Assembly: GCA_040757775.1 (NCBI GenBank)
Contig: JBFLWQ010000002.1
Coordinates: 1 to 64,000 of the forward strand
DNA: 64,000 bases
Source: Thermodesulfobacteriota bacterium
GTDB lineage: Bacteria > Desulfobacterota > UBA8473
Direction: 5' to 3'
Every line of letters starts with the position of its first letter. The first letter of the stretch is position 1. The notes beneath the pieces are model-generated. The model was not told the origin of the DNA and did not search any database. It was given only the letters and a program-made list of their open reading frames with translations. A program made the position numbers and the translations under genes. This document shows positions 1 through 64,000 of the stretch, piece by piece.

Positions 1-39
1 TCAATATATTGTTTGAGATTGGATTGTGAAAGGTGAACT

Positions 40-1842
40 ATGAAAGAGTTGTTATCCGGCAATGAGGCAATAGCCAGAGGTGCTTATGAATGCGGGGTTA
101 CTGTTGCTACTGGTTATCCTGGAACTCCAAGCACTGAGATTCTGGAAAATATAGCAAAATATCAGGGTATTTATGCCGAGTGGTCACCCAACGAAAAGGT
201 GGCTTTGGAGGTTGCGGCTGGAGCCAGTTTTGGGGGCGCAAGGGTGCTTGTAGCAATGAAGCACGTTGGCATAAATGTAGCTGCTGACCCCCTTTTTACC
301 CTTTCCTACACCGGTGTTAAGGGTGGACTGGTGATTATTACTGCCGATGATCCAGAGCTGCATAGCTCGCAGAATGAACAGGATAACAGGAACTACGCTA
401 AATTTGCGAAGATCCCGATGCTTGAGCCCAGTGACAGCCAGGAAGCCAAAGAATTCGTAAAGATAGCATTTGAGATAAGTGAGAAATATGATACCCCCGT
501 ATTTGTCAGGACAACTACCAGAATCTCCCACTCAAAATCAATTGTTGAGATTTATGAACCCCAAAGGTCACCTGTACCACTAGAGATAGTAAAAAATCCT
601 ACAAAGTTAGTAATGCTGCCTGCAAATGCACGAAAAAGACACCCTATTGTTGAAGAACGGCTGTGCCGACTGAAGACTTTCGCCGATAAATTTTCAGAGA
701 ACAAGGTTGAGATCAATAATGCTAATCTGGGGATTATTACCAGCGGAGTATCGTATCAGTATGCCAAAGAGGTATTTCCTGATTATTCTTATCTGAAACT
801 GGGGCTCACATACCCATTGCCAGAGAAGGTAATCAAAGAATTTGCCGGTAAGGTGAAGAAACTTTACGTTGTTGAAGAACTGGATCCTTACATAGAGGAA
901 CAAATCAAGGCGATGGGAATAAATATTGTAGGTAAAGATATATTCCCCATATGTGGAGAGTTTAATCCCTCAATTGTAGAAAAGGTCCTTTCCCCTTCTT
1001 CCAAGCAAGGGGTGAAGGAGGATATTCCTCTGAAGCTTCCGCCAAGGCCTCCCAATATGTGTCCTGGATGTGGTTACAGGGGTATCTTTTATATATTTAA
1101 CAAATTAAAACTCTTTGTTGCCGGGGATATCGGATGTTACACTCTTGGGTTCTTACCCCCGTTGTCTGCTATTGACACATGTGTATCTATGGGTGGGAGT
1201 ATTGGACATGCCATGGGGTTAGATAAGGCATTGGGAGATGCAGCAGTAGGCAAGGTTATCGCTGTAATAGGAGATTCTACATTCTTGCATTCAGGGATAA
1301 CGAGTCTGTTGGACATAGTCTACAATAGGGGGTCCTCTACAGTGGTTATCCTTGACAACCAGACTACTGCCATGACAGGGAGACAGGAGCATCCAGGTAC
1401 CGGTCTGACCCTTAAAGGAGAGACGACTAAGAAGGTAGACCTGGTTGAACTCTGCAAAGGATTGGGGGTTGAGCATGTCCGAACCGTTGATCCTTTTGAT
1501 CTTCAGACAGTAGAAGAGACTGTAAAAGAGGAGATTTTTCGAAAAGAACCATCGGTAATCATCTCCCGGGCACCCTGTGTCTTGTTGAAAAGCCAGCGCA
1601 CAAAGCCCTCAAAACCTTTCACGGTCTTTGACGAGAAATGTAACGGATGTAAAGCCTGTATCAAACTGGGTTGTCCTGCAATAGAATGGAAAAACATTAA
1701 AAGTGTTTCTAAGAGAGATAAGCTAACTTCTGACAATAAAAAGAGAAAAGGGATTGCAGTTATCGACAATATGCTTTGTAATGGTTGTGGACTTTGTGAG
1801 CAACTATGTAAATTTGATGCGATTGGAGAGATAAATGCCTGA
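40..1842 (+). CDS. iorA: Indolepyruvate:ferredoxin oxidoreductase, alpha subunit
   Basis: This is the large, catalytic subunit that oxidatively decarboxylates aryl-pyruvates (from Trp, Phe, Tyr transamination) to aryl-acetyl-CoA and passes electrons to ferredoxin in the cytoplasm. The 600 residues match the family's usual length. The N-terminal half is a pyruvate-ferredoxin-oxidoreductase pyrimidine-binding domain (GYPGTPSTEI near residue 26). The TPP-binding part has CPGCGYRG and a GDS motif at about 411-413. The C-terminus is a two-cluster ferredoxin domain with Cys runs starting at about C534 (CNGCKAC) and C580 (CNGCGLCEQLC). It overlaps the next gene, iorB, by 8 bases, so the two subunits are probably translationally coupled. 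Only 39 bases of upstream sequence are in the window, so the promoter is not assessed. Confidence 0.95.
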   Translation: MKELLSGNEAIARGAYECGVTVATGYPGTPSTEILENIAKYQGIYAEWSPNEKVALEVAAGASFGGARVLVAMKHVGINVAADPLFTLSYTGVKGGLVIITADDPELHSSQNEQDNRNYAKFAKIPMLEPSDSQEAKEFVKIAFEISEKYDTPVFVRTTTRISHSKSIVEIYEPQRSPVPLEIVKNPTKLVMLPANARKRHPIVEERLCRLKTFADKFSENKVEINNANLGIITSGVSYQYAKEVFPDYSYLKLGLTYPLPEKVIKEFAGKVKKLYVVEELDPYIEEQIKAMGINIVGKDIFPICGEFNPSIVEKVLSPSSKQGVKEDIPLKLPPRPPNMCPGCGYRGIFYIFNKLKLFVAGDIGCYTLGFLPPLSAIDTCVSMGGSIGHAMGLDKALGDAAVGKVIAVIGDSTFLHSGITSLLDIVYNRGSSTVVILDNQTTAMTGRQEHPGTGLTLKGETTKKVDLVELCKGLGVEHVRTVDPFDLQTVEETVKEEIFRKEPSVIISRAPCVLLKSQRTKPSKPFTVFDEKCNGCKACIKLGCPAIEWKNIKSVSKRDKLTSDNKKRKGIAVIDNMLCNGCGLCEQLCKFDAIGEINA

Positions 1843-2416
1843 TAGTAACACCAATATTCTGGCAGTAGGGGTAGGAGGACAGGGAATTATTCTTGCCAGT
1901 GAAATTTTAACCTACGCCCTTATGAATGCTGGATACGATGTAAAAAAGAGCGAAGTTCATGGAATGTCTCAACGGGGAGGGAGTGTTAATACTCATATAA
2001 GGTTTGGTAAAAAGGTTTATTCTCCTGTTATTAAAGAGGGGGAGGTAGATATCCTATTTGCATTTGAGCAGTTAGAAGCCCTTAGATATTTTGGATTCTT
2101 GAAACCAGATGCAATGGTTATCCTTAACGACCATACTGTCAATCCTCCATCAGTGTCTTTAGGCATTGATGAATATCCCAGAGATGTATCACAAACCATT
2201 AAAAAGAAATTCCCGAATTTTCATCTGGTTAATGGATTGGCTCTGGCGCTAAAGATAGGCAATGCCAGAACAGCAAATATCGTACTCCTGGGAGTATTAT
2301 CAAGGCACATCAGAGTGGAGGAGAATTTCTGGATAGATGCCATGTCAAAGGTATTTCCTGAAAAACTGATTGATATTAATGTTGAGGCGTTTCGATTGGG
2401 TAGAAAAGAAGGTTAG
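1835..2416 (+). CDS. iorB: Indolepyruvate:ferredoxin oxidoreductase, beta subunit
   Basis: This is the small gamma-type subunit of the 2-oxoacid oxidoreductase that partners IorA. At 193 residues it has the normal family length. The N-terminus shows the typical glycine-rich segment GVGGQGIILASEIL followed by the SEVHGMSQRGGSV motif, both hallmarks of the POR/IOR gamma domain. The start codon lies inside the 3' end of iorA. The gene is followed after 2 bases by a GTG-initiated TPR protein, suggesting one transcript. No cofactor motif is expected in this subunit. Confidence 0.94.
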   Translation: MPDSNTNILAVGVGGQGIILASEILTYALMNAGYDVKKSEVHGMSQRGGSVNTHIRFGKKVYSPVIKEGEVDILFAFEQLEALRYFGFLKPDAMVILNDHTVNPPSVSLGIDEYPRDVSQTIKKKFPNFHLVNGLALALKIGNARTANIVLLGVLSRHIRVEENFWIDAMSKVFPEKLIDINVEAFRLGRKEG

Positions 2417-2418
2417 AG

Positions 2419-3381
2419 GTGCGGGGGTCTTTTGCTTATTTTATACTTATACTTTTCTTCATAATCTCCACAATTTTTTTTAGTTGCTCTGTTTTAGCAG
2501 AAGAATTAAAACCAGAAACCAAGAATAGAAGCTTAGTTATAGGTGAAGCCTCTCAGTTTAAACTTGCCGGAGAGCTATTTGATGAAGGAGATTACTTCAG
2601 GGCAATTACAGAATACAAAAGGTTTATCTATTTCTTCCCTGAAAGCAGCCTTTTGGAAATGGCATATTTTAAGATAGGAGAGGCATATTTCAACGGAAAA
2701 AAATGGGAGCAAGCCGTTCATGCCTTTGAAAGGTTGAGAGATAAGTTTCCTGAGGGCAAGTTAACTGGCAGGTCCTATTATCTTACTGGAATGGCTTACT
2801 TTCACAAAAAGGACTACTCCTCTTCCAGGAAACAATTCAAAAAGATTATAGATTCTCTTGCTACCAGTGAACTTATAGACGACGCCATGTTGCAGATAGC
2901 GATGAGCTATGTAGAGGAAGAGAAATGGGTGGAGGCTCTTGGTAGTTTCAAGAGAATAGGGGAGGAGAGCGATCTCTACCATTTTGCTGAAAGCTTTGCC
3001 TCTGGTTTGGGAGAGATGGACAAACTTCCTCTAAAATCGCCGGCTTTAGCAGGAACTTTCGCTGCCATTCTCCCGGGAGCTGGTCATTTTTATACAGGAC
3101 GGAAAAGAGACGGTGCAACTGCCCTTTTATTAAATGGGGCTTTTATCTGGGGTGCTGTGGAATCCTACAATAATGAAAATTACGCTGTGGCAGGGATTTT
3201 GACATTCTTCGAATTAGGCTGGTATTTTGGGAACATATATAGTGCTGTAGGCAGTGCTCATAAATACAATAAACGCCTTAAGAATGAGTATATCAAGGGA
3301 CTAAAGGAAAAAAGGGGCTTTTCCCTTCGAATTAATCCGGCGAATAAATCATACTATCTGGCATTCAACTTTTATTTTTAA
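2419..3381 (+). CDS. TPR-repeat envelope protein with C-terminal membrane region
   Basis: Residues 1-27 form a signal peptide or N-terminal membrane helix, with a likely cleavage after VLA before EELKPE. Residues about 45-190 contain tandem TPR-like helical pairs with the pattern of YbgF/BamD-like proteins (ALA...FPES...A.F..GE.YF...W..A). The last third is hydrophobic, with PALAGTFAAILPGAGHFYTG followed by two or three membrane helices, a pattern seen in small DUF5683-like membrane proteins. The start is GTG, two bases after the iorB stop. The yidD gene follows immediately, and this pairing hints at a membrane-assembly role rather than a metabolic one. The exact function is unknown. The TPR and membrane calls are read from the sequence. 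Confidence 0.75.
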   Translation: MRGSFAYFILILFFIISTIFFSCSVLAEELKPETKNRSLVIGEASQFKLAGELFDEGDYFRAITEYKRFIYFFPESSLLEMAYFKIGEAYFNGKKWEQAVHAFERLRDKFPEGKLTGRSYYLTGMAYFHKKDYSSSRKQFKKIIDSLATSELIDDAMLQIAMSYVEEEKWVEALGSFKRIGEESDLYHFAESFASGLGEMDKLPLKSPALAGTFAAILPGAGHFYTGRKRDGATALLLNGAFIWGAVESYNNENYAVAGILTFFELGWYFGNIYSAVGSAHKYNKRLKNEYIKGLKEKRGFSLRINPANKSYYLAFNFYF

Positions 3382-3391
3382 ATAGATTCTT

Positions 3392-3832
3392 ATGAACAGA
3401 CTGATTGTATTTATCTCCCTCTTTTTTTCAATTACTGTATGTGGAAATTTACCTGCTTTTTCTGGAGAAGATTCCTTTCGTGGGCAATGTGTAGAGGAAT
3501 CTTTTTTGGAAAAAGATTCAAAAAACAAGGTTATTAGAGAAAAGGCAGGGGACGAATCTATACTTAACATGGTATTTATAAAAGGGATTAAGTTTTTTCA
3601 GAATGTAATATCTCCTGTGGACGGTGACCGCTGTCCTATGTATCCTGCCTGCTCAGACTACAGCATTCAGGCCCTGAGAAAACATGGGCCTTTTCTGGGT
3701 TTTGTTATGATTGCGGATAGGTTGATGCATGAGAGAGATGAAATGACATCCGCTTCCACAGTGATAGTCAATGGTATCCGGAGATACTACGATCCAGTGG
3801 AAAACAATGATTTCTGGCTAAGTGAGAAATAG
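3392..3832 (+). CDS. yidD: YidD-family membrane protein insertion efficiency factor
   Basis: The central 70 residues carry the YidD signature: [10 protein letters not shown], then [11 protein letters not shown] and [11 protein letters not shown]. YidD proteins are thought to assist YidC-dependent membrane protein insertion at the inner membrane. At 146 residues it is longer than the usual 70-85-residue family member. The extra length is an N-terminal hydrophobic segment (about residues 3-25, signal-peptide-like) plus a charged linker of about 40 residues, and a short C-terminal tail. It sits directly after the TPR/membrane protein and is separated from rpmH/rnpA/yidC, the usual neighbours, so it may be an accessory copy. 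Confidence 0.85.
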
Positions 3833-3855
3833 GCGGACAAACAAAGGAGGCAGTT

Positions 3856-5157
3856 ATGATCTGGGATAAGGAATTTGAGACATTGCCCAGGGAGGCACTG
3901 GAAGCCCTGAAACTAAAGAGAATGCAAAATGTTGTAGAAAGAGTGTACACTAATGTCCCTTTTTATAAAAACGCTTTTGATGAAAAGGGCTTTAAACCCA
4001 AAGATGTCAAGTCTATGGATGATTTGAAGAGATTGCCTTTTACCAATAAGCAAGACCTTCGGGACAATTATCCTTATGGTTTGTTTGCAGTGCCCCTTGA
4101 GAGTGTAGTCAGAATCCATGCATCTTCTGGAACAACAGGGAAACCTACAGTAGTTGGATATACCAAAAAGGATATAGAAACATGGGCGGAACTTATGGCC
4201 AGGGCATTGAGTTCTGCAGGAGCAACAAGGGGTGATATCATTCATAATTCTTATGGTTATGGTTTGTTTACAGGAGGGCTTGGATTACATTATGGAGCTG
4301 AAAGATTAGGTGCATCGGTGATCCCTATGTCCGGCGGTAATTCAAAAAAGCAGATTATGATAATGGAAGACTTTGGTTCAACGATACTCACATGTACACC
4401 CTCGTATGCCCTTTCTCTGGCTGAAACAGCGGAGGAGATGGGAATAGATTTTAAAAATCTTAAACTTAAAGCAGGTCTTTTTGGTGCAGAACCGTGGTCA
4501 GAAGGGATACGAGAAGAGATAGAGAAGAAACTCAACTTACATGCTATTGATTTATACGGACTAAGTGAAATAATAGGCCCTGGAGTGGCTGTAGAGTGTA
4601 TGGAAGCTAAGAGGGGATTGCATGTATTCGAAGATCACTTTATTGTGGAGGTTATAAACCCTGAAACATGCGAACCCCTGCCTTATGGTGAAAGGGGGGA
4701 GCTTGTCTTTACTACTTTAACAAAAGAGGCATTTCCTTTGATAAGATATCGGACACGGGACATCTCTGTGCTGAATCCAGAGCCTTGTGTGTGCGGAAGG
4801 ACATTTGTCAGAATGGAAAGAGTGAGTGGCAGATCCGATGACATGTTGATCATCAGAGGGGTAAATATTTTTCCGTCTCAAATAGAGAGTATTTTGATGA
4901 ACATAGAAGGTATTGAACCCCATTATCTGTTGATTGTAGATAGGAAAGGCACCATGGATACCCTTGAAGTACAGGTTGAAGTCAATGAAAAGGTCTTCTC
5001 TGATGAGATAAAAAACTTGCAGATATTGGGCAAAAGAATTGAGAAGGACATTAAAGACTTTTTAGGTGTTTCTACTATAGTTAAACTTGTTGAACCAAAA
5101 ACCATTCATAGGAGTGAAGGCAAGGCACAACGGGTAATAGATAAAAGGAAGATATAG
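3856..5157 (+). CDS. paaK: Phenylacetate-CoA ligase (first copy)
   Basis: This AMP-forming ligase converts phenylacetate or a related aryl acid to its CoA thioester with ATP, via an acyl-adenylate, in the cytoplasm. The 433 residues match PaaK (about 430-440). The adenylate-forming P-loop is [14 protein letters not shown] (about residues 90-103). [13 protein letters not shown] and the YRTRDIS segment are the further adenylation motifs. A PaaK-type C-terminal domain carries ...[12 protein letters not shown] and VFPSQIE. The gene is preceded by a good AAAGGAGG ribosome site (3842-3849) and followed by an ACT-domain gene. It shares the same order of motifs with the copy at 10.5 kb, but the sequences have diverged, suggesting different aryl substrates. 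Linked IOR genes make aryl-acetate/aryl-acetyl-CoA chemistry the likely context. Confidence 0.93.
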
Positions 5158-5177
5158 GTTAAAAAAGGAGTTACAGG

Positions 5178-5609
5178 ATGAAAATAGATCAAATATCGGT
5201 GTTTTTAGAAAATAAGTCAGGGAGACTTGCAAAGGTTACCAGAGTCCTGGGTGAAGCAGGGATAAACATCAGAGCACTTTCCCTTGCTGACACCACCGAT
5301 TTTGGGATATTGAGATTGATTGTAAATAACTCACAAAAAGCCAGGGATGTACTTAAAGAGAACGGGTTTACAGTAGGAAAAACCGAGGTGGTTGCAGTGG
5401 AAGTCGAAGATAAGCCGGGGGGACTGGCGAGTATCCTGGGTGTCCTGTCAGATCATAACATTAATGTTGAATATATGTATGCTTTCGTTGAACGAAGCGG
5501 AGAAAATGCTATAATTATTTGCAGGTTTGATGAAACTGATAAGGCCATTGATGTATTGCAAAAGAATAATATAGCTATTTTAAAAGGAGAGAAATTGTAT
5601 CAATTTTGA
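5178..5609 (+). CDS. Tandem ACT-domain protein
   Basis: This 143-residue protein consists of two consecutive ACT domains (about 1-70 and 72-143), each beginning with a strand such as [26 protein letters not shown] or [27 protein letters not shown] domains bind amino acids and regulate enzymes. Stand-alone double-ACT proteins next to paaK and iorAB are common in anaerobes and are presumed aromatic- or branched-chain-amino-acid sensors. There is no catalytic domain. It follows paaK by 20 bases with an AAAAGGAG ribosome site, so it is in the same operon. Its ligand and target are not identifiable from sequence. Confidence 0.88.
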
Positions 5610-5755
5610 CTCCTGTGAAGCTAAAATTTGCACTTACGGGAATTGTGTAATGGCAGATGTGGAGAGGAGGTGAAAATTAGCTGCATAACTAAACTAATAC
5701 AATTGACTACAAGCATATAACTATAAACTAAGTAATAGAAGGAGAGGGGACAGAT

Positions 5756-6931
5756 ATGGTTAAAAGAAAGTTGCTAATTTTAGGAGGAGTACTGTTATTG
5801 GGTCTTGCCTTATCCGTTAATGGTTTCGCAAAGAAGGCAGAGGTAAAGGAGCCGTATAAGATTGGCTGTCTCTTTGCATTTACAGGTCCTGCAAGCTGGC
5901 TGGGTGAACCTGAGAGAAGAACAGCTGTATGGATTGAAAATAAGGTTAATAAGGCTGGGGGAATCAATGGTCACCCCCTGAAACTCTTAATCGAAGACAC
6001 CAAAGGAGATCCTACTGCAGCCGTTTTGGCTGCCAAGAAACTCTTAAAGGAAGGGGTACTGGCTATAGTGGGACCATCGACAAGCGGTGAAAGCATGGCT
6101 GTTGTTCCAATAATGGAAGAGGCAGAACAGATACTGGTGTCCTGTGCAGCAGCAGAGGCAATAGTTCATGATCCAAAGACCGATAAGGAAAGAAAGTGGA
6201 TATTTAAAACACCTCAAAAGGACAGTCATGTAGTTCAAAGGATTTATGGACATATGAAGAAAAGTGGTATTATTAAGGTTGCCATAATTACAGATACAAC
6301 GGGTTTTGGTGCCCAGGGCCGGGAACAACTTAAAAAGTATGCCCCTGAGTTTGGAATTACAATTGTTTCAGATGAGACATACGGCCCCAAAGACACAGAT
6401 TTGACACCTCAATTGACCAAGATCAAAGGTACTGAAGCCCAGGCAATCGTGAACTGGTCCATCCTTCCCGCACAGACAACAGTTATGAAGAATAGGATAC
6501 AACTTGGGATTACCATACCACTATATCAGAGTCACGGTTTTGGCAATACAAAATATGCTGCTGCAGCTGGAGAAGCTGCTGAAGGTGTTATATTCCCCTG
6601 TGGCAGAGTGCTGGTAGCAGAATCCTTGAATAAAAAACATCCTCAGAAGAAACTCCTTGTTGAATACAAAAAGGCATATGAATCTCAGCATAAAGAAGAT
6701 GTCAGCACCTTTGGGGGGCATGCATTGGATGCCCTGAATCTCGTTGTGGCTGCTTTAAAGGCTTCTGGTCCCGACAAGGATAAGATGAGGTCATTTATAG
6801 AGAATAAGAAGGGTTTTGTTGGGACAGGTGGTATTTTTAACTTCTCTCCAACCGATCACACAGGGCTTGGATTGGATTCTCTGGAAATGCTTACTGTAAA
6901 AAAAGGAAAATTCGATCTATATAAAAAATAA
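5756..6931 (+). CDS. Liv-type ABC transporter substrate-binding protein
   Basis: This is the periplasmic binding component (Peripla_BP_6, LivJ/LivK type) of the transporter encoded just downstream. Residues 1-26 form a clear signal peptide (basic start, hydrophobic GGVLLLGLALSV core, FAKK junction). The mature part begins with the typical IGCLFAFTGPASWLGEP and has KLLIEDTKGDPTAAVLAAKKLL and AIVGPSTSGESMAVVP. The 391 residues are a normal length. It is preceded by a strong AAGGAGAGG ribosome site at about 5740-5748 and a 146-base leader. A strong hairpin terminator follows, which would make this gene more abundant than the permease genes, as is common for binding proteins. The neighbourhood suggests an aromatic or branched amino acid or aryl acid as substrate. 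Confidence 0.92.
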   Translation: MVKRKLLILGGVLLLGLALSVNGFAKKAEVKEPYKIGCLFAFTGPASWLGEPERRTAVWIENKVNKAGGINGHPLKLLIEDTKGDPTAAVLAAKKLLKEGVLAIVGPSTSGESMAVVPIMEEAEQILVSCAAAEAIVHDPKTDKERKWIFKTPQKDSHVVQRIYGHMKKSGIIKVAIITDTTGFGAQGREQLKKYAPEFGITIVSDETYGPKDTDLTPQLTKIKGTEAQAIVNWSILPAQTTVMKNRIQLGITIPLYQSHGFGNTKYAAAAGEAAEGVIFPCGRVLVAESLNKKHPQKKLLVEYKKAYESQHKEDVSTFGGHALDALNLVVAALKASGPDKDKMRSFIENKKGFVGTGGIFNFSPTDHTGLGLDSLEMLTVKKGKFDLYKK

Positions 6932-6961
6932 GAAATAAATATATGTTCAACCAAACCCGAG

Positions 6962-7003
6962 ACTGAGACCATTTTTCCTTTCCAAAGATGGTCTCAGTTT
7001 TTT
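6962..7003 (+). terminator. Rho-independent terminator/attenuator between binding protein and permease genes
   Basis: A perfect 11-bp inverted repeat (6962-6972 ACTGAGACCAT; 6988-6998 ATGGTCTCAGT) with a 15-base loop is followed by a run of six T (6998-7003) and a C. It lies 30 bases after the binding-protein stop and just before the ribosome site of the livH gene. It would end most transcripts after the binding protein and let a minority read into livHMGF. Confidence 0.88.
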
Positions 7004-7019
7004 CTTACAGGAGGTGGGA

Positions 7020-7913
7020 TTGCCTCTATACAGCCAGATTATACAGTATATCCTCAGCGGGATTACTATAGGAAGTGTTTATGCAATAATAGCCATTGGG
7101 TTTAATATTATCTATAATTCAACCTCAATCATAAATTTTGCCCAGGGCGAGTTTGTAATGCTGGGAGGACTCATCATGATATTATTTACTGTGATGCTTA
7201 AATTTCCCCTGGTTTTGGGTTTTCTCCTCACAGTTCTTATTCTTACCTTAGTCGGTATTATCATGGAGAGATTTGCCATTTCTCCTATAAAAAAGCCTAC
7301 AGTAGTCACTCTGATTATTGTGACCATAGCAGTTTCCATCCTGTTTAAGGGTATTGCCATGTTAATATGGGGGAAGGATACCCATTTTCTGCCTCCTTTC
7401 TCAGGAGAAAAGGGTATCGCTTTTATAGGGGCATCTCTCAACCCCCAGTATATCTGGATCGTTGGAATAACAGTTATCGTCGTGGTATTGTTATCCATTT
7501 TTTTCAAATACACCATCATTGGAAAGGCAATGACAGCCTGTGCTGTTAACCGAACAGCAGCAAGCCTGATGGGAATCAACGTCAAACGGATGGTTCTCTT
7601 ATCCTTCGCCTTGTCAGCTGCCATAGGAGGCATTGCAGGCATCATTATAACACCTATTACTCTGATGGCTTACGACAATGGTGCTATCTTAGGTTTAAAG
7701 GGTTTTGGGGCGGCTGTCCTGGGTGGCTTGGGGAATTTCTATGGGGCAATATTTGCGGGGCTTCTCCTGGGAATTATGGAGTCATTGGGGGCAGGTCTTA
7801 TTCACTCTGGGTACAAAGATGCCATTGCCCTTTTGGTACTTCTACTCGTTCTCTTTATTAAGCCAAGTGGAATCTTCGGGGTTACTGAGATAAGTGAATT
7901 TAAAAAATTTTAG
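7020..7913 (+). CDS. livH: Branched-chain amino acid type ABC transporter permease LivH
   Basis: This inner-membrane permease has about eight hydrophobic helices and the family pattern SGITIGSVYAIIAIGFNIIYNSTSIINFAQGEFVMLGG at the N-terminus, typical of LivH. It pairs with LivM to form the transmembrane pore. I place the start at TTG 7020: the ribosome site AGGAGGT (7009-7015) is 4 bases upstream of it. The in-frame GTG at 7014 lies inside that site and is therefore an unlikely start. The permease-family EAA-like loop (KAMTACAVNRTAASLMGIN) lies near residue 170. The terminator at 6962-7003 lies immediately upstream. Confidence 0.93.
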   Translation: MPLYSQIIQYILSGITIGSVYAIIAIGFNIIYNSTSIINFAQGEFVMLGGLIMILFTVMLKFPLVLGFLLTVLILTLVGIIMERFAISPIKKPTVVTLIIVTIAVSILFKGIAMLIWGKDTHFLPPFSGEKGIAFIGASLNPQYIWIVGITVIVVVLLSIFFKYTIIGKAMTACAVNRTAASLMGINVKRMVLLSFALSAAIGGIAGIIITPITLMAYDNGAILGLKGFGAAVLGGLGNFYGAIFAGLLLGIMESLGAGLIHSGYKDAIALLVLLLVLFIKPSGIFGVTEISEFKKF

Positions 7914-7927
7914 GTTCTTGAGTTCTT

Positions 7928-8872
7928 ATGGATAAGAAAGACTCTCTTATACTCTTATTTCTCACTGTCTGCCTGGTTGTTTTTCCTTTCATTGTTACCA
8001 ATACCTACTACATAAGCACTATGGTATTTGTAGGCATCCACGGAATCATTGCCATCGGACTAAGCCTGCTTATGGGATATGCAGGACAAATCTCTATCGG
8101 TCACGCTGCCTTCTTCGGGCTTGGTGCTTATACTTCTGCAGTCCTCACTGCCAAATTAGGTTTTCACCCCTGGAGCGCTTTTTTTCTAGGTATCCTTTTA
8201 TCTTCTTGTATAGCGTTGATTATAGGCATTCCGTCTTTGAAATTGAAGGGTCATTATCTCGCCATGGCCACTTTGGGTTTTGGAGAAATTACTTACATAG
8301 TATTTAATGAGCTAACAGATATTACCGGTGGACCGTCTGGGATTGGAGATATACCAAAAATTTCTCTTGCCGGATATGTCATGAACACAGATATAAAATA
8401 CTACTTTTTTGTGTGGGCATTCTTATTGCTGATCCTTGCCCTTTCGCTGAATTTGATTCATTCCAGGATAGGTAGGGCACTCAGGTCGATTCATGATAGT
8501 GAAGTTGCAGCAAATGCCATGGGGGTTAACACCAGCAAACTCAAAATTCAGGTCTTTCTGATTAGTGCTGTTTTTGGCTCTGTTGCAGGTAGTCTATACA
8601 CCCATTACGTAACTTTTGTTAGTCCAAGTTCTTTTAGCCTTTTTTTCTCAGTCCTTTTGGTGATGATGGTGGTGATAGGAGGGATGCATAGTGTCTGGGG
8701 CGCCTTAATCGGGGCTGCCCTTTTAACCATACTGCCAGAATTCTTAAGGGCTTTAAAAGACTTTGAAATATTTGTTTATGGTGCTGTTCTTCTTTTGATA
8801 ATGATTTTTTTGCCTAGGGGATTAAGCGGTGGGTTAGAATATCTATTTAACAGATTAATCAAAAAGCTGTAA
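7928..8872 (+). CDS. livM: Branched-chain amino acid type ABC transporter permease LivM
   Basis: This is the second transmembrane subunit of the Liv-type transporter, 314 residues with about nine hydrophobic segments. Recognisable family pieces are GLSLLMGYAGQISIGHAAFFGLGAYTSA near the N-terminus, LKGHYLAMATLGFGEI, and the cytoplasmic loop RIGRALRSIHDSEVAANAMGVN that contacts the ATPases. It begins 14 bases after livH and ends 6 bases before livG, consistent with a single operon. Confidence 0.94.
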   Translation: MDKKDSLILLFLTVCLVVFPFIVTNTYYISTMVFVGIHGIIAIGLSLLMGYAGQISIGHAAFFGLGAYTSAVLTAKLGFHPWSAFFLGILLSSCIALIIGIPSLKLKGHYLAMATLGFGEITYIVFNELTDITGGPSGIGDIPKISLAGYVMNTDIKYYFFVWAFLLLILALSLNLIHSRIGRALRSIHDSEVAANAMGVNTSKLKIQVFLISAVFGSVAGSLYTHYVTFVSPSSFSLFFSVLLVMMVVIGGMHSVWGALIGAALLTILPEFLRALKDFEIFVYGAVLLLIMIFLPRGLSGGLEYLFNRLIKKL

Positions 8873-8878
8873 CCTTTT

Positions 8879-9661
8879 ATGAATATAAAACGGACAACGG
8901 ACAATATGATACTCCATGCTTCTGAAATTAAAAAGACCTTCGGAGGATTGGTGGCTGTTTCTGATCTGGATTTTACGGTAAGGGAATGCCAGATAAAGGC
9001 CATTATTGGACCGAATGGAGCAGGTAAAACCACGGTTTTCAATTTGATCTCAGGGATTTTACCGCCAACCGGTGGCGAGATTCAATTTCAGGGGAAATCT
9101 ATCACTCGACTTAAATCCTACAGAATTTCTTCCTTGGGTATATCCCGCACCTTCCAAAATGTTCAATTGTTTAGTAATATGTCTGTTATAGAGAATGTTA
9201 TGATTGGAAGACACCCAAGGACCAGTTCTGGTATAATGAGTTCGATCCTGTCGTTGCCAAAGAAAAGAAAAGAAGAAAAAGAGGTCAGAAAAAGGGCTAT
9301 GGAGTATCTCGAATTTGTTGGTTTGGGAGATAGGTTTGACGAGTCCCCGGAGAATCTTCCTTTTGGAAAACAAAGACTATTAGAAATCGCAAGGGCTATG
9401 GCTACCGAGCCCAAATTGCTATTGCTTGACGAGCCAGCATCAGGTCTAAATACGAAAGAGACCCAAAACCTATCCCGTTTGATTACAGAAATACGGGGTA
9501 GGGGTATTACAATTCTCCTGGTAGAGCATGATATGGAGTTAGTAATGGGTATATCAGATGAAATTATGGTACTCAACTCTGGTCAAAAGATTGCAGAAGG
9601 ACTTCCCAGGGAGATCCAGGAGAATGATGAAGTGATAAAGGCATACCTGGGAGAAGATTAA
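8879..9661 (+). CDS. livG: ABC transporter ATP-binding protein LivG
   Basis: This cytoplasmic ATPase drives the Liv-type importer. It has Walker A GPNGAGKTT (about residue 48), the LivG-type signature region LPFGKQRLLEIARAMA (a variant of LSGGQ: PFGKQ), Walker B LLLLDEPASGL, and the H-loop LLVEHDMELVM. The 260 residues match the family. Two starts are possible, ATG 8879 and ATG 8906 (MILHASEIKKTFGG). The second gives the more usual LivG N-terminus, and neither has a clear ribosome site. Frame and function are not in doubt. Confidence 0.94.
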   Translation: MNIKRTTDNMILHASEIKKTFGGLVAVSDLDFTVRECQIKAIIGPNGAGKTTVFNLISGILPPTGGEIQFQGKSITRLKSYRISSLGISRTFQNVQLFSNMSVIENVMIGRHPRTSSGIMSSILSLPKKRKEEKEVRKRAMEYLEFVGLGDRFDESPENLPFGKQRLLEIARAMATEPKLLLLDEPASGLNTKETQNLSRLITEIRGRGITILLVEHDMELVMGISDEIMVLNSGQKIAEGLPREIQENDEVIKAYLGED

Positions 9662-9742
9662 GCAAAACTTTGCTTTACTAATGTGCATAATAATCTTTAA
9701 AATTAAGGCTAAATCAACACAAATGACAGCATAAGGCATAAA

Positions 9743-10480
9743 ATGCTAAGGATAAAAAATATAAATACATATTACGGAAAGGTTCATGCGCTGAAAAACG
9801 TCTCAATACATGTCAATGTCGGAGAGATCGTAGCATTAATAGGGGCCAACGGTGCCGGTAAAACAACCGTTTTAAACTCCATCTCTGGGATTACTCCTCC
9901 TAGGGAAGGGGAGGCCATTTTCAGGGGAGTCAATATTTTAGGTCTTCCTACTAATCAAATAGTCAAGATGGGGATATCTCAGATCCCAGAGGGAAGGCAA
10001 ATATTTGCCCCTTTAACCGTATCAACCAACCTGGAACTAGGGGCATACCATAGGTACAGCAGAAAAAACAAACCTTACTTGAAAAAAGACATAGAAGAAA
10101 TTTTTTCTTTTTTCCCTATACTTAGAGAAAGGAAAAATCAAATAGCAGGTACCTTAAGTGGGGGGGAGCAACAGATGTTAGCAATTGGCAGGGCATTAAT
10201 GTCAAAGCCCTCTCTGCTTCTCTTAGATGAGCCCTCTATGGGGCTGGCTCCGATGATCTGCAAAGATATCTTTAGAATGATATCCAAGCTCAGGGATGAA
10301 CTCAAAACCACCATACTGATAGTAGAACAAAATGCCAAAGCCGCTCTCCAGCTTGCTGATCGAGGATATGTAATAGAGACAGGGAAGATTATAATGGAAG
10401 AAAATAGTAAGGGCCTCCTTAACAACAAGGAGGTTCAAAGGGCATATCTAGGGAAAGAAAAGAAGGAAATATGGGAGTAA
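9743..10480 (+). CDS. livF: ABC transporter ATP-binding protein LivF
   Basis: This is the second ATPase of the importer, 245 residues. Walker A is GANGAGKTT near residue 35, the signature is [16 protein letters not shown], and Walker B is [13 protein letters not shown], with the [19 protein letters not shown] segment typical of LivF. It is separated from livG by 81 bases with no recognisable feature and is followed after 22 bases by a second paaK gene. It completes a full five-component transporter. Confidence 0.94.
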
Positions 10481-10502
10481 CCCCCCTTTTGGGAGATTTA
10501 AA

Positions 10503-11804
10503 ATGAATATTTGGGATAAAGATTATGAATGTATGCCAAGGGAAGACCTGGAACAATTGCAATTGGAAAGACTACAGTCTACCCTAAACAGGGTGTATAA
10601 AAACGTGCAGTTTTACAGAAAGATATTTGATAAACTTAATGGTTTGCCTGAAGATATCCGGTCGATTCAGGATTTGTCCAACCTTCCTTTCACCACAAAG
10701 GAAGATCTCAGAAACAGTTATCCCTACGACATGTTTGCAGTCTCTCTGAGGGAGGTTGTAAGATTGCATTCTACATCGGGAATGACAGGTAAACCTATTG
10801 TTGTTGGTTACACAAAAAACGATTTAAAAAACTGGAGCAATTTAGCTGCCCGTATATTAACCGCTGGTGGGGTTACAAAAGATGATATGGTGCAGATAGC
10901 GTTCGCATATGGGTTACTTACAGGTGCTTTTGGACTCCATTACGGTGCAGAGAGGATAGGTGCTTCGGTAATTCCTACATCTTCCGGGCATACAGAAAAG
11001 CAAATAATAATAATGAAGGATTATAAGACTACCACGCTGGTGTGTACCCCATCCTATGCCCTAAGGATAGCGGATACCATGGTAAATATGGAAATTGATC
11101 CGAAAACATTGAATTTAAGACTCGGTCTATTCGGTGGAGAACCATGGTCAGAAAATATGAGAAAAGAGATAGAAGGAAGATTATATATCGATGCAGTAGA
11201 TAACTATGGATTGAGTGAGGTGATAGGGCCTGGGGTTGCTACTGAATGCCAATATAAAGATGGACTCCATCTCTTCGAAGACCATTTTATTCCGGAGATT
11301 ATCGATCCCTCAACAGGCACCGTTTTGCCACCTGGAGAAAAAGGGGAACTAATCATTACCACCCTTACCAAGGAGGCATTCCCCATGATTCGTTTCCGAA
11401 CAGGAGACATAACAAAATTAAATTGGCAACAATGTGAGTGTGGTAGAACCTGCGTTAGAATAGAAAAGATCATGGAAAGAACAGATAACATGCTGATAAT
11501 CAAAGGTGTTAGCGTGTTTCCATCCCAGATCGAGCAGGTTTTGTATGAGTTTGAAGGATGTGAACCTCATTTTCAATTGATTATTGACCGAAAGGACAGA
11601 ATGGATGTGCTGAAAGTGTTAGTGGAAGTATCAGAGAGGATATTCTTTGATGAGATGAAAAAACAGGGGAAGCTTTTAGAGAATATTAAGCAGAGGCTTT
11701 CCAGTGTATTAGGGGTTAACGTTGACGTTAAACTTGTGGAACCTCAATCTATGGAAAGGGATTTAAAAAAGTACAAAAGAATAATTGACAATAGGGTTAT
11801 TTAA
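10503..11804 (+). CDS. paaK: Phenylacetate-CoA ligase (second copy)
   Basis: This is a second aryl-CoA ligase of exactly the same length (433 residues) as the copy at 3.9 kb and clearly homologous throughout. The adenylation P-loop is [14 protein letters not shown], with Met where copy one has Thr. [20 protein letters not shown] and [20 protein letters not shown] are the later motifs. Cys-containing segments (CECGRTCVR) are conserved in both copies. Its position immediately after livF suggests that the imported compound is activated here. Two diverged ligases in one operon suggest two aryl substrates such as phenylacetate and indole- or hydroxyphenyl-acetate. That last point is inference. Confidence 0.93.
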
Positions 11805-11863
11805 CAAGTTAAGGAATTGGGTATTGCGGTATCTATATTTATAGAAATTGGAATTTGGGGGAA

Positions 11864-11899
11864 GGGCAAGCAATTCGAAGGGGTTTCCGATTGTTGCCC
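11864..11899. terminator. Possible bidirectional hairpin between convergent genes
   Basis: This imperfect inverted repeat (GGGCAAGCAATTCG and CGATTGTTGCCC, with small bulges) lies in the 143-base gap between the convergent paaK and ClpX-like genes. There is no clean T-run on either side, so a terminator role is only suggested by the location. Confidence 0.35.
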
Positions 11900-11947
11900 A
11901 TATCAAAGTTTACATAATATATCTTATCAGACATTATGTTGGGGGGG

Positions 11948-13708
11948 CTACTTAATATAAGAATCTCTTATTAACCTGTTAAGATAGCCCTCAGGGTCAT
12001 CTACTGCCTCTTCGGTTATGAAGAATTCATTCAATCCTGTCTTTTCTTTGATCAATTTAATTCCATGTTCATAGTTCTTTAAGATTTCAGTGCAAACATC
12101 AAAGACATCTCTGTTGCTTTCCATAGAATTTTTAGCTATCTTGTCTAACGCTTCATCAGAAAAAGTTATTTTGAACGAATGTTTGTTTAGAAACTCTTCT
12201 TCAAATTCTTTTACTTTTCTAATAGTTAACAAAACTTTTTCAAGAATTGAATTAATATCCATCCTTTTATCTATTGCCCTATCGACTATTAAATCTATTC
12301 TGTTATTTGTAAGATTAACCCGGAATTTGCTGAGGAATTCTTTCTCGTGCTTCTTTAAAGATTTCTTTTTATCCGATTTTTCTCGTAACAGTAGTTTCTC
12401 ATATCTTGCTTGCATCTTTTCATCATTGGGTTCTATGATTAATTTATCAAGTTCTCTCTCGGGGTTTTCTACAGTCTGTTTTGTAACTACAAACCTTCTT
12501 ATATCAGTAGATGGCAGTTTCTTCTCAAATTTTAACAGAACCTTTTCCACTGAACTAACGAGACCACGGGCACCGGTTCCTTCTTTATAAGCTTTCTCTG
12601 CTAACATATATAAAGCATCGTCCTCAAATTGTACATCTATTCCGTAAGCTTTAAAGTCCTTTATTTTGCTGATGATTACTGAACTATTAGGGTTCTTCAG
12701 AATTTGGTACAAATCATCTATTCCTAATTTTTCGTATACAGCTATTACTGGTAATCTTCCAATAAATTCAGATTCAAAGCCATAATTTATAAAATCTTCG
12801 GCGCTAACATGTTTTAGGAATTCAGTTTTTTTGCCTTCCGTCTTTATGCCAGCATCAAAACCAATTCTTTGTTCATTTAGTTTTTTCTTAATAATATTTT
12901 CCATGCCATCGAACGCCCCGCTTACTATAAAGAGAATATTCTTTGTATTGATAGTTTTTTTCTTTCTTTTTCCGGTCTTCCTGTATTCTTCTATTGCTTC
13001 CAGTTGAGACATCGGATCATGTGGAACCTTTAAGTCTACCTCAGTTTCTTCCAATGGTTTAAGAAGGGCTCTTTGAACGCCAGTCCTGGATACATCGGGA
13101 CCTATTATATTACCGCTAGATGCTATTTTATCTATTTCGTCTATGTAGATTATCCCGTATTGAGCCAATTCGATATTGCCATCCGCTTCATTTACCAGGT
13201 CCTTTACGAGATCCTCAACATCGCCTCCTACATAACCTGTTTCGCTGAATTTTGTTGCATCGCCTTTTACAAAGGGTACTCCAATCTTTTTGGCTATCAG
13301 CTTGATGAGATATGTCTTCCCCACACCTGTAGGACCAATCATTATTATATTGTTTTTTATATTACCAAAGATTCCATATGCCCCGGCTTTCTTATCGTCT
13401 TCCAATAACCTTATCCTATTAAAATGAGTACATATTTTAGTTGCAAGTATCTCTTTTGCCTCTTTCTGCTTAACAACATACTCATCCAGATACGCCTCAA
13501 GTTCTTCAGGCTTCATATCGAACTTGATTTTTACGGGCTCCCCTTTTTTGTCTCCTTTTTCAGAATCGACATAGTCAGAGTCAAACCTAGGAAAGAAAGT
13601 AGGTAAAGCCAATTTGACATGTCCCCCATATTTTCTTTGGAGATAGTCGTTGAGTTCTTTTTCAAGCTCTTTAGGATCTGGAAGTTTATCTTTTGTATAT
13701 TGCATCAA
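11948..13708 (-). CDS. ClpX-like AAA+ unfoldase without zinc-binding domain
   Basis: The 586-residue protein has a ClpX-type AAA+ module: Walker A GPTGVGKT (125-132), the ClpX-like substrate segment SETGYVGGDVEDLVKDL, Walker B YIDEID (188-193), and EFIGRLPVIA of sensor/box VII. RIGF (281-284) matches the position of the IGF loop by which ClpX docks to ClpP, so pairing with a peptidase is plausible. It lacks the N-terminal Cys4 zinc finger of canonical ClpX and instead starts with an unrelated, charged 60-residue segment. It also has about 190 extra C-terminal residues with no recognised domain. It is therefore a ClpX paralogue rather than the housekeeping enzyme. It lies 23 bases beyond the end of a PilZ gene in the same direction. 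Substrate unknown. Confidence 0.85.
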   Translation of the reverse strand: MMQYTKDKLPDPKELEKELNDYLQRKYGGHVKLALPTFFPRFDSDYVDSEKGDKKGEPVKIKFDMKPEELEAYLDEYVVKQKEAKEILATKICTHFNRIRLLEDDKKAGAYGIFGNIKNNIIMIGPTGVGKTYLIKLIAKKIGVPFVKGDATKFSETGYVGGDVEDLVKDLVNEADGNIELAQYGIIYIDEIDKIASSGNIIGPDVSRTGVQRALLKPLEETEVDLKVPHDPMSQLEAIEEYRKTGKRKKKTINTKNILFIVSGAFDGMENIIKKKLNEQRIGFDAGIKTEGKKTEFLKHVSAEDFINYGFESEFIGRLPVIAVYEKLGIDDLYQILKNPNSSVIISKIKDFKAYGIDVQFEDDALYMLAEKAYKEGTGARGLVSSVEKVLLKFEKKLPSTDIRRFVVTKQTVENPERELDKLIIEPNDEKMQARYEKLLLREKSDKKKSLKKHEKEFLSKFRVNLTNNRIDLIVDRAIDKRMDINSILEKVLLTIRKVKEFEEEFLNKHSFKITFSDEALDKIAKNSMESNRDVFDVCTEILKNYEHGIKLIKEKTGLNEFFITEEAVDDPEGYLNRLIRDSYIK

Positions 13709-13731
13709 AATAACCTGTCCTTACAATTATA

Positions 13732-14232
13732 TTATCCTAGTATAAACAAAATAACAATGGAACGTAAAAAGTCAAATTTTTTAAGAAATAATCTTACCTG
13801 CTTTTTCCTTTCTTTCCTTTGTATTGCAATAAAACTGTTTAGTGTTTCTTTATTATCTTCGTTCATATCTATAAATGACACTCCGACTTTATAAAGGTAT
13901 TCATCGCTTTCAAATGCAAGATCATACCAACAAACTTCCCCAGTAAGAGTTATAGTTTTATAATTTGATGGCAAATCAATCTCTAATTTTAATTTATTCT
14001 TATTTAAGCCTGATATAGATGAACAAATATGGAGCCCATCAATCTGTACAACATTGGTTATCAGGCAAGCACCGTTGGTAGAAATAGTCTCTGTCTTAGC
14101 CAATATGGTCCTTGAGGTAATGTATCCTTCACTCCCTTCACCAATTATTACCAATCGTACATCCAGTGATGCATCTATCCTTGTACATTTGCGTCTTTCA
14201 AATCGTAACCATCTCATTTTGCTTAGCTTCAC
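13732..14232 (-). CDS. PilZ-domain protein (probable c-di-GMP receptor)
   Basis: The N-terminus has RFERRKCTRIDASLDVRLV, the basic RxxxR motif of PilZ domains, and STNGACLIT further on fits the second (D/N)xSxxG motif loosely. The rest is beta-rich (LKLEIDLPSN, ITLTGEVCWY, YKVGVSFIDM), as in PilZ barrels, with a basic C-terminal helix and hydrophobic tail. The listed start is GTG at 14232. An ATG at 14217 (MRWLRFERR) is an alternative, with AAGG about 14 bases upstream. It stands between the ClpX-like gene and the polysaccharide locus, so it could link c-di-GMP to exopolysaccharide production. That link is inference. Confidence 0.78.
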   Translation of the reverse strand: MKLSKMRWLRFERRKCTRIDASLDVRLVIIGEGSEGYITSRTILAKTETISTNGACLITNVVQIDGLHICSSISGLNKNKLKLEIDLPSNYKTITLTGEVCWYDLAFESDEYLYKVGVSFIDMNEDNKETLNSFIAIQRKERKKQVRLFLKKFDFLRSIVILFILG

Positions 14233-14245
14233 CTTGTATTATGGT

Positions 14246-14860
14246 TTAAACATTTATAAATAAACGTAGGGACAGAAATCCTTCCGCATACTTTACCCGT
14301 CCTTGAATACCCCTAAAATTTGCAGAAGATTTTGCGATCTCGAGGATGGACAAATCTTCTATGTTTGTTTTCATTATTTGTGATTCATGGGCTTTCAGCA
14401 AATCAATTTTATCATTTAAGACCTCATTGATGTCAACAAATACATTTGGAGAAAAATTTTGGGTGGTTGGCCCCTCATAAAAGAGCACATTTTTGATATA
14501 TCTTGTAGCTGAGATAGTGGCTTTTGCCAAATTACGGTGATCCTGATGGGTATCATCAAAGTAATTAACAAAGATGAAATCAGGTTTTACCTTATGTAAC
14601 ACATTTTCGATATTAAGGATTAGCTTTTGATCTAACAGCAGCTTGGTATCACTATACCCACCCCAGAAAAGCTCTTTTGCCTGTAGAATCTTCAAAGATG
14701 CCTCCTGCTCATGCCGTCTAATTTTTCCGCCTCCCCCCAATTCGCCATCTGTCAGAACCATAAGGGAGACATTGTCTCCCTTCTCTTTATACTTTATTAA
14801 GGATCCACCACAGCCGAATTCAATATCATCTGGATGGGCACCTATGGCCAATATGTTCAT
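14246..14860 (-). CDS. PIG-L family N-deacetylase
   Basis: These 204 residues begin with the family signature MNILAIGAHPDDIEFGCGG, where the His and Asp-Asp bind the catalytic zinc. HQDHRNLAKA supplies the other zinc-ligand motif. PIG-L/BshB enzymes remove acetyl groups from N-acetylglucosamine-containing molecules. Here it sits at the downstream end of the polysaccharide locus and overlaps the WbqC gene by 4 bases (ATGA), suggesting it deacetylates a sugar or lipid-linked intermediate. The actual substrate cannot be told. Confidence 0.88.
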   Translation of the reverse strand: MNILAIGAHPDDIEFGCGGSLIKYKEKGDNVSLMVLTDGELGGGGKIRRHEQEASLKILQAKELFWGGYSDTKLLLDQKLILNIENVLHKVKPDFIFVNYFDDTHQDHRNLAKATISATRYIKNVLFYEGPTTQNFSPNVFVDINEVLNDKIDLLKAHESQIMKTNIEDLSILEIAKSSANFRGIQGRVKYAEGFLSLRLFINV

Positions 14861-15537
14861 TGATCACCTCTTAAAATCTTGAGACTATCCTCTCCACAAT
14901 TAAAAAGAAGATCTATAACTGACATCTGAGGCTCAAAATTCCCGAAAAGTTGGTTGTAAACAGGGTGCTGAAAATCTTGAAATAAAACCTTAATATTCTC
15001 TTTTTCAAATTTTTCAATATCCATGTACTTCCTTCCATCCTTCCCTGCAAGATAAGTATCTGCCTCCACTTCCTTACATATATCAATTAGTCTAGAGGTG
15101 GGGTCTTGTCTTACTTGAAGATTTGAAGCCCTTAACGTTTCTGTATTGATACCAAGAGCTTTTATGAGAAAATTGATTAAACAAACATTTATATCAACCA
15201 GGTATTCCCAATCCTGCGAATAAACATCCTCGAAAAAAGACAGGTATTTTTTAAAGTAAAAAGATCTCCCATAATTAACAATTATAGCATTTAAATGTTT
15301 TCTGTTCCAATCTATCCTATTGTTTATCTTTACTTGGTCAATTCTTTCTGGAAATTTGTACTGTACAGGTACCGTTAGCCATTGCCATCCATTAGCTGTC
15401 TTTATTCGATTCCGGTTTTGCCACTCGTTCTTTTTATATTGCACATTGTCCAGAATAACAAAAATGTCCGTTTGTGCTATTTTATCAAAGTATCCCAGCC
15501 ATGGCAAGTATTGGGGTTGATGGATGGCTACAATCAC
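14857..15537 (-). CDS. WbqC family protein
   Basis: This 226-residue protein begins MIVAIHQPQYLPWLGYFDK, the hallmark of the WbqC-like family found in O-antigen and polysaccharide loci. Other family segments are QNRNRIKTANGWQWLTVPV and the conserved ITRLIDICK-like stretch (SRLIDICKEV). WbqC-like proteins are proposed to act in amidation or acyl transfer on sugars, but the biochemistry is not settled. Both ends overlap neighbours by 4 bases, so it belongs tightly to this operon. Confidence 0.87.
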   Translation of the reverse strand: MIVAIHQPQYLPWLGYFDKIAQTDIFVILDNVQYKKNEWQNRNRIKTANGWQWLTVPVQYKFPERIDQVKINNRIDWNRKHLNAIIVNYGRSFYFKKYLSFFEDVYSQDWEYLVDINVCLINFLIKALGINTETLRASNLQVRQDPTSRLIDICKEVEADTYLAGKDGRKYMDIEKFEKENIKVLFQDFQHPVYNQLFGNFEPQMSVIDLLFNCGEDSLKILRGDQ

Positions 15538-16985
15538 AGGCTACCCCCCTTCCCTTCCCCAATAAACGTGACAAAAATCGGATTGGACACCAATATACCT
15601 GGCCCTTTTACATCTATTCTGTAATATATCTTCTCGTTGGGATTAAAATAGCTGTCTCTATAAGTATATTTCATAGGCGTTGTTCCTGAAAATGTATCAA
15701 TCAATTTCCCAGAGCGAATGATCCTGCCTTGTATCTTGTAATTTTTTTTATCCGAAGATGAGAGTTTTATTTTTAATACTGGACTATCTTTTGCAGAGAT
15801 TTGTTCCCCCATTGTGGCCTTGTAATGGGTTGAAGTATCGGATACGGTAAATTCATCAAGGGATAATCTGTAACCAATGCTCCCTTGATAGACATACATA
15901 TTTCCGTTTTTTAAGGCGTAAAGGACCTCCTCTTTAGATTTCTCTTTTACGATAAAGGTCGTGGGGAATTCACCTAATTTACCCCCTGCCTCAGAGTGAT
16001 AATCTGCTGCAGAAATCCCCCAAACAGGTCTAGCCCTTTTCCCTAAGCAGTATTCCTGTAAAACCGTATCCCACTCTCTGTCTGGTTCTGTTGCTGTTAT
16101 GTTATCACCATATATTGCAGCAAAACCTGTATATCCCTTTGTTTTGACTAAATCATCAGGGTGGGGTGGGGTATTAACATATATCCGTCCCTTTTTATCT
16201 ATGCCAGATTTGCTTTCAGGATGAGACCAAAAGGTCATGCCCCCCCTTTTATTAACATAATCTATAAACTCTTGATAAGGCAATACCCCTTGATCTCCAT
16301 GGTACTGATCAAAAACAGAGCTTTTAAAAGGATGGTAGTTTATAATCAATAGAAGGCTTAAAATGAATCCTATAATGCCAATTTTCTTGTAGATTCCTCG
16401 CCAGCGTATCAAAAATATGCTGAAAAGTGCAGAAATTATAAATAACAGAGTAGTAGGAAGGAACTGACTTATGTAGTTAGTTGAAAATGCACCACTTAGA
16501 ATGGGTAAATTTTTATAATCTTCAGGTTTTTCCAACCCTATAACCAGTATATGTTTCTCCCAATTATGGGCAGTTAGATTGCCCTTAATTATGCTCCCTG
16601 TCCAATAGTAAAAGGGGGCTGACTCTACACCGGGAATCAATATCATTTCTGGATATTTATGTCCCACCTCCTTAATCTTGTTAAGGTATTTTTTTGCCCC
16701 TATCTTCAATACAGAGGGTCTTTCAATCTTCCTCTTTATAATATGTCGAAATGGAAATAAACCGTACTCCATTTCTATACGGTCATGATCGGTAAATATT
16801 AAAACCTCAAGACCTCTATTTTTTGCTATATTAACCAGTTCCTCAATGGAATAGCTGCCATCACTGAATGTTGAACGTATATCTATTAATCCAGCGATTT
16901 GAATATATTCATTTGCATAAGCAACTACAGGAGATGAAATGCAGAAAATTAGATACAATATTATTAAATATAGCATTAATTTCAT
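15534..16985 (-). CDS. Membrane-associated PHP-domain hydrolase
   Basis: After an N-terminal signal or membrane segment (residues 1-24) comes a PHP-type metallohydrolase domain: IDIRSTFSDGSYSIEELV, FTDHDRIEM and later FWSHPES. The His-Asp clusters are metal ligands in this family. The domain is interrupted by about two or three hydrophobic helices (residues about 170-220), which would anchor it at the membrane. The C-terminal third is beta-rich and may be an Ig-like module. The first His of the usual H-x-H is replaced by R-S-T (DIRSTFSDG), so catalytic competence is uncertain. It overlaps both neighbours by 4 bases. Role in the polysaccharide locus unknown. Confidence 0.7.
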   Translation of the reverse strand: MKLMLYLIILYLIFCISSPVVAYANEYIQIAGLIDIRSTFSDGSYSIEELVNIAKNRGLEVLIFTDHDRIEMEYGLFPFRHIIKRKIERPSVLKIGAKKYLNKIKEVGHKYPEMILIPGVESAPFYYWTGSIIKGNLTAHNWEKHILVIGLEKPEDYKNLPILSGAFSTNYISQFLPTTLLFIISALFSIFLIRWRGIYKKIGIIGFILSLLLIINYHPFKSSVFDQYHGDQGVLPYQEFIDYVNKRGGMTFWSHPESKSGIDKKGRIYVNTPPHPDDLVKTKGYTGFAAIYGDNITATEPDREWDTVLQEYCLGKRARPVWGISAADYHSEAGGKLGEFPTTFIVKEKSKEEVLYALKNGNMYVYQGSIGYRLSLDEFTVSDTSTHYKATMGEQISAKDSPVLKIKLSSSDKKNYKIQGRIIRSGKLIDTFSGTTPMKYTYRDSYFNPNEKIYYRIDVKGPGILVSNPIFVTFIGEGKGGSL

Positions 16986-17995
16986 AGGGATATTTTTGAA
17001 ACGGAATATCTTTTTAGGTCACTATCAACCATTTCTTTCACTATTTCCTCAAAGGAGATTGTTGGGGCCCAGTTCAATTTTTTTCGGGCTTTCGAACTGT
17101 CTCCTTGTAACACATGAACTTCTGCCGGACGATATAATTCTTTATCTATAATTAAATAATCATTATAGTCTAACCCTAAGTATTTAAAAGCTTCTTCCAA
17201 AAACTCTTTAACAGAGTGTGACATCCCTGTGGCAATTACATAATCATCAGGTTCGTGCTGTTGCAACATAAGCCACATTGCCTGAACATAATCTTTCGAG
17301 TGTCCCCAATCACGTTTTGCATCCAGATTTCCCAATCTAATTTCTTTTTCTAACCCCAATTTTATTTTTGCTGCACTCGAAGTAATTTTTCTTGTAACAA
17401 ATTCAGTTCCCCGTCTTGGTGATTCATGGTTGAATAGAATTCCCGACACAGCAAATAGACCATATGACTCTCTATAATTCCTGGTTAACTCAAATCCAGC
17501 CAGCTTGGATATTCCATATGGAGAACGAGGGTGAAAAGGGGTATTTTCGTTCTGAGGTGTTTCCTGAACATTGCCAAACATCTCACTTGAAGCGGCAAAG
17601 TACAATTTACATTCAGGGGACTGTCTCTTTATGGCGGATAAAACGTGATGGGTACCATTTAAATTAATGTTTACTGTAGAAAATTCATCCTCAAAGGAAT
17701 AGGATACAAAACTCTGAGCTGCCAGGTGATAGCACTCATCTGGTTTAATTTCAGATATAACATTGAAGATACTACCGTAACTTTCTAAGGAGGCACAGTG
17801 AATAATGATTTTACCCAACAAATGGCGTATTCGCCACATACGAGTTTGAGGATCTTCGAGTGCAACACGACGAACAATACCATGCACCTCATACCCCTTT
17901 TCAAGCAATAATTCAGCCAAATAACTCCCGTCCTGACCTGTAACTCCCGTGACTAAAGCTCTGTTTTTCACCTTATTTTCCCTTTCTGACTGCAT
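16982..17995 (-). CDS. gmd: GDP-mannose 4,6-dehydratase
   Basis: This short-chain dehydrogenase/reductase converts GDP-D-mannose to GDP-4-keto-6-deoxy-D-mannose, the precursor of GDP-fucose, GDP-rhamnose and GDP-perosamine. The N-terminal NAD(P) motif is TGVTGQDGSYLAELL. The catalytic YGISK (YxxxK) follows the SSEMFG segment, and MRWR-like and RGTEFVTRKIT motifs are typical of GMD. At 337 residues the length is normal. No obvious reductase or perosamine aminotransferase is adjacent, so the final deoxysugar is not determined. Confidence 0.92.
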   Translation of the reverse strand: MQSERENKVKNRALVTGVTGQDGSYLAELLLEKGYEVHGIVRRVALEDPQTRMWRIRHLLGKIIIHCASLESYGSIFNVISEIKPDECYHLAAQSFVSYSFEDEFSTVNINLNGTHHVLSAIKRQSPECKLYFAASSEMFGNVQETPQNENTPFHPRSPYGISKLAGFELTRNYRESYGLFAVSGILFNHESPRRGTEFVTRKITSSAAKIKLGLEKEIRLGNLDAKRDWGHSKDYVQAMWLMLQQHEPDDYVIATGMSHSVKEFLEEAFKYLGLDYNDYLIIDKELYRPAEVHVLQGDSSKARKKLNWAPTISFEEIVKEMVDSDLKRYSVSKISL

Positions 17996-18036
17996 TCGAG
18001 TATCTTAATTTTGAATTTTGAATTAAAAATAAGACC

Positions 18037-19230
18037 TCAGATTGCCCCTTTTCCCCTCAATAAATCTTCATACAATCCCTCAATCTTTTTTATCATAGTG
18101 CCGGTGCCATAGTTAAGAGAAACCCTTTCTCCTTCTTTTCCCATTTTTCTTGCCAACTCTCTATCCAAAAGCAGCTTTATGATCGCTTCTGCCATAGCAT
18201 CCACATCTCTTGGAGGGAATAATATGCCATTAGCCCCATCTTTTACAAGGTCTGGAATACCACCAATATCTGAAGCCACAATGGGTTTCCCCATAGCCAT
18301 AGCCTCTACAAGAACCCTACCCATCCCCTCATTTAGAGAAGGTAATGCAAATATATCGAATGTATTTATAAGTTGGGGTATATCGCTTCTCCATCCAGCA
18401 AAAATAACTTTATTCTCGATCCCCAGGGCATAGGTATAATCAATTAATTCTGTCATAAGGTAGCCATCTCCAATCAATAGAAAGGTCACGTTTGCTATCT
18501 TATTCAAGACCAAACGTGCGGCATCCAGAAGATACCTATGCCCTTTTATTTCGACTAGTCTCCCTATTGTACCAACTATTAAATCTGTTATATGTATACC
18601 TAGGTTTTTCTTTAATTCATCAGTATTGTCTAAATTTTTGGAGAAATTTTCCAGAGGTACTCCGCTGTGTATTACTACAAATTTGTGAGACTTTGAAATA
18701 TTAAATTGAATATGTTCTTCCTTCTCCCTTTTTGTCAAAGCTATAATCCTATCTGTTATGATAGCTGTAACTCTCTCAATAAGAATGAATACCTTAGTTT
18801 TAACCCTTCCGTAGTAACCATAAAAGATGTGACCATGAGGGGTATGGACAGCTATAGGAACCCTTGTAAAGAAGGAAACCCATCGACCAAGTATCCCCGC
18901 CTTTGATGTGTGAGTATGTACAATAGCAGGCTTTTCGTGCAGGAAGATCCTGTAGAGGCGAAAAAGAGTTTGTATATCTAAAATAGGATTTATTCGTCGG
19001 ATCAGAGAAGGAACTGTAATCAGCCTTACACCCGTAAGCTCAGCCTGCTTTAATCCTTCATCTAAAGATGTCCTTTCTTCAGCACTCATCTCCGATTCAA
19101 GTGAAATGCCTTTTATCAGAACAATGTCATACTTATTTTTATTCAATCCTATAGTAGTTAGTAAGGTATTTTCAGCAGATCCTCCTTTGTCCAACCTTGT
19201 GATGATATGTACGATTTTAACTTTCTCCAA
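18037..19230 (-). CDS. Glycosyltransferase family 4
   Basis: This GT-B glycosyltransferase has 397 residues. The N-terminal acceptor domain carries HTHTSKAGILGRW and HTPHGHIFYG, and the C-terminal donor domain has VGTIGRLVEIKGH and the E-x7-E motif PSLNEGMGRVLVEAMAMGKPIVA. The start is TTG, with AGGAG 5-6 bases upstream. It would add a sugar to a lipid-linked polysaccharide unit at the cytoplasmic membrane face. Donor sugar unknown. Confidence 0.9.
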   Translation of the reverse strand: MEKVKIVHIITRLDKGGSAENTLLTTIGLNKNKYDIVLIKGISLESEMSAEERTSLDEGLKQAELTGVRLITVPSLIRRINPILDIQTLFRLYRIFLHEKPAIVHTHTSKAGILGRWVSFFTRVPIAVHTPHGHIFYGYYGRVKTKVFILIERVTAIITDRIIALTKREKEEHIQFNISKSHKFVVIHSGVPLENFSKNLDNTDELKKNLGIHITDLIVGTIGRLVEIKGHRYLLDAARLVLNKIANVTFLLIGDGYLMTELIDYTYALGIENKVIFAGWRSDIPQLINTFDIFALPSLNEGMGRVLVEAMAMGKPIVASDIGGIPDLVKDGANGILFPPRDVDAMAEAIIKLLLDRELARKMGKEGERVSLNYGTGTMIKKIEGLYEDLLRGKGAI

Positions 19231-19284
19231 CCTTTCTCCTGGTTATAATTAATAGATCATATGGATTTTGAAAATCTAAGTTTT

Positions 19285-20484
19285 TTACTGAGTAATTTCT
19301 ACTAAGATTTCTTCAAGCTTTTGAGCTACAACATCCCATGAGTAGTTATCTACAGCAAACTGTCTGCATTTACCTCTCAAATCCTCCATAGTAGATTTTC
19401 GATTCAAGAAATAAAGAATCCTTTCCGAAATATCTTTTGGCTCAGTTCCTTCAAACAAGAGCCTCTCATCTAATCCCTCCAGAATTTCCTTTGTCCCTCC
19501 AATGGGTGTCCCCAGTACCGGTGTGCCACAGGAAAGAGACTCAACAGTTACCAGACCGAAACCTTCCATTATTTTGGTAGGTAAGATAAAAAGGTCTGCG
19601 GTTTGATAATACAAAGGCAGTTTGTCTTCCGGAATAAAACCTTCAAATCGAATAAACAAATCCAGTTCTAATTGTTTAACCAATCCCTTTAGTCTTTCTT
19701 CTAAAGCCCCCTCCCCTCCTAAAATTAGGTAGACGTCCTTTTTTTGCCTAACAATATCAACCATAGCATAAATAAGGTTCTCAAGCCCCATCCTTGGAAC
19801 AAGATTACGAACGGATAGGAGCAAGGTTTTTTCAACGGGTACTCTTAGCTCTTTTTTCAGTTTTAATCTATCGGATAAAGGTGTAAAACAATCAGTGTCC
19901 ACACCACCAGGAATCACAACAACCTTTTCATCAGCAATACCATGACATTCTATAAGCTCTCTTTTCATATATTCGCTCAGTGTTCTGATCTTTTCACATT
20001 TCTTTAAATTGTATCTTTCTATTCCCTTCCTGAAATAGGAGTTCAGCTTATAATTCCACTTCCCCCATGGAGTAGATAAAGGTCTGTTACGCATTTCATA
20101 CTCTTTAAAGGCTGGAGAATGGAATGTATAAACTTTTTTTATCTTTCTGCTCTTACTGGATAGATTAACTCCCAAAGCAGAGAAAGGTTGGTGAAAGTTT
20201 ATTAGATCGAAACATTTGCCTTTCACTATTCTCTCAAATAACCTCCTGGAATTAAAAATCGAAGATGTAATATATGTAAAAGTGTTATTTTCAACAATTT
20301 TATATCGGAATTCTTTTATTCCTTCGACTATTTCTTCGGCCAAATCTGAGTTTGGAACCTGTCTGGTCAACACCCAAACATCATGTCCCTTTTGCTTCAG
20401 TTTCTTACTCTCTTCATGGAGAACCCTGGGAGCCCCTCCAATAACATTCTTTATGGAAACATCAGCAACCATTAGAATATTCAC
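19285..20484 (-). CDS. Glycosyltransferase family 4
   Basis: This 399-residue GT-B enzyme has the N-terminal GGAPRVLHEESKKL motif and the C-terminal donor-site block PTKIMEGFGLVTVESLSCGTPVLG, containing the GT4 E-x7-E pair, followed by GGTKEIL. It lies between another GT4 and asnB on the same strand. It probably elongates the repeat unit. Specificity is not readable from sequence. Confidence 0.9.
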   Translation of the reverse strand: MNILMVADVSIKNVIGGAPRVLHEESKKLKQKGHDVWVLTRQVPNSDLAEEIVEGIKEFRYKIVENNTFTYITSSIFNSRRLFERIVKGKCFDLINFHQPFSALGVNLSSKSRKIKKVYTFHSPAFKEYEMRNRPLSTPWGKWNYKLNSYFRKGIERYNLKKCEKIRTLSEYMKRELIECHGIADEKVVVIPGGVDTDCFTPLSDRLKLKKELRVPVEKTLLLSVRNLVPRMGLENLIYAMVDIVRQKKDVYLILGGEGALEERLKGLVKQLELDLFIRFEGFIPEDKLPLYYQTADLFILPTKIMEGFGLVTVESLSCGTPVLGTPIGGTKEILEGLDERLLFEGTEPKDISERILYFLNRKSTMEDLRGKCRQFAVDNYSWDVVAQKLEEILVEITQ

Positions 20485-20501
20485 TTAATAAAACCTGCAA
20501 G

Positions 20502-22514
20502 TTAATTATGAGGGAAATACCTTTCATGCCAGTATTGGAAGACAATAAGATTCCAGAGTTTCCAGGAAGTGTCAGACCATTGGTTAAAAAGGCTCTGTTT
20601 TAATCTTTCAACTTCCATTTGGTTAAATATGCCTTGTTTATTGAGCCGCTCTGTGGAGAGGTACTCATCAATCAGGAATCTTAGTTCCCCTTTAAGCCAT
20701 TTACCTATAGGCATCTCAAAACCCCACTTAGGACGATTGTGAAGGCTTTTGGGAAGAATATCCCTGAAGGTTTCCAGAAGGATGTATTTTCTTTTCCTTC
20801 CTCTTAGTTTTAAGCTACCTTCCATCTCAAACGAAGCCTCTACTACCCGGTAATCGAGAAAAGGAACTCTGACTTCCAACGAATTTCTCATGCTCATCCA
20901 ATCCACTTTGGTGAGCATGTCTCCCGGAAGGGAATATTTAACATCCACATAAAGCATCCTATTTAAGTCATCGCCAGAAAAATTACAGAATCCTTCTTCA
21001 ATTAATTTTTCCCCCCTGTTCAAAGTAAGTGCTTTTCCCCCTCCAATTACCCTCTCTAAAAGCCTGACTCGTTCCTTTTGAGGAAATATCTCTGCCCAGG
21101 AAAAAAATCTCTGGGATAGGTTTTTATCGGCGCCTTCCAGAAACTTTTTAGCCCGTCGAATGTATTCGAGAAGCTTACTATCACGGGAATCAGGGAGTAC
21201 CTTCAAAAAAGGTTCAATCATTTTACGCCTAAAAAATGGGGGAAGAAGAAGATAGTATTTTTTAAAGTATTCTCCCAGGTACATCCTGTATCCAGCAAAT
21301 AGTTCATCGGAACCGTCTCCTGCAAGAGCGACAGTAACAAGCTTTCTGGTTTCCCTGGAAACTAGAAAAGTAGGTACAGATGAGGAATCGGCAAAGGGTT
21401 CATCAAAGGAGGAAATAACTGTTGGGAAGACATCCAGAATGTCTTTATAGGTAAGTTTAAATTCGTAATGCTCCGTGTGGTTAAGTTGAGCCACCTCACG
21501 GGCATATTTAGTCTCATCAAACAGTTCAAGGTCTTCATATCCTATTGAAAAGGTTTTTACTGGTTTGCTGGAATTTCTGGCCATTAACCCTACGATTATG
21601 CTGGAATCAATACCTCCGCTCAAAAAAGCGCCAAGCGGAACATCAGAGATCATTCTCATTTTCACTGAATCTTCTATTAAATCAAAGAGTCTCTTTTTGT
21701 AATACTCAGTATCCTTTTCAATGGCATTTTTCTCGTTATTCTTTTCAGGGGAACTGTGATGAATATCCCAATACTGCTCAACCCTTAATTTATCATCTTC
21801 CATTACCAGATAATACCCTGGCTCCAACTTTTTGATCCCTTTAAATATAGTCCAGGGGGCAGGGATATAATTAAATGTCAGATATAGATTCAGGGCATCC
21901 CAGTCAATCTCTTTAGGGACAGAAGGGTCTTCCAGGATGCTTTTTATCTCTGAGGCAAATAATATTTTCCTTTTATCGTTATAATAAACAAGGGGCTTTA
22001 TCCCTAGCCTATCCCGAACCAAAAACAGCCTTTCATTATTCCCATCCCAGAGAGCAAAGGCAAACATACCATTCAACTTGTGGATACCATCTATTCCCTT
22101 TTCTTCATAAAGGTGTATTATAACCTCTGTATCTGAATTAGACTTAAACCTATGCCCTTGAGCCTCTAGTTCAGACTTTAGAACTTTAAAGTTATATATC
22201 TCTCCATTGTAGGTAATCCATATTCTTCCATCTTCGTTAGACATTGGTTGATGGCCGGAAGGAGAAAGATCGATGATACTCAACCTTTGGTGCCCCAGAC
22301 CTATATTGTAATCGTTATTCGTTGTTCGGGATTTTTTTTCACTATCCGTATAATTTACGATTAACGGTTCACGACTTGTACTTGATGACAGGAAAACCAT
22401 TCCACTATCATCAGGCCCCCGATGCTTCAAAACCGATGTCATCTTTTTCAGAAGCCCTTCATCAAAAGCTTCTGTTCGTTTTTCCTGATTAACAAAACCA
22501 CAAATCCCGCACAT
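20502..22514 (-). CDS. asnB: Asparagine synthetase (glutamine-hydrolysing) homologue
   Basis: The 670-residue protein starts MCGICGFV, with Cys2 as the glutaminase nucleophile, followed by the class II glutamine amidotransferase domain (GLGHQRLSIIDLS, YNGEIYN). The C-terminal synthetase domain has the PP-loop SGGIDSS and GDGSDELFAGY. Bacterial AsnB-type enzymes in surface-polysaccharide loci often amidate uronic acid or other carboxyl groups rather than make asparagine. With WbqC and other sugar-tailoring genes nearby, that is the likelier role here, though it is inference. It is slightly longer than the family norm, with an insert around residues 50-70. Confidence 0.9.
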   Translation of the reverse strand: MCGICGFVNQEKRTEAFDEGLLKKMTSVLKHRGPDDSGMVFLSSSTSREPLIVNYTDSEKKSRTTNNDYNIGLGHQRLSIIDLSPSGHQPMSNEDGRIWITYNGEIYNFKVLKSELEAQGHRFKSNSDTEVIIHLYEEKGIDGIHKLNGMFAFALWDGNNERLFLVRDRLGIKPLVYYNDKRKILFASEIKSILEDPSVPKEIDWDALNLYLTFNYIPAPWTIFKGIKKLEPGYYLVMEDDKLRVEQYWDIHHSSPEKNNEKNAIEKDTEYYKKRLFDLIEDSVKMRMISDVPLGAFLSGGIDSSIIVGLMARNSSKPVKTFSIGYEDLELFDETKYAREVAQLNHTEHYEFKLTYKDILDVFPTVISSFDEPFADSSSVPTFLVSRETRKLVTVALAGDGSDELFAGYRMYLGEYFKKYYLLLPPFFRRKMIEPFLKVLPDSRDSKLLEYIRRAKKFLEGADKNLSQRFFSWAEIFPQKERVRLLERVIGGGKALTLNRGEKLIEEGFCNFSGDDLNRMLYVDVKYSLPGDMLTKVDWMSMRNSLEVRVPFLDYRVVEASFEMEGSLKLRGRKRKYILLETFRDILPKSLHNRPKWGFEMPIGKWLKGELRFLIDEYLSTERLNKQGIFNQMEVERLKQSLFNQWSDTSWKLWNLIVFQYWHERYFPHN

Positions 22515-22525
22515 ACTGTTTCGTC

Positions 22526-23377
22526 CTATATCTTAATCGCTGTTACCTCCAATGAAGTACCTAGTAAGATTTTTTTGCCACTTATAACTCTAACAGCGTT
22601 GTCCACTAAATAAAGGAATTTCTTGAAATAATTGGCAACAGATGGATTAAAGAAAAGGTTATGGGGATCACCTTTAGAGGGAGGGGAATTTAAAATCATA
22701 ATCTCGGAAAACCCAAAATCTGACAAAAGTCTCTTGATGTACTTTGAACTGAAGGAATACTGATGGAAAACCAGAAATCTGAGAGCAAAATTGGTAAATC
22801 CGAGTTTTGAAGCCAACCTGTAAATTCGGGTGTGGACAGAACCATTTGGAAAACGGACATAAATAAGACCTTGCGATTTGAGTAGGTGTTTTGCCAGTTC
22901 AATCTCCTTCCACGGTTCAACTAAATGATCAAGGACGTTAATGAAAGTAATTACGTCAAATTTGTTATTCTCATTATACTCTAGAAGGGTACCATTAAAA
23001 ACATCAAGGGCATTTTGATTTCTTGCAACTTCAACTGATTTCATTGATGGTTCTATCCCTTTTACCTTCCATCCCTTTTTTTGAGCAGCTACCAGAAAAA
23101 ATCCACAGCCAGTACCCACATCCAATATCTTGCCAACCTTTTTCCTTGCTTCTATCAAATCTAATATATGATCATATAACTTATTCCTTCTGCCTTCAAT
23201 CTGATCAGCAGAATATCGGGCAAAATAATCATCTTGATATGCCGAAAGGAAATCTTCGTAATTTCCCAGGATGTATTTATAGATAAGGTTACATTCTCTA
23301 CATAGATTAAAGATTCTTGAAAAGACTTTAAAGTAAAAAAAAGTTTTATTACTACCACAATAAGGACAAAATTCCAT
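22526..23377 (-). CDS. SAM-dependent methyltransferase with N-terminal Cys motif
   Basis: I place the start at ATG 23377 (MEFCPYCGSNK), which leaves one base after the upstream glycosyltransferase stop. A longer reading would overlap that gene by about 60 bases. The N-terminus has CPYCG...CRECN, a likely zinc-binding knuckle found in many polysaccharide-locus methyltransferases. It is followed by the class I SAM motif ILDVGTGCGFFLVAA and the post-motifs FDVITFINVLDHL. It probably methylates a sugar of the exopolysaccharide. Confidence 0.84.
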   Translation of the reverse strand: MEFCPYCGSNKTFFYFKVFSRIFNLCRECNLIYKYILGNYEDFLSAYQDDYFARYSADQIEGRRNKLYDHILDLIEARKKVGKILDVGTGCGFFLVAAQKKGWKVKGIEPSMKSVEVARNQNALDVFNGTLLEYNENNKFDVITFINVLDHLVEPWKEIELAKHLLKSQGLIYVRFPNGSVHTRIYRLASKLGFTNFALRFLVFHQYSFSSKYIKRLLSDFGFSEIMILNSPPSKGDPHNLFFNPSVANYFKKFLYLVDNAVRVISGKKILLGTSLEVTAIKI

Positions 23378-23378
23378 T

Positions 23379-24509
23379 TTAATTGGTTTCCATAAGAGAG
23401 AAATAGACCTTTTCAATTTCTGAGACCATCTTTTCAATCGAAAATTCCTCTTCTACCTTTTTTCTAGCAGCTAATCCCATTTCTTTCGCTTTTTCTCTAT
23501 TATTAATGAGTGTTATAATTGCTTGTGCTATAGCACTGGGATTTTTTGGCGGGATCAGGATTCCATTTATTCCATCCGTTATTTGTTCGGTTATACCGTT
23601 AATATTTGTCGCGATGATCGGCTTTGCCATAGCCATAGCCTCTAGCGTTATCATTGGGAATCCTTCTAAAAGCGAAGGGATTACTATGATATCAATTGCA
23701 GATAATACCTCTTTTATATCAGTTCGAAACCCAGTAAAAATTACTTTATCTTCAACTCTTAACTCTTTACTTTTAACTTTTAACTTGCCTTTTAATGGTC
23801 CTTCTCCCACAATCAAAAACCTTGCCTCTGGATACTCTTTTATAACATTAGATGCAGCCTCAATTAGATACTCAAATCCCTTTTGCCAGACCATCCGTCC
23901 AATGGTACCTATAACAAATATCTCATTTTTGATCTCCAATTTTTTTCTTATCTCGCTTGGAGACTGACAGAAAACATCAGGGGTGTAAGCATCAAGTTCA
24001 ACTCCATTATATATCTTGATTACCTTATTTAAAGGAATCCTGCGGTCATCAATTAAAGTCTTTTTCAGAGACTCAGATACCACGATAAAACGGTCAACGA
24101 ATCTTTCAGAAAATCGGTCAAATATGCGGTAGATTTTTTTTCTTAAAATACTAACATCATATCCCTCAACAGGCATTTGTATAGTAGAGACAAGATGTGA
24201 TCTGCGAGTACCTCTCACAGCAACTCTTGAGAAAAAGTCGGCTCTAGCCCCCTGACTGTGAACGATATGAACACATTCCTTCTTTATAATCCGCATTAGT
24301 TTTAAAATAGTAAAGGGATTGAACCTATTCTCCATATTTACAGGTTCAAAGTGTATACGCATCTCCCCAAGCTTTTTTCCAAACTCTCCATAGGGTTTAG
24401 AAGCGGTATAAATGGTGTATTTCTCTTTATCTAATCCCTTAATGATCTGAAGAAAACCCTTTTCTCCACCTCCAAACTCAAGGTTATCAATAACATATAG
24501 AATTTTCAT
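23379..24509 (-). CDS. Glycosyltransferase family 4
   Basis: This 376-residue GT-B glycosyltransferase starts MKILYVIDNLEFGGGEKGFLQ. It has IVHSQGARADFFSR in the acceptor domain, IGTIGRMVWQKGF, and the donor E-x7-E block PSLLEGFPMITLEAMAMAKPIIA. It overlaps the upstream methyltransferase gene by 4 bases (ATGA). It is part of a tightly coupled glycosyltransferase/methyltransferase string. Confidence 0.9.
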   Translation of the reverse strand: MKILYVIDNLEFGGGEKGFLQIIKGLDKEKYTIYTASKPYGEFGKKLGEMRIHFEPVNMENRFNPFTILKLMRIIKKECVHIVHSQGARADFFSRVAVRGTRRSHLVSTIQMPVEGYDVSILRKKIYRIFDRFSERFVDRFIVVSESLKKTLIDDRRIPLNKVIKIYNGVELDAYTPDVFCQSPSEIRKKLEIKNEIFVIGTIGRMVWQKGFEYLIEAASNVIKEYPEARFLIVGEGPLKGKLKVKSKELRVEDKVIFTGFRTDIKEVLSAIDIIVIPSLLEGFPMITLEAMAMAKPIIATNINGITEQITDGINGILIPPKNPSAIAQAIITLINNREKAKEMGLAARKKVEEEFSIEKMVSEIEKVYFSLMETN

Positions 24510-25324
24510 AGTTTTTTAAGTGTAAATTTTAAGCCACAACCAATCTGTTTACTATCATTGAAAGCACTTTTAAAAAAGAAGTAAGCTATCTTTACCAGGA
24601 GTTTTGTAGAAAAAGGCTTCCACTTCAAAAAAAGTTTCACCCATAACAAATTAAATAGAGAAAAGGGCAGGAACAGGTCAAAAATATTCATGATTTTTTC
24701 TGGAAAATAGTGTTCGAATTCAATCACCTTAAAACCATTTTTAGCTAGTATTTCTTTCCATTCTTCGAGAGAAAATAGATTTTTATGATTAAAAATCTGA
24801 TTGATTGTTTTGGAATAAAAACCGGCTATTCCAGAAAGCCTCAATTTGGCTAATATCTTACTGTAAAAAAGGGTATCTCCAAAGGCTTCGGTATAAGTGG
24901 TAAAAATAAGTGTTCCATCTTTTTTTAAAATCCGATGTATTTCTTTGAGTGCTTTATTTAAATCGGTTAAATGTTCTAAAACTGAATTACTAAAAATAGT
25001 GGAAAAAGATCCATCCTTAAAAGAGATTTGTTCTATATTACTAGCTACTAAATATTTATATTTAGAAGTTTTTTTAGCTTCTCTTATTTCCTTGGATGAA
25101 ATATCCAAACCTGTATCTATAGTATCCTCAAACAGGATAGATGTGAATAAACCGTTTCCACAACCGATATCTAATACGGGTCGTAAATAATCTTCTTTTG
25201 ATAATTCATGGCATTCAGCAGCCCTAATTAAAGCCAATGAGATTGGAGCTTTTTCCAGATATTTTTTGAGAAATTCTTTTTTAAAGGTTTCTGCTTGTGG
25301 AGTTTTATTTAGGCTATTTTTCAA
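24506..25324 (-). CDS. SAM-dependent methyltransferase
   Basis: The 272 residues include a class I SAM-binding core (VLDIGCGNGLFTSILF, about residue 48), followed by the acidic and post-I motifs (TIFSNSVLEHLTDLNKAL and LKKDGTLIFTTYT). The C-terminal 70 residues are rich in aromatic and basic residues and may contact membrane or lipid-linked substrate. It overlaps both neighbours by 4 bases. It is likely a sugar O-methyltransferase or a tailoring enzyme. Substrate unknown. Confidence 0.84.
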   Translation of the reverse strand: MKNSLNKTPQAETFKKEFLKKYLEKAPISLALIRAAECHELSKEDYLRPVLDIGCGNGLFTSILFEDTIDTGLDISSKEIREAKKTSKYKYLVASNIEQISFKDGSFSTIFSNSVLEHLTDLNKALKEIHRILKKDGTLIFTTYTEAFGDTLFYSKILAKLRLSGIAGFYSKTINQIFNHKNLFSLEEWKEILAKNGFKVIEFEHYFPEKIMNIFDLFLPFSLFNLLWVKLFLKWKPFSTKLLVKIAYFFFKSAFNDSKQIGCGLKFTLKKL

Positions 25325-26586
25325 TTTTTTATTGCCTTTAGAATTAATTCAGATTTGAATACATAACGATAATTATCTAAAACAAACCCTTTTGATTTTA
25401 ACCTTTCAATCAGGCTATTTTTTGTATATTTAGTTACATATTGATGGGCATAAATACCTGGAAGTAGTTTCTCGTAAAACTTCTCTATTATATGCCATAG
25501 AATCTTTTTATAGTCAGGAGTACAAATTATTAAGCATCCTCCCTCTTTTAGAACTCTGTTGATTTCATTAAAATTGAAATCATCTTCAGGGATGTGTTCT
25601 AAGATGCTCGAACAGATGATAAAATCAAATTCTTTATCCTTGAAAGGGATCTGATCCGTATTCCCCGCAACCACAGGAAGATTCGTTTTCTTTAAGTACC
25701 GAAGTTTTTTGACAACAAAATCGTAACAAATTGTATTTGGAAAATTCAGAGAAAATTTAGATACGCTGTATCCAATATTGAGAATTCTTCCTGTATCTGT
25801 CCCCAAAAAATTAATTATATCAAGATATTTTTCCCTCTGCCAATATCTTTGTAAAGGAATACTGCTATTATATGCCTTGTCTTCATAATCAGCCGAAAAT
25901 AATGAATTTCTTATTTGCCACATCTTAAATAAGGTTTTTAGATAGGAAATGGCAAACTTAAAAAACTTAACATGAGACTTTCCTGATTTCCGGGGATAGT
26001 AATGGAAAGGTATTTCCATTACAGACCAGGCATTAGCATGTGTCTTTATAATAATTTCCTCCAATATCTCATAGCCCTGTGATGTTAAATTTATTTCTCT
26101 AAGAATTTTTTTATTATACAATCTGAAACCACTGGATATGTCTTTGTATGGCAATTCTAAAATTATAGTAAAAACCTTATTAAGGACAACACTTAATATT
26201 TTTCTTAATAAGGGCATATTTGCGTGGCCTCCATCTATATACCTGGAAGCTATTATCAATTCAGCTTCATGATGATGCGATAACAATAACTCAATAAATT
26301 TTGGATCATGGGAAAAATCAGCATCCATAGTTAAAAGAATATCACCTTTTGCATGATTGAATCCCTCTTTTAAGGCTTCACCGTAACCTGGTTTTTTTTG
26401 TTGTATAACTATAGCTCCACATTTCAAAGCCTTCGTCTGGGTATTATCTTTTGACCCTCCATCAACTACAATAATTTCATAGTTATATTCAGTAGTTTGC
26501 TTTAATAAAATATCTTTTACACGTTGGAGTAATTCTTCAATATTTTCTTCTTCATTGAGAGTAGGAATAATGACCGATATTTCCAT
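25321..26586 (-). CDS. Fused GT2 glycosyltransferase-methyltransferase
   Basis: Residues 1-225 form a GT2 dolichyl-phosphate-mannose-synthase-like domain: VIIPTLNEEENIEELL, VVDGGSKDNT, LTMDADFSHDP (DxD) and SSGFRLYNK. Residues about 245-421 form a class I methyltransferase: RILNIGYSVSKF as a degenerate motif I, then FDFIICSSILEHIPEDD and GGCLIICTPDY. Motif I lacks the usual GxGxG glycines, so SAM binding may be weakened. The join is within a single open frame with no sign of frameshift. It resembles polyprenyl-phosphate sugar synthases feeding GT39-like membrane enzymes, and such an enzyme is encoded directly downstream. Confidence 0.85.
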   Translation of the reverse strand: MEISVIIPTLNEEENIEELLQRVKDILLKQTTEYNYEIIVVDGGSKDNTQTKALKCGAIVIQQKKPGYGEALKEGFNHAKGDILLTMDADFSHDPKFIELLLSHHHEAELIIASRYIDGGHANMPLLRKILSVVLNKVFTIILELPYKDISSGFRLYNKKILREINLTSQGYEILEEIIIKTHANAWSVMEIPFHYYPRKSGKSHVKFFKFAISYLKTLFKMWQIRNSLFSADYEDKAYNSSIPLQRYWQREKYLDIINFLGTDTGRILNIGYSVSKFSLNFPNTICYDFVVKKLRYLKKTNLPVVAGNTDQIPFKDKEFDFIICSSILEHIPEDDFNFNEINRVLKEGGCLIICTPDYKKILWHIIEKFYEKLLPGIYAHQYVTKYTKNSLIERLKSKGFVLDNYRYVFKSELILKAIKN

Positions 26587-26592
26587 TTTAAA

Positions 26593-28230
26593 TCAATATG
26601 CTCTTCTATTCGTAGCTGCTAAATACTCTGTTTTGTAGTGTTCAGGAAGAAACTCAACAGGCAAAAATTTCCTGGTGAAGTTGAAATATATGTTGAATTT
26701 TCCGATTTGTTGAACTTGATAGGTGATCCCTGTTCTTTGTAGATAGTCCCTGAGTGTTTTGTCGAGTAAATTTGTTATAGAATATATATAAAAAATATCC
26801 GGAGACCTCTCTACCTCTTTATTAAATCTCGGTATAAGGTTGTAAAAGGAGGGCCCCTCTAAGAAAGGACCTCCTAAGGTAGACATAATGATTTTCTTTT
26901 GAGACAAGAAAATAATAGGATAAGCAACATTATGTTCCGCGTACCCTCTGGTCAATTGGTTTTCTTGTAGAAAGCTAACTATGTAGTTGTTTTCTGGGAT
27001 AAAATCCTCTAACTCTTTTGTAAACATTTTCTTTATTGAGAAGATATTCAATGTGATGAGAAAAATTATCAGAGGAAATAATATTTTTTTGCTTAAATTT
27101 TTCAATGTTAAAGAAATAAGGACTGGAATAATAAAATAGAACGGCAGGAGGTATCTATCCTGTTTAAGTCCAGAAATAAAGACTATAACTGAAACTGCTA
27201 ATAGAATATAAATCTGTTTTTTAACATTAGATTCAACCTTTCCAGAAAAAAGCCGATAAAATGAAAGCAATAATAATATCCCCCAAATAACTATTATTAA
27301 AAAATTCATTAAGGAATATCCGCCAATTAAATCCCTTTGTACCCCAAAGATAAGAGAAGCCATAATAGAAAGTCTTGGAAACAAACCGGCACCATATCCG
27401 GATGTTTTAAGAATCAAGGATTTTTTTATTACGGATAAAAGCCCTAACCTTGTATATTCATCACGACCACTTATATCAAATAAAAAACCAAACATAATTT
27501 TAATGTTGTGGAATTCATGCTTGATATTGTGAATAATTGAAGGAAGGGATCCTAAAACAAAAGATACAAAGACAATAAACAAAGAATATGTGAATATTTT
27601 AAAAGGGTATTCCCTTTTTATTTTAATTAGTAAGACCAGATTGATAACTAGGATAAATGAGAGGGAAAGTTGATGTAACCAGAAAGCAAACCCCGAAATA
27701 AATCCACACAGAAATAGACAGAGATATAGAGTCTTTTTGTCATCAATTTTTTTTGCTTGAAGGGGGAGAGATGTCAAAAAAATGAGACTAGAACTGATAA
27801 GAAAAAAAAGATATCCGGCACAGATTGCGGTTGTAAAAACAAAATAATAGGAAGGGAAAATAGCCCACAAAGATGTTATAAAACTCAGTTTTTTATCGTT
27901 AGTTACAGTAAGTACAGTAAAATAAACAACTAAAACAAATGGAGCAAAAATTATTATCCTGGAAAGGTGATAAACATAAGTAGAAATCCCCCCCAAAGCA
28001 AAAAAAATAGCAGTAAAAAATGTTTCTAAACTCCCTGTCCTATGTGCACCATAGAAAAAGATGGGAAATGTTTTGCCTTGGAGAATATCCACTGACATTA
28101 TTCCCCAAATTGCATTGTCTCCTGAAATCAAATTGAAAAACTTGTCATATAAAAGCATCCTCGATATTATGAGGACAAAAATCAGGCTGGTTATAATTAT
28201 TAAGGTTTGGTTTCTTTTAGATAAATTCAT
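26593..28230 (-). CDS. Multi-spanning GT39/ArnT-like membrane glycosyltransferase
   Basis: The protein has about 545 residues and at least eleven hydrophobic helices, with an extracytoplasmic loop after the first helix (SGDNAIWGIMSVDILQGK) that resembles the Asp-containing catalytic loop of GT39/GT83 (PMT, ArnT) enzymes. These use polyprenyl-phosphate sugars as donors on the outer face of the inner membrane. The gene follows a polyprenyl-phosphate-sugar-synthase-like gene, which fits. I take ATG 28230 (MNLSKRNQT), with AGGAAAG upstream. The longer reading would overlap the preceding gene by 20 bases. Confidence 0.75.
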   Translation of the reverse strand: MNLSKRNQTLIIITSLIFVLIISRMLLYDKFFNLISGDNAIWGIMSVDILQGKTFPIFFYGAHRTGSLETFFTAIFFALGGISTYVYHLSRIIIFAPFVLVVYFTVLTVTNDKKLSFITSLWAIFPSYYFVFTTAICAGYLFFLISSSLIFLTSLPLQAKKIDDKKTLYLCLFLCGFISGFAFWLHQLSLSFILVINLVLLIKIKREYPFKIFTYSLFIVFVSFVLGSLPSIIHNIKHEFHNIKIMFGFLFDISGRDEYTRLGLLSVIKKSLILKTSGYGAGLFPRLSIMASLIFGVQRDLIGGYSLMNFLIIVIWGILLLLSFYRLFSGKVESNVKKQIYILLAVSVIVFISGLKQDRYLLPFYFIIPVLISLTLKNLSKKILFPLIIFLITLNIFSIKKMFTKELEDFIPENNYIVSFLQENQLTRGYAEHNVAYPIIFLSQKKIIMSTLGGPFLEGPSFYNLIPRFNKEVERSPDIFYIYSITNLLDKTLRDYLQRTGITYQVQQIGKFNIYFNFTRKFLPVEFLPEHYKTEYLAATNRRAY

Positions 28231-28234
28231 TTGG

Positions 28235-28981
28235 TTAGTCAGCTTTCCTGGCAATGATCAACAAGGCATAGGAGCCTTCTTTGTTTTTCCATAGAGTATC
28301 TAGAAAACACAAAAATAAGAGGAGGGGCATAGAGAGGCGCTTTAAGTTTCGGTGTCTTTCCATCAGCATGTCCAGTTCCCAGGCTAGCTTGCCCCAAATG
28401 CCAAATGCGTATTTTGCGAGAATTATTTTGAATCCTATCTCCTTTAGTATAAAACATAGTTCACCAAGTTCATACTGGTCTCCTGTATGTTCCCTAATTG
28501 ACCACTCTATATATTTTCGGAAAAACCTTTCGGGAAGGAGATAACGATGGTCTTTCTCGCTTGGCATGGCTAAATAAAATATCCCTTCACTCTGTAGGGC
28601 GTGGTAAATGTTTTCCATAACCTTTTGGTTCCATGAGATATGTTCTAGAACATCTATTGAATAAATAAGGTCATATTCTTCATTCTCCTTTAATTCGAAA
28701 AGATCGCAACATACAAAACTAACGTTATCAATTTTTCTGTTTATCTTTTCTCGATTACAAAACTCGATATCATCTCTAGAGATATCACAACCAATGACCT
28801 GAGCCTGTGGGAATCTCTTGGCTAAAAAGAAAGTGAATAAGCCGGGACCACATCCGGCATCAAGGATTTTTGAGAAGGATTTATTTTTAAGAAATCTTTT
28901 CAGATAAAGAAAGCGGATAAACGTACTTATGTGGGCAGAAGGAAAGAAATTATAAAATATGGATTTAAGTAACCTCAACAT
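28235..28981 (-). CDS. SAM-dependent methyltransferase
   Basis: The 248 residues have motif I ILDAGCGPGLFTFFLA, followed by VIGCDISRDDIEF, YDLIYSIDVLEHI and GIFYLAMPSE, a standard class I fold. The N-terminal 30 residues are hydrophobic and aromatic and may be membrane-associated. It overlaps the start of the upstream glycosyltransferase gene by one base. It probably methylates or otherwise tailors the glycan. Substrate unknown. Confidence 0.83.
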   Translation of the reverse strand: MLRLLKSIFYNFFPSAHISTFIRFLYLKRFLKNKSFSKILDAGCGPGLFTFFLAKRFPQAQVIGCDISRDDIEFCNREKINRKIDNVSFVCCDLFELKENEEYDLIYSIDVLEHISWNQKVMENIYHALQSEGIFYLAMPSEKDHRYLLPERFFRKYIEWSIREHTGDQYELGELCFILKEIGFKIILAKYAFGIWGKLAWELDMLMERHRNLKRLSMPLLLFLCFLDTLWKNKEGSYALLIIARKAD

Positions 28982-29901
28982 TATAGTGTATCTTCTTTCA
29001 CTGTTTTACCAATAATTCCATGATAGACTGCCTTCAGTATTATCTTGACCTCTTTTGCGTTTATCCCTTTATTGACAACCAGAGAATCCAGAATGATCTT
29101 AGGCGGCCAGAGGAAGGAATATAGGGTTAGAGAAGTAAGCTTCTGTAAAAAAGTAGCGTTTTTCTTAATTAGAATCAGTTTGTTTCTATAGAGAAGATAA
29201 AGCCCGTCTCTTTTAGCCTTTGGAGGTATTTTATGTCTGATTATTGCCTCAGGTTGGTAAAATATTTTATAGCCATGTTTTTGAACTCCACTGCAAAAAT
29301 CCATTTCCCAATGAAACAAAAAATAATCTTCATCAAAACCACCCACTTCATTCAATACTTCTCTGTTTATTAACCAGCCACACCCAATAACATAATCACA
29401 TTCAACCAGTTTTTCATAAGATTGCAGAGGTTTGAATTTCCCAAACCACCAGTTAATAAAACCTGCGCTTTCAGCAATTTTCGAAGGATTATCATAATGA
29501 ATTATTTTTGCACCTACAACTGCAGCAGAGGTTTCCAACTTAAAAACCTTAAGCAGATTTTTTAAACAATTTTCTGAAACGACAACATCATCATCCAGGC
29601 CAAAAATGTATTGGCTTTTATCATTTGTTTTTAACAGAAACCTATTGTACGGTACATATGATCCTAAGTTGATATTGCTTTCTATTAACTGTAAGTTTGC
29701 CCAACCTTCTCGATACATCTCTTTAAATTTTAGCTTAACTGCCTCAGCAGAGCCATCACTTGAACCATTATCCCATATTAATAATTCCATCCTGTTCTTT
29801 GGGTAATCAATTTTTTGCAAAGATGCGAGGCATTCGAGAAGATCGCTCTTACGATTCATTGTTGGAATGAAAATAGATGTAAAAGGGTAATCTTCATTCA
29901 T
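28981..29901 (-). CDS. Glycosyltransferase family 2
   Basis: This 306-residue GT-A enzyme has the N-terminal IFIPTMNRKSDLLECLASL, the nucleotide-site LIWDNGSSDGSAEAV, the metal-binding GLDDDVVVS, and the acceptor block GCGWLINREVLNEVGGFDEDYFLFHWEMDFC. These are the hallmarks of rhamnosyl-type GT2 enzymes. The C-terminus has a short amphipathic and hydrophobic stretch. It is likely cytoplasmic, acting on a lipid-linked oligosaccharide. Confidence 0.9.
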   Translation of the reverse strand: MNEDYPFTSIFIPTMNRKSDLLECLASLQKIDYPKNRMELLIWDNGSSDGSAEAVKLKFKEMYREGWANLQLIESNINLGSYVPYNRFLLKTNDKSQYIFGLDDDVVVSENCLKNLLKVFKLETSAAVVGAKIIHYDNPSKIAESAGFINWWFGKFKPLQSYEKLVECDYVIGCGWLINREVLNEVGGFDEDYFLFHWEMDFCSGVQKHGYKIFYQPEAIIRHKIPPKAKRDGLYLLYRNKLILIKKNATFLQKLTSLTLYSFLWPPKIILDSLVVNKGINAKEVKIILKAVYHGIIGKTVKEDTL

Positions 29902-29958
29902 TGAAAGCTCCCGAGTAAATATTCATTTAGTTTTATTCCATCTGTCCTTTATGTCGAT

Positions 29959-31029
29959 TTATGTCCAGTAATTTTCTCTATAAGCCTTATAATATTCGAA
30001 TGTTTTTTGGATACCAGTGGTCAAATCATATCTTGCTTTCCAACCTAATAATCTATAAATTTTGTCCACATTAGCAACAAAATTGCCGGTTTCTATATTT
30101 TGATAGTTATCCGGCCACGGTACTGCTTCCACAGTACCTTTACCTACAACTTTTATCACCTCTTCAACCATTTCTTTAAAGCGTATTCCTTTACCACTAC
30201 CTACATTAAAAACCTCACCATCAGCACAGGAGGTTGCACCAGCCATTAATAAAGCATTTACTATATCCATGATATAAACATAATCCCGTATCTGCTGCCC
30301 GTCACCGAAGATTTTGATAACCTGGTCTGTCATTGCCATCCTTATAAACCAATTTACAATACCGTATTTACTATGCTTCATCTGCTGTCTCGGTCCATAA
30401 GGATTGGTAATCCTAAATACTGTTGTAGCAATCCCGTAATCATGAAAATACATTATATGATATTTTTCTGCAGTTAATTTATGTACTCCATATATCATTA
30501 ATGGTTCAGTTGGATGACCTTCATCCACAGGATTATAAATAACTCGACCATATTCCATACGAGAGCCTGCAAATACAACCTTCACTTTCGGATTTAAATG
30601 TCTGCAACATTCCAATAACATCAGTGACCCCCTGCAATTTATATCTAAATCCAGTAGTGGGTCTGACATGCTATCAATATAACTTACTTGCGCAGCAAGA
30701 TGGAAGATAATATCCATCTCAGTTATAAGCTTTTCTAATAAGTTTTGGTCTCGAATATCCCCTGCTACAAGCTTGATACTATCCTCTATACCAGAAATAT
30801 TAAAAATATTACCGCCATATAAGGGCAACATGGCATCTAAAATAGTGACTTCAGCCCCCATTATTACTAAGATTCGGGAAAGGTTGCTTCCTATCATTCC
30901 CAGCCCACCTGTTATTAAAATCTTTTTATTTTTAAAAAACTTCTTCGTCTCGATTGGTATAAAACTTATCTCTTCATTATAGTCATCAGATAACATAATA
31001 TTTCCTAATCTATAGTTTTGCTCAGGCAT
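29959..31029 (-). CDS. NAD-dependent sugar epimerase/dehydratase
   Basis: This extended SDR of 356 residues has an NAD motif at about residue 38 (ILITGGLGMIGSNLSRIL) preceded by an unusual 35-residue N-terminal extension. The catalytic YGVHK (YxxxK) is followed by FRITNPYGPRQQ. It most resembles the UDP-glucose 4-epimerase/dTDP-glucose-dehydratase family. The sugar-nucleotide substrate cannot be assigned. It could complete a deoxysugar made from the GDP-mannose dehydratase product or an unrelated sugar. Confidence 0.86.
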   Translation of the reverse strand: MPEQNYRLGNIMLSDDYNEEISFIPIETKKFFKNKKILITGGLGMIGSNLSRILVIMGAEVTILDAMLPLYGGNIFNISGIEDSIKLVAGDIRDQNLLEKLITEMDIIFHLAAQVSYIDSMSDPLLDLDINCRGSLMLLECCRHLNPKVKVVFAGSRMEYGRVIYNPVDEGHPTEPLMIYGVHKLTAEKYHIMYFHDYGIATTVFRITNPYGPRQQMKHSKYGIVNWFIRMAMTDQVIKIFGDGQQIRDYVYIMDIVNALLMAGATSCADGEVFNVGSGKGIRFKEMVEEVIKVVGKGTVEAVPWPDNYQNIETGNFVANVDKIYRLLGWKARYDLTTGIQKTFEYYKAYRENYWT

Positions 31030-31037
31030 ATAGGAGT

Positions 31038-32270
31038 TTATTTTTCCCTGTTAGAGTTTCCTTTTTTTATAGCTATTTCAAAGATTTTGATTGTATCTTC
31101 TATCATTTTGTCTAAGCTAAACTTTTCAATTACTTTTTGCCGAGCGTTCTTTGCAATTCCATCAGAAAGACTCTTATTCTCCAATAAATAGATTGTTTTC
31201 TCTGCTAACTCCCTAATATTGCCAGGTGTCATCAATATGCCGTCAACTCCGTCGTCGATAACTGAAAGTATCCCTCCTATACGAGAACTGATTACGGGTT
31301 TTTGGCAGGACATCACCTCAAGCAAGACAAACGGTAACCCTTCCTGACGTATGGTAGGTAAAACAAACAGATCAGAGGCATTAATGTATTTGGGGGTGTG
31401 TTGATGCGGAATATACCCGGCAAAGACCACATATTTATCAACTTCTAACTTCTCTACCAGTTCTTTAGCTTCTTTAAAATAATCGCCCTCCCCTACCACC
31501 ATTAATTTCAATCTGTCTATCTTTTTGGATATCTCAGGCAAAGCTTTTATCAGGAGATGCAACCCCTTTTGTTTTGTTACAAAGCTATAGAATAATATCA
31601 GCTTCTCGTCACCACCAATATTGTAAGCATTTCTAATTTCCATCCTTTCTGTATCGGATGGTCGGAAGAGATTTATGTCCACCCCATTATAGACGGTATA
31701 AATCTTTTTATCATTGACAAAGAACCATCTCTTAATGGAACTGGCAACCTCATCGCTGGCTGCAATAATAGCATTGCATTTAATTAAGAAGGGTTCTTCC
31801 CTTACAAAGTGATAATATAGAAAGGATGAAAGATGTTTAAAAAGCTGGATGAACCCCTTTTTGTGGCTTAGAGTTTGTCTGAGTTCAGAAAGGAGCATAA
31901 CACCCTCGTGTCCTTGCATGATTACTACTGACGGGATTTTTTTCTTCCTATCCTTGATTAATCTCACAGGGACAATCGGCTGCTGACAATAAACAAGGTC
32001 AAAACGGCCCTTTTTATCCAGTTCCAAAAACTTTTTAAGGCTTTCCTTTCCCCATCCCTTCCTTTGAGAGCCAATAGTCGTATTCTTTAGATAATACAGT
32101 TTGACCCCTTCCCTCTCTTCATATTCTTTACCTTCCGGATGTCTGGTGGATATTACAGTTACCTCATGACCTTTTTTGACGAGCCCTTCGCTGAGGAGTT
32201 TTCCATGGACTTCCATTCCACCGTGAGCCCCATGCCAGTATGTTACTACAGAAAAAATACAAATGTTCAT
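31038..32270 (-). CDS. Glycosyltransferase family 4
   Basis: This 410-residue GT-B enzyme starts MNICIFSVVTYWHGAHGGMEVH, a form seen in exopolysaccharide GT4 enzymes. The donor domain has FYSFVTKQKGLHLLI and PTIRQEGLPFVLLEVMSCQKPVI, containing the conserved E-x7-E, then IGGILSVID. It is followed closely by the epimerase gene in the same direction. Confidence 0.9.
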   Translation of the reverse strand: MNICIFSVVTYWHGAHGGMEVHGKLLSEGLVKKGHEVTVISTRHPEGKEYEEREGVKLYYLKNTTIGSQRKGWGKESLKKFLELDKKGRFDLVYCQQPIVPVRLIKDRKKKIPSVVIMQGHEGVMLLSELRQTLSHKKGFIQLFKHLSSFLYYHFVREEPFLIKCNAIIAASDEVASSIKRWFFVNDKKIYTVYNGVDINLFRPSDTERMEIRNAYNIGGDEKLILFYSFVTKQKGLHLLIKALPEISKKIDRLKLMVVGEGDYFKEAKELVEKLEVDKYVVFAGYIPHQHTPKYINASDLFVLPTIRQEGLPFVLLEVMSCQKPVISSRIGGILSVIDDGVDGILMTPGNIRELAEKTIYLLENKSLSDGIAKNARQKVIEKFSLDKMIEDTIKIFEIAIKKGNSNREK

Positions 32271-32295
32271 CTGGTTTCAAACCATAACCGGGTTT

Positions 32296-32841
32296 TTATC
32301 TTTTTACTACTTCTAAAACAATAATCATTTGTTCAGCAGGAAACATCCGCAAAAAAGTTCCCTCATAGTATTTTGGCATCTTATTAAACAACCACTCAAA
32401 CATATAATTCCAGGGAAGTAGTAATCCCTTGGAAAAAATAATCTTTTTGCTCAGCATCTTAAATTTCCTATAGGAATACGAATACCAATCCGGGAATTCC
32501 GATGTCATTTCGTTCGCCGATACAAAATAATCAAATGATTCATAAGTAAAGTAGTGCTTATGAGTTGGGTCTGCAAAAGCATATTGTGAAGTAAAATGGG
32601 GGGCCCTTATAACTACCCTACCCTTTGATTTACCAATACGATGCAGCTCTTCCATCACTTTTGCAACATCATTCAGATGTTCTAATATATTGTTACAATA
32701 TATTTCATCGAATACATCATTTTTAAAAGGATAAGGAAAGCAGTTCAGGTTGCATATTACATCAACGCCTTTTACATATATGACGTCTAAGTTAATGTAC
32801 TCACCTATTATATCTTTTCCACATCCCAGATTCAGTTTCAT
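32296..32841 (-). CDS. Small SAM-dependent methyltransferase
   Basis: I start the gene at ATG 32841 (MKLNLGCGKDIIGEY), where an ATGA overlap with the upstream methyltransferase stop indicates coupling. An in-frame ATG at 32862 is also possible. The motif LNLGCGKD, then GEYINLDV, and VFDEIYCNNILEHL are typical of short polysaccharide-locus methyltransferases. At about 181 residues it is compact. It is one of two consecutive methyltransferase genes. Confidence 0.83.
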   Translation of the reverse strand: MKLNLGCGKDIIGEYINLDVIYVKGVDVICNLNCFPYPFKNDVFDEIYCNNILEHLNDVAKVMEELHRIGKSKGRVVIRAPHFTSQYAFADPTHKHYFTYESFDYFVSANEMTSEFPDWYSYSYRKFKMLSKKIIFSKGLLLPWNYMFEWLFNKMPKYYEGTFLRMFPAEQMIIVLEVVKR

Positions 32842-33875
32842 TTTTTTTGAGCCCATACCCATAGTCCATCTGTCCTGCCAATCAAATTTGTTACTACTCC
32901 CACAAGTTGTTCAATCGGGGATGCAATTACCCCAATAATCATTTTGTAAAAGGAACGACTTCGGGCATTGTTAATTTTTTGATTAAAAGGAGTTTGCTGA
33001 ATTAATATCTCACCTTCGGATTTGCCAAGTACGTGTGCCAGGCGAGCTTCTTCTATGGAATGAATTTCATTGTAAATAGCCTTAGCTTTTAGGATATTAA
33101 TGAGCGGAACTGCAGGATGAATATCCTCTCTTGTAGAGGAATATACCGTGAAATTGTGAAAACTACAGGATTCTAGTACCATTATTAATGCATCTGAATG
33201 GAAATACGTTAAATGTTGTAATGGTGTAAAAAATCGCCAGTATTTACCTGAGATTGTTCTGTAAAATGAATGCATATTTACAGTGGTAATGAGAACCCAT
33301 CCCTCTGGCTTTAGTAGCCTGGATGCAACCAGAAGCAAATGTTTTGGATTTATTACATGTTCTAAGACATCAAAAAAAGTGATGAGGTCAAAACTGGCAT
33401 GCGGGAAGGAACCCTCCAGCAGAAATCCATGTTTGACCTTTAAACCTAAGGTTGAAGTCGCAAACTTGACAGAAGCCTCTGAAGGCTCAATCCCAATAGA
33501 GTGCTCAAATAAATTCCCCATATTCTTTAGCATTGCACCAGAACCACAACCCACATCAAGCCATGTCCCCCAATGATTAAACGCAGGAGGGAGATTGGCT
33601 AAAAATGTATTACGCCTTTTTTCTGCTGAAATGGTATCCCGAGCAATAATAAGGGGATTACCCTGCAATGGTCCATCAATTTTATAATAGGCTTCGTAAT
33701 ACTTTGCCAGAAACTCCTCTGCTAAAGGCCGGGGAACATAATATGTCCCACATGACAGACATTTCGTAATCTCCAACCGGACAAGATTCAAATACTGATA
33801 AGTATATCTTAAGCGCCTATTTTCAGAATCGCATACAGGGCATAACCTGGCTTCACTGTATGTATACATAGACAT
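32838..33875 (-). CDS. SAM-dependent methyltransferase with N-terminal zinc-ribbon-like motif
   Basis: The N-terminus has CPVCDSENRRLRYTY and CLSCGTYYVPRP, two CxxC pairs likely to bind zinc. The SAM core is TWLDVGCGSGAMLKNM, with FDLITFFDVLEHV and EGWVLITTVN after it. A hydrophobic C-terminal helix (MIIGVIASPIEQLVGVVTNLI) suggests membrane association. At 345 residues it belongs to the Methyltransf_23-like group common in O-antigen loci. The exact acceptor is unknown. Confidence 0.85.
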   Translation of the reverse strand: MSMYTYSEARLCPVCDSENRRLRYTYQYLNLVRLEITKCLSCGTYYVPRPLAEEFLAKYYEAYYKIDGPLQGNPLIIARDTISAEKRRNTFLANLPPAFNHWGTWLDVGCGSGAMLKNMGNLFEHSIGIEPSEASVKFATSTLGLKVKHGFLLEGSFPHASFDLITFFDVLEHVINPKHLLLVASRLLKPEGWVLITTVNMHSFYRTISGKYWRFFTPLQHLTYFHSDALIMVLESCSFHNFTVYSSTREDIHPAVPLINILKAKAIYNEIHSIEEARLAHVLGKSEGEILIQQTPFNQKINNARSRSFYKMIIGVIASPIEQLVGVVTNLIGRTDGLWVWAQKK

Positions 33876-33913
33876 AGTTTATATAAGTCCTCAAAGCGGA
33901 TAAAATAACAATC

Positions 33914-35245
33914 TCAATCCGTTTGTGTATTTGAGAGGTATTTCTTAATAGCCATAACATGCCTTTCAGCGCTATCCTTATGCCTGTTTACTATCTCTCT
34001 CATCTTCTCCTGGATTTTATCTTTTAACACTTTATTTTCTTCCAGAAATAGGATATTTTCAGCCAGCTCCTCGGAAGACCGTATTTCCAATCCTTGCCAG
34101 CAGCTTTTGAGTTCATCTACAACTTCCTGAGCTTTTAACATGTGTGGGCCATGAAAAATTGGAGCTTCATGAATCATAGGCTCAATAATATTGTGACCGC
34201 CCAGAGGGTCGGCGGGAATAATGCTTGACCCGATCAAAACGTAGGAAGCCACAGCGTAAAGATATGCTAATTCACCAAACGTATCTAAAATAATGACTTT
34301 TTCTCCAATATCCATACCTTTTTTAATATCGGTTCTTTTGATAAAATGAAGCCCCAGTGCATTCAAGTAGATTTCTACCTGACTGATGAATTGGGTAAAA
34401 CGGGGGGCAATGATTAACCTGAATTGGGGGTCTTGTTTTCTCAAAAGGGCATAGGCATCTATGAGAAATTTTTCCTCCCCAGGATGGATGCTGCCACCCA
34501 GTAATACCTTGTTCTCTGTCTCTAGACCCAGCTCTTTTAACCATTCTGCCCTGGATTTACCTGATGCTTTCAATTTAGTTGTATCGTATTTCAGGTTTCC
34601 CAGAATTCTGACAGAATCCGCAGTGCAGCCTAGTTTTTCAAAACCTCGTTTGTCAATTTTATCCTTTACAGCAATAAAATCGAAGTGTTTATAAAATTCC
34701 AAGGACATTGCCCTTTTGAGAATCCTGTTTTTCCCCAGATTCTTGCTCATAAAAGCACTACAGAGAAAAGTCTTTATTCCAAGGAGATGAGCTTCTCTGA
34801 ACAAAACCGGTGCAGTGGCAATTTCGATAGCCATCAGGAGCCTGGGTTTTATTTTTCTCAATACTTTTCTCACTACCCAGGTAATATCCCAGGGGGAGAA
34901 AAAAACATAGTCTACCCCATCAATCTTCTGAGCCAATAGGTAAGCATCATATTTATGAGTGGAAATTAACAAATTGTATTCAGGGGACTGCTCCTTGAGT
35001 ATCCTGCACAGTGAAAAAACCTGGGTTATTTCACCTCCTGCCTCCGTATTAATCCAGATTGATTCCCGGGATCGCAGCATTTCTTCGAAATCTTCAGGAA
35101 ATCTTCCCCAGCTTTGAAAAAAAAATGCTTTCCAGACAGGATCATTTCCAAACACCACCCTTTTGAAGAAGGTATTTGGCAGAAAAAAAAGGATACTTAT
35201 CAGATATTTGATTTGCTGATATATCGCATTGATTCTATTCCCCAT
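33914..35245 (-). CDS. 3-deoxy-D-manno-octulosonic acid transferase-like glycosyltransferase
   Basis: This 443-residue GT-B enzyme of the KdtA/WaaA type has WINTEAGGEITQVFSL in the N-terminal domain (matching the acceptor-binding E-x-x-x region of WaaA), RILGNLKYD, GGSIHPGEEKFL, and IGSSIIPADPLGGHNIIEP near the C-terminus (WaaA has GGHNPLEP). Canonical WaaA uses CMP-Kdo on lipid A. Here the gene is beside nonulosonic acid synthesis genes, and it could instead transfer a CMP-activated nonulosonic acid. Without flanking kds genes, the housekeeping role is not assured. Confidence 0.78.
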   Translation of the reverse strand: MGNRINAIYQQIKYLISILFFLPNTFFKRVVFGNDPVWKAFFFQSWGRFPEDFEEMLRSRESIWINTEAGGEITQVFSLCRILKEQSPEYNLLISTHKYDAYLLAQKIDGVDYVFFSPWDITWVVRKVLRKIKPRLLMAIEIATAPVLFREAHLLGIKTFLCSAFMSKNLGKNRILKRAMSLEFYKHFDFIAVKDKIDKRGFEKLGCTADSVRILGNLKYDTTKLKASGKSRAEWLKELGLETENKVLLGGSIHPGEEKFLIDAYALLRKQDPQFRLIIAPRFTQFISQVEIYLNALGLHFIKRTDIKKGMDIGEKVIILDTFGELAYLYAVASYVLIGSSIIPADPLGGHNIIEPMIHEAPIFHGPHMLKAQEVVDELKSCWQGLEIRSSEELAENILFLEENKVLKDKIQEKMREIVNRHKDSAERHVMAIKKYLSNTQTD

Positions 35246-35251
35246 AGCCTC

Positions 35252-36775
35252 TTATTGATGTGCCATCTTTTCACGGATTATTTTAAATATCCTTTTCAAC
35301 ACGTCTGTCTTTCGATCAATATACCAGAGTAAAGGGAGGCAGAGAATGCCAAAGAGCAGTAGGCTAAACATGGTACTGATAAATAAAGAAAGCCAGGAAT
35401 TTGGATTTAAGGGTACGAACCGAGTGATACCCAGGAGAAAGCCGGTAATCAAAAGCAACGGAAATAAGTTCCCGGCCATAAACTTGAGGATAAGTTTTAC
35501 ATTGGCATAATGAAGCATTGCATATCCAAGAATGAGAAGATAATATAAAAAATTCGCTATTCCTGTACCAAGGGCAACCCCATTAATTCCGTAACCCCAT
35601 TTGATAAATAAGTAGTCTAAAAGACCAGCGATAGCAACCGCAAAAAATACCAGCGGAATAATATAAACCTGTTTATTCAGGGTGATTAGGAATTGATTGG
35701 ATGGATGGGTCAGAGATATAAAGAAGGTACCCAACAGAAGGATTTTTATTGACATAATCCCTTCAATATATTGAGGCAAGATTACCATAATTACAGGTGG
35801 TAAAGTTAAAAAGGCAAAACCAATTATTATGGCAATGAAATAAGATAGAATCTGGGTGGGAGTGTTTACAAAGTTTTGTATATCTGCAATATTGTCTTTC
35901 AATGCGTAGCTCTCCTGAAATCTGGGGAACATAACAATCGAGAAAGTAGCAGGGATACTAAAAATATAGTCACTTGCCATAATTGCTACGGAATAATAAC
36001 CCAAGTACTTAGACCCTAGCATATTTGCAATAAAAATTTTATCAACGTTTTTTATAGAGATAATCCCAATGGATAAGAGGATCAGAGGGGCACCTATTAA
36101 AAAAAGCCTTTTCAGTTCGCTAAAATCCAGCTCAAAATTGAAGGAGTATCTGGTTTTATAGTAACAGAAAGAAATGTCAATAATCATCACCCCAATAGCG
36201 ACCAGATAAATACCGTAAATATTGAAAGGGATAACCAGGGATAAAGTCAATACAAGCCATGTTAGAGCAAAGATCACTTTTGCCTGACTCAGGATGGAAA
36301 AGTTTTTATTTGCTCTTAACAATACAGTATAGAAAAGACCATATTGCGCTCCAAAGGCTAAAATAGCTACTGTCAGCAAACCATAGAAATAAGGTGTTGA
36401 AACCCTATGTCTGACTCCGAAGGCATAAGCTACAAGACCGAAAAAAATAAGGAGGGAGAGAATAAAAGTAAAGGCAAACGCATTGTTTTTGATCTTCTCT
36501 GATTTTGCAATGTCCTTTTTCCCGAAATAATAAGGGAGTTCTCTTTCAGCAGCGGAAAGAATTCCCAAATTGCTAAGATTAAAATAATATTGTATTACCT
36601 GGATGTAACTCCAGACCCCCATGAGGGCTGGCCCCAAGAATTTAAGCGTAACGATGCCAGTAATGATTCCTGTAATATTTCCTAAATAGACGCTGGTAAT
36701 GAATTTAGAAGAATCCTTTATGATCTGGTCTTTGGTACTGTCGTGGAAATCTTCCTGGGGCATATACTTTTCCAT
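35252..36775 (-). CDS. Polysaccharide flippase (Wzx/MOP family)
   Basis: This 507-residue membrane protein has about 12-14 hydrophobic helices spread over its whole length. The N-terminus shows SVYLGNITGIITGIVTLKFLGPALMG, the classic Polysacc_synt start, and RANKNFSILSQAKVIF. It would translocate the lipid-linked repeat unit across the inner membrane. The position next to an O-antigen ligase/polymerase and a chain-length kinase completes a Wzx/Wzy-type set. Confidence 0.87.
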   Translation of the reverse strand: MEKYMPQEDFHDSTKDQIIKDSSKFITSVYLGNITGIITGIVTLKFLGPALMGVWSYIQVIQYYFNLSNLGILSAAERELPYYFGKKDIAKSEKIKNNAFAFTFILSLLIFFGLVAYAFGVRHRVSTPYFYGLLTVAILAFGAQYGLFYTVLLRANKNFSILSQAKVIFALTWLVLTLSLVIPFNIYGIYLVAIGVMIIDISFCYYKTRYSFNFELDFSELKRLFLIGAPLILLSIGIISIKNVDKIFIANMLGSKYLGYYSVAIMASDYIFSIPATFSIVMFPRFQESYALKDNIADIQNFVNTPTQILSYFIAIIIGFAFLTLPPVIMVILPQYIEGIMSIKILLLGTFFISLTHPSNQFLITLNKQVYIIPLVFFAVAIAGLLDYLFIKWGYGINGVALGTGIANFLYYLLILGYAMLHYANVKLILKFMAGNLFPLLLITGFLLGITRFVPLNPNSWLSLFISTMFSLLLFGILCLPLLWYIDRKTDVLKRIFKIIREKMAHQ

Positions 36776-36796
36776 GGCTGGTTAAAGTCAGTAGGA

Positions 36797-37846
36797 TCAG
36801 ATCAACATTCTCCATGTTATGATCTCATCTTCCGCAATGTATCTATCTGCCCTTCGTCCGACCACCTGGTCGAAAAACCTTGGGGAAATACCGGTTCCAG
36901 GACGTTTCATAGTCAACATCTCGGTTGTAATGATCTCTCCTTTTCTTATGGCGGTATTGGCAACAAGACTGCGCCTGGCATTTTTCCTTGAGACCCTTTC
37001 ACAAACCAGAGGCTTCTTGTAGTATTCGCCGCCAATTGTCAAGATCAGATCCAGGTTGTTCTTAAAAATTTTAATATCATCTGGATCCATGGCATGATAG
37101 TGGTCGTTCCCTGGAAGGGATTTATCAAGAGTGAAATGTTTTTCGATAATCTGAGCCCCTGACAAAAAAGCCATAGTAAGAACCAACATATTATCATCGG
37201 GAACAGTATGATCGGAATACCCAACGGGCAGGTCCGGATAGATATTCTTCATATGCTTGATCATGTTGAGATTGGCATTTTCAAATTGAGTGGGATAGTC
37301 TAATATACAATGCAGCAAGGCAACCTTATTGCCTTTCTCCCTGATAGTACTGACTGCTTCGTCAATCTCCGCTATGGTCGCAGCGCCAGTAGACAGGATA
37401 ATGGGTTTTCTTTTCCGAGCGATATACCGGATAAAAGGGATATTGGTAATATCTGATGATGAGATCTTGAAAAAAGGAACCAGCCTATCCAGAAAATCTA
37501 CCGCTGCAAAATCAAAAGGTGTGGATAGAAAAATGATGCCTTTTTTCTTGCAATAATCGGCTAACAATATGAACTCTTTTTCACCGAACTTATCATACTT
37601 CTTAAATAATTGATATTGAGAGTCTGTTTTTTCTTTTGTCCGATCCCAATATGCCGGGCTATTCTTGACAGCCAGTTTTTCAGCCTTGTAAGTCTGAAAC
37701 TTTACTGCATCCGCGCCTGCTTTCTTAGCTTCATCGATCATTTTTTTTGCTATTTTTATATCGTTTTCATGATTGACACCAATTTCAGCGATAAGAAAAG
37801 GGGTTTGTCGGGTAACGGCCTGTTTCCATAACATGGAATTAACCAT
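36797..37846 (-). CDS. Nonulosonic (sialic-type) acid synthase
   Basis: This NeuB/PseI/LegI-family enzyme condenses a 6-carbon N-acetyl sugar with phosphoenolpyruvate. The N-terminal TIM-barrel has FLIAEIGVNHENDIKIAKKMI and AVKFQTYKAEKL. GYSDHT and IIEKHFTLDKSLPGNDH are strong family motifs. The C-terminus (NTAIRKGEIITTEMLTMKRPGTGI) is an antifreeze-like SAF domain. At 349 residues the length is standard. Immediately downstream of the cytidylyltransferase-PseG fusion, it is part of CMP-pseudaminic/legionaminic-type acid synthesis. Confidence 0.92.
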   Translation of the reverse strand: MVNSMLWKQAVTRQTPFLIAEIGVNHENDIKIAKKMIDEAKKAGADAVKFQTYKAEKLAVKNSPAYWDRTKEKTDSQYQLFKKYDKFGEKEFILLADYCKKKGIIFLSTPFDFAAVDFLDRLVPFFKISSSDITNIPFIRYIARKRKPIILSTGAATIAEIDEAVSTIREKGNKVALLHCILDYPTQFENANLNMIKHMKNIYPDLPVGYSDHTVPDDNMLVLTMAFLSGAQIIEKHFTLDKSLPGNDHYHAMDPDDIKIFKNNLDLILTIGGEYYKKPLVCERVSRKNARRSLVANTAIRKGEIITTEMLTMKRPGTGISPRFFDQVVGRRADRYIAEDEIITWRMLI

Positions 37847-37851
37847 AATAA

Positions 37852-39537
37852 CTACTTCCTGAATTCATTATAATGGTGAAATATAGCTTCTAATACTCTA
37901 TCAATCCCTGACTTAAAGTCATGGCGCTGCATCTTCTTTTGCATCTCCAGCCTGAGATGGGGTTTATTGATCAATTCTTCCGTCACTTCTATAATCTTTC
38001 TCTCCTCTACCATTTTACCCAGCCCTAAATTAATAACACCGTTGTTAATGTTAGCGTATAAGTGCCCCATCTCCCTTTCATTCTGGGCAAGTGCAATGCA
38101 AGGTGTTCCAACGGCTGCCACCTCGTAGACTGTGCGGCCGCAGGATGTATATACTAGATCTGCCTTTGCCATATATTTGCTGATATATTTAACGTTTCTC
38201 TTGATTTGGCAATTTACCTTACTTTTTTCAAGAAATTGGTTTAATGAGGAATCATGGATATAACCCAATCCCAAAATTACTGTTACCTTGAAATCAGCTT
38301 TACACTTGTGCAATGCTGATAAAACCTTGCACGTGAGGTTCCCCTCATCGACACCTCCAAAGGTTATAAGAATGCTTTTAACCTCTGGGCGTAATTTTTC
38401 TTTTTTTATTGAATAGAATTCATCTCGAAGGCATACATAATCGGGTCCCCAGAGATGATTGGTATAGGGCACAGGGCTTTCATAAAGGGCATTGATGACA
38501 AGGTTTGCATACTGTGCACCTTCTCCGAGGTCTTCAAAATTGATCACGAACTTCCCCATTCTTTTCAGGGCTTGCATGTATTGGACATCCGTATCCAATA
38601 TATCATTGATCAGAATATCCGAATTCAAGGTCTCAATTACAGGAATGGAATCTCCTTTGAAAGTGACAATCTCCTGATGACTTTGCTTAACAATTGAAAT
38701 ACCGAGGGGATAACGGCTGTCCATTAAAAAAATGACCTGGTGATCCATAATCCTTTGAGCCAAGGTCAACGCCCGATAGATATGCCCCAAGCCTATTTTC
38801 CTGTATCCGTCAACCCGGAATACAATCCTTCTTCGGTTCAGAATCTTTTCAGTCAGCCACCAGTCCATAGGCGAATCAATATCTATGGCTTCCTCTGTAG
38901 ACAGGAAGATAAAGGATATGTTTCTCCCGATCCTGTTATTTTCATTTATTACCTCCCATCTGCTGGCTAAGATGCTCCCAGTTTCTTTTAAGATTTTTGG
39001 CAAAAGTTGCCTGTTTTTCCTTTCTTTATAAAGGGGAGTAAATTTGCCCCCACTCTCTATCCAGTAAAGATGAGTGGCATCCTTCACAGAAATCACAGTG
39101 TCCAGTTTTTCCTCAATCAGCTTTTCGATCGCCTGATCCAAAGTTTCTGCCTTCAAAGTAGGAGATGTAGGCTGCAACGTCACTACAATAGTCGGGGAAT
39201 AACCCTTCTTTTTCAGTTTCTGTAAGACATCATAGATGACCGGGTCTAAGGGGATATCATCTCCAGATAGTTTTTTTGGCCTTATCAGCACTTCAGCTCC
39301 GAATCTCTTCGCTATTTCCGCGATTTCACGATCTTCGGTGGAAACAATTATTCTCTGGAGATACTTTGAACGTCTTACAGTCTCCAATATATAGGTAATC
39401 AAGGGTTTGCCTGCTAGTAATCTGATATTTTTACGAAATATACCCTTGGAACCACCTCTGGCAGGTATTATGGCAATGATTTTTTCTTTTATGGGAACTA
39501 TAGGTTTTTTGTTAATAGTACTCAAAAATTTCTCCAA
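37852..39537 (-). CDS. Fusion of acylneuraminate cytidylyltransferase and PseG-like hydrolase
   Basis: Residues 1-235 are a NeuA/PseF-type CMP-sugar synthetase: IPARGGSKGIFRKNIRLLAGK (22-42) and IDIDSPMDWWLTE. Residues 236-561 are PseG-like (GT-B hydrolase that removes UDP from UDP-2,4-diacetamido-trideoxyhexose): FRVDGYRKIGLGHIYRAL with GLGH at 249-252, ITFGGVDEGN, and TSCGRTVYEVAAVGTPCI. The two domains catalyse steps before and after NeuB, whose gene follows. The fusion is in one open frame with no frameshift. The other enzymes of the route (dehydratase, aminotransferase, acetyltransferase) are not seen nearby. Confidence 0.88.
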   Translation of the reverse strand: MEKFLSTINKKPIVPIKEKIIAIIPARGGSKGIFRKNIRLLAGKPLITYILETVRRSKYLQRIIVSTEDREIAEIAKRFGAEVLIRPKKLSGDDIPLDPVIYDVLQKLKKKGYSPTIVVTLQPTSPTLKAETLDQAIEKLIEEKLDTVISVKDATHLYWIESGGKFTPLYKERKNRQLLPKILKETGSILASRWEVINENNRIGRNISFIFLSTEEAIDIDSPMDWWLTEKILNRRRIVFRVDGYRKIGLGHIYRALTLAQRIMDHQVIFLMDSRYPLGISIVKQSHQEIVTFKGDSIPVIETLNSDILINDILDTDVQYMQALKRMGKFVINFEDLGEGAQYANLVINALYESPVPYTNHLWGPDYVCLRDEFYSIKKEKLRPEVKSILITFGGVDEGNLTCKVLSALHKCKADFKVTVILGLGYIHDSSLNQFLEKSKVNCQIKRNVKYISKYMAKADLVYTSCGRTVYEVAAVGTPCIALAQNEREMGHLYANINNGVINLGLGKMVEERKIIEVTEELINKPHLRLEMQKKMQRHDFKSGIDRVLEAIFHHYNEFRK

Positions 39538-39546
39538 ACTGCCACT

Positions 39547-40932
39547 CTATACACTTTCCTGTCGCTCTCGCATCTCTATGACTGGCAGCATAACCACTAT
39601 GCCGGCTAAAAACCAGAAAGGCTCCATAATGCGGACAATAATAAAGGTGTTAGCAGAAATTGCATGTGTTAACATGGCTACCAGACCAGCAAGAAATCCT
39701 AAAGCCAATCCCTTGTAAAACCTATCTTTTGACTTTCGATATGTCTCAAGGACATTGGTAAGCAGTGAATATATCAACCATAAAAATGCTGCCATACCCA
39801 AAATACCGGTTTCAACCAAAACACGGGGATACTGAGCATCAAAAAAAGAATGCCCACCAATTCCATAGCCTAATATAGGATGTTTTACCCATTGTTTGGT
39901 GATTACGTTTTTCCAGGCATAAACACGGGCAGAAGTAGATGTATCGAGTTTAATCCCACCAACTTTTATTTGGCCAGCCTCTGTTGGTTGAGTATACGTG
40001 TATATAACCCTTTTTTTAACGAAAGAGGGAATAAGAAATGGCCCCAGGATTATTAAAATAGCCATTAATATTGCGATGCCCGCCTTCTTTTCACTCAACA
40101 TGAGAAATGCAAAACACATAGGGACTATTGCCACGTATGAACCTCTTGATTGGGTAGCCAGAAAAGGGATGATTATTAAAAGAGCCAATACACCAAGAAG
40201 AACCTTATTCCTCCTGGATTCCGTGGTGAGAATTAACCCGGCTACTATAGATAAGATGAGGAGCAGGTACCCGGCAAGGGTATTTGGTTCACCTACTTCT
40301 CCTTCAAAGGGTGCGGTTACCCTATCTCCTCCAGGTATCTGGTAGATTCCGATTATACCGACAACCGCACAGGTAAACATTATGGCTATTATCCAATATT
40401 TTATCTGTTTTCTATCTCTTATATTGTTTAGTACCATGAAATATACGACGAAATACTCGATATATTTAAGGACAAAGAAGAATCCTGTTTTGATTTGGAC
40501 TCGTCCGAACATAATGCCGAATGCAGTTGAAAGAGCCATTGCTGCTATGTAATAAAATATCGGTTTATTTAAAGGCGTTTTTAAAAAAAGCCCCAGCTCT
40601 TTGTATATAGCACTCTTAGCAAACCAACTGAAACCGATTAACACCAGTAGAAAATCATCCAGACGCAGCGTTACCCCTCGTTCTACAGCGCTTTTTCCAG
40701 CAATTTCCCCAACAATAAACTCAGGTCCTAGCAGCATAGAAAAGATAAGTATATACAGAGCTGCCTCAGTACTTACGAAGCTGATGATAAAAATCGATAT
40801 TCCACCCAGAACTGCCAGCGCTATAGTGGGCTTAACATAAGTTAAGCCAAAACTAAGAAATAAGGCGATTAAAAGAACCCCGGAAAATAACAGTATGGTT
40901 TTATTGTTAAACCTCTTTAACAGATTAGGCAT
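39547..40932 (-). CDS. O-antigen ligase/polymerase family protein (Wzy/WaaL-like)
   Basis: The 461-residue protein has about 11 hydrophobic helices. The long periplasmic loop carries STSARVYAWKNVITKQWVKHPILGYGIGGHSF, the Wzy_C/O-antigen-ligase motif with its conserved HPxxGxGxG pattern. It either polymerises repeat units or attaches the chain to a lipid or protein acceptor. It lies between the nonulosonic acid genes and the Wzc-type kinase. Polymerase and ligase cannot be told apart from sequence alone. Confidence 0.85.
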   Translation of the reverse strand: MPNLLKRFNNKTILLFSGVLLIALFLSFGLTYVKPTIALAVLGGISIFIISFVSTEAALYILIFSMLLGPEFIVGEIAGKSAVERGVTLRLDDFLLVLIGFSWFAKSAIYKELGLFLKTPLNKPIFYYIAAMALSTAFGIMFGRVQIKTGFFFVLKYIEYFVVYFMVLNNIRDRKQIKYWIIAIMFTCAVVGIIGIYQIPGGDRVTAPFEGEVGEPNTLAGYLLLILSIVAGLILTTESRRNKVLLGVLALLIIIPFLATQSRGSYVAIVPMCFAFLMLSEKKAGIAILMAILIILGPFLIPSFVKKRVIYTYTQPTEAGQIKVGGIKLDTSTSARVYAWKNVITKQWVKHPILGYGIGGHSFFDAQYPRVLVETGILGMAAFLWLIYSLLTNVLETYRKSKDRFYKGLALGFLAGLVAMLTHAISANTFIIVRIMEPFWFLAGIVVMLPVIEMRERQESV

Positions 40933-40992
40933 GAATGGACTCCCTGTATAAACCGGGAAATTTAATGAATAATAACAGGTTCAGTTTGTAAA

Positions 40993-41021
40993 AAGGATTC
41001 GAGGATTCAAGGGGTCAAGGG
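40993..41021. repeat. Intergenic GGATTCAAGG-type short repeat
   Basis: In the 250-base gap upstream of the O-antigen ligase gene there is a tandem AGGATTCGAGGATTCAAGG followed by GGTCAAGGG. Related copies occur at 45375-45412 (with an inverted partner) and 47090-47107. Apart from it, I see no clear gene or terminator in this gap. Confidence 0.55.
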
Positions 41022-41182
41022 TTTGACTGTTTGTTTTACAATGATTTTATAAGTTATAAATATCCAGACACAACTGATATGACTTTTGCCAGACCCTGGG
41101 TATAATAACACATGGCTCTATGAGTGTTGGGTTGTATAGTACTGGCGGTAGAGACATAAACCTTCAACCATTACTTTTACCC

Positions 41183-41428
41183 TTATTTCTTATATTCTTT
41201 TTTAAGCCTCTCCATATCGGAACCGGAAAGCCCCTTTTTGGTCTCTTCAACCTTTTTTGTAATCTCGCCTTCAATGCTTTTCTTTATGACCCTGTCCAGT
41301 AAAACAGGAACTCTCCCGGTTATGAAAGATACAACTACTGCCAGCAAAAAACATATAAGGGTGACTAGAATCAGGAATTTTATCTCTTTCTTCTTTCTGG
41401 TTTTGCTTTTTCTTCTCTTTTTAACCAA
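41183..41428 (-). CDS. Small single-pass membrane protein
   Basis: This 81-residue protein has a strongly basic N-terminus (KKRRKSKTRKKK) and one hydrophobic helix (FLILVTLICFLLAVVVSFI). The C-terminal half is charged and possibly coiled-coil (EGEITKKVEETKKG). The start lies 33 bases downstream of the Wzc-type kinase stop on the same strand, so it is probably co-transcribed. I do not recognise a family. Its topology (basic end inside) and location suggest a membrane accessory of the polysaccharide export machinery, but that is inference. Confidence 0.55.
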   Translation of the reverse strand: MVKKRRKSKTRKKKEIKFLILVTLICFLLAVVVSFITGRVPVLLDRVIKKSIEGEITKKVEETKKGLSGSDMERLKKEYKK

Positions 41429-41461
41429 TTCTATTTACTCCCTGCAAGAGTTGTATAGTGA

Positions 41462-43744
41462 TTATTCCTCTCTGTTTCTTTCTTTTGTGATGGTTTTTAT
41501 ATCTTTGGTCTCTGTCTGAGTTCCAAGTACTTTGTGATAGGTATTCTTTAAGCTATACCACCTCTTTGGCTTTGAAGGAGTTTTTTTCTCCTCTCCATAG
41601 GCATAGTAACGGTCATATTTAAATTCTGTATAATCAGGGCTTATTTCTGCCTGAAGCTTATTCAATACAACTCCCATTACGTTTGCTTTAACGTTCTCTA
41701 ATTGAACCTTGGCACGTTTTAAGCCTCCTCGGGCTATCTTCCCTACATGATATACCAGAATTGCTCCATCCAGTTTTGACGCCAGAATAGAAGCATCTGC
41801 AGCGGCGAGAGCAGGACTTGAGTCAAAAAGAACAACATCGTATTCTTCTCTCACCTGAGAGATAAAATCTTCCATGCGTTGTGAATTCAGTATCTCAGAG
41901 GGGTTTGGACTTATAGTTCCAGAAGTCATTATGTTAAGGTTATCAATACCTGGAGTCTTCATTATATCATCTATTTTCATATCTCCAGTAACAAAATCAG
42001 TTATTGTCCTGACTGCATCCCTCCATTCATAGTTGCCCAGGATAACATCTGACAGACCTGGTACTTTATCTATCCCGAAAAGCTTGGAGACCATTGGCTT
42101 TCTTAAATCAGATTCTATTAAAAGTACTCTCTCTCCTGTCTGAGCCATAACAATAGCCAGATTAATCACAGTAGTAGTCTTACCTTCTAAAGGGGAAGAA
42201 CTGGTATATAGTATTGTTTTAATATCCTTTTCCATTCTCATAAAATGGACATTTGTCCTTAATTTCTTATAACTTTCGGCTAATGTCGATTTAGGAGCAA
42301 AATGAGTAATTAAACGTGCATTCCTGCGGATGATATCTTCATCAATTTGTTCAGGATATCCCTCCGATAGAATATTCTTTATATCTTCATATCCAACATG
42401 GGGGATTACACCCAGTACAGGCACTCCAAGGAATTTCTCTACATCCTCTATTGTACCTATGGATGTATCGAGGGTTTCAAATACAAATGCCATTATTAAA
42501 CCAATTATTAGCCCGATAATAACACCTATAAAGGAGGTTGTATAAACATGTGGTGGATTGACAGGGCTTATCGGTTCTATAGCCGGCTTTACTATACTTA
42601 CCTCTTCTACCTTTTCAGCCTCTTTTATCAAAGCCTCCTGATATTTTGATTCTAAAAGAGAAAAGGTCTGGGACCTGACTGTTAAATCGTGCTCCAGCCT
42701 GGCAAGTATTAATCCTTTTTCTGGAAGGGCCCTGAATTTACTGCGAAGCCGATCAAGATCCCTCGCCAGATTGGCACTACGTCCTTCAAGGGTTTTCTTT
42801 TGATCTGAAAGCTCAGCGATCATGTTTTGAATTGTCTCGCTAATTTTGGTTTTTACTTCCTTTAGCCTGGGATGGTTTTTAGTAAAGTTAAGCAGGAGGG
42901 TGTCTCTTTCCAAAGTAAGATCAACAAGTTGGCTGTTTAAACGGGCAAATATAGGCCCCACTTTGTCGGCATATATGCCTTTTATATCTTTTTCCGGTAT
43001 TGCCTCTTCCTTCTTAAGGCGTTTCAAGATTGAGTCAATTTCCTCTATGGTCCGCTTTAGGCTTTCATGTTCTGTTTCTATTTTGGTTAGCTGATCTAAA
43101 GTAATTCCGGTTTCGCTGTCTATCGAGATAAATTTATTTTCTTCTCTATAGTCTTTTACTTTTTCCTCTGCTTCTTTCAGGTTTTCCTTTGCTAACCCTA
43201 ATTGCTGCTCTATAAAAACCCTTCCTTCAATAATACGCTTGTTTCTTTCCTTGGTATTCTGATCTTTGTAAACTTCCGCAACAGTATTTGCCAGTTTTTG
43301 AGCTAGTTTAGGGTTTTCTGAAGTTGCTATAATATTAATTAAGTTTGTGAACCCTTCACGCTTGGTTTCTACCTGCTCTTTAAGTTTCAAAACAACGTTA
43401 AGGTGTTTAGTGTTTCTACGAATTTCATCCGAAGTCAGGCTACTGTCTAAAAAACCCAACTTTTTAGCCACTTCCTCTATTACAGGGTAACTTTTTATGA
43501 TTATTGCCTGCGTCTCTAATGTATCTGCCGGACTCCATGACAGGCTCTCAACATACAAGCCGGTGAGGGTTGAACTTCGCTCTATTTTTACGCTTGAAGA
43601 AGCCTCATATAAAGGGACAGGAGTTTGGAGAATGGCAAAAAGGGTGCTGAAAACTCCCATGAGGATGGTAGCAAAGATGACAATTATCTTTCTTTTACGT
43701 AATATACGCCAGTAATCCCTTAACGTTAAATCATACTGTGCCAA
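41462..43744 (-). CDS. Polysaccharide co-polymerase/tyrosine autokinase (Wzc type)
   Basis: The 760-residue protein has a Wzz chain-length-determinant domain (N-terminal DYWRILRKRKIIVIFATILMG helix, a long coiled-coil periplasmic region, and a second helix near residue 408 with PVNPPHVY before it). This is fused to a cytoplasmic BY-kinase domain: SSPLEGKTTTVINLA (Walker A, about residue 516), LLIESDLRKPM (Walker A') and VVLFDSSPALAAADA (Walker B). The C-terminal YDRYYAYGEE is the tyrosine cluster that is autophosphorylated. It controls polymer length and export with the Wza-type protein encoded just upstream. Confidence 0.93.
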   Translation of the reverse strand: MAQYDLTLRDYWRILRKRKIIVIFATILMGVFSTLFAILQTPVPLYEASSSVKIERSSTLTGLYVESLSWSPADTLETQAIIIKSYPVIEEVAKKLGFLDSSLTSDEIRRNTKHLNVVLKLKEQVETKREGFTNLINIIATSENPKLAQKLANTVAEVYKDQNTKERNKRIIEGRVFIEQQLGLAKENLKEAEEKVKDYREENKFISIDSETGITLDQLTKIETEHESLKRTIEEIDSILKRLKKEEAIPEKDIKGIYADKVGPIFARLNSQLVDLTLERDTLLLNFTKNHPRLKEVKTKISETIQNMIAELSDQKKTLEGRSANLARDLDRLRSKFRALPEKGLILARLEHDLTVRSQTFSLLESKYQEALIKEAEKVEEVSIVKPAIEPISPVNPPHVYTTSFIGVIIGLIIGLIMAFVFETLDTSIGTIEDVEKFLGVPVLGVIPHVGYEDIKNILSEGYPEQIDEDIIRRNARLITHFAPKSTLAESYKKLRTNVHFMRMEKDIKTILYTSSSPLEGKTTTVINLAIVMAQTGERVLLIESDLRKPMVSKLFGIDKVPGLSDVILGNYEWRDAVRTITDFVTGDMKIDDIMKTPGIDNLNIMTSGTISPNPSEILNSQRMEDFISQVREEYDVVLFDSSPALAAADASILASKLDGAILVYHVGKIARGGLKRAKVQLENVKANVMGVVLNKLQAEISPDYTEFKYDRYYAYGEEKKTPSKPKRWYSLKNTYHKVLGTQTETKDIKTITKERNREE

Positions 43745-43798
43745 TTTTTAACTCCACAAATAAAAAATTGCATATTGTTTTTAAAATGCTTACCATTA

Positions 43799-44968
43799 TT
43801 AAGGAGCACCTGTATTTATGCGCAATCCTCCTCCTGTGGTGTAAGCGTCTCTGTATGTAGCAGGATACAAAGCAAAATCCAGCATGGGGGTTAACCTGGA
43901 AACATAGTAGTGTATATCCCCGATTACACTTCGGGGGACATAGACGACATCGCCACTTTGGAGGGATATGTTTTGACTGAAATCACCTTGCTTAAGAAAG
44001 TCTTTCAGGTTTGCAACGAGCACATTGGTTTTAGCTGGATATCCTCTTATTACCAGTATATTTTTTTCTTTGGCATCATAGGTATATCCCCCTGCAAGCG
44101 ATAAAGCAGTTACAAGGTCTATTTCATGCTTGAATGAATATGCCCCTGGTGACTTAACCTCTCCAAGCACAAAGACCTTGTCCTGAGTTGTCGGATATTC
44201 AGGGATTATTATCATATCCCCTGCATCTAATATAATATTTTGACTGGTATCTCCCTGAAACATAGTTCTGTATAAGTTTACAGTGTATGTCTTCCCTCCT
44301 CTAACTAACCTCGTCCTCTTTAAATCTGCAGTAGTTTTAGCTCCGCCTGCTGTTACAAGCAAATCAATAATTGTCGTCTTGCCTTTTAAAGGATAATTGC
44401 CCGGCCCTGATGGCATTGGTTGTGTTGTTGATGTTCCCTGAATAATATTTACCTCCCCGAGTATCTGTGTCTTCTTGCTCACAAATTCCTTTATTAAAAC
44501 ATCTACCCTCGGATTTTTAACAAAGTCTGCCAGCCTTTCGGTAATGGTTTTATCCACCTGTCTTGCAGTAAGTCCGGAAACGTTAACATCCTCTAAAAAT
44601 GATATAGATATATTTCCGTCAGAACGTACCGTCATTGTGTGTTTCTTCTCTTCGGTTCCCTCCCATAGAGATATCTCCAAGACATCTCCAGGACCTATAA
44701 TGTACTCTGATATCCCAAATTCTTCAGTAAAAACCTTGTTTTTGGTAATTTTGCTCATCTCAAGAATTTCTTTTTCTCTTTCCTTTTCTTCCTTTTCAGC
44801 ATCAACTGATTTTGCTTCTATCTTGCTCACTGGTGTGAATTGTCTTGAGGATACAGGCTTTGGGGCAGCAGCGCATCCCAAAAACAGGAACAAACATGGC
44901 AGGACTATCACAAAAATGGTCTTTTTAAGAACACTTCTATTATTTTTTTGGCATTCAATCGACAACAT
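43799..44968 (-). CDS. Outer-membrane polysaccharide export lipoprotein (Wza type)
   Basis: The 389-residue protein has a lipoprotein signal with lipobox LFLGC (Cys32). It is followed by a Poly_export domain (YIIGPGDVLEISLWEGTEEKKHTMTVRSDG) and two SLBB domains (KTQILGEVN..., DKVFVLGEVKSPGAYSFKHE). It would form the outer-membrane channel for the exopolysaccharide. It is the first gene of the Wza-Wzc pair and lies at the upstream end of the large minus-strand locus. Confidence 0.92.
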   Translation of the reverse strand: MLSIECQKNNRSVLKKTIFVIVLPCLFLFLGCAAAPKPVSSRQFTPVSKIEAKSVDAEKEEKEREKEILEMSKITKNKVFTEEFGISEYIIGPGDVLEISLWEGTEEKKHTMTVRSDGNISISFLEDVNVSGLTARQVDKTITERLADFVKNPRVDVLIKEFVSKKTQILGEVNIIQGTSTTQPMPSGPGNYPLKGKTTIIDLLVTAGGAKTTADLKRTRLVRGGKTYTVNLYRTMFQGDTSQNIILDAGDMIIIPEYPTTQDKVFVLGEVKSPGAYSFKHEIDLVTALSLAGGYTYDAKEKNILVIRGYPAKTNVLVANLKDFLKQGDFSQNISLQSGDVVYVPRSVIGDIHYYVSRLTPMLDFALYPATYRDAYTTGGGLRINTGAP

Positions 44969-45004
44969 TCTTTAATAAACCCCCGTTCAGAAGAACAACG
45001 AAAA

Positions 45005-45175
45005 TCACTGGTTGGCTTTTTTCTTTTTACGCTTCGTCTGCTGCAAGTCATTTTTTATTAGCCATTCCTCAATCAGGTTGATAATCACACCTTTCATGGT
45101 CTGGTTTTTTTCCGTTGCCTTCAATTTAAGGTCATATTTAAGTTTGTCTGGTACATCTATAATGAGTTTAGCCAT
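45005..45175 (-). CDS. Small ribbon-helix-helix-like protein
   Basis: I place the start at ATG 45175 (MAKLIIDVPDKLKYDLKLKA), which has the ribosome site GGAGAGG about 7 bases upstream. The upstream in-frame ATG adds 15 residues unlike the family. The resulting 56 residues have an N-terminal strand (KLIIDVPD), two helices (LKYDLKLKATEKNQ and MKGVIINLIEEWLI) and a basic Lys-rich tail, as in RHH/CopG-like DNA-binding proteins (compare the common pattern IxVPxxLxxxLKxxAxxxGxTxxxxI). No partner toxin is adjacent. It could regulate the export genes just downstream. Confidence in the fold is moderate. Confidence 0.6.
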   Translation of the reverse strand: MAKLIIDVPDKLKYDLKLKATEKNQTMKGVIINLIEEWLIKNDLQQTKRKKKKANQ

Positions 45176-45496
45176 ACAAAACCTCTCCAAATATAGGAAA
45201 TTAAAAATATTGTTTTTCACGTAGTTATAAATGTTTATATTATTTAATACATTTTTACGTAAGTCAAGCTTTTTTTTCTACCGTATTTTCTTGATTTTCT
45301 ATTTTCTATTTACTATCATCATATAACCATATTTTCAAAAAAGAATCATCTCCGAAAAAGTTGGTAAAATCATAAGGATTCAAGGGAGCAAGGATTCAAG
45401 GATTTAAGGGGAATGCTTAATGCCCTTATAAAATCGTTAGAAAACCCGCCAAAGGCGGGAACCCTTGAATCCTAAAACCCTTTTAAACATAAAAGA
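45176..45496. other. Divergent intergenic region with inverted repeats
   Basis: This 321-base AT-rich region separates the minus-strand RHH-like gene and the plus-strand ABC transporter. It contains the GGATTCAAGG-type repeat: AGGATTCAAGGG at 45375-45386, further copies to 45412, and its exact reverse complement CCCTTGAATCCT at 45462-45473. Inside lies a compact hairpin CCCGCC-AAA-GGCGGG (45445-45459). Promoters for both flanking operons are probably here, but I could not pick convincing -35/-10 pairs. Confidence 0.6.
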
Positions 45497-46270
45497 ATGT
45501 ATGCTGTTGAAACCATAAATCTGACCAAGATATTTAGACCAGCAAGGAATATATTCAGTCGTAGGTCCCCGCGGCTTAAAACCGTGACTGCAATATGTCA
45601 ACTGAATTTAAAGGTAAGAAAAGGTGAGGTATTTGCCATTCTGGGTCCCAATGGTGCAGGCAAAACCACCCTTATAAAGATTATGTGCTCTCTAATTACT
45701 CCTACCAGTGGTACTGCCCTGATAAATGGTTACGATGTGGTAAAAGATGAAGACAAGATTAAATCTCTTGTGGGGCTGGTTATCGGTGAAGAGAGAAGTT
45801 TTTATTGGCGACTTACCGGAAGGGAAAACCTGGAGTTTTTCGGAGTACTGCACAACCTGAGTTTACGTGAGGTGCAAAGGAGATCAGAGGCTATCATAGG
45901 GTTATTGGAGATTGATGAGCCAGATAAGAGATTCTATGAATATTCCACCGGCAATAAACAAAAACTAGCACTTGGAAGGTGTCTTCTTTCAAATTCAGAG
46001 GTTATATTTATGGATGAACCTACGAAAAGCCTTGACCCTGGGGTAGCATCAAAGTTTAGAAAATTTATTAAAGAAGTGCTGGTGGAGAAAGAAAACAAGA
46101 CGGTTATTTTCTCTACCCATTTAATTCAGGAAGCGGAAGAGTTGGGAAACAGGATTGCTATTATGGACAAAGGATTGGTTAAGGCATATGGGGATGTAAA
46201 TGAGTTAAAGGTTGGTGGAGGGTCACTCTTTGATACCTACAGTCGATTTACATCTAAGAGAGAGGGTTAA
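45497..46270 (+). CDS. ABC-2 type transporter ATP-binding protein
   Basis: The 257-residue ATPase has Walker A GPNGAGKTT (about residue 51), the variant signature STGNKQKLALGRCLL, Walker B VIFMDEPTKSLDPG and the H-loop FSTHLIQEAEELG. The SLDPG pattern and the following EAEE fit ATPases of ABC-2 exporters (antibiotic, polysaccharide or peptide). It is followed by its permease gene after 2 bases. The operon faces the modified-peptide cluster that ends at 47.1 kb, so it is a candidate exporter of that product or of a polysaccharide. Substrate not determined. Confidence 0.88.
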   Translation: MYAVETINLTKIFRPARNIFSRRSPRLKTVTAICQLNLKVRKGEVFAILGPNGAGKTTLIKIMCSLITPTSGTALINGYDVVKDEDKIKSLVGLVIGEERSFYWRLTGRENLEFFGVLHNLSLREVQRRSEAIIGLLEIDEPDKRFYEYSTGNKQKLALGRCLLSNSEVIFMDEPTKSLDPGVASKFRKFIKEVLVEKENKTVIFSTHLIQEAEELGNRIAIMDKGLVKAYGDVNELKVGGGSLFDTYSRFTSKREG

Positions 46271-46272
46271 AA

Positions 46273-47082
46273 TTGGTATTTGAAAAGTTATGGGTCTTTT
46301 TGAAAAGAGACTTTCTGACCGCCTCCAGTTATAAGTTTAGCTTTTTCCTGGATGCAGTCGGTATAATAGGTGCCATGCTAACCTTTTTCTTTATAGGGGA
46401 GTTGTTTAAAAACAGTTATGTTCCCTTGCTTGAACAGTATGGCGGTGATTATTTCTCTTTTGTCATTATTGGGGTTGCCTTCTCAAGCTATCTTGGTTCA
46501 GCTCTGAGTAATTTTGGTGGAGTAATTAGTGTTGAACAGGGTATGGGTACCATGGAGGCATTGATTATGACACCCACCGGGATTTCTACCATACTGATAG
46601 GGGGCTCAATATGGAACCTCATCTTTACCTCTTTTAGGGTGGCGTTTTATCTTCTTGCGGGGGTATTCCTTTTTCATATGAAGCTAAAGGTTATCAACCT
46701 TACAGCCATTGCAGCTATTCTGGTACTGTCTCTGGTTCCTTTTATTTCACTGGGAATTATATCGGCAAGCCTCATACTTGTCTTCAAAAGAGGTGACCCT
46801 GTTGGTTTTCTCTTCGATGGGGCATCAAAATTTCTGGCAGGGACCTTTTTCCCTATCGCAATTTTACCCCTATGGATTAAAAAGCTTTCAGCCTTTGTTC
46901 CCCTCACTTATTCTCTAAGGGCATTACGAGAGGTCCTTCTAGCACAGGGAACTCTTAGAGATGTTTGGTATGATTTGTCAATACTCTTGCTTTTTTCAAT
47001 AATTCTATTTCCAATTTCCCTTAAATGTTTCAAATTGGCATTGAGGGTTGCAAAGCGAGAGGGAAGCTTTTGTCAGTTTTAA
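46273..47082 (+). CDS. ABC-2 type transporter permease
   Basis: The 269-residue protein starts at TTG 46273 with a good ribosome site (GAGAGAGGG about 6 bases upstream). It has six hydrophobic segments and the ABC-2 core (GDYFSFVIIGVAFSSYLGSAL, FKRGDPVGFLFDGASKFLAGTFFPI, VPLTYSLRALREVLL). It forms the membrane domain of the exporter with the preceding ATPase. It converges on the minus-strand nucleotidyltransferase gene with only 19 bases between the two stops. Confidence 0.85.
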   Translation: MVFEKLWVFLKRDFLTASSYKFSFFLDAVGIIGAMLTFFFIGELFKNSYVPLLEQYGGDYFSFVIIGVAFSSYLGSALSNFGGVISVEQGMGTMEALIMTPTGISTILIGGSIWNLIFTSFRVAFYLLAGVFLFHMKLKVINLTAIAAILVLSLVPFISLGIISASLILVFKRGDPVGFLFDGASKFLAGTFFPIAILPLWIKKLSAFVPLTYSLRALREVLLAQGTLRDVWYDLSILLLFSIILFPISLKCFKLALRVAKREGSFCQF

Positions 47083-47089
47083 AAACAAA

Positions 47090-47107
47090 GGATTCAAGGG
47101 GTCAAGG
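47090..47107. repeat. Intergenic GGATTCAAGG-type short repeat at a convergent junction
   Basis: The sequence GGATTCAAGGGGTCAAGG, the same motif as at 41.0 kb and 45.4 kb, lies exactly between the convergent permease and nucleotidyltransferase genes and slightly overlaps the 3' end of the latter. It may have been used as a recombination point or be a decayed mobile repeat. No terminator hairpin is evident. Confidence 0.5.
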
Positions 47108-48307
47108 AGCCAAGCTCTTCCCTAAAATGATCACAATCCTGAAGCAATGCAAAAACACCTCATTTACCCGGCGAAGATAATCCATATAGCTTATCCTTGA
47201 TTGTTGAATATATCTCCTCTGGGCTATTATGTGACGGGGAGGGAAAAATGTCCTCCCGACAAATCTCACCTTCCTGAATAATCCCCTGTTCATGGATAGA
47301 TGAACCAGATAGCTCAAGCCCGGAGGTCGGTCATTATTTGATATGGCATTTATAAATATCCTTTCGCCAAGGGTGAAATGTTTTGGCATCAGTCCCAGCA
47401 ATGCCCTTTCAGGTATTTTTGACGCGATAAATCCAGAGACAAAGTAAAGAGCTATATAAACCATTCTATCCAGTTTGAATTTAAGGCTGTATTTAATCAG
47501 CCTATCCCAGTCTAATCTATCCTGATAAGAATTTATGGCTTCATTAATATCACATAAAAGACTGAGTTTACTTAAAGAATGGGTAACCCTCAGGGCATGT
47601 TCTGATAGGTGGATAATAAGGTGGTGAGGTGCCATGACCAGCGTTTCTACACTGGCAACACTTGCCTTTTGTGCATCCTGCCAGATATCCTCCATTTTTA
47701 TATTATTGATGTATGAATCATTTGGTATTGTAGAATTGACAAAATGCCAGTGAATGTGAAACGAAGGAGAGTTAGTGGAAGCGTTTCGATAATCAAGGGT
47801 GGTTAAATATGTTGATGTAAAATCAATACCATCAAGGGATCGGTCAGATGGAAAGTATCCGATACCTTCTAGATGTTCATTTATGCTAAAAAGGTCTTCT
47901 TTTTTTACCAGCAGGTCTACATCGGACATTGGTCTTAAAGCCAGATTCCCATATGCCATTTCAGCTAATGCCGCTCCTTTGAGGACTATTACCCGAAGCC
48001 CTGCTTTATTGAGTACCTTAAGGATATTCCTTAATTCATTGAAAATTAAGGTGTTTTTACTGGCACTTAGATAATAATCTTTTCTTAGTTCATCAGTAAC
48101 ATATTTGGGGGTATAATTCTTATTTATGAGAACCTTTGGAAGCCTAATAAAAACCAAAGGCGAGATGCCCTCCCCTCTCGCCTTTTCTAGAAAATAATCC
48201 CAATCTATCTTATCTCTTTGTATTTCAATTAACCAATCTATATCCTTACCGCTGATTTCTGTCTGACAGCAAAGGAGCAACAACTTATCTTCCGTTAGCC
48301 AGGTCAT
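47102..48307 (-). CDS. NTP_transf_5-like nucleotidyltransferase family protein
   Basis: The 401 residues show the family's core: VLKGAALAEMAYGNLALRPMSDVDLLV, with KGAAL (110-114) and D129/D131 as likely metal ligands of a polymerase-beta-like nucleotidyltransferase. PF14907-like proteins are known in lasso-peptide and other peptide clusters and in exopolysaccharide loci, where they may adenylylate or otherwise modify product or acceptor. Its ATG lies 4 bases across the stop of a preceding reading frame (ATGA), which suggests coupling to the remnant ORF upstream. It is the last gene of the modified-peptide cluster in the transcription direction. Confidence 0.78.
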   Translation of the reverse strand: MTWLTEDKLLLLCCQTEISGKDIDWLIEIQRDKIDWDYFLEKARGEGISPLVFIRLPKVLINKNYTPKYVTDELRKDYYLSASKNTLIFNELRNILKVLNKAGLRVIVLKGAALAEMAYGNLALRPMSDVDLLVKKEDLFSINEHLEGIGYFPSDRSLDGIDFTSTYLTTLDYRNASTNSPSFHIHWHFVNSTIPNDSYINNIKMEDIWQDAQKASVASVETLVMAPHHLIIHLSEHALRVTHSLSKLSLLCDINEAINSYQDRLDWDRLIKYSLKFKLDRMVYIALYFVSGFIASKIPERALLGLMPKHFTLGERIFINAISNNDRPPGLSYLVHLSMNRGLFRKVRFVGRTFFPPRHIIAQRRYIQQSRISYMDYLRRVNEVFLHCFRIVIILGKSLAP

Positions 48308-48492
48308 TCAGACTCCCAAATCATTCCAGTTACCTTCTCTCCTTTGCCTCGATGAATTTTTCTCATCCCAGTATCTTCAATTTCTTGAGATTGGATATGC
48401 TTCGTTGAAATGATTCGGAGACTTGAAATCCTTTTTGCTTCTTCTTCAAGTTGCTCATCCAGTGCAGGTATGGAGACTTGAATAAGGACAGC
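48304..48492 (-). pseudogene. In-frame open stretch after the peptidase-methyltransferase stop
   Basis: Directly after the TAA that ends the peptidase-methyltransferase gene, the same frame stays open for 62 codons and ends in a TGA that overlaps the ATG of the nucleotidyltransferase gene (ATGA). The readable sequence has charged helix-like parts (LDEQLEEEAKRISSL and RKIHRGKGEKVTGM). It has no ATG until late and no ribosome site at its start, so it is more likely a remnant of a lost gene or the 3' part of a formerly longer one than an independent gene. I recognise no domain in it. Confidence 0.4.
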
Positions 48493-49686
48493 TTATGGTT
48501 TAACGACCCAAACACCACTATTTTCCCCCTCCATTGTCTTTAATCCTGCCATCCTGACTTCTTCTAAAATTTCCTTGAAGCTAAAAAAGAAATGGCAAAA
48601 ATTTAGTTTCTTTGGATTGCTAACTGAAGAAACATACCTAACCATTAAATCACCCGGCTCTGAGTCAAACTTTTCCTTTAAAAAGAAGTTTCTAATTCTC
48701 CGGAAGAAACCCATAATATTTAATCTTGAAAATAATCTTCTGTCTTTATAATAAGCCGAAAAAACAAGGATACCATCGGGTTTAAGAATATCTCTGATTT
48801 TTTTTAACGTTTCTATCCTAAGTTTTTTAGTTGGAATGTAGGAATAGACCTCTCTACTAAATAGAACATAATCAAAATACTTTGCAGGGCAGTCAATATC
48901 GGTAACACTTTGTACTTTAAAGCTTATGTTAAGCCCTTCCTTTTTGGCATTTTCTGTAGCCTTAGCAACCATATTAGGAGAGATATCAATGCCCATAACT
49001 TCAAAACCCATCTTAACTAAGGCAATCGCCTCTCTTCCAGCACCACATCCCACATCAAGGAGTTTGGCTTTGGGTTTCATGTATCTTTCAATTATATTTC
49101 TCTCCCATTCCTCAAGCCCTTCTGAAATAAGCTGGGAGTGAAATTCAACTTCCTCTGCACTATTATATTTTTCAGCCACACTATGGAGAGAATCCGCCGA
49201 TTTTTTTACAAATAAATTGGGATTAAAAAGACTAGGGATCTTGCTTAGAAATATCGGGATTTTTATTATGAACGAAAGTCTAAAATAGATGAAATTGATC
49301 AGCCTGGCTAACCCTCTTTCGGTCTTTATCCTATGCCCATTCCTTTCAATTGCCACTACCTTGCCTAACGCATTTTGCATATCAACCTTTTCAGGGGAGC
49401 TAAAGGAAGCATCCCCCTTAATCACCAAGTTCATGTTGCCATTTTCCCTGCATTTATTAATAACGCGGTGTACTGCTACATTGTTTTCAGAAGTTGAGTA
49501 AAATACCACATCCCCTATTTTGAGAGAGGGATTTTTAACTGGACTTACCGTAATAAAATCTCCATTCCGAATAAAGGGACGCATACTAAAGCCTCTTGCC
49601 TGAAAACGGATAGACACATCCCTTTCAAGTAATTCCCTGCTTAATTTCAATAAGTTGGAATGGTTTAAAAAGATTGGATTTTTCAC
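48493..49686 (-). CDS. Fused S26-type signal peptidase-like domain and SAM methyltransferase
   Basis: Residues 1-125 are a SipW/S26B-like serine peptidase domain: GFSMRPFIRNGDFI with Ser34, VAVHRVI with His73 (Ser-His type, as in SipW and eukaryotic signal peptidases), and the KGDAS box D (90-94). Two hydrophobic stretches (about 128-155) follow. Residues about 190-397 form a class I methyltransferase: LLDVGCGAGREAIAL (209-223), VMGIDISPNM and FDYVLFSREVYSYIP. Signal-peptidase-like S26 proteins occur in peptide-natural-product and exosortase-linked loci. The methyltransferase fusion is unusual. It may cleave a leader and methylate the product. It follows the HprK-like gene with 4 bases between. 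Confidence 0.83.
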   Translation of the reverse strand: MKNPIFLNHSNLLKLSRELLERDVSIRFQARGFSMRPFIRNGDFITVSPVKNPSLKIGDVVFYSTSENNVAVHRVINKCRENGNMNLVIKGDASFSSPEKVDMQNALGKVVAIERNGHRIKTERGLARLINFIYFRLSFIIKIPIFLSKIPSLFNPNLFVKKSADSLHSVAEKYNSAEEVEFHSQLISEGLEEWERNIIERYMKPKAKLLDVGCGAGREAIALVKMGFEVMGIDISPNMVAKATENAKKEGLNISFKVQSVTDIDCPAKYFDYVLFSREVYSYIPTKKLRIETLKKIRDILKPDGILVFSAYYKDRRLFSRLNIMGFFRRIRNFFLKEKFDSEPGDLMVRYVSSVSNPKKLNFCHFFFSFKEILEEVRMAGLKTMEGENSGVWVVKP

Positions 49687-49690
49687 CTGT

Positions 49691-50536
49691 CTAAATATCT
49701 CTTACGAAGTCTACAATTCTTTTATCTGGGAGGAAATTGAGTCTACAACAAGGAACTTCTCTGACCAACTCATCAATAAATCCTAAAGTAGATTCCATAC
49801 CTTTTTTGTCCCATAAGGTTGGGAAAGAGCAAACCAGCAATTTTGAAGCAGCGTCAACCCATTTTATTCCTTCTACCTTGTTCTCACGGGCATGGTTAAG
49901 AAAGAAAATTCTTTCCAGAGGAGCCTTTTCCGGCGAACATAGTTCCGCATCTCCGTGCCAGGGGGTGCCGTGCATCCAGAAGCGACCATCAATCTTGCGG
50001 ATAATTACCCGGTCATCGCTAAGTATAGTGGCATCCTTTTTGTCTTTCCAGAAGTCAGCTATAGTACTCTTTCCCGCTCCAGATACGCCGGCGAAGAGTA
50101 ACCCATGACCGCAATCACTGACTCCGCAGGCATGAATCAATGTTCCTTGGCGCTGACTCAGTAATGCAATAGTCATAAACTGGTCAAAGGGGTAACCAAA
50201 ACTGCTAAAACCTGATCCGACCACATCTTTATCGCTATAGATGTCAGCCTGCGTAAAATCCTCCGGGAATAGCGCCATTTCATCTCCGATATGGAAGAGA
50301 TATGAGGCATCCAGTTTAGAGATGGTCCAATCAGGAAATGGATTATATATCTTTAACTGTTGCTGAGGCAAAGCGAACGGCTCAAAATGGCGCTGGACAA
50401 ATACCTCCGGCTCAGCAAAAACCAGAAAAGGCTGATATCTCAGCCGATTATGGTCGTGTCTGAGGTCATAGCCCGGGGCACGAACCGAAAAAGTAATCCC
50501 GCCAATACAGATTCTTATCTCATCGAGCTTTTCCAT
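49691..50536 (-). CDS. HPr-kinase/PEPCK-like P-loop protein of a peptide-modification cluster
   Basis: I start the gene at ATG 50536 (MEKLDEIRICIGG), with GGAAGAA a few bases upstream. A TTG nine bases earlier lacks a ribosome site. The 281 residues have Walker A GVSGAGKST (about 150-158), LSDDRVIIR as a Walker-B-like Asp-Asp segment, and GTPWHGDAE. This pattern is typical of the HPr(Ser)-kinase-like proteins found in SynChlorMet, lasso and related RiPP cassettes, some of which phosphorylate precursor peptides. It lies 10 bases after the precursor stop, so it is very likely expressed with it. Confidence 0.85.
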   Translation of the reverse strand: MEKLDEIRICIGGITFSVRAPGYDLRHDHNRLRYQPFLVFAEPEVFVQRHFEPFALPQQQLKIYNPFPDWTISKLDASYLFHIGDEMALFPEDFTQADIYSDKDVVGSGFSSFGYPFDQFMTIALLSQRQGTLIHACGVSDCGHGLLFAGVSGAGKSTIADFWKDKKDATILSDDRVIIRKIDGRFWMHGTPWHGDAELCSPEKAPLERIFFLNHARENKVEGIKWVDAASKLLVCSFPTLWDKKGMESTLGFIDELVREVPCCRLNFLPDKRIVDFVRDI

Positions 50537-50546
50537 TTCTTCCAAA

Positions 50547-50711
50547 TTAAGAACCTAAGGTTGTCCTACATCCATTTGTTGAGCAAGCTCTGCCAGTCCT
50601 CCCAATAGTGTCTGTAGGACCAGCCTTACAAATTCCCAGGACTGCCTCGTCGATGTTTAATTTAACCTGTTTTAGCTGTGGTCTTTGCCATGGGCGTTTT
50701 TTCTTTTCCAT
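50547..50711 (-). CDS. Probable RiPP precursor peptide (54 aa)
   Basis: A short reading frame of 54 codons is preceded by a near-ideal ribosome site AAGGAGGTGA (50718-50727), 6-7 bases before ATG 50711. It ends in TAA at 50547-50549. The leader part (1-29) has a basic start (MEKKKRPWQRP), then PQLKQVKLNIDEAVLGICK, the P-x-L-x-x-V-x-L...EAVL..CK pattern that I recall from many PqqD/radical-SAM-linked precursor peptides. The rest (30-54) is a 25-residue Gly/Thr-rich core with Arg38, Arg41, Arg49, Cys43 and Cys48 and the ending TTLGS. The frame starts within the last 50 bases of the upstream radical SAM gene. The arginines fit the UPF0489 (peptide arginase-type) protein in the same cluster. The peptide product and cleavage site are inference. 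Confidence 0.8.
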   Translation of the reverse strand: MEKKKRPWQRPQLKQVKLNIDEAVLGICKAGPTDTIGRTGRACSTNGCRTTLGS

Positions 50712-51798
50712 CCCTTTTCACCTCCTTGCTACCAAAATTCTTCTGCCTTAGCTGGGTAACCTGGCAGAGAAAATCGACTACTCTTTGCGGGTTACCTTTT
50801 TCCAGTTCTGCCCAGCCTGGACATTGCTCACATAGATAAACCAGTTCGCAGTTCCGGCAAGGGAAGTCTGCGTCCATCCTCTGGTTAATCAGCTTAGGCA
50901 TTATTTCTTGCCAGCCCTGAGAAAAACCAATGCTTCTCAGATTATAGCCCTGACTCTGTGTCATGGTGCAGGGGCTGACCTGTCCGTAGGGATTAACGTT
51001 AAAACCAGTTAAGCCAGCACTACAAAGATAAAGACTATCTGTTTGCAGACCTTGTAATTCTTTAAAGTTCTCCTCTAATTGCTGAGCACGCTTTTTATCT
51101 GCAAAGTCAAAGTCAATCACCTCCTGGGGTGATAACCGCCATTGAGAAGGTTCTGGAGAACCGTCCAGCCTGGGATTAATAAAGGGATCAAATCTGAACC
51201 TGACACCTAAGGTTTCCGCAAACCTTTTGATACCAAGAAACTCGTCTTTATTTAAGGTCATAACTACGGTTTTAAGGGTCAGCGATAGCTTTTTCGCCAG
51301 GATGTGCTTAATAGCCGAGTGGGTCTTTCTGAATGAACCTTTAGATCGGGTAATCCTTTCATGGGTCTTTTCGCTCAGACCATAAATGGTTATTTCAATA
51401 TCACAAGGCGGGTATTCAGCAAATTGTTCTATCAATGTGGAGGTCATCAGGGTGCCGTTAGTAAAGAGTTCAATAATAAACCCTCTGCCTTTGGCATAGG
51501 AGTAAATTTCCCAGAAATCAGGCCGCAGAAGAGGTTCTCCCCCGGTGATTAATAACCGGAGACAACCGGCATCAGCCATCTCATCCAGGCACTGGCAGAT
51601 CTCAGAATAGGTAAGTTCTTGGGTTTTAGCTGACCGGTCATGTGGCGGCAAATTACAATAGCAGTGAACACAATGCAGGTTACACCGATAGGTTAGCTCC
51701 AGTGCCCCGCCATAAGGTATCCGATACTGAAATATCTTAGGTCTAATTTGATGCCCAAATGCCTGGTAACTTAATTGTGGTATTGAGCAAATAGTCAT
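50662..51798 (-). CDS. Radical SAM/SPASM peptide-modifying enzyme
   Basis: The 378 residues have the radical SAM motif YRCNLHCVHCYC with Cys39-x3-Cys43-x2-Cys46 and TGGEPLLRPD (86-95). The C-terminal SPASM/twitch region has Cys259, Cys277, Cys314, Cys317, Cys323, Cys326 and Cys345, enough for auxiliary Fe-S clusters. This is the layout of PqqE-like enzymes that install carbon-centred links on RiPP precursors. It overlaps the upstream PqqD gene by 4 bases (ATGA) and the precursor gene starts within its 3' end. The last 20 residues are basic and low in complexity, and that part overlaps the precursor gene's ribosome site. Confidence 0.9.
   Translation of the reverse strand: MTICSIPQLSYQAFGHQIRPKIFQYRIPYGGALELTYRCNLHCVHCYCNLPPHDRSAKTQELTYSEICQCLDEMADAGCLRLLITGGEPLLRPDFWEIYSYAKGRGFIIELFTNGTLMTSTLIEQFAEYPPCDIEITIYGLSEKTHERITRSKGSFRKTHSAIKHILAKKLSLTLKTVVMTLNKDEFLGIKRFAETLGVRFRFDPFINPRLDGSPEPSQWRLSPQEVIDFDFADKKRAQQLEENFKELQGLQTDSLYLCSAGLTGFNVNPYGQVSPCTMTQSQGYNLRSIGFSQGWQEIMPKLINQRMDADFPCRNCELVYLCEQCPGWAELEKGNPQRVVDFLCQVTQLRQKNFGSKEVKRDGKEKTPMAKTTAKTG
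50718..50727 (-). promoter_or_regulatory. Very strong ribosome binding site for the precursor peptide
   Basis: AAGGAGGTGA on the minus strand is complementary to almost the whole anti-Shine-Dalgarno tail and lies 6-7 bases before ATG 50711. It is embedded in the coding region of the radical SAM gene. It decides the precursor start and suggests high translation relative to the enzymes. Confidence 0.8.
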
Positions 51799-52088
51799 AA
51801 GATAACTTCCTTAATATTAGTTATAGCCTCTATCTTAATCAATTTCTGTAAAAAGTCAAGGATATCTTTCTCCGCGGTCTTACGCTTAACCTCAAAAACA
51901 CTGAGCATTTGGGTGATGATTTCGTTCACAGTTCTCTTACCGTCGATCAAGTTCCAGACCTCCGTGGCAACCTCGTTCAGATGCAGAATCTGAAGTTCAT
52001 CCTGATCAACCAGCACTGCTTCCTCTTCAATCATCTTCCATTGAATATCCGGATTCTTAGTGAGCCGAACCTCGGGTGTTAGTCTCAT
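51795..52088 (-). CDS. PqqD-family peptide-recognition protein
   Basis: These 97 residues have the PqqD/RRE pattern: WKMIEEEAVLVDQDELQILHLNEVATEVWNLIDGKRTVNEI is the family core (strands then the L-N-x-x-A-x-x-(V/I)-W helix), and ...EKDILDFLQKLIK is the last helix. PqqD-like proteins bind the leader peptide and present it to the radical SAM partner, encoded just downstream with a 4-base overlap. The upstream TPR/UPF0489 gene also overlaps it by 4 bases. It is the only intact PqqD copy inside the coupled operon. Confidence 0.9.
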   Translation of the reverse strand: MRLTPEVRLTKNPDIQWKMIEEEAVLVDQDELQILHLNEVATEVWNLIDGKRTVNEIITQMLSVFEVKRKTAEKDILDFLQKLIKIEAITNIKEVIL

Positions 52089-53590
52089 ATTGTTTTCCTA
52101 AGGTAAAGGGGGATTGATTGAGTAAATATTTTCAGGGCTCTTCGATAATGCCTGAATGCCTTCGTCCAAAATCCTTTCCTCATGTATAGTTTCCCCAATC
52201 TAATCTGGACTTTGACATCCAACAGTCCAAGTCGGATAGACTTTTTATAATACCCAATTGCCCCTGAGACTTTTCCATTCTTCTCAAAGACTATTCCCTG
52301 CAAATAATAGACCAATGGATCGGTTGAATCCAGGGCAATGGATTTCTCCAGGGCTAAACGGGCGGGATCAATTTGTCCGGTTTTAAGATAAGCATAGCCT
52401 AATCCAAGATAGGCTGCGGCGTAGTCTGGTCTCAATTCAATCGCCCTTTGATAACTATCAATCGCCTTGTGCCACGCTTTTTGTTGGAGATAGACATTAC
52501 CTAATCCACTGAAGGCATCAGGATTCTCTGGGTCGAGTTGCAATGCCCGCTGATACTCTTGCTCAGCCGTCAACCATTTGCCAAGTGCTTCGTATACTGG
52601 CCCATTATTATTATACCGGGTGCGATAGCTCTGATCCAGGGCGATTGATTTCTGGTAGTAAAGGGTAGCCTGATCATATTGCCCGATATTGTAATGGAGT
52701 CGTGAAAGATTATAAAAAATAGAAGGATCTTCTGAGGTTAATCTTAATACGCTTTCGTATTGAGCTATCGCTGACTGGTTTTTGTCCTGAAATTCGTAGA
52801 GAAGAGCCTCCCTTTTAGCGGTAAGAATTTCTTGCTGAGTTCTGTCTAATAACGGTTGCTGGAGACGTAATTTTAACTCATCACCCAGATATTTATATTT
52901 AAGTGGTGTAAAGCCTCCCTCAACCGAATAGGCAATAGTTACTATCTCTGTCTTTAACCGCTTCGTGTTTAACCTTTCAACCAATTCTTGAGGCCAAAGC
53001 CAGGGTTTGCGATCAGGCGCAAGGCTATTCACGATGGATGGCGTTACCAGGAAGTCCAGATCAATATCTAAAAGCACTGGCTCATCAAATTCGGGCAGAT
53101 GGGCTAAGGTGGATGCTTGAACCTTCTTATTGTAAAATTGAGTGGATATAGAATTATTGGACTGTTCAATTTTTTTATCTTGGTGAGATTTTATCTTAAT
53201 AAGATTCTTAAATATGTTTGCTATGGCTTTGCGTGTTTTGTGATTAGAAAAACTTCCGTCTGGCAGGATCCAATAAAATTCGCGAACGATACCATGCTGC
53301 ATGGCGGGACAGATATAATTGCCGATATGTACCATTTTCTCTTTCTTTTTAGAGGTCGGATTCCAGATGGTTTGACTCTCAAGGAGTGTTTTTAATTCAT
53401 CTTTATTCTTTGCCTCAAGGATCTGGGTTAAGTCCTTTTCCGGTACCCAGCCAAAGTCAATATGGGCATCAATGTGAACCAAAATTTTATCTTTAACTCC
53501 GGCATTCTGCCAAACAGGAAGTACCTCATTGTGGTTTTCTAGTAATACAACATTTTCACAGTTAACAGATTTAACCGATGGAATCTTCAT
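52085..53590 (-). CDS. UPF0489 (peptide-arginase-like) domain fused to TPR repeats
   Basis: Residues about 1-245 form a UPF0489 domain. ENHNEVL contains His20, HIDAHIDFGW contains His39, Asp41, His43 and Asp45, and LLDIDLDFL supplies Asp175, Asp177 and Asp179. This arrangement reproduces the D-x-H-x-D and D-x-D binuclear-metal ligands of arginase. Members of UPF0489 (OspR in landornamide biosynthesis, as I recall) convert peptide arginine to ornithine. Residues about 260-490 contain six or seven TPRs (e.g. AFSGLGNVYLQQKAWHKAI). The TPR part could bind protein or peptide. The gene lies between two radical SAM genes and overlaps PqqD by 4 bases. The arginase activity is family-based inference. 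Confidence 0.85.
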   Translation of the reverse strand: MKIPSVKSVNCENVVLLENHNEVLPVWQNAGVKDKILVHIDAHIDFGWVPEKDLTQILEAKNKDELKTLLESQTIWNPTSKKKEKMVHIGNYICPAMQHGIVREFYWILPDGSFSNHKTRKAIANIFKNLIKIKSHQDKKIEQSNNSISTQFYNKKVQASTLAHLPEFDEPVLLDIDLDFLVTPSIVNSLAPDRKPWLWPQELVERLNTKRLKTEIVTIAYSVEGGFTPLKYKYLGDELKLRLQQPLLDRTQQEILTAKREALLYEFQDKNQSAIAQYESVLRLTSEDPSIFYNLSRLHYNIGQYDQATLYYQKSIALDQSYRTRYNNNGPVYEALGKWLTAEQEYQRALQLDPENPDAFSGLGNVYLQQKAWHKAIDSYQRAIELRPDYAAAYLGLGYAYLKTGQIDPARLALEKSIALDSTDPLVYYLQGIVFEKNGKVSGAIGYYKKSIRLGLLDVKVQIRLGKLYMRKGFWTKAFRHYRRALKIFTQSIPLYLRKTI

Positions 53591-53591
53591 A

Positions 53592-55487
53592 TTACTTTAG
53601 CTCAATAAACCCTTCTCTTAGTAATCGCTTCAGTAATACCTCAAGTTTCTCTTGAACCATAGCTGAAGTATCTAAAGGTTGCACATCTTTTAGCTTTGCC
53701 ATTAGTTCGGTACCGCTGAACCGGCATTTTATTAATTTAATCAGCTCTTTTTCCTGATCATTCATCATCAGGTAGCTGCCGTCTGTTTTATTAAGGAGAT
53801 ACCAGCCTTTTGAAGAGGCATTGTTCAGACTAAAGGCGATGGGGATAAGATAAACTTCCTTTGCGAGAACCGGTTTTTTATCCAGGTTAATTTCGGGAAC
53901 AGGTGGTTTATCATATCGATCCATAAGACCCCAGCAAAGTTTTTGCAGGTTATGTGCCTCTGCCTGGGTCATCATATCACCGGTTGGTGTAAATTCTGTA
54001 AAGAACTTAAAGGGAAGTGCTGGATCCCTTTTGTACTCCAGCCCGTAGCGCATCGGGTCATTATAAACATTATTGCCCGGGGTAAGGTAATAGACATTAA
54101 AGGTTATACAACTAATGAATTGCCGGTGTTCAATCAAAAACTGCACTGTATCCAGTCCTTTCTCAACCGTTTCAGTCGGTAGCCCCAGCATGCACTGGAG
54201 ATAAACATCAATGCCGGCATTATGGCAGTCGCGTATGACCTTTAAAGAGGTCTTGCGGTGATTCCCCTTGTGCACAGAAGCACAAACCCGGTCATTGGCC
54301 GATTCAAACCCGAAGTTAATCTGTCTGCAACCCGCCCGCGCCGCCAGGGTAAATATCTCCTCAGAAAATTGGGAATCACATCGAGCCATTGTCCACCACC
54401 TAATTTTAATACCTTCAGCGATGATCTGTTCTGAAATAGACTTCATTTGTTGAGGCGCAAGAGCGGGATCGGAAAACATTAAATCGGTTACCGGATACTG
54501 ATCAACCAGAATTTTAATGTCACGGACTGCCAAAGCGGGAGTTTTACGACGATAGCGCGGTTTCGGCAAAGGCAGGTCAACACAATAATCACATCTGCCC
54601 CAGTAACAACCGCGTGAAGCCTCAAAAGGAAGTGTCATTTTACCGTGGCCACTGGCATCATATTCGTTAAGTGGTAAGCCTTCGAAGTCAGGGGAGGGCA
54701 GTTGATCCAAATCTTCCTCAGTGGATAAAGGACTAACAACCCAGCGGTTATCCGCTCTGTATATCAAATTAGGCACACAGTTAAGCGATCCTTCTGCTTG
54801 AAGTGTGTGAATAAGACGGGCTAGTGGTGTTTCACCCTCAAAATATATAAAGCCATCAAAAAGTGAAACTAAATCGGGACGATTGGCGAGTTCATCCCGG
54901 TAAAGCGAAACCCATTGTCCACCAAGGATAATTTTGAGTTCCGGATTCGTTTTCTTGACTAAATTACAAAGGGTAAATGTCGGGATTACCTGAGAAGGTG
55001 AAGTAACCGAGATGCCCAGGAGGTTAACCCCCTGCTTAATGATGCCTTCAACAATGGCCTGTTCGGTAAAAAATTGATAAAAGGTATTCTCTTCAATATC
55101 GTTAAGATAACGTAAAAGATTGGATGAAGCAAGGAGCCGTTCGGTAAAGTAGAACGAGGAATTGGTATTGTTGTTGTATGCTAAAAAGGGCATCCCTAAG
55201 TCATCTCGAGATTCATCAGGAAGCAAGTGAGAATAATATCTATTTTGCAACTTTTCCGCGAAATGCTTTTTAAGAAGATGTTTAAGAATAGGCGTTGGGC
55301 GGAGCAATTTTTTATCGAGTTTAACTGTTACCTTGCCCCATAAAAAATCACGGTAAGCAATATTGTAATCGGCTTGGGTGACCGGAAAGCCGTGGGTTTT
55401 TAGATAACCAACTAAGGCAGGTGTACCCAAAGGCGGAACACCATATTCATAATCCGGTGGGATACAGAGTTGGGTCTTGATAATCAT
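53592..55487 (-). CDS. B12-binding-type radical SAM protein with C-terminal PqqD-like domain
   Basis: The 631 residues begin with a Rossmann-like B12-binding-type domain (LLGISVTSPSQVIPTFTLCN, IILGGQWVSLY), but the cobalamin DxHxxG motif is not evident, so cobalamin use is doubtful. The radical SAM core has SRGCYWGRCDYC with Cys294-x4-Cys299-x2-Cys302, a spacing seen in RiPP-maturation rSAM families. The C-terminal 80 residues (GSYLMMNDQEKELIKLIKCR ... LLKRLLREGFIELK) resemble a PqqD/RRE winged helix, giving it its own leader recognition. The start ATG lies in an ATGA overlap with a broken pqqD frame just upstream. It could be an epimerase, C-methylase or cross-linking enzyme. Confidence 0.87.
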   Translation of the reverse strand: MIIKTQLCIPPDYEYGVPPLGTPALVGYLKTHGFPVTQADYNIAYRDFLWGKVTVKLDKKLLRPTPILKHLLKKHFAEKLQNRYYSHLLPDESRDDLGMPFLAYNNNTNSSFYFTERLLASSNLLRYLNDIEENTFYQFFTEQAIVEGIIKQGVNLLGISVTSPSQVIPTFTLCNLVKKTNPELKIILGGQWVSLYRDELANRPDLVSLFDGFIYFEGETPLARLIHTLQAEGSLNCVPNLIYRADNRWVVSPLSTEEDLDQLPSPDFEGLPLNEYDASGHGKMTLPFEASRGCYWGRCDYCVDLPLPKPRYRRKTPALAVRDIKILVDQYPVTDLMFSDPALAPQQMKSISEQIIAEGIKIRWWTMARCDSQFSEEIFTLAARAGCRQINFGFESANDRVCASVHKGNHRKTSLKVIRDCHNAGIDVYLQCMLGLPTETVEKGLDTVQFLIEHRQFISCITFNVYYLTPGNNVYNDPMRYGLEYKRDPALPFKFFTEFTPTGDMMTQAEAHNLQKLCWGLMDRYDKPPVPEINLDKKPVLAKEVYLIPIAFSLNNASSKGWYLLNKTDGSYLMMNDQEKELIKLIKCRFSGTELMAKLKDVQPLDTSAMVQEKLEVLLKRLLREGFIELK

Positions 55488-55650
55488 AGAGCAATTTTAA
55501 CACTACCGATTTGTCCCATTTGAGCAAGGATAGTTTTCATGCCCTCTCCGACCTCTGCGGAAGTAACATCGAACTCTTGGAGCAGTATCTCTTTTATCTC
55601 ATTGACTTGACGTTTGTTCCCAGATGCGTGCAGCAGTCTCATTCAGTTCT
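55484..55650 (-). pseudogene. Broken PqqD-like gene (N-terminus lost, one frameshift)
   Basis: The minus strand encodes LNETAARIWE, then after a frame shift VNEIKEILLQEFDVT, ending in a TGA that overlaps the ATG of the radical SAM gene (ATGA, 55484-55487). This is the C-terminal half of a PqqD protein. A 30-base stretch (55617-55646) is identical to 56460-56489 in the intact PqqD gene. The strict overlap with the radical SAM start shows that this copy once belonged to the operon. No start codon or complete N-terminal part remains. Confidence 0.75.
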
Positions 55651-55712
55651 TTCCATATCTATTCAGTCAAACGTATTTTCCTGGGGTTAACTTCTTCCCA
55701 ATCTGGTCTCTC

Positions 55713-55805
55713 CTACCCTTCAATTATTGCTTTTATCCCCTCTAACTGCTGCAAGTGTTCTATAATATCCTTTTCAGCCTCTTCGGGATTTAAAGCTAAA
55801 GTCAC
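55713..55805 (-). pseudogene. PqqD C-terminal fragment
   Basis: An open stretch (GTG at 55803-55805 would give 30 residues) encodes NPEEAEKDIIEHLQQLEG and ends in TAG at 55713-55715. A 56-base segment (55723-55778) is identical to 56329-56384, the 3' end of the intact PqqD gene. It is followed downstream by another broken copy. It is too short to be a functional PqqD and looks like a duplication remnant. Confidence 0.72.
55723..55778. repeat. 56-bp perfect direct repeat, copy 1 (of 56329-56384)
   Basis: The 56-base block beginning ATTATTGCTTTTATCC is repeated exactly at 56329-56384. The two copies flank the DUF4160/DUF2442 gene pair and lie in the 3' part of pqqD frames, suggesting duplication or gene conversion during insertion of that pair. 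Confidence 0.9.
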
Positions 55806-55820
55806 TGTACCTTATGGGGT

Positions 55821-56129
55821 TCAGCGATGAGCTACTGCCCGTTTACTGGAATAACTTGTTGGATTCGCTTTGATTCTTGACTTTAACGGATATTTTTCGG
55901 GATTTTCGAGATTATCAATTTCCAAATCAATATCCAATTCTGGCCAGTATAAATGATAGCCATGAAGCAATTGAACATTTTGTATGGAATTCAATGTTTG
56001 ACCTTTAAAGTAAGGAAAATCATTATAACTCAGGAAGTATTCCCTTTCTTTTACAAAAAGCCATATACCGAAAGGGGTTATATTTTCAACGCTTACCAAA
56101 ATGCGTTTGCCATGCTTCAATGATTTCAT
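55821..56129 (-). CDS. DUF2442-family protein
   Basis: This 102-residue protein with VSVENITPFGIWLFVKEREYFLSYNDFPYF and the VQLLHGYHLYWPELDIDLEIDNLENP end matches the DUF2442 pattern (a strand-rich domain ending in W-x-x-L-D-x-D-L). DUF2442 genes often sit next to DUF4160 genes, as here, in toxin-antitoxin-like pairs. Its start overlaps the end of the DUF4160 gene by 44 bases. The function is not established. The pair is inserted within the pqqD region. Confidence 0.72.
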   Translation of the reverse strand: MKSLKHGKRILVSVENITPFGIWLFVKEREYFLSYNDFPYFKGQTLNSIQNVQLLHGYHLYWPELDIDLEIDNLENPEKYPLKSRIKANPTSYSSKRAVAHR

Positions 56130-56328
56130 TCCTATGCTCCTCTACGATTTTTTGAATCTCGTTTAATTTCCTCCTATTTAGCCCATGATATACAGATAAC
56201 GACATAATAGGTTTCAACCAAAATTTTGCTTCGCCATCCTCGCCCGTCACATGAATATGTATTCGTTTTTCTTCATTTGAAAGAAAATAAAATCTGTAGC
56301 CTTTCTCTCTAAATATTGTGGGGCTCAT
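56086..56328 (-). CDS. DUF4160-family protein
   Basis: These 80 residues begin MSPTIFREKGYRFYFLSNEEKRIHIHVTGEDGEAKFWL, the DUF4160 pattern (P-T-I...GYRF.F.S.E...HIHV...G.AKFWL). The C-terminal helix is LNEIQKIVEEHRNEIIEAW. DUF4160/DUF2442 partners are found in many genomes and have been proposed as toxin-antitoxin-like. It overlaps the preceding PqqD gene by 4 bases (ATGA). Confidence 0.78.
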   Translation of the reverse strand: MSPTIFREKGYRFYFLSNEEKRIHIHVTGEDGEAKFWLKPIMSLSVYHGLNRRKLNEIQKIVEEHRNEIIEAWQTHFGKR

Positions 56329-56609
56329 ATTATTGCTTTTATCCCCTCTAACTGCTGCAAGTGTTCTATAATATCCTTTTCAGCTTCCTCTGGCGTTACC
56401 TCAAACTCTTCTACTACCTTTTCTTTTATTCTTCCAACCTTTGTTTCACCGTCTATCATTTCCCAGATGCGTGCAGCAGTCTCATTCAGGGTAAAGATAC
56501 TCTCCAGATCCCCCACATTTTGCCTGATGGGGACCAGTATAAACTCATCAGCTATCTTTCTCGATACAATGGAATCGCTCTTCCTGTAAATCCTCTCATC
56601 AAATTCCAT
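56325..56609 (-). CDS. PqqD-family peptide-recognition protein (second intact copy)
   Basis: This 94-residue PqqD-like protein has SIVSRKIADEFILVPIR, LESIFTLNETAARIWEMIDGETKVGRIKEKV and EEAEKDIIEHLQQLEGIKAII. AGGGAGG occurs about 11 bases before its ATG. It overlaps DUF4160 by 4 bases. It is the parent of, or sister to, the two decayed copies further downstream. It may serve the same radical SAM enzymes, but the inserted DUF genes now separate it from them. Confidence 0.87.
   Translation of the reverse strand: MEFDERIYRKSDSIVSRKIADEFILVPIRQNVGDLESIFTLNETAARIWEMIDGETKVGRIKEKVVEEFEVTPEEAEKDIIEHLQQLEGIKAII
56329..56384. repeat. 56-bp perfect direct repeat, copy 2 (of 55723-55778)
   Basis: This copy lies in the 3' end of the intact PqqD gene. 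A second, 30-base block (56460-56489) also recurs exactly at 55617-55646. The order of the blocks differs between the two places, consistent with two tandem pqqD relics rather than one simple duplication. Confidence 0.9.
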
Positions 56610-56721
56610 GAAGCGTTAACCCTCCCTATCAAAAAGGATTCGGAGATTCATGTGTCTGTTCTTTAAAGAGTAAAAGCCTTAGAGTTTTAACATTTCACTT
56701 GAATCCTTCACTTGTAATTGA

Positions 56722-57804
56722 TTATCCAGCAACGGCATTTAAATCAGGCAGATCTCCTTCATCAACTGCCCCTGTTATATAGAGTATCGGTGTATCTGAT
56801 AATTTAACACGTTGTGTTTTATCCAGCTTCTTTTTTTGAGAGTCGAATAAGACCTCTACAGTAGGGCGTAGTGGACGGGCTTCGTCAACTTCGATCACCC
56901 TCCCGATGTAACCTGAATTTAATTTAACATAACTGTATAGAGGAAATATGGAAAGTCGCTCAACCAACGCCTTTATGATGTTGGTAGGAAAGAATCCATG
57001 CAAAGTATTCAATATTTCCTTTATTGCGTGATGAGGAAGGAGATATTTCTTATATGACCTCGAATGGGAAATTGCTTCATAGACATCGGCGAGACCAATG
57101 ATCTTGGCGTTCTCATTGATTTCCTCCCCCTTTAGTCCACGGGGATAACCCTTGCCGTTTTCCCTCTCATGTTCCTGAAGGGCTATTTCGGCTAACCATG
57201 CGTATTCTTCTCCTAAAGAACTCAGAATCTCAAATCCATATTCAGTATGTCTTTTTATCATATCAAACTCTTCATTATTCAGAGCCCCATGTTTTTTGAC
57301 TATCTCGTCAGGTATCTTCCACATCCCCACATCATGGAGCAATCCAGCGACCCCGAGTTTAAACAGTTGTTCTCTTGAATATAAAAGCCCTATACCGATT
57401 TCTATAGCAAAGATAGCCACATTAACCATATGAAGTACGAGATAATCTAAAGGTTGCCCAATGGAAGATGCGTTCAGCAAAAGTTTATCCGTTTTTTGGT
57501 TATTCTGTAGCCTGGTTGTAAGCATTTCATGTGGTCGCAGATTATCTACAATCGCTTCTGAGATGTTAAACAGTGGACCAATCTGAAAATTTACCCCCTC
57601 TTTTATTTTAAAACCTATTTCCTCCACGTATTGAAGAGCTTCTCTGAAGACCTTATCAGGGTCTGATTTATCTGTTGTGAAAATAGCCATAGAATCATGG
57701 TCAGATTCAGGTTGGAAAGGAGGGGATTTTTTGGTTCTTTTCTTTTCCGGTTTTACCCCTTTCGATTCTATTTTCTCTTTAATAATGTCCTTGAATTCAA
57801 CCAT
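56722..57804 (-). CDS. HD-GYP domain phosphodiesterase-like protein
   Basis: The 360-residue protein has a variable N-terminal region (1-110) and an HD-GYP domain: LLHDVG with His157-Asp158, HERENGKGYPRGL with the GYP at 219-221, and LADVYEAISHSRSYK. HD-GYP proteins hydrolyse cyclic-di-GMP. The C-terminal segment (about 290-350) is beta-rich (GYIGRVIEVDEARPLRPTVEVLF), often attached to this family. No receiver or membrane domain is seen, so control probably comes from another protein. It lies just downstream of the ExeA-like ATPase gene and upstream of the peptide cluster. Confidence 0.88.
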   Translation of the reverse strand: MVEFKDIIKEKIESKGVKPEKKRTKKSPPFQPESDHDSMAIFTTDKSDPDKVFREALQYVEEIGFKIKEGVNFQIGPLFNISEAIVDNLRPHEMLTTRLQNNQKTDKLLLNASSIGQPLDYLVLHMVNVAIFAIEIGIGLLYSREQLFKLGVAGLLHDVGMWKIPDEIVKKHGALNNEEFDMIKRHTEYGFEILSSLGEEYAWLAEIALQEHERENGKGYPRGLKGEEINENAKIIGLADVYEAISHSRSYKKYLLPHHAIKEILNTLHGFFPTNIIKALVERLSIFPLYSYVKLNSGYIGRVIEVDEARPLRPTVEVLFDSQKKKLDKTQRVKLSDTPILYITGAVDEGDLPDLNAVAG

Positions 57805-57815
57805 GATGTTACACC

Positions 57816-58616
57816 TCAGGTTTGTTCATTAATTGATTCCTGTACCACTATGGAATCAATTTCCTTCACCTTTGTGCTGTAACCTACCAGAAGGCTAAGA
57901 TCGCAGATATTATTGATCTTTCTGGGGATTCCTTTACTATATTCATATATCTTGCTTATGGCTTCCTGGGTAAAGATGTTTTTGGATAGCCCTGCGGTCT
58001 TCAGGCGGAATTGTATATATTGCTCAGTCTCAGACGAACTAAGTGGTTTCAGGGTATATCTTATGGCAATCCTCTGTTCCAGTTGAGGTATTTGTGAGAT
58101 CCCTTCTTTTAACTCTGGCTGGCCAATCAGGATTAGAGTCAACAAAAATCGGTCATCAAGTTGAAAATTAAGGAGAAGTCGAATCTCTTCAGAAATTGAT
58201 TTGTTGCCAATAATCAGGTGTGCTTCATCAATGACCAGTATGGTATCCTTCCCTTTTTCTAAATTATTCAATATCTCATTATTTAAGAGATGCAGTAAAT
58301 CTACCTTCAACCTGTGAGTGGTTTTAATTCCCAGTTGATAAACAATTTCCCGGAGAAAAGAAACAGGGGGCAGGGAAGGATTTGATATAAGGGCAACTTT
58401 AAACTTTTCATCTATCAACCTCTGGACAAAAACACGGCTCAAGAGTGTTTTACCACACCCTATCCCCCCGGTCAACATTGCTGCACCTTTTTGTCCGTTT
58501 GCTGCATAGAGCAGCCTCATCAGAGCTTCTTCATGTTTGGGCGACAGATATAAAAAGTGAGGATCAGGAACGTTTTCAAAGGGGGATAATTTCAATCCCC
58601 AGTATTCTTTGTACAA
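57816..58616 (-). CDS. ExeA/GspA-like AAA ATPase
   Basis: The 266-residue ATPase begins MYKEYWGLKLSPFENVPDPHFLYLSPKHEEAL, the usual start of ExeA/MshM/XrtA-associated ATPases. Walker A is GGIGCGKT (50-57), Walker B is ILVIDEAHLI, and the C-terminal winged-helix part has IYEYSKGIPRKINNICDLSLL. There is no C-terminal peptidoglycan-binding domain as in full ExeA. These ATPases accompany type II secretion and exopolysaccharide/exosortase loci. It is encoded 11 bases upstream of the HD-GYP gene. Confidence 0.87.
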   Translation of the reverse strand: MYKEYWGLKLSPFENVPDPHFLYLSPKHEEALMRLLYAANGQKGAAMLTGGIGCGKTLLSRVFVQRLIDEKFKVALISNPSLPPVSFLREIVYQLGIKTTHRLKVDLLHLLNNEILNNLEKGKDTILVIDEAHLIIGNKSISEEIRLLLNFQLDDRFLLTLILIGQPELKEGISQIPQLEQRIAIRYTLKPLSSSETEQYIQFRLKTAGLSKNIFTQEAISKIYEYSKGIPRKINNICDLSLLVGYSTKVKEIDSIVVQESINEQT

Positions 58617-58844
58617 CGCTTTATCCCTTATACTTTGTCATTTCGACTGGAAGGAGAAATCTTATAACTTATTGATAAATAATAAAATTGCCATGTCCCC
58701 TTCACTTCGCTCAGAGCTTCGGCTCACCCGCTCTTCGCAATGACAGTTTGTATAGACTTTCAAAGCTTCCAGTTGATATTAGACATAATAAGCTCTATTT
58801 AATTTGCTGTCAAGTATAAATATCTGGGTAACTATCTGAATAGA
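58617..58844. repeat. Gene-free region with an interspersed palindromic-type repeat
   Basis: This 228-base gap between the ATPase start and the mutS end contains GTCATTTCGACTGGAAGGAG (from 58637) and, about 100 bases on, CTTCACTTCGCTCAGAGC and CTCTTCGCAATGACAG (to 58746). The outer ends (GTCATTTCG / CGCAATGAC) are imperfect inverted partners. This resembles the GTCATTGCGAG-type repetitive element scattered in many deltaproteobacterial genomes. No gene or clear promoter is seen otherwise. Confidence 0.55.
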
Positions 58845-61466
58845 TTACTCTTTCACAGCTTTTTCCCTTAATTCATTCAATTTATTCAACGCCTCCAGGG
58901 GAGTGAGTGTAGATATGTCCAGTCTTTTCAACTCTTCACACAGATAATCTGTACTTTGATCCAACAGACTCAATTGATAATTCTCCAGTTTGTTCCTATA
59001 GCGTTTTGAAAGGGCAATTTTGGGAATTCCAACCTCGTTTAATTCTCCCCTCTCAAGATTCACAAGGATTTCTTTGGCACGGTCAATAACTTCCCCTGGA
59101 AGCCCGGCCAGTCTTGCTACCTGAATACCATAGCTTCGGCTGGTTCCTCCCTCAACAAGCTTTCTTAGAAAGATAATCCTGTCATTCCACTCCTTGACAG
59201 CGATATTATAGTTTTTAACCCTTTCCTTTGTTAGAGCCAGCTCCGTAAGCTCATGGTAGTGGGTAGCGAATAGCGTCTTTGCCCGAAGATTTGGCTGATC
59301 ATGTATATACTCAGCCACTGCCCACGCAATACTCAGGCCATCAAAAGTACTTGTACCCCTTCCGATTTCATCCAGAATCACCAGACTCTTATTTGAGGCA
59401 TTGCGTAGTATGCTGGCAGTCTCGTTCATCTCTACCATAAATGTACTTTCACCTTTAGCCAGATTGTCTAATGCCCCGACACGGGTAAATATCCTATCAA
59501 CCAGACCAATAGCAGCATCTTTTGCAGGAACAAAACTTCCTATATGTGCCATCAGAACAATAAGAGCCACCTGCCTCATTATGGTGGACTTTCCGGCCAT
59601 ATTGGGGCCGGTAATTATTATCAATTGATTCTCTTTACTGTCGAGGCTTATATCGTTGGGGACAAACCTGTCCCCCAGGTTCATCTGCTCGATAACCGGG
59701 TGCCTGCCATCGATGATATTTATGCGGTCTTCCTCATTGATTACAGGTTTAACATAATTGTATCTGTCGGCCACTTCAGCAAGGGCAAGCAATACATCAA
59801 GTTCAGCTACTAAAGAAGCTGTATGCTGTATTCGCCTAGTTTCCATAGCGATATGTTCTCTAATCTGGTTGAACAACTGGAGCTCCAATTCAACCTGCTT
59901 TTGTTCGGCTTCCAATACAGTCGATTCATACTCTTTCAGTTCTTGAGTAATGTACCTCTCTGCATTGACCAGAGTTTGTTTTCTTATATAATCTTTGGGC
60001 ACCAACTCTAAATTCGTTCTGGTGACTTCTATGTAATAGCCGAAGACCTTGTTGAATCCAACCTTCAAAGAATTTATTCCGGTTTTTTTCCTCTCTTTAG
60101 CCTCCAGGCTTACAATCCAACCCTTCCCACCTTTGCTGATTTTTCTCAGCTCATCCAGATTCCTGTCGTACCCCTCTTTAATTACCCCCCCTTCCCTGAT
60201 GGTAAAAGGTGGGTAGTCAGTGATGGATCTCTCTATCAGATTGTAGATGTCTGTCAGCTCATCGAGTTGTGAAAAGATTCCCTGAGCCAGATTGGAAGTC
60301 AATTTTCCAAGGTGTCCTTTAATCTCCGGAAGATATTTAATGGACGTCTTTAATTGAATCAGATCTCTGCCATTGACAGTAATCAAAGAGACTTTGCTAT
60401 TGATTCTCTCAAGGTCACGGATTTCTTTCAGGAGATTCCTCATATCTGTCCGAAGTATAGTCTCATCTTTTAATTCTGATACTACATCAAGCCTTTCCCT
60501 TATTTTATCAACAGTTAATAGAGGATAATTCAACCAGCTTCTAATTTTTCTCCCCCCCATGGCTGTCATGGTTTCATCCAGTATGCCTATCAGTGAACCC
60601 TTTTTAGACCTATCCCGTATTGTACAAAAAAGTTCAAGATTCCTCTTGGTAGACTCATCCACAACCATATATTCATTAACCTGGTAGAAGGAGAGGTAGT
60701 TGATATGGCAGAGTTCTGCTTTTTGGGTAACTTTGATATAATGAATTATGCCGCCGGCAGCTTTAACTGCCTCTTTCATATTATCAGAATCGAGGTTCTT
60801 AAAGGACTCTCTGCTTATCTGCTTTGAAAGCAGCTTAAGGGATTTCTCATAGTCAAAGATATCATCATCTATGGGTGTCAGCACATATTTGTTCATGGAT
60901 TTAAGAAGAGCCTGAAAGGAATCGTGCTCACTGAGAAATCTGGGGACGAGTATTTCTCTTGGACCAACTCTAGATATCTCTTCAGGCAACACACGATAAT
61001 CTGTAATTTCTGTAGCACTGAATTCTCCTGTAGACATGTCCAGAAAGGCTATACCCCAACTCTCTTTGTTAAATGAGATACTCATCAAAAAATTGTTCTC
61101 ATTAGCTTCCAGGGTATCTGTATCTACGACCAATCCAGGGGTGATAATTCTGGTAACTTCCCTCTTGACAATCCCAACAGCATTTTTCGGATCTTCCACC
61201 TGTTCACAGATGGCCACTTTGTATCCCCTGTCAATCAATTTTGAGATATAGGGCGAGACTGAATGATACGGAATACCACATAAAGGGACACTGTTCTCTT
61301 TGTTTTTATCTCTTGAGGTAAGGGTAATATCCAAAATTCCCGATGCTATCTCAGCATCTTCAAAGAACATTTCATAAAAATCACCCATCCGGAAAAAGAG
61401 TATAGCCTCTTTATGCGCTTCCTTTATCTCCAGATACTGTTTAATCATCGGTGTAAGATTTGACAT
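58845..61466 (-). CDS. mutS: DNA mismatch repair protein MutS
   Basis: This 873-residue protein starts MSNLTPMIKQYLEIKEAH, with the mismatch-contact motif FFRMGDFYEMFFEDA (Phe-x-Glu) near residue 30. The ATPase has Walker A GPNMAGKSTIMRQ (about residue 616), GESTFMVEMNETASIL, Walker B VILDEIGRGTSTFDG and the HYHELTEL loop. The length and all domains match MutS1. It recognises mismatches and starts mismatch repair. No mutL is adjacent. This housekeeping gene stands apart from the peptide and EPS loci. Confidence 0.97.
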   Translation of the reverse strand: MSNLTPMIKQYLEIKEAHKEAILFFRMGDFYEMFFEDAEIASGILDITLTSRDKNKENSVPLCGIPYHSVSPYISKLIDRGYKVAICEQVEDPKNAVGIVKREVTRIITPGLVVDTDTLEANENNFLMSISFNKESWGIAFLDMSTGEFSATEITDYRVLPEEISRVGPREILVPRFLSEHDSFQALLKSMNKYVLTPIDDDIFDYEKSLKLLSKQISRESFKNLDSDNMKEAVKAAGGIIHYIKVTQKAELCHINYLSFYQVNEYMVVDESTKRNLELFCTIRDRSKKGSLIGILDETMTAMGGRKIRSWLNYPLLTVDKIRERLDVVSELKDETILRTDMRNLLKEIRDLERINSKVSLITVNGRDLIQLKTSIKYLPEIKGHLGKLTSNLAQGIFSQLDELTDIYNLIERSITDYPPFTIREGGVIKEGYDRNLDELRKISKGGKGWIVSLEAKERKKTGINSLKVGFNKVFGYYIEVTRTNLELVPKDYIRKQTLVNAERYITQELKEYESTVLEAEQKQVELELQLFNQIREHIAMETRRIQHTASLVAELDVLLALAEVADRYNYVKPVINEEDRINIIDGRHPVIEQMNLGDRFVPNDISLDSKENQLIIITGPNMAGKSTIMRQVALIVLMAHIGSFVPAKDAAIGLVDRIFTRVGALDNLAKGESTFMVEMNETASILRNASNKSLVILDEIGRGTSTFDGLSIAWAVAEYIHDQPNLRAKTLFATHYHELTELALTKERVKNYNIAVKEWNDRIIFLRKLVEGGTSRSYGIQVARLAGLPGEVIDRAKEILVNLERGELNEVGIPKIALSKRYRNKLENYQLSLLDQSTDYLCEELKRLDISTLTPLEALNKLNELREKAVKE

Positions 61467-61555
61467 TGGTGCTCGCTAATATCAATTTTTTCTGAATTTT
61501 GTCCAACTATACTTGAAACATTATTATCTGCCGTTGCGGGCAAGGCATATAGACT

Positions 61556-61816
61556 TCATTTATAAACATCTTTTCTGTGGCGTACAGCTATAATATCCAC
61601 AATGTTTTTATCATCGTAAATAGCATAAACCACCCTGTAATCACCAATCCTAATCCGCCAAAGATGTCTTTCGCCAATCAGTTTGCGGCAACAAGATGGA
61701 TAAGGGTATTTTGACAATGCTTCAATTTTAGGGAAAATCCGGTTCACAATCTTTTCCTCAAGTGCCTCAAGCTCTTTGCGAGCAGAACGTGCAAAGGTTA
61801 TGGTGTAATTAGACAT
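61556..61816 (-). CDS. RelE/ParE-superfamily mRNA interferase-like toxin
   Basis: This 86-residue protein has the RelE fold pattern: YTITFARSARKELEAL, IEALSKYPYPSCCRKLIGERHLWRIRIGDYRVVYAIYDD and VDIIAVRHRKDVYK, with Arg and His/Lys residues at the positions used for mRNA cleavage on the ribosome. It overlaps the upstream antitoxin gene by 8 bases, the standard arrangement. Its activity would be blocked by that antitoxin. Confidence 0.9.
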   Translation of the reverse strand: MSNYTITFARSARKELEALEEKIVNRIFPKIEALSKYPYPSCCRKLIGERHLWRIRIGDYRVVYAIYDDKNIVDIIAVRHRKDVYK

Positions 61817-62000
61817 GCAATTTTCCTTGTTTTTTTAAGCGTTTTCTAACCGATTCAAGTGATTCTCTTGGCTCTTTAGCCCTTTGCTGTGCAAGCAGAC
61901 TATCATAAAAGTCCTCCCAAAGCTCACCAAACTTTTTGAGGTTAATTTGTACTGCTACTCTTTGCCCTTTTTCATCTGTAACAAACTGAATACCCTCCAT
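61809..62000 (-). CDS. Type II antitoxin partner of the RelE-like toxin
   Basis: This 63-residue protein begins MEGIQFVTDEKGQRVAVQINLKKFGELWEDFYDSLLA, a pattern common to antitoxins of RelE/ParE pairs (a short DNA-binding or dimerisation N-terminus and acidic helical tail). The tail ESLESVRKRLKKQGKL would wrap the toxin. AGGAGG lies a few bases before its ATG (62000). It is encoded before the toxin with overlap. Confidence 0.8.
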   Translation of the reverse strand: MEGIQFVTDEKGQRVAVQINLKKFGELWEDFYDSLLAQQRAKEPRESLESVRKRLKKQGKLHV

Positions 62001-62443
62001 TTAAAAGCCTCCTTTCTTCCGCCTGTTAATTTCTACGGGCAGCTTTATTGCCTAATTATTCCAGCCGACCGTTACTACACAACAACTGTCCATCTTTCCT
62101 TTTATCCTGTGGAATATGTTTCTAAGTTTTACATAGTGAACATCTCTACTCGAGGGAGGAGAATAAGATATATAATCAGATTAAGTTCGTATAGTTTAAT
62201 TATTGTTTAAATCTATAGTAGTGTCAAGGAGTTTCTAACACATGCCCCCTTCCCTCCTTCAAGGAAGGTTAAAGGTATCGCGGAAAATTGGAAACAGTCT
62301 TCTTTGAGATGTTATTGAGGAAAGGAAAAGGGAAGGCTTTATTTTTCTTGACACAAAACTCGATTCGATTAAGATGGCAGCGTGTCAAGAACAACAAAAT
62401 TAGTTCAATCCGTCAGCAAAAATAATATCAAGGGGGAAATACA
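62001..62443. other. Gene-free stretch upstream of the ATC-hydrolase-like gene
   Basis: This 443-base intergenic region separates the toxin-antitoxin start from a plus-strand gene. I see no convincing gene in it. A short inverted repeat (CCTTCC at 62248-62253, GGAAGG at 62263-62268) has no T-run. The promoter for the downstream gene appears at 62348-62375. Confidence 0.6.
62348..62375 (+). promoter_or_regulatory. Possible sigma70-type promoter
   Basis: TTGACA at 62348-62353 is a perfect -35 hexamer, followed after 16 bases by TAAGAT (62370-62375), a 4-of-6 match to the -10 box. It is about 70 bases upstream of the ATC-hydrolase-like start. The spacing is slightly short and the -10 is weak, so this remains a suggestion. 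Confidence 0.45.
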
Positions 62444-62953
62444 ATGGTTAGTCAGGGGCAGAAAAGGGACATTTTTAAGGTGGATTTAAAAGAGCTTAAC
62501 CAGGAAGAGCGGTTGGCCTTTGGTCAAACCATCTCATGGGAAATCCTTGGGCGGGTCTTCGACGCTGTTGAAGAGCGGTATGGAAAAGAGGGGAGAGAAC
62601 TACTCAACAAGGTAGTGAGAGACTATATGCGTGAGATCACACCCCGCATAGCTCAATCCCTGGGTATTGTGGGAAATGATATGGCAAGTGTGCTAGAGGT
62701 TATCAACTGGCACGATGTCAACCTCTGGCCCCTTATGGATGAAGATATTGCTAAGAGCGAGGAACGGGAGGGGATGCTGCGAATCAATAATTGCTTCCTG
62801 AAGGACCGCTGGACTCCACATGAATGTAAGATCGGTATCCCCTATGTTGAAGGGATGCTGGAAGCCCTCAACCCCAAAATTAAGTATAAGGCTACCAAAC
62901 TGCTCACCCTGGGGGATGACTGTTGCGAACTAGTGATGAAGCTGGAGGACTGA
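62444..62953 (+). CDS. ATC-hydrolase-like protein (L-2-amino-thiazoline-4-carboxylate hydrolase family)
   Basis: The 169-residue protein ends in KYKATKLLTLGDDCCELVMKLED. The GDDCCE motif near the end, with helices such as GREGRELLNKVVRDYMRE, resembles the ATC_hydrolase family (PF14196). Many members are annotated by similarity only and are not shown to act on thiazolines. The gene has an AAGGGGG ribosome site about 7 bases before its ATG. Its flanking sequence has no co-directional partner, so a specific role cannot be assigned. Confidence 0.55.
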   Translation: MVSQGQKRDIFKVDLKELNQEERLAFGQTISWEILGRVFDAVEERYGKEGRELLNKVVRDYMREITPRIAQSLGIVGNDMASVLEVINWHDVNLWPLMDEDIAKSEEREGMLRINNCFLKDRWTPHECKIGIPYVEGMLEALNPKIKYKATKLLTLGDDCCELVMKLED

Positions 62954-63054
62954 ACGGGCAACACTTGCTGTGTTAACGGGAAATTGAGCCTTTTGGCTTA
63001 GCCTGGGGAAGCAAGGAGAGGGAAGCAGATAGAATCTATAGGCGGTCACATTAC

Positions 63055-64000
63055 TTAAAGAGAATTATGGGACTTTATTCCTAACACATTGTATATATTT
63101 ATATTTCTTCCAATTCCTTTCATGCTCACAGCATCCAGTTTCTCTACTTCTATTTTATGATGAACCTCCTGGAAGGTATCCTCTGCAATTAAAATCTGGC
63201 CCGCTTTGGCAATCTTTTCTAACCTGGCTGCAACGTTAACCGCTGATCCTATAACAGTGTATTCCTTCTTCCTGGTAGACCCAAAGATTCCTGCCACTAC
63301 CTCACCAGTGTTAATGCCAATACCTATGGGTATTGACACCGGACCAGAAGCCCCCAACTTTACGCTTACCTCGACTATCCTTTTTTGCATTTCTATGGCT
63401 GTCAGGACTGCACGAAGAGGGTCGTCATCGTAGGAAATAGGTGCCCCGTAAATAACCATTATACTGTCCCCTATGTGTTTATCAAGGGTTCCGTTATGCT
63501 TAAATACAATATCACTTAATGGCGTGAAATAATAACGGCTTAAAAATGCCGCCAGTTCTTCTGGGTCTACCCCTTCTGAAATTGAAGAAAAGCCTCTTAT
63601 ATCTGCAAACAAGATAGTTGTCCGTTGCTTTCTGGGTTTAACCGTACTGGGGTCATTCTGTAATTCCTGCAGTATCTGGTCGGATACGAATTGTTTCAAG
63701 TGTTTCTTCAGGAAATACTCTCTTACCTTGGCCCTTATCTCAATGTTATCAAAGGGTTTTGTCAAAAATCCATCGATACCTTCGTTGGTAGCCTGAATAG
63801 CACTTTCCATTGTGCCATATCCTGTTAAAACAATGCGTGTTATCTCCGGATTAATATTGCCAATAGCCGATAGAGTCTCAATACCATCAATACCAGGCAT
63901 TTTAAGGTCTGATATAATGATGCCAATCTTATCTATGTTTTCATCAACTATCCTTATAGCTTCATTTCCATCTTTCGCCATAAAAATAGAATAGCTCTCG
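63055..64000 (-). CDS. Receiver-domain/class III adenylate-guanylate cyclase (partial, continues beyond window)
   Basis: The frame is open to the right edge, and an internal ATG at 63981 is not the true start, because the residues before it (ESYSIF) continue a receiver domain. The visible part has IIISDLKMPGIDG, with the phospho-acceptor Asp, and LTGYGTMESAI and FLTKPF of a response regulator. The class III cyclase domain follows: TTILFADIRGFSSISE, HIGDSIMVIYGAP, IGIGINTGEVVAG and GSAVNVAARLE. It likely makes cAMP or cGMP in response to a sensor kinase. It converges on the ATC-hydrolase-like gene with 101 bases between. Confidence 0.88.
   Translation of the reverse strand, partial: ESYSIFMAKDGNEAIRIVDENIDKIGIIISDLKMPGIDGIETLSAIGNINPEITRIVLTGYGTMESAIQATNEGIDGFLTKPFDNIEIRAKVREYFLKKHLKQFVSDQILQELQNDPSTVKPRKQRTTILFADIRGFSSISEGVDPEELAAFLSRYYFTPLSDIVFKHNGTLDKHIGDSIMVIYGAPISYDDDPLRAVLTAIEMQKRIVEVSVKLGASGPVSIPIGIGINTGEVVAGIFGSTRKKEYTVIGSAVNVAARLEKIAKAGQILIAEDTFQEVHHKIEVEKLDAVSMKGIGRNINIYNVLGIKSHNSL

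Follow-up and report, generated by a model that had tools for sequence, protein, structure and literature searches.

The locus raises the question of whether a 54-codon frame, lying between a radical SAM/SPASM gene and an HprK-like gene and predicted from the DNA letters to encode a RiPP precursor, is a genuine precursor gene, and of what the neighbouring enzymes would do to its product. The window, i.e. the whole stretch of 64,000 nucleotides that was analysed, contains the following features at this place, with the matches that support each assignment:

47102..48307, minus strand: NTP_transf_5 nucleotidyltransferase (PF14907, 3.1e-44)
48493..49686, minus strand: S24/S26B signal-peptidase-like domain fused to a class I methyltransferase (TIGR02228 sigpep_I_arch, 53.2 bits for a cut-off of 51.85; methyltransferase matches)
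49691..50545, minus strand: HprK-like kinase, putative C-terminal Ser kinase (TIGR04355 HprK_rel_B, 1.8e-9, and ScmC, 2.9e-6, both below cut-off)
50547..50711, minus strand: predicted 54-codon gene of a RiPP precursor (from ATG, 50711, to stop, 50549-50547)
50718..50727, minus strand: ribosome-binding site AAGGAGGTGA, with a 9-nt spacer from AGGAGG to ATG
50662..51798, minus strand: radical SAM/SPASM maturase (PF04055, 8.7e-21; PF13186 SPASM, 19.7 bits for a cut-off of 21.5)
56325..56609, minus strand: second PqqD-type RiPP recognition element, PqqD2 (PF05402, 2.1e-16; best NCBIfam match lasso_PqqD_Bac, below cut-off)

The frame is translated as MEKKKRPWQRPQLKQVKLNIDEAVLGICKAGPTDTIGRTGRACSTNGCRTTLGS, and its coordinates, strand and translation had been given exactly. 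The near-ideal ribosome site claimed for it is present at 50727-50718, and the frame indeed begins within the radical SAM ORF, overlapping its 3' end by 50 bp. The statement that it stops 10 bases before the next start is correct when counted to an in-frame ATG (50536) of the HprK-like ORF, a possible start of an ORF that begins at a TTG (50545) in the ORF list. Arg38, Arg41, Cys43, Cys48 and Arg49 are all located as announced, together with C28, K29 and a C-terminal S54 (50552-50550); the leader would span about residues 1-27 (50711-50631) and the core about residues 28-54 (50630-50550). The two strands of the 64 kb together have only eight AGGAGG-spacer-ATG arrangements, four of which open frames of at least 50 codons. 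An equivalent AGGAGG precedes the precursors of homologous loci L025, L063, L065 and L067-L069, and a G-rich GGGGG that of L024.

Relatives of the peptide were detected by a whole-genome search with the single sequence in two members of the genus (E=2.7e-7 and 8.2e-7), as peptides of 56-57 residues encoded between radical SAM and HprK-like genes. A three-row profile built from these extended the family to other families of the window's phylum (e.g., 4.7e-17 in genome G284), and matched named records from Desulfobacterales, Deltaproteobacteria, Aminicenantes, Acidobacteria, WOR-3, Cloacimonadales and Desulfobulbaceae; of these, the matches in WOR-3 and Cloacimonadales are on short MAG contigs that may be mis-binned. 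With a 15-row profile, precursor matches were obtained in 34 of 297 genomes (~11%) of the Acidobacteriota phylum. Besides the window, ~35 loci drawn from the window's phylum and Acidobacteriota have a peptide ORF flanked by radical SAM and HprK genes, all encoded on one strand; the position of the small ORF is thus conserved, as the original prediction had anticipated. A profile made of 24 Acidobacteriota precursors only ranks the window frame first among 957 stop-to-stop frames (E=2.1e-14; next, 0.2); these precursors having been found via a profile of which the window row was part, the independent support is their shared gene order.

Selection was also expected to be visible, and every finite comparison, made between members more than 60% alike, gives a dN/dS of 0.06-0.56, well under 1. 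The nearest relatives of the window ORF have ~40-45% identity with it and synonymous sites are saturated; purifying selection thus holds for the family rather than for this particular copy, since close orthologues of the window ORF are lacking. No second matching precursor was found elsewhere in the window's genome, where a better candidate might have been located, and none of the viral contigs and plasmids searched holds a relative. Weak single-sequence matches (G001:C241, G007:C154 and others; E 0.005-1) were also recorded, and two that were inspected, in glycosyltransferase-like and argD-like regions devoid of RiPP genes, were dropped. The window peptide and 21 further members gave no credible family match in NCBIfam or Pfam.

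The family is defined by the signature (Y/W)xKPxLxxVxLxxEEAVLxxCK, followed usually by GP, and then by two Cys 4-8 residues apart and a C-terminal Ser or Thr. The leader pattern originally put forward, PxLxxVxL..EAVLxxCK, turns out to be precisely the conserved part; the inclusion of C28-K29 in the signature and the invariant C-terminal Ser/Thr, compatible with an HprK-like kinase, go beyond that earlier description. P11, V16, L18, L25, C28, K29, C43, C48 and S54 are invariant in the first 15 members, and exactly two Cys follow CK in 44 of 54 anchored members. The last residue is Ser in 55 and Thr in 2 of the 57 complete members, and the sole exception among 58 is interrupted by a contig end. 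Such an ending is also present in 14/14 members of a W-KP subfamily, listed from genus-profile matches; as these matches mostly stop before the C-terminus, the W-KP endings cannot be put down simply to the way in which the members were found. This subfamily (WxKPxLxVLVRxxPEEAVLxxCK; L076-L085, L125, L127, L129) sometimes has two precursors per locus and a more varied gene order, and a few copies are without a detected HprK or radical SAM gene nearby.

The core cassette is composed of PqqD, radical SAM/SPASM enzyme, precursor, HprK-like kinase and S24/S26B-like peptidase, often with NTP_transf_5, which is linked to it in L024, L025, L065, L067, L068, L072 and others; PqqD2 is found in nearly all homologous cassettes. 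The radical SAM protein contains CxxxCxxC (C39, C43, C46) and a seven-Cys SPASM-like pattern (C259, C277, C314, C317, C323, C326, C345), the Pfam SPASM match being just under its cut-off; these motifs are invariant in an alignment of three genus members, and NCBIfam matches are of the PqqE/mycofactocin/NirJ type, below cut-off. HprK-like proteins of the family conserve the P-loop GVSGAGKST, DDR and GTPWHG. An AF2 model of the kinase (pLDDT 85) matches PEPCK/HprK structures (Foldseek E 1e-5, with a TM of only 0.3-0.5), and the search against PDB sequences gave weak HprK matches only. An HprK-fold kinase is therefore encoded beside a precursor with a C-terminal Ser, the arrangement of lasso-type C-terminal Ser kinases. 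The S24/S26B-methyltransferase fusion is proposed to be a leader peptidase and tailoring enzyme. The same peptidase is instead fused to a GNAT acetyltransferase in L025 (8253-9284), and in L082 (7430-8458) it has similarity to one. In another genus member (L024, 5270-5754), radical SAM gene and precursor are separated by a ParE-like toxin-antitoxin pair, apparently an insertion.

A small ORF with a conserved leader, adjacent to a recognition element and modifying enzymes, is what characterizes a RiPP precursor; given in addition the synteny and the dN/dS values, the window ORF is almost certainly one, its modification being predicted. Our main reading, to which we give a probability of roughly 0.82, is that it belongs to a widespread radical SAM RiPP family without a Pfam or NCBIfam name and is processed by the route proposed here. 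Alongside the observed ORF, conservation, family-level selection, synteny, motifs and domains, all chemical steps of this route are ones that we infer. The PqqD-type recognition element would bind the leader at YxKPxLxxVxLxxEEAVL. The radical SAM enzyme could then install cross-links at C28, C43 and C48, a thioether being an even bet among thioether and other linkages. The HprK-like kinase probably phosphorylates the C-terminal Ser54, and NTP_transf_5 might put a sugar on this phosphate, as in pseudomycoidin. The S26B-like peptidase might, somewhat doubtfully, cut the leader off near C28-K29.

Between PqqD2 and the radical SAM gene, the window carries an insert of three genes:

51795..52088, minus strand: first PqqD-type RiPP recognition element, PqqD1 (PF05402, 7.7e-18)
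52085..53590, minus strand: UPF0489 (peptide arginase)-TPR protein (PF12640, 31.6 bits for a gathering cut-off of 27)
53592..55487, minus strand: B12-binding radical SAM protein (TIGR03975 RiPP radical SAM C-methyltransferase, 6.9e-32, and PhpK-type, 8.2e-33, both below cut-off)

The original prediction expected radical SAM and UPF0489-TPR genes next to homologous precursors: the former are there, while the latter occur in few clusters, most being without arginase. The identical insert is present in a second genus member (G001, locus L031), the nearest arginase cluster, with its arginase and B12 radical SAM genes; its precursor was not recovered because the contig ends inside the radical SAM gene. 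PqqD1 adjoins the arginase in both arginase-carrying genus members. A 52-codon ORF resembling the C-terminal half of a PqqD domain is also located in the window (55484-55642, minus strand), and L025 and L063 contain similar PqqD fragments, with small DUF4160- and DUF2442-like ORFs next to them.

The UPF0489-TPR protein keeps all six metal ligands of peptide arginases, in E18-N-H20-N-E, D41-A-H43-I-D45 and D175-I-D177-L-D179 (ENHNEVL, DAHID, LDIDLDFL), with metal-binding motifs taken from PMC12703449 and ligand residues from PMC10028609. It scores below the FlmR/OhkR cut-off of NF052474 pept_arginase (5.7e-14; 52.3 versus 350 bits), and its arginase domain matched nothing among PDB sequences; a single-sequence AF2 model of this domain (pLDDT 33) was left out. 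In the window cluster, this enzyme would turn R38, R41 and/or R49 into ornithine, a conversion that we regard as probable, and methylation of the product may come from the methyltransferase and from the B12 radical SAM protein, a possible C-methyltransferase. The composition of the core is consistent with this role, with three Arg (38, 41, 49) and no Lys in the window core compared to 0-1 Arg and 2-5 Lys in the seven closest arginase-free relatives; no arginase was found in seven genomes whose clusters are arginase-free.

Another phylum holds a second arginase cluster (G517, L146), which encodes a precursor with four Arg and no Lys, together with one protein in which UPF0489, TPR repeats and a PqqD domain are fused (G517:C37; 6378-8060 of the locus), three radical SAM genes, HprK, S24 and a methyltransferase. 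The link between Arg and arginase is drawn from these two radical SAM clusters, compared after the fact. In both, a methyltransferase is fused or adjacent to the S24-like gene; it is not arginase-specific, as it is present in three arginase-free W-KP clusters. A UPF0489-TPR homologue also adjoins the cyclase in a lasso cluster (L155, G549:C9:24000-40000; 2009-10587), recognized by its cyclase (E 9.9e-45), lasso PqqD (E 1.7e-22) and lasso precursor (E 1.8e-4), and also holding HprK and two NTP_transf_5-methyltransferase fusions; despite the HprK gene, the peptide encoded by its lasso-like small ORF (4623-4784), which contains Arg, has Ala as its last residue. UPF0489-TPR homologues in G169, G138, G032 and G029 are uninformative on the Arg question, as they are not beside radical SAM RiPP genes. 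At L147-L153 and L130, outside RiPP loci, the N-termini of UPF0489-TPR proteins resemble those of signal-peptide-bearing proteins or lipoproteins; most of these proteins retain their metal ligands, and they are possible exported arginase-fold enzymes.

One could alternatively accept the precursor and consider the arginase as inactive or acting elsewhere, the core Arg then resulting from an ordinary Lys-to-Arg exchange. Such exchanges are common, Arg-rich cores are seen in a few W-KP members without arginase, and some UPF0489-TPR homologues sit outside RiPP loci. This explanation appears unlikely to us, given that all six metal ligands are retained, that arginase, B12 radical SAM and PqqD genes have a co-transcribed layout in two genus members, that an arginase-PqqD fusion accompanies an Arg-rich, Lys-free precursor in another phylum, and that a UPF0489-TPR homologue is also present in a lasso cluster.

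Another explanation, to which we give no more credit, is that the ORF encodes not a secreted natural product but a redox-cofactor precursor or that of a peptide linked to the cell surface or exopolysaccharide. PqqD and radical SAM enzyme would then work as they do for PQQ or mycofactocin, and the peptide would be linked to the envelope through the phosphate and sugar at its C-terminus. Most genomes have one precursor per cassette, and exopolysaccharide-export-type genes are near in the window (TIGR03027-like, 43799-44968; TIGR03015-like ATPase, 57816-58616; c-di-GMP HD protein, 56722-57804), the ATPase-HD pair flanking the cassette also in L067 and L072. Precursors of PQQ or mycofactocin nevertheless lack the wide variability in core length and sequence seen here, from which only the Cys and the C-terminal Ser are exempt, and tailoring domains that differ between clusters (methyltransferase, GNAT, arginase) point to diversified products. 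Finally, a spurious ORF arising from overlap with the radical SAM gene is rejected as very improbable since, short and overlapping as the frame is, with closest homologues only ~40% identical, its position is conserved across phyla even where there is no overlap (L025, L065, L067), the other-phylum profile recovers it, finite dN/dS values are all below 0.6 and ribosome sites are consistent among members.

The reading of a modified RiPP precursor has several consequences. The family is widespread, being scattered in the window's phylum and present in about one in nine of the sampled Acidobacteriota genomes, and its gene clusters are easily overlooked, as no Pfam or NCBIfam model covers the precursor. 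The invariant C-terminal Ser/Thr and the adjacent HprK-like kinase lead to a sharp prediction on capping, and suggest that the lasso-type kinase-nucleotidyltransferase cap is a portable module, also placed on radical SAM peptides. The arginase clusters would extend Arg-to-Orn conversion to two RiPP settings, the window family and the lasso cluster. As a RiPP class, we tentatively propose a radical SAM-cross-linked peptide with a phosphorylated, probably glycosylated C-terminal Ser made by a lasso-type kinase and nucleotidyltransferase, the window representing an ornithine branch that has recruited a TPR-arginase and a B12 radical SAM methyltransferase.

Compared with known systems, the precursor family is apparently undescribed: the types listed in PMC12703449 (NHLP, N11P, SCIFF, SCCRRSCN, DD(I/V)LF, MGXRRSSE) do not include it, and no description of a window-type system was found in open-licence literature on radical SAM RiPP, PqqD and HprK. 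Sactipeptides and ranthipeptides share a radical SAM/SPASM maturase and a Cys-containing core with the window family, which differs by its leader, kinase and C-terminal Ser, its cross-link being putative; it has three Cys in 54 residues instead of the six in forty-five of SCIFF/ranthipeptides. The SynChlorMet cassette (ScmC/D/E/F) likewise brings together an HprK-related protein, a PqqD relative and radical SAM/SPASM enzymes, but all components score far below cut-off, and membership is rejected on the scores of ScmC (26.8 versus 125 bits) and ScmD (35.1 versus 100) and on a precursor that matches no NCBIfam model. Enteropeptins (KgrC/KgrD) also combine radical SAM enzyme, arginase and methyltransferase in one RiPP pathway, with neighbouring Cys and Arg (here C48-R49); KgrD is a PF00491 arginase, unlike that of the window, and the precursors differ. 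The peptide arginases OspR, FlmR and OhkR (PF12640) share the motifs E-x-H-N/H-E, DxHxD and LDIDxD with the window protein, which, unlike them, is TPR-fused and below the NCBIfam cut-off; an arginase beside a precursor with core Arg is reminiscent of ornithine RiPPs (landornamide).

A close parallel concerns kinase-bearing lasso peptides such as paeninodin and pseudomycoidin, in which an HprK homologue phosphorylates the C-terminal Ser. Membership of the lasso peptides themselves is rejected: the scanned cluster proteins have no asparagine-synthetase-like cyclase domain, the B2 transglutaminase-like peptidase (PF13471) has one match in the genome, below cut-off and on another contig, and the window cassette has instead a radical SAM/SPASM enzyme, an S26B-like peptidase and a CK...C...C core. 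Both systems nevertheless have a YxxP-type leader, a PqqD/B1-type recognition element, an HprK homologue, a nucleotidyltransferase and a C-terminal Ser acceptor. Owing to the HprK-like and NTP_transf_5 genes and the invariant C-terminal Ser, the leading prediction, based on homology, is that the window peptide would carry the same cap as kinase-bearing lasso peptides.
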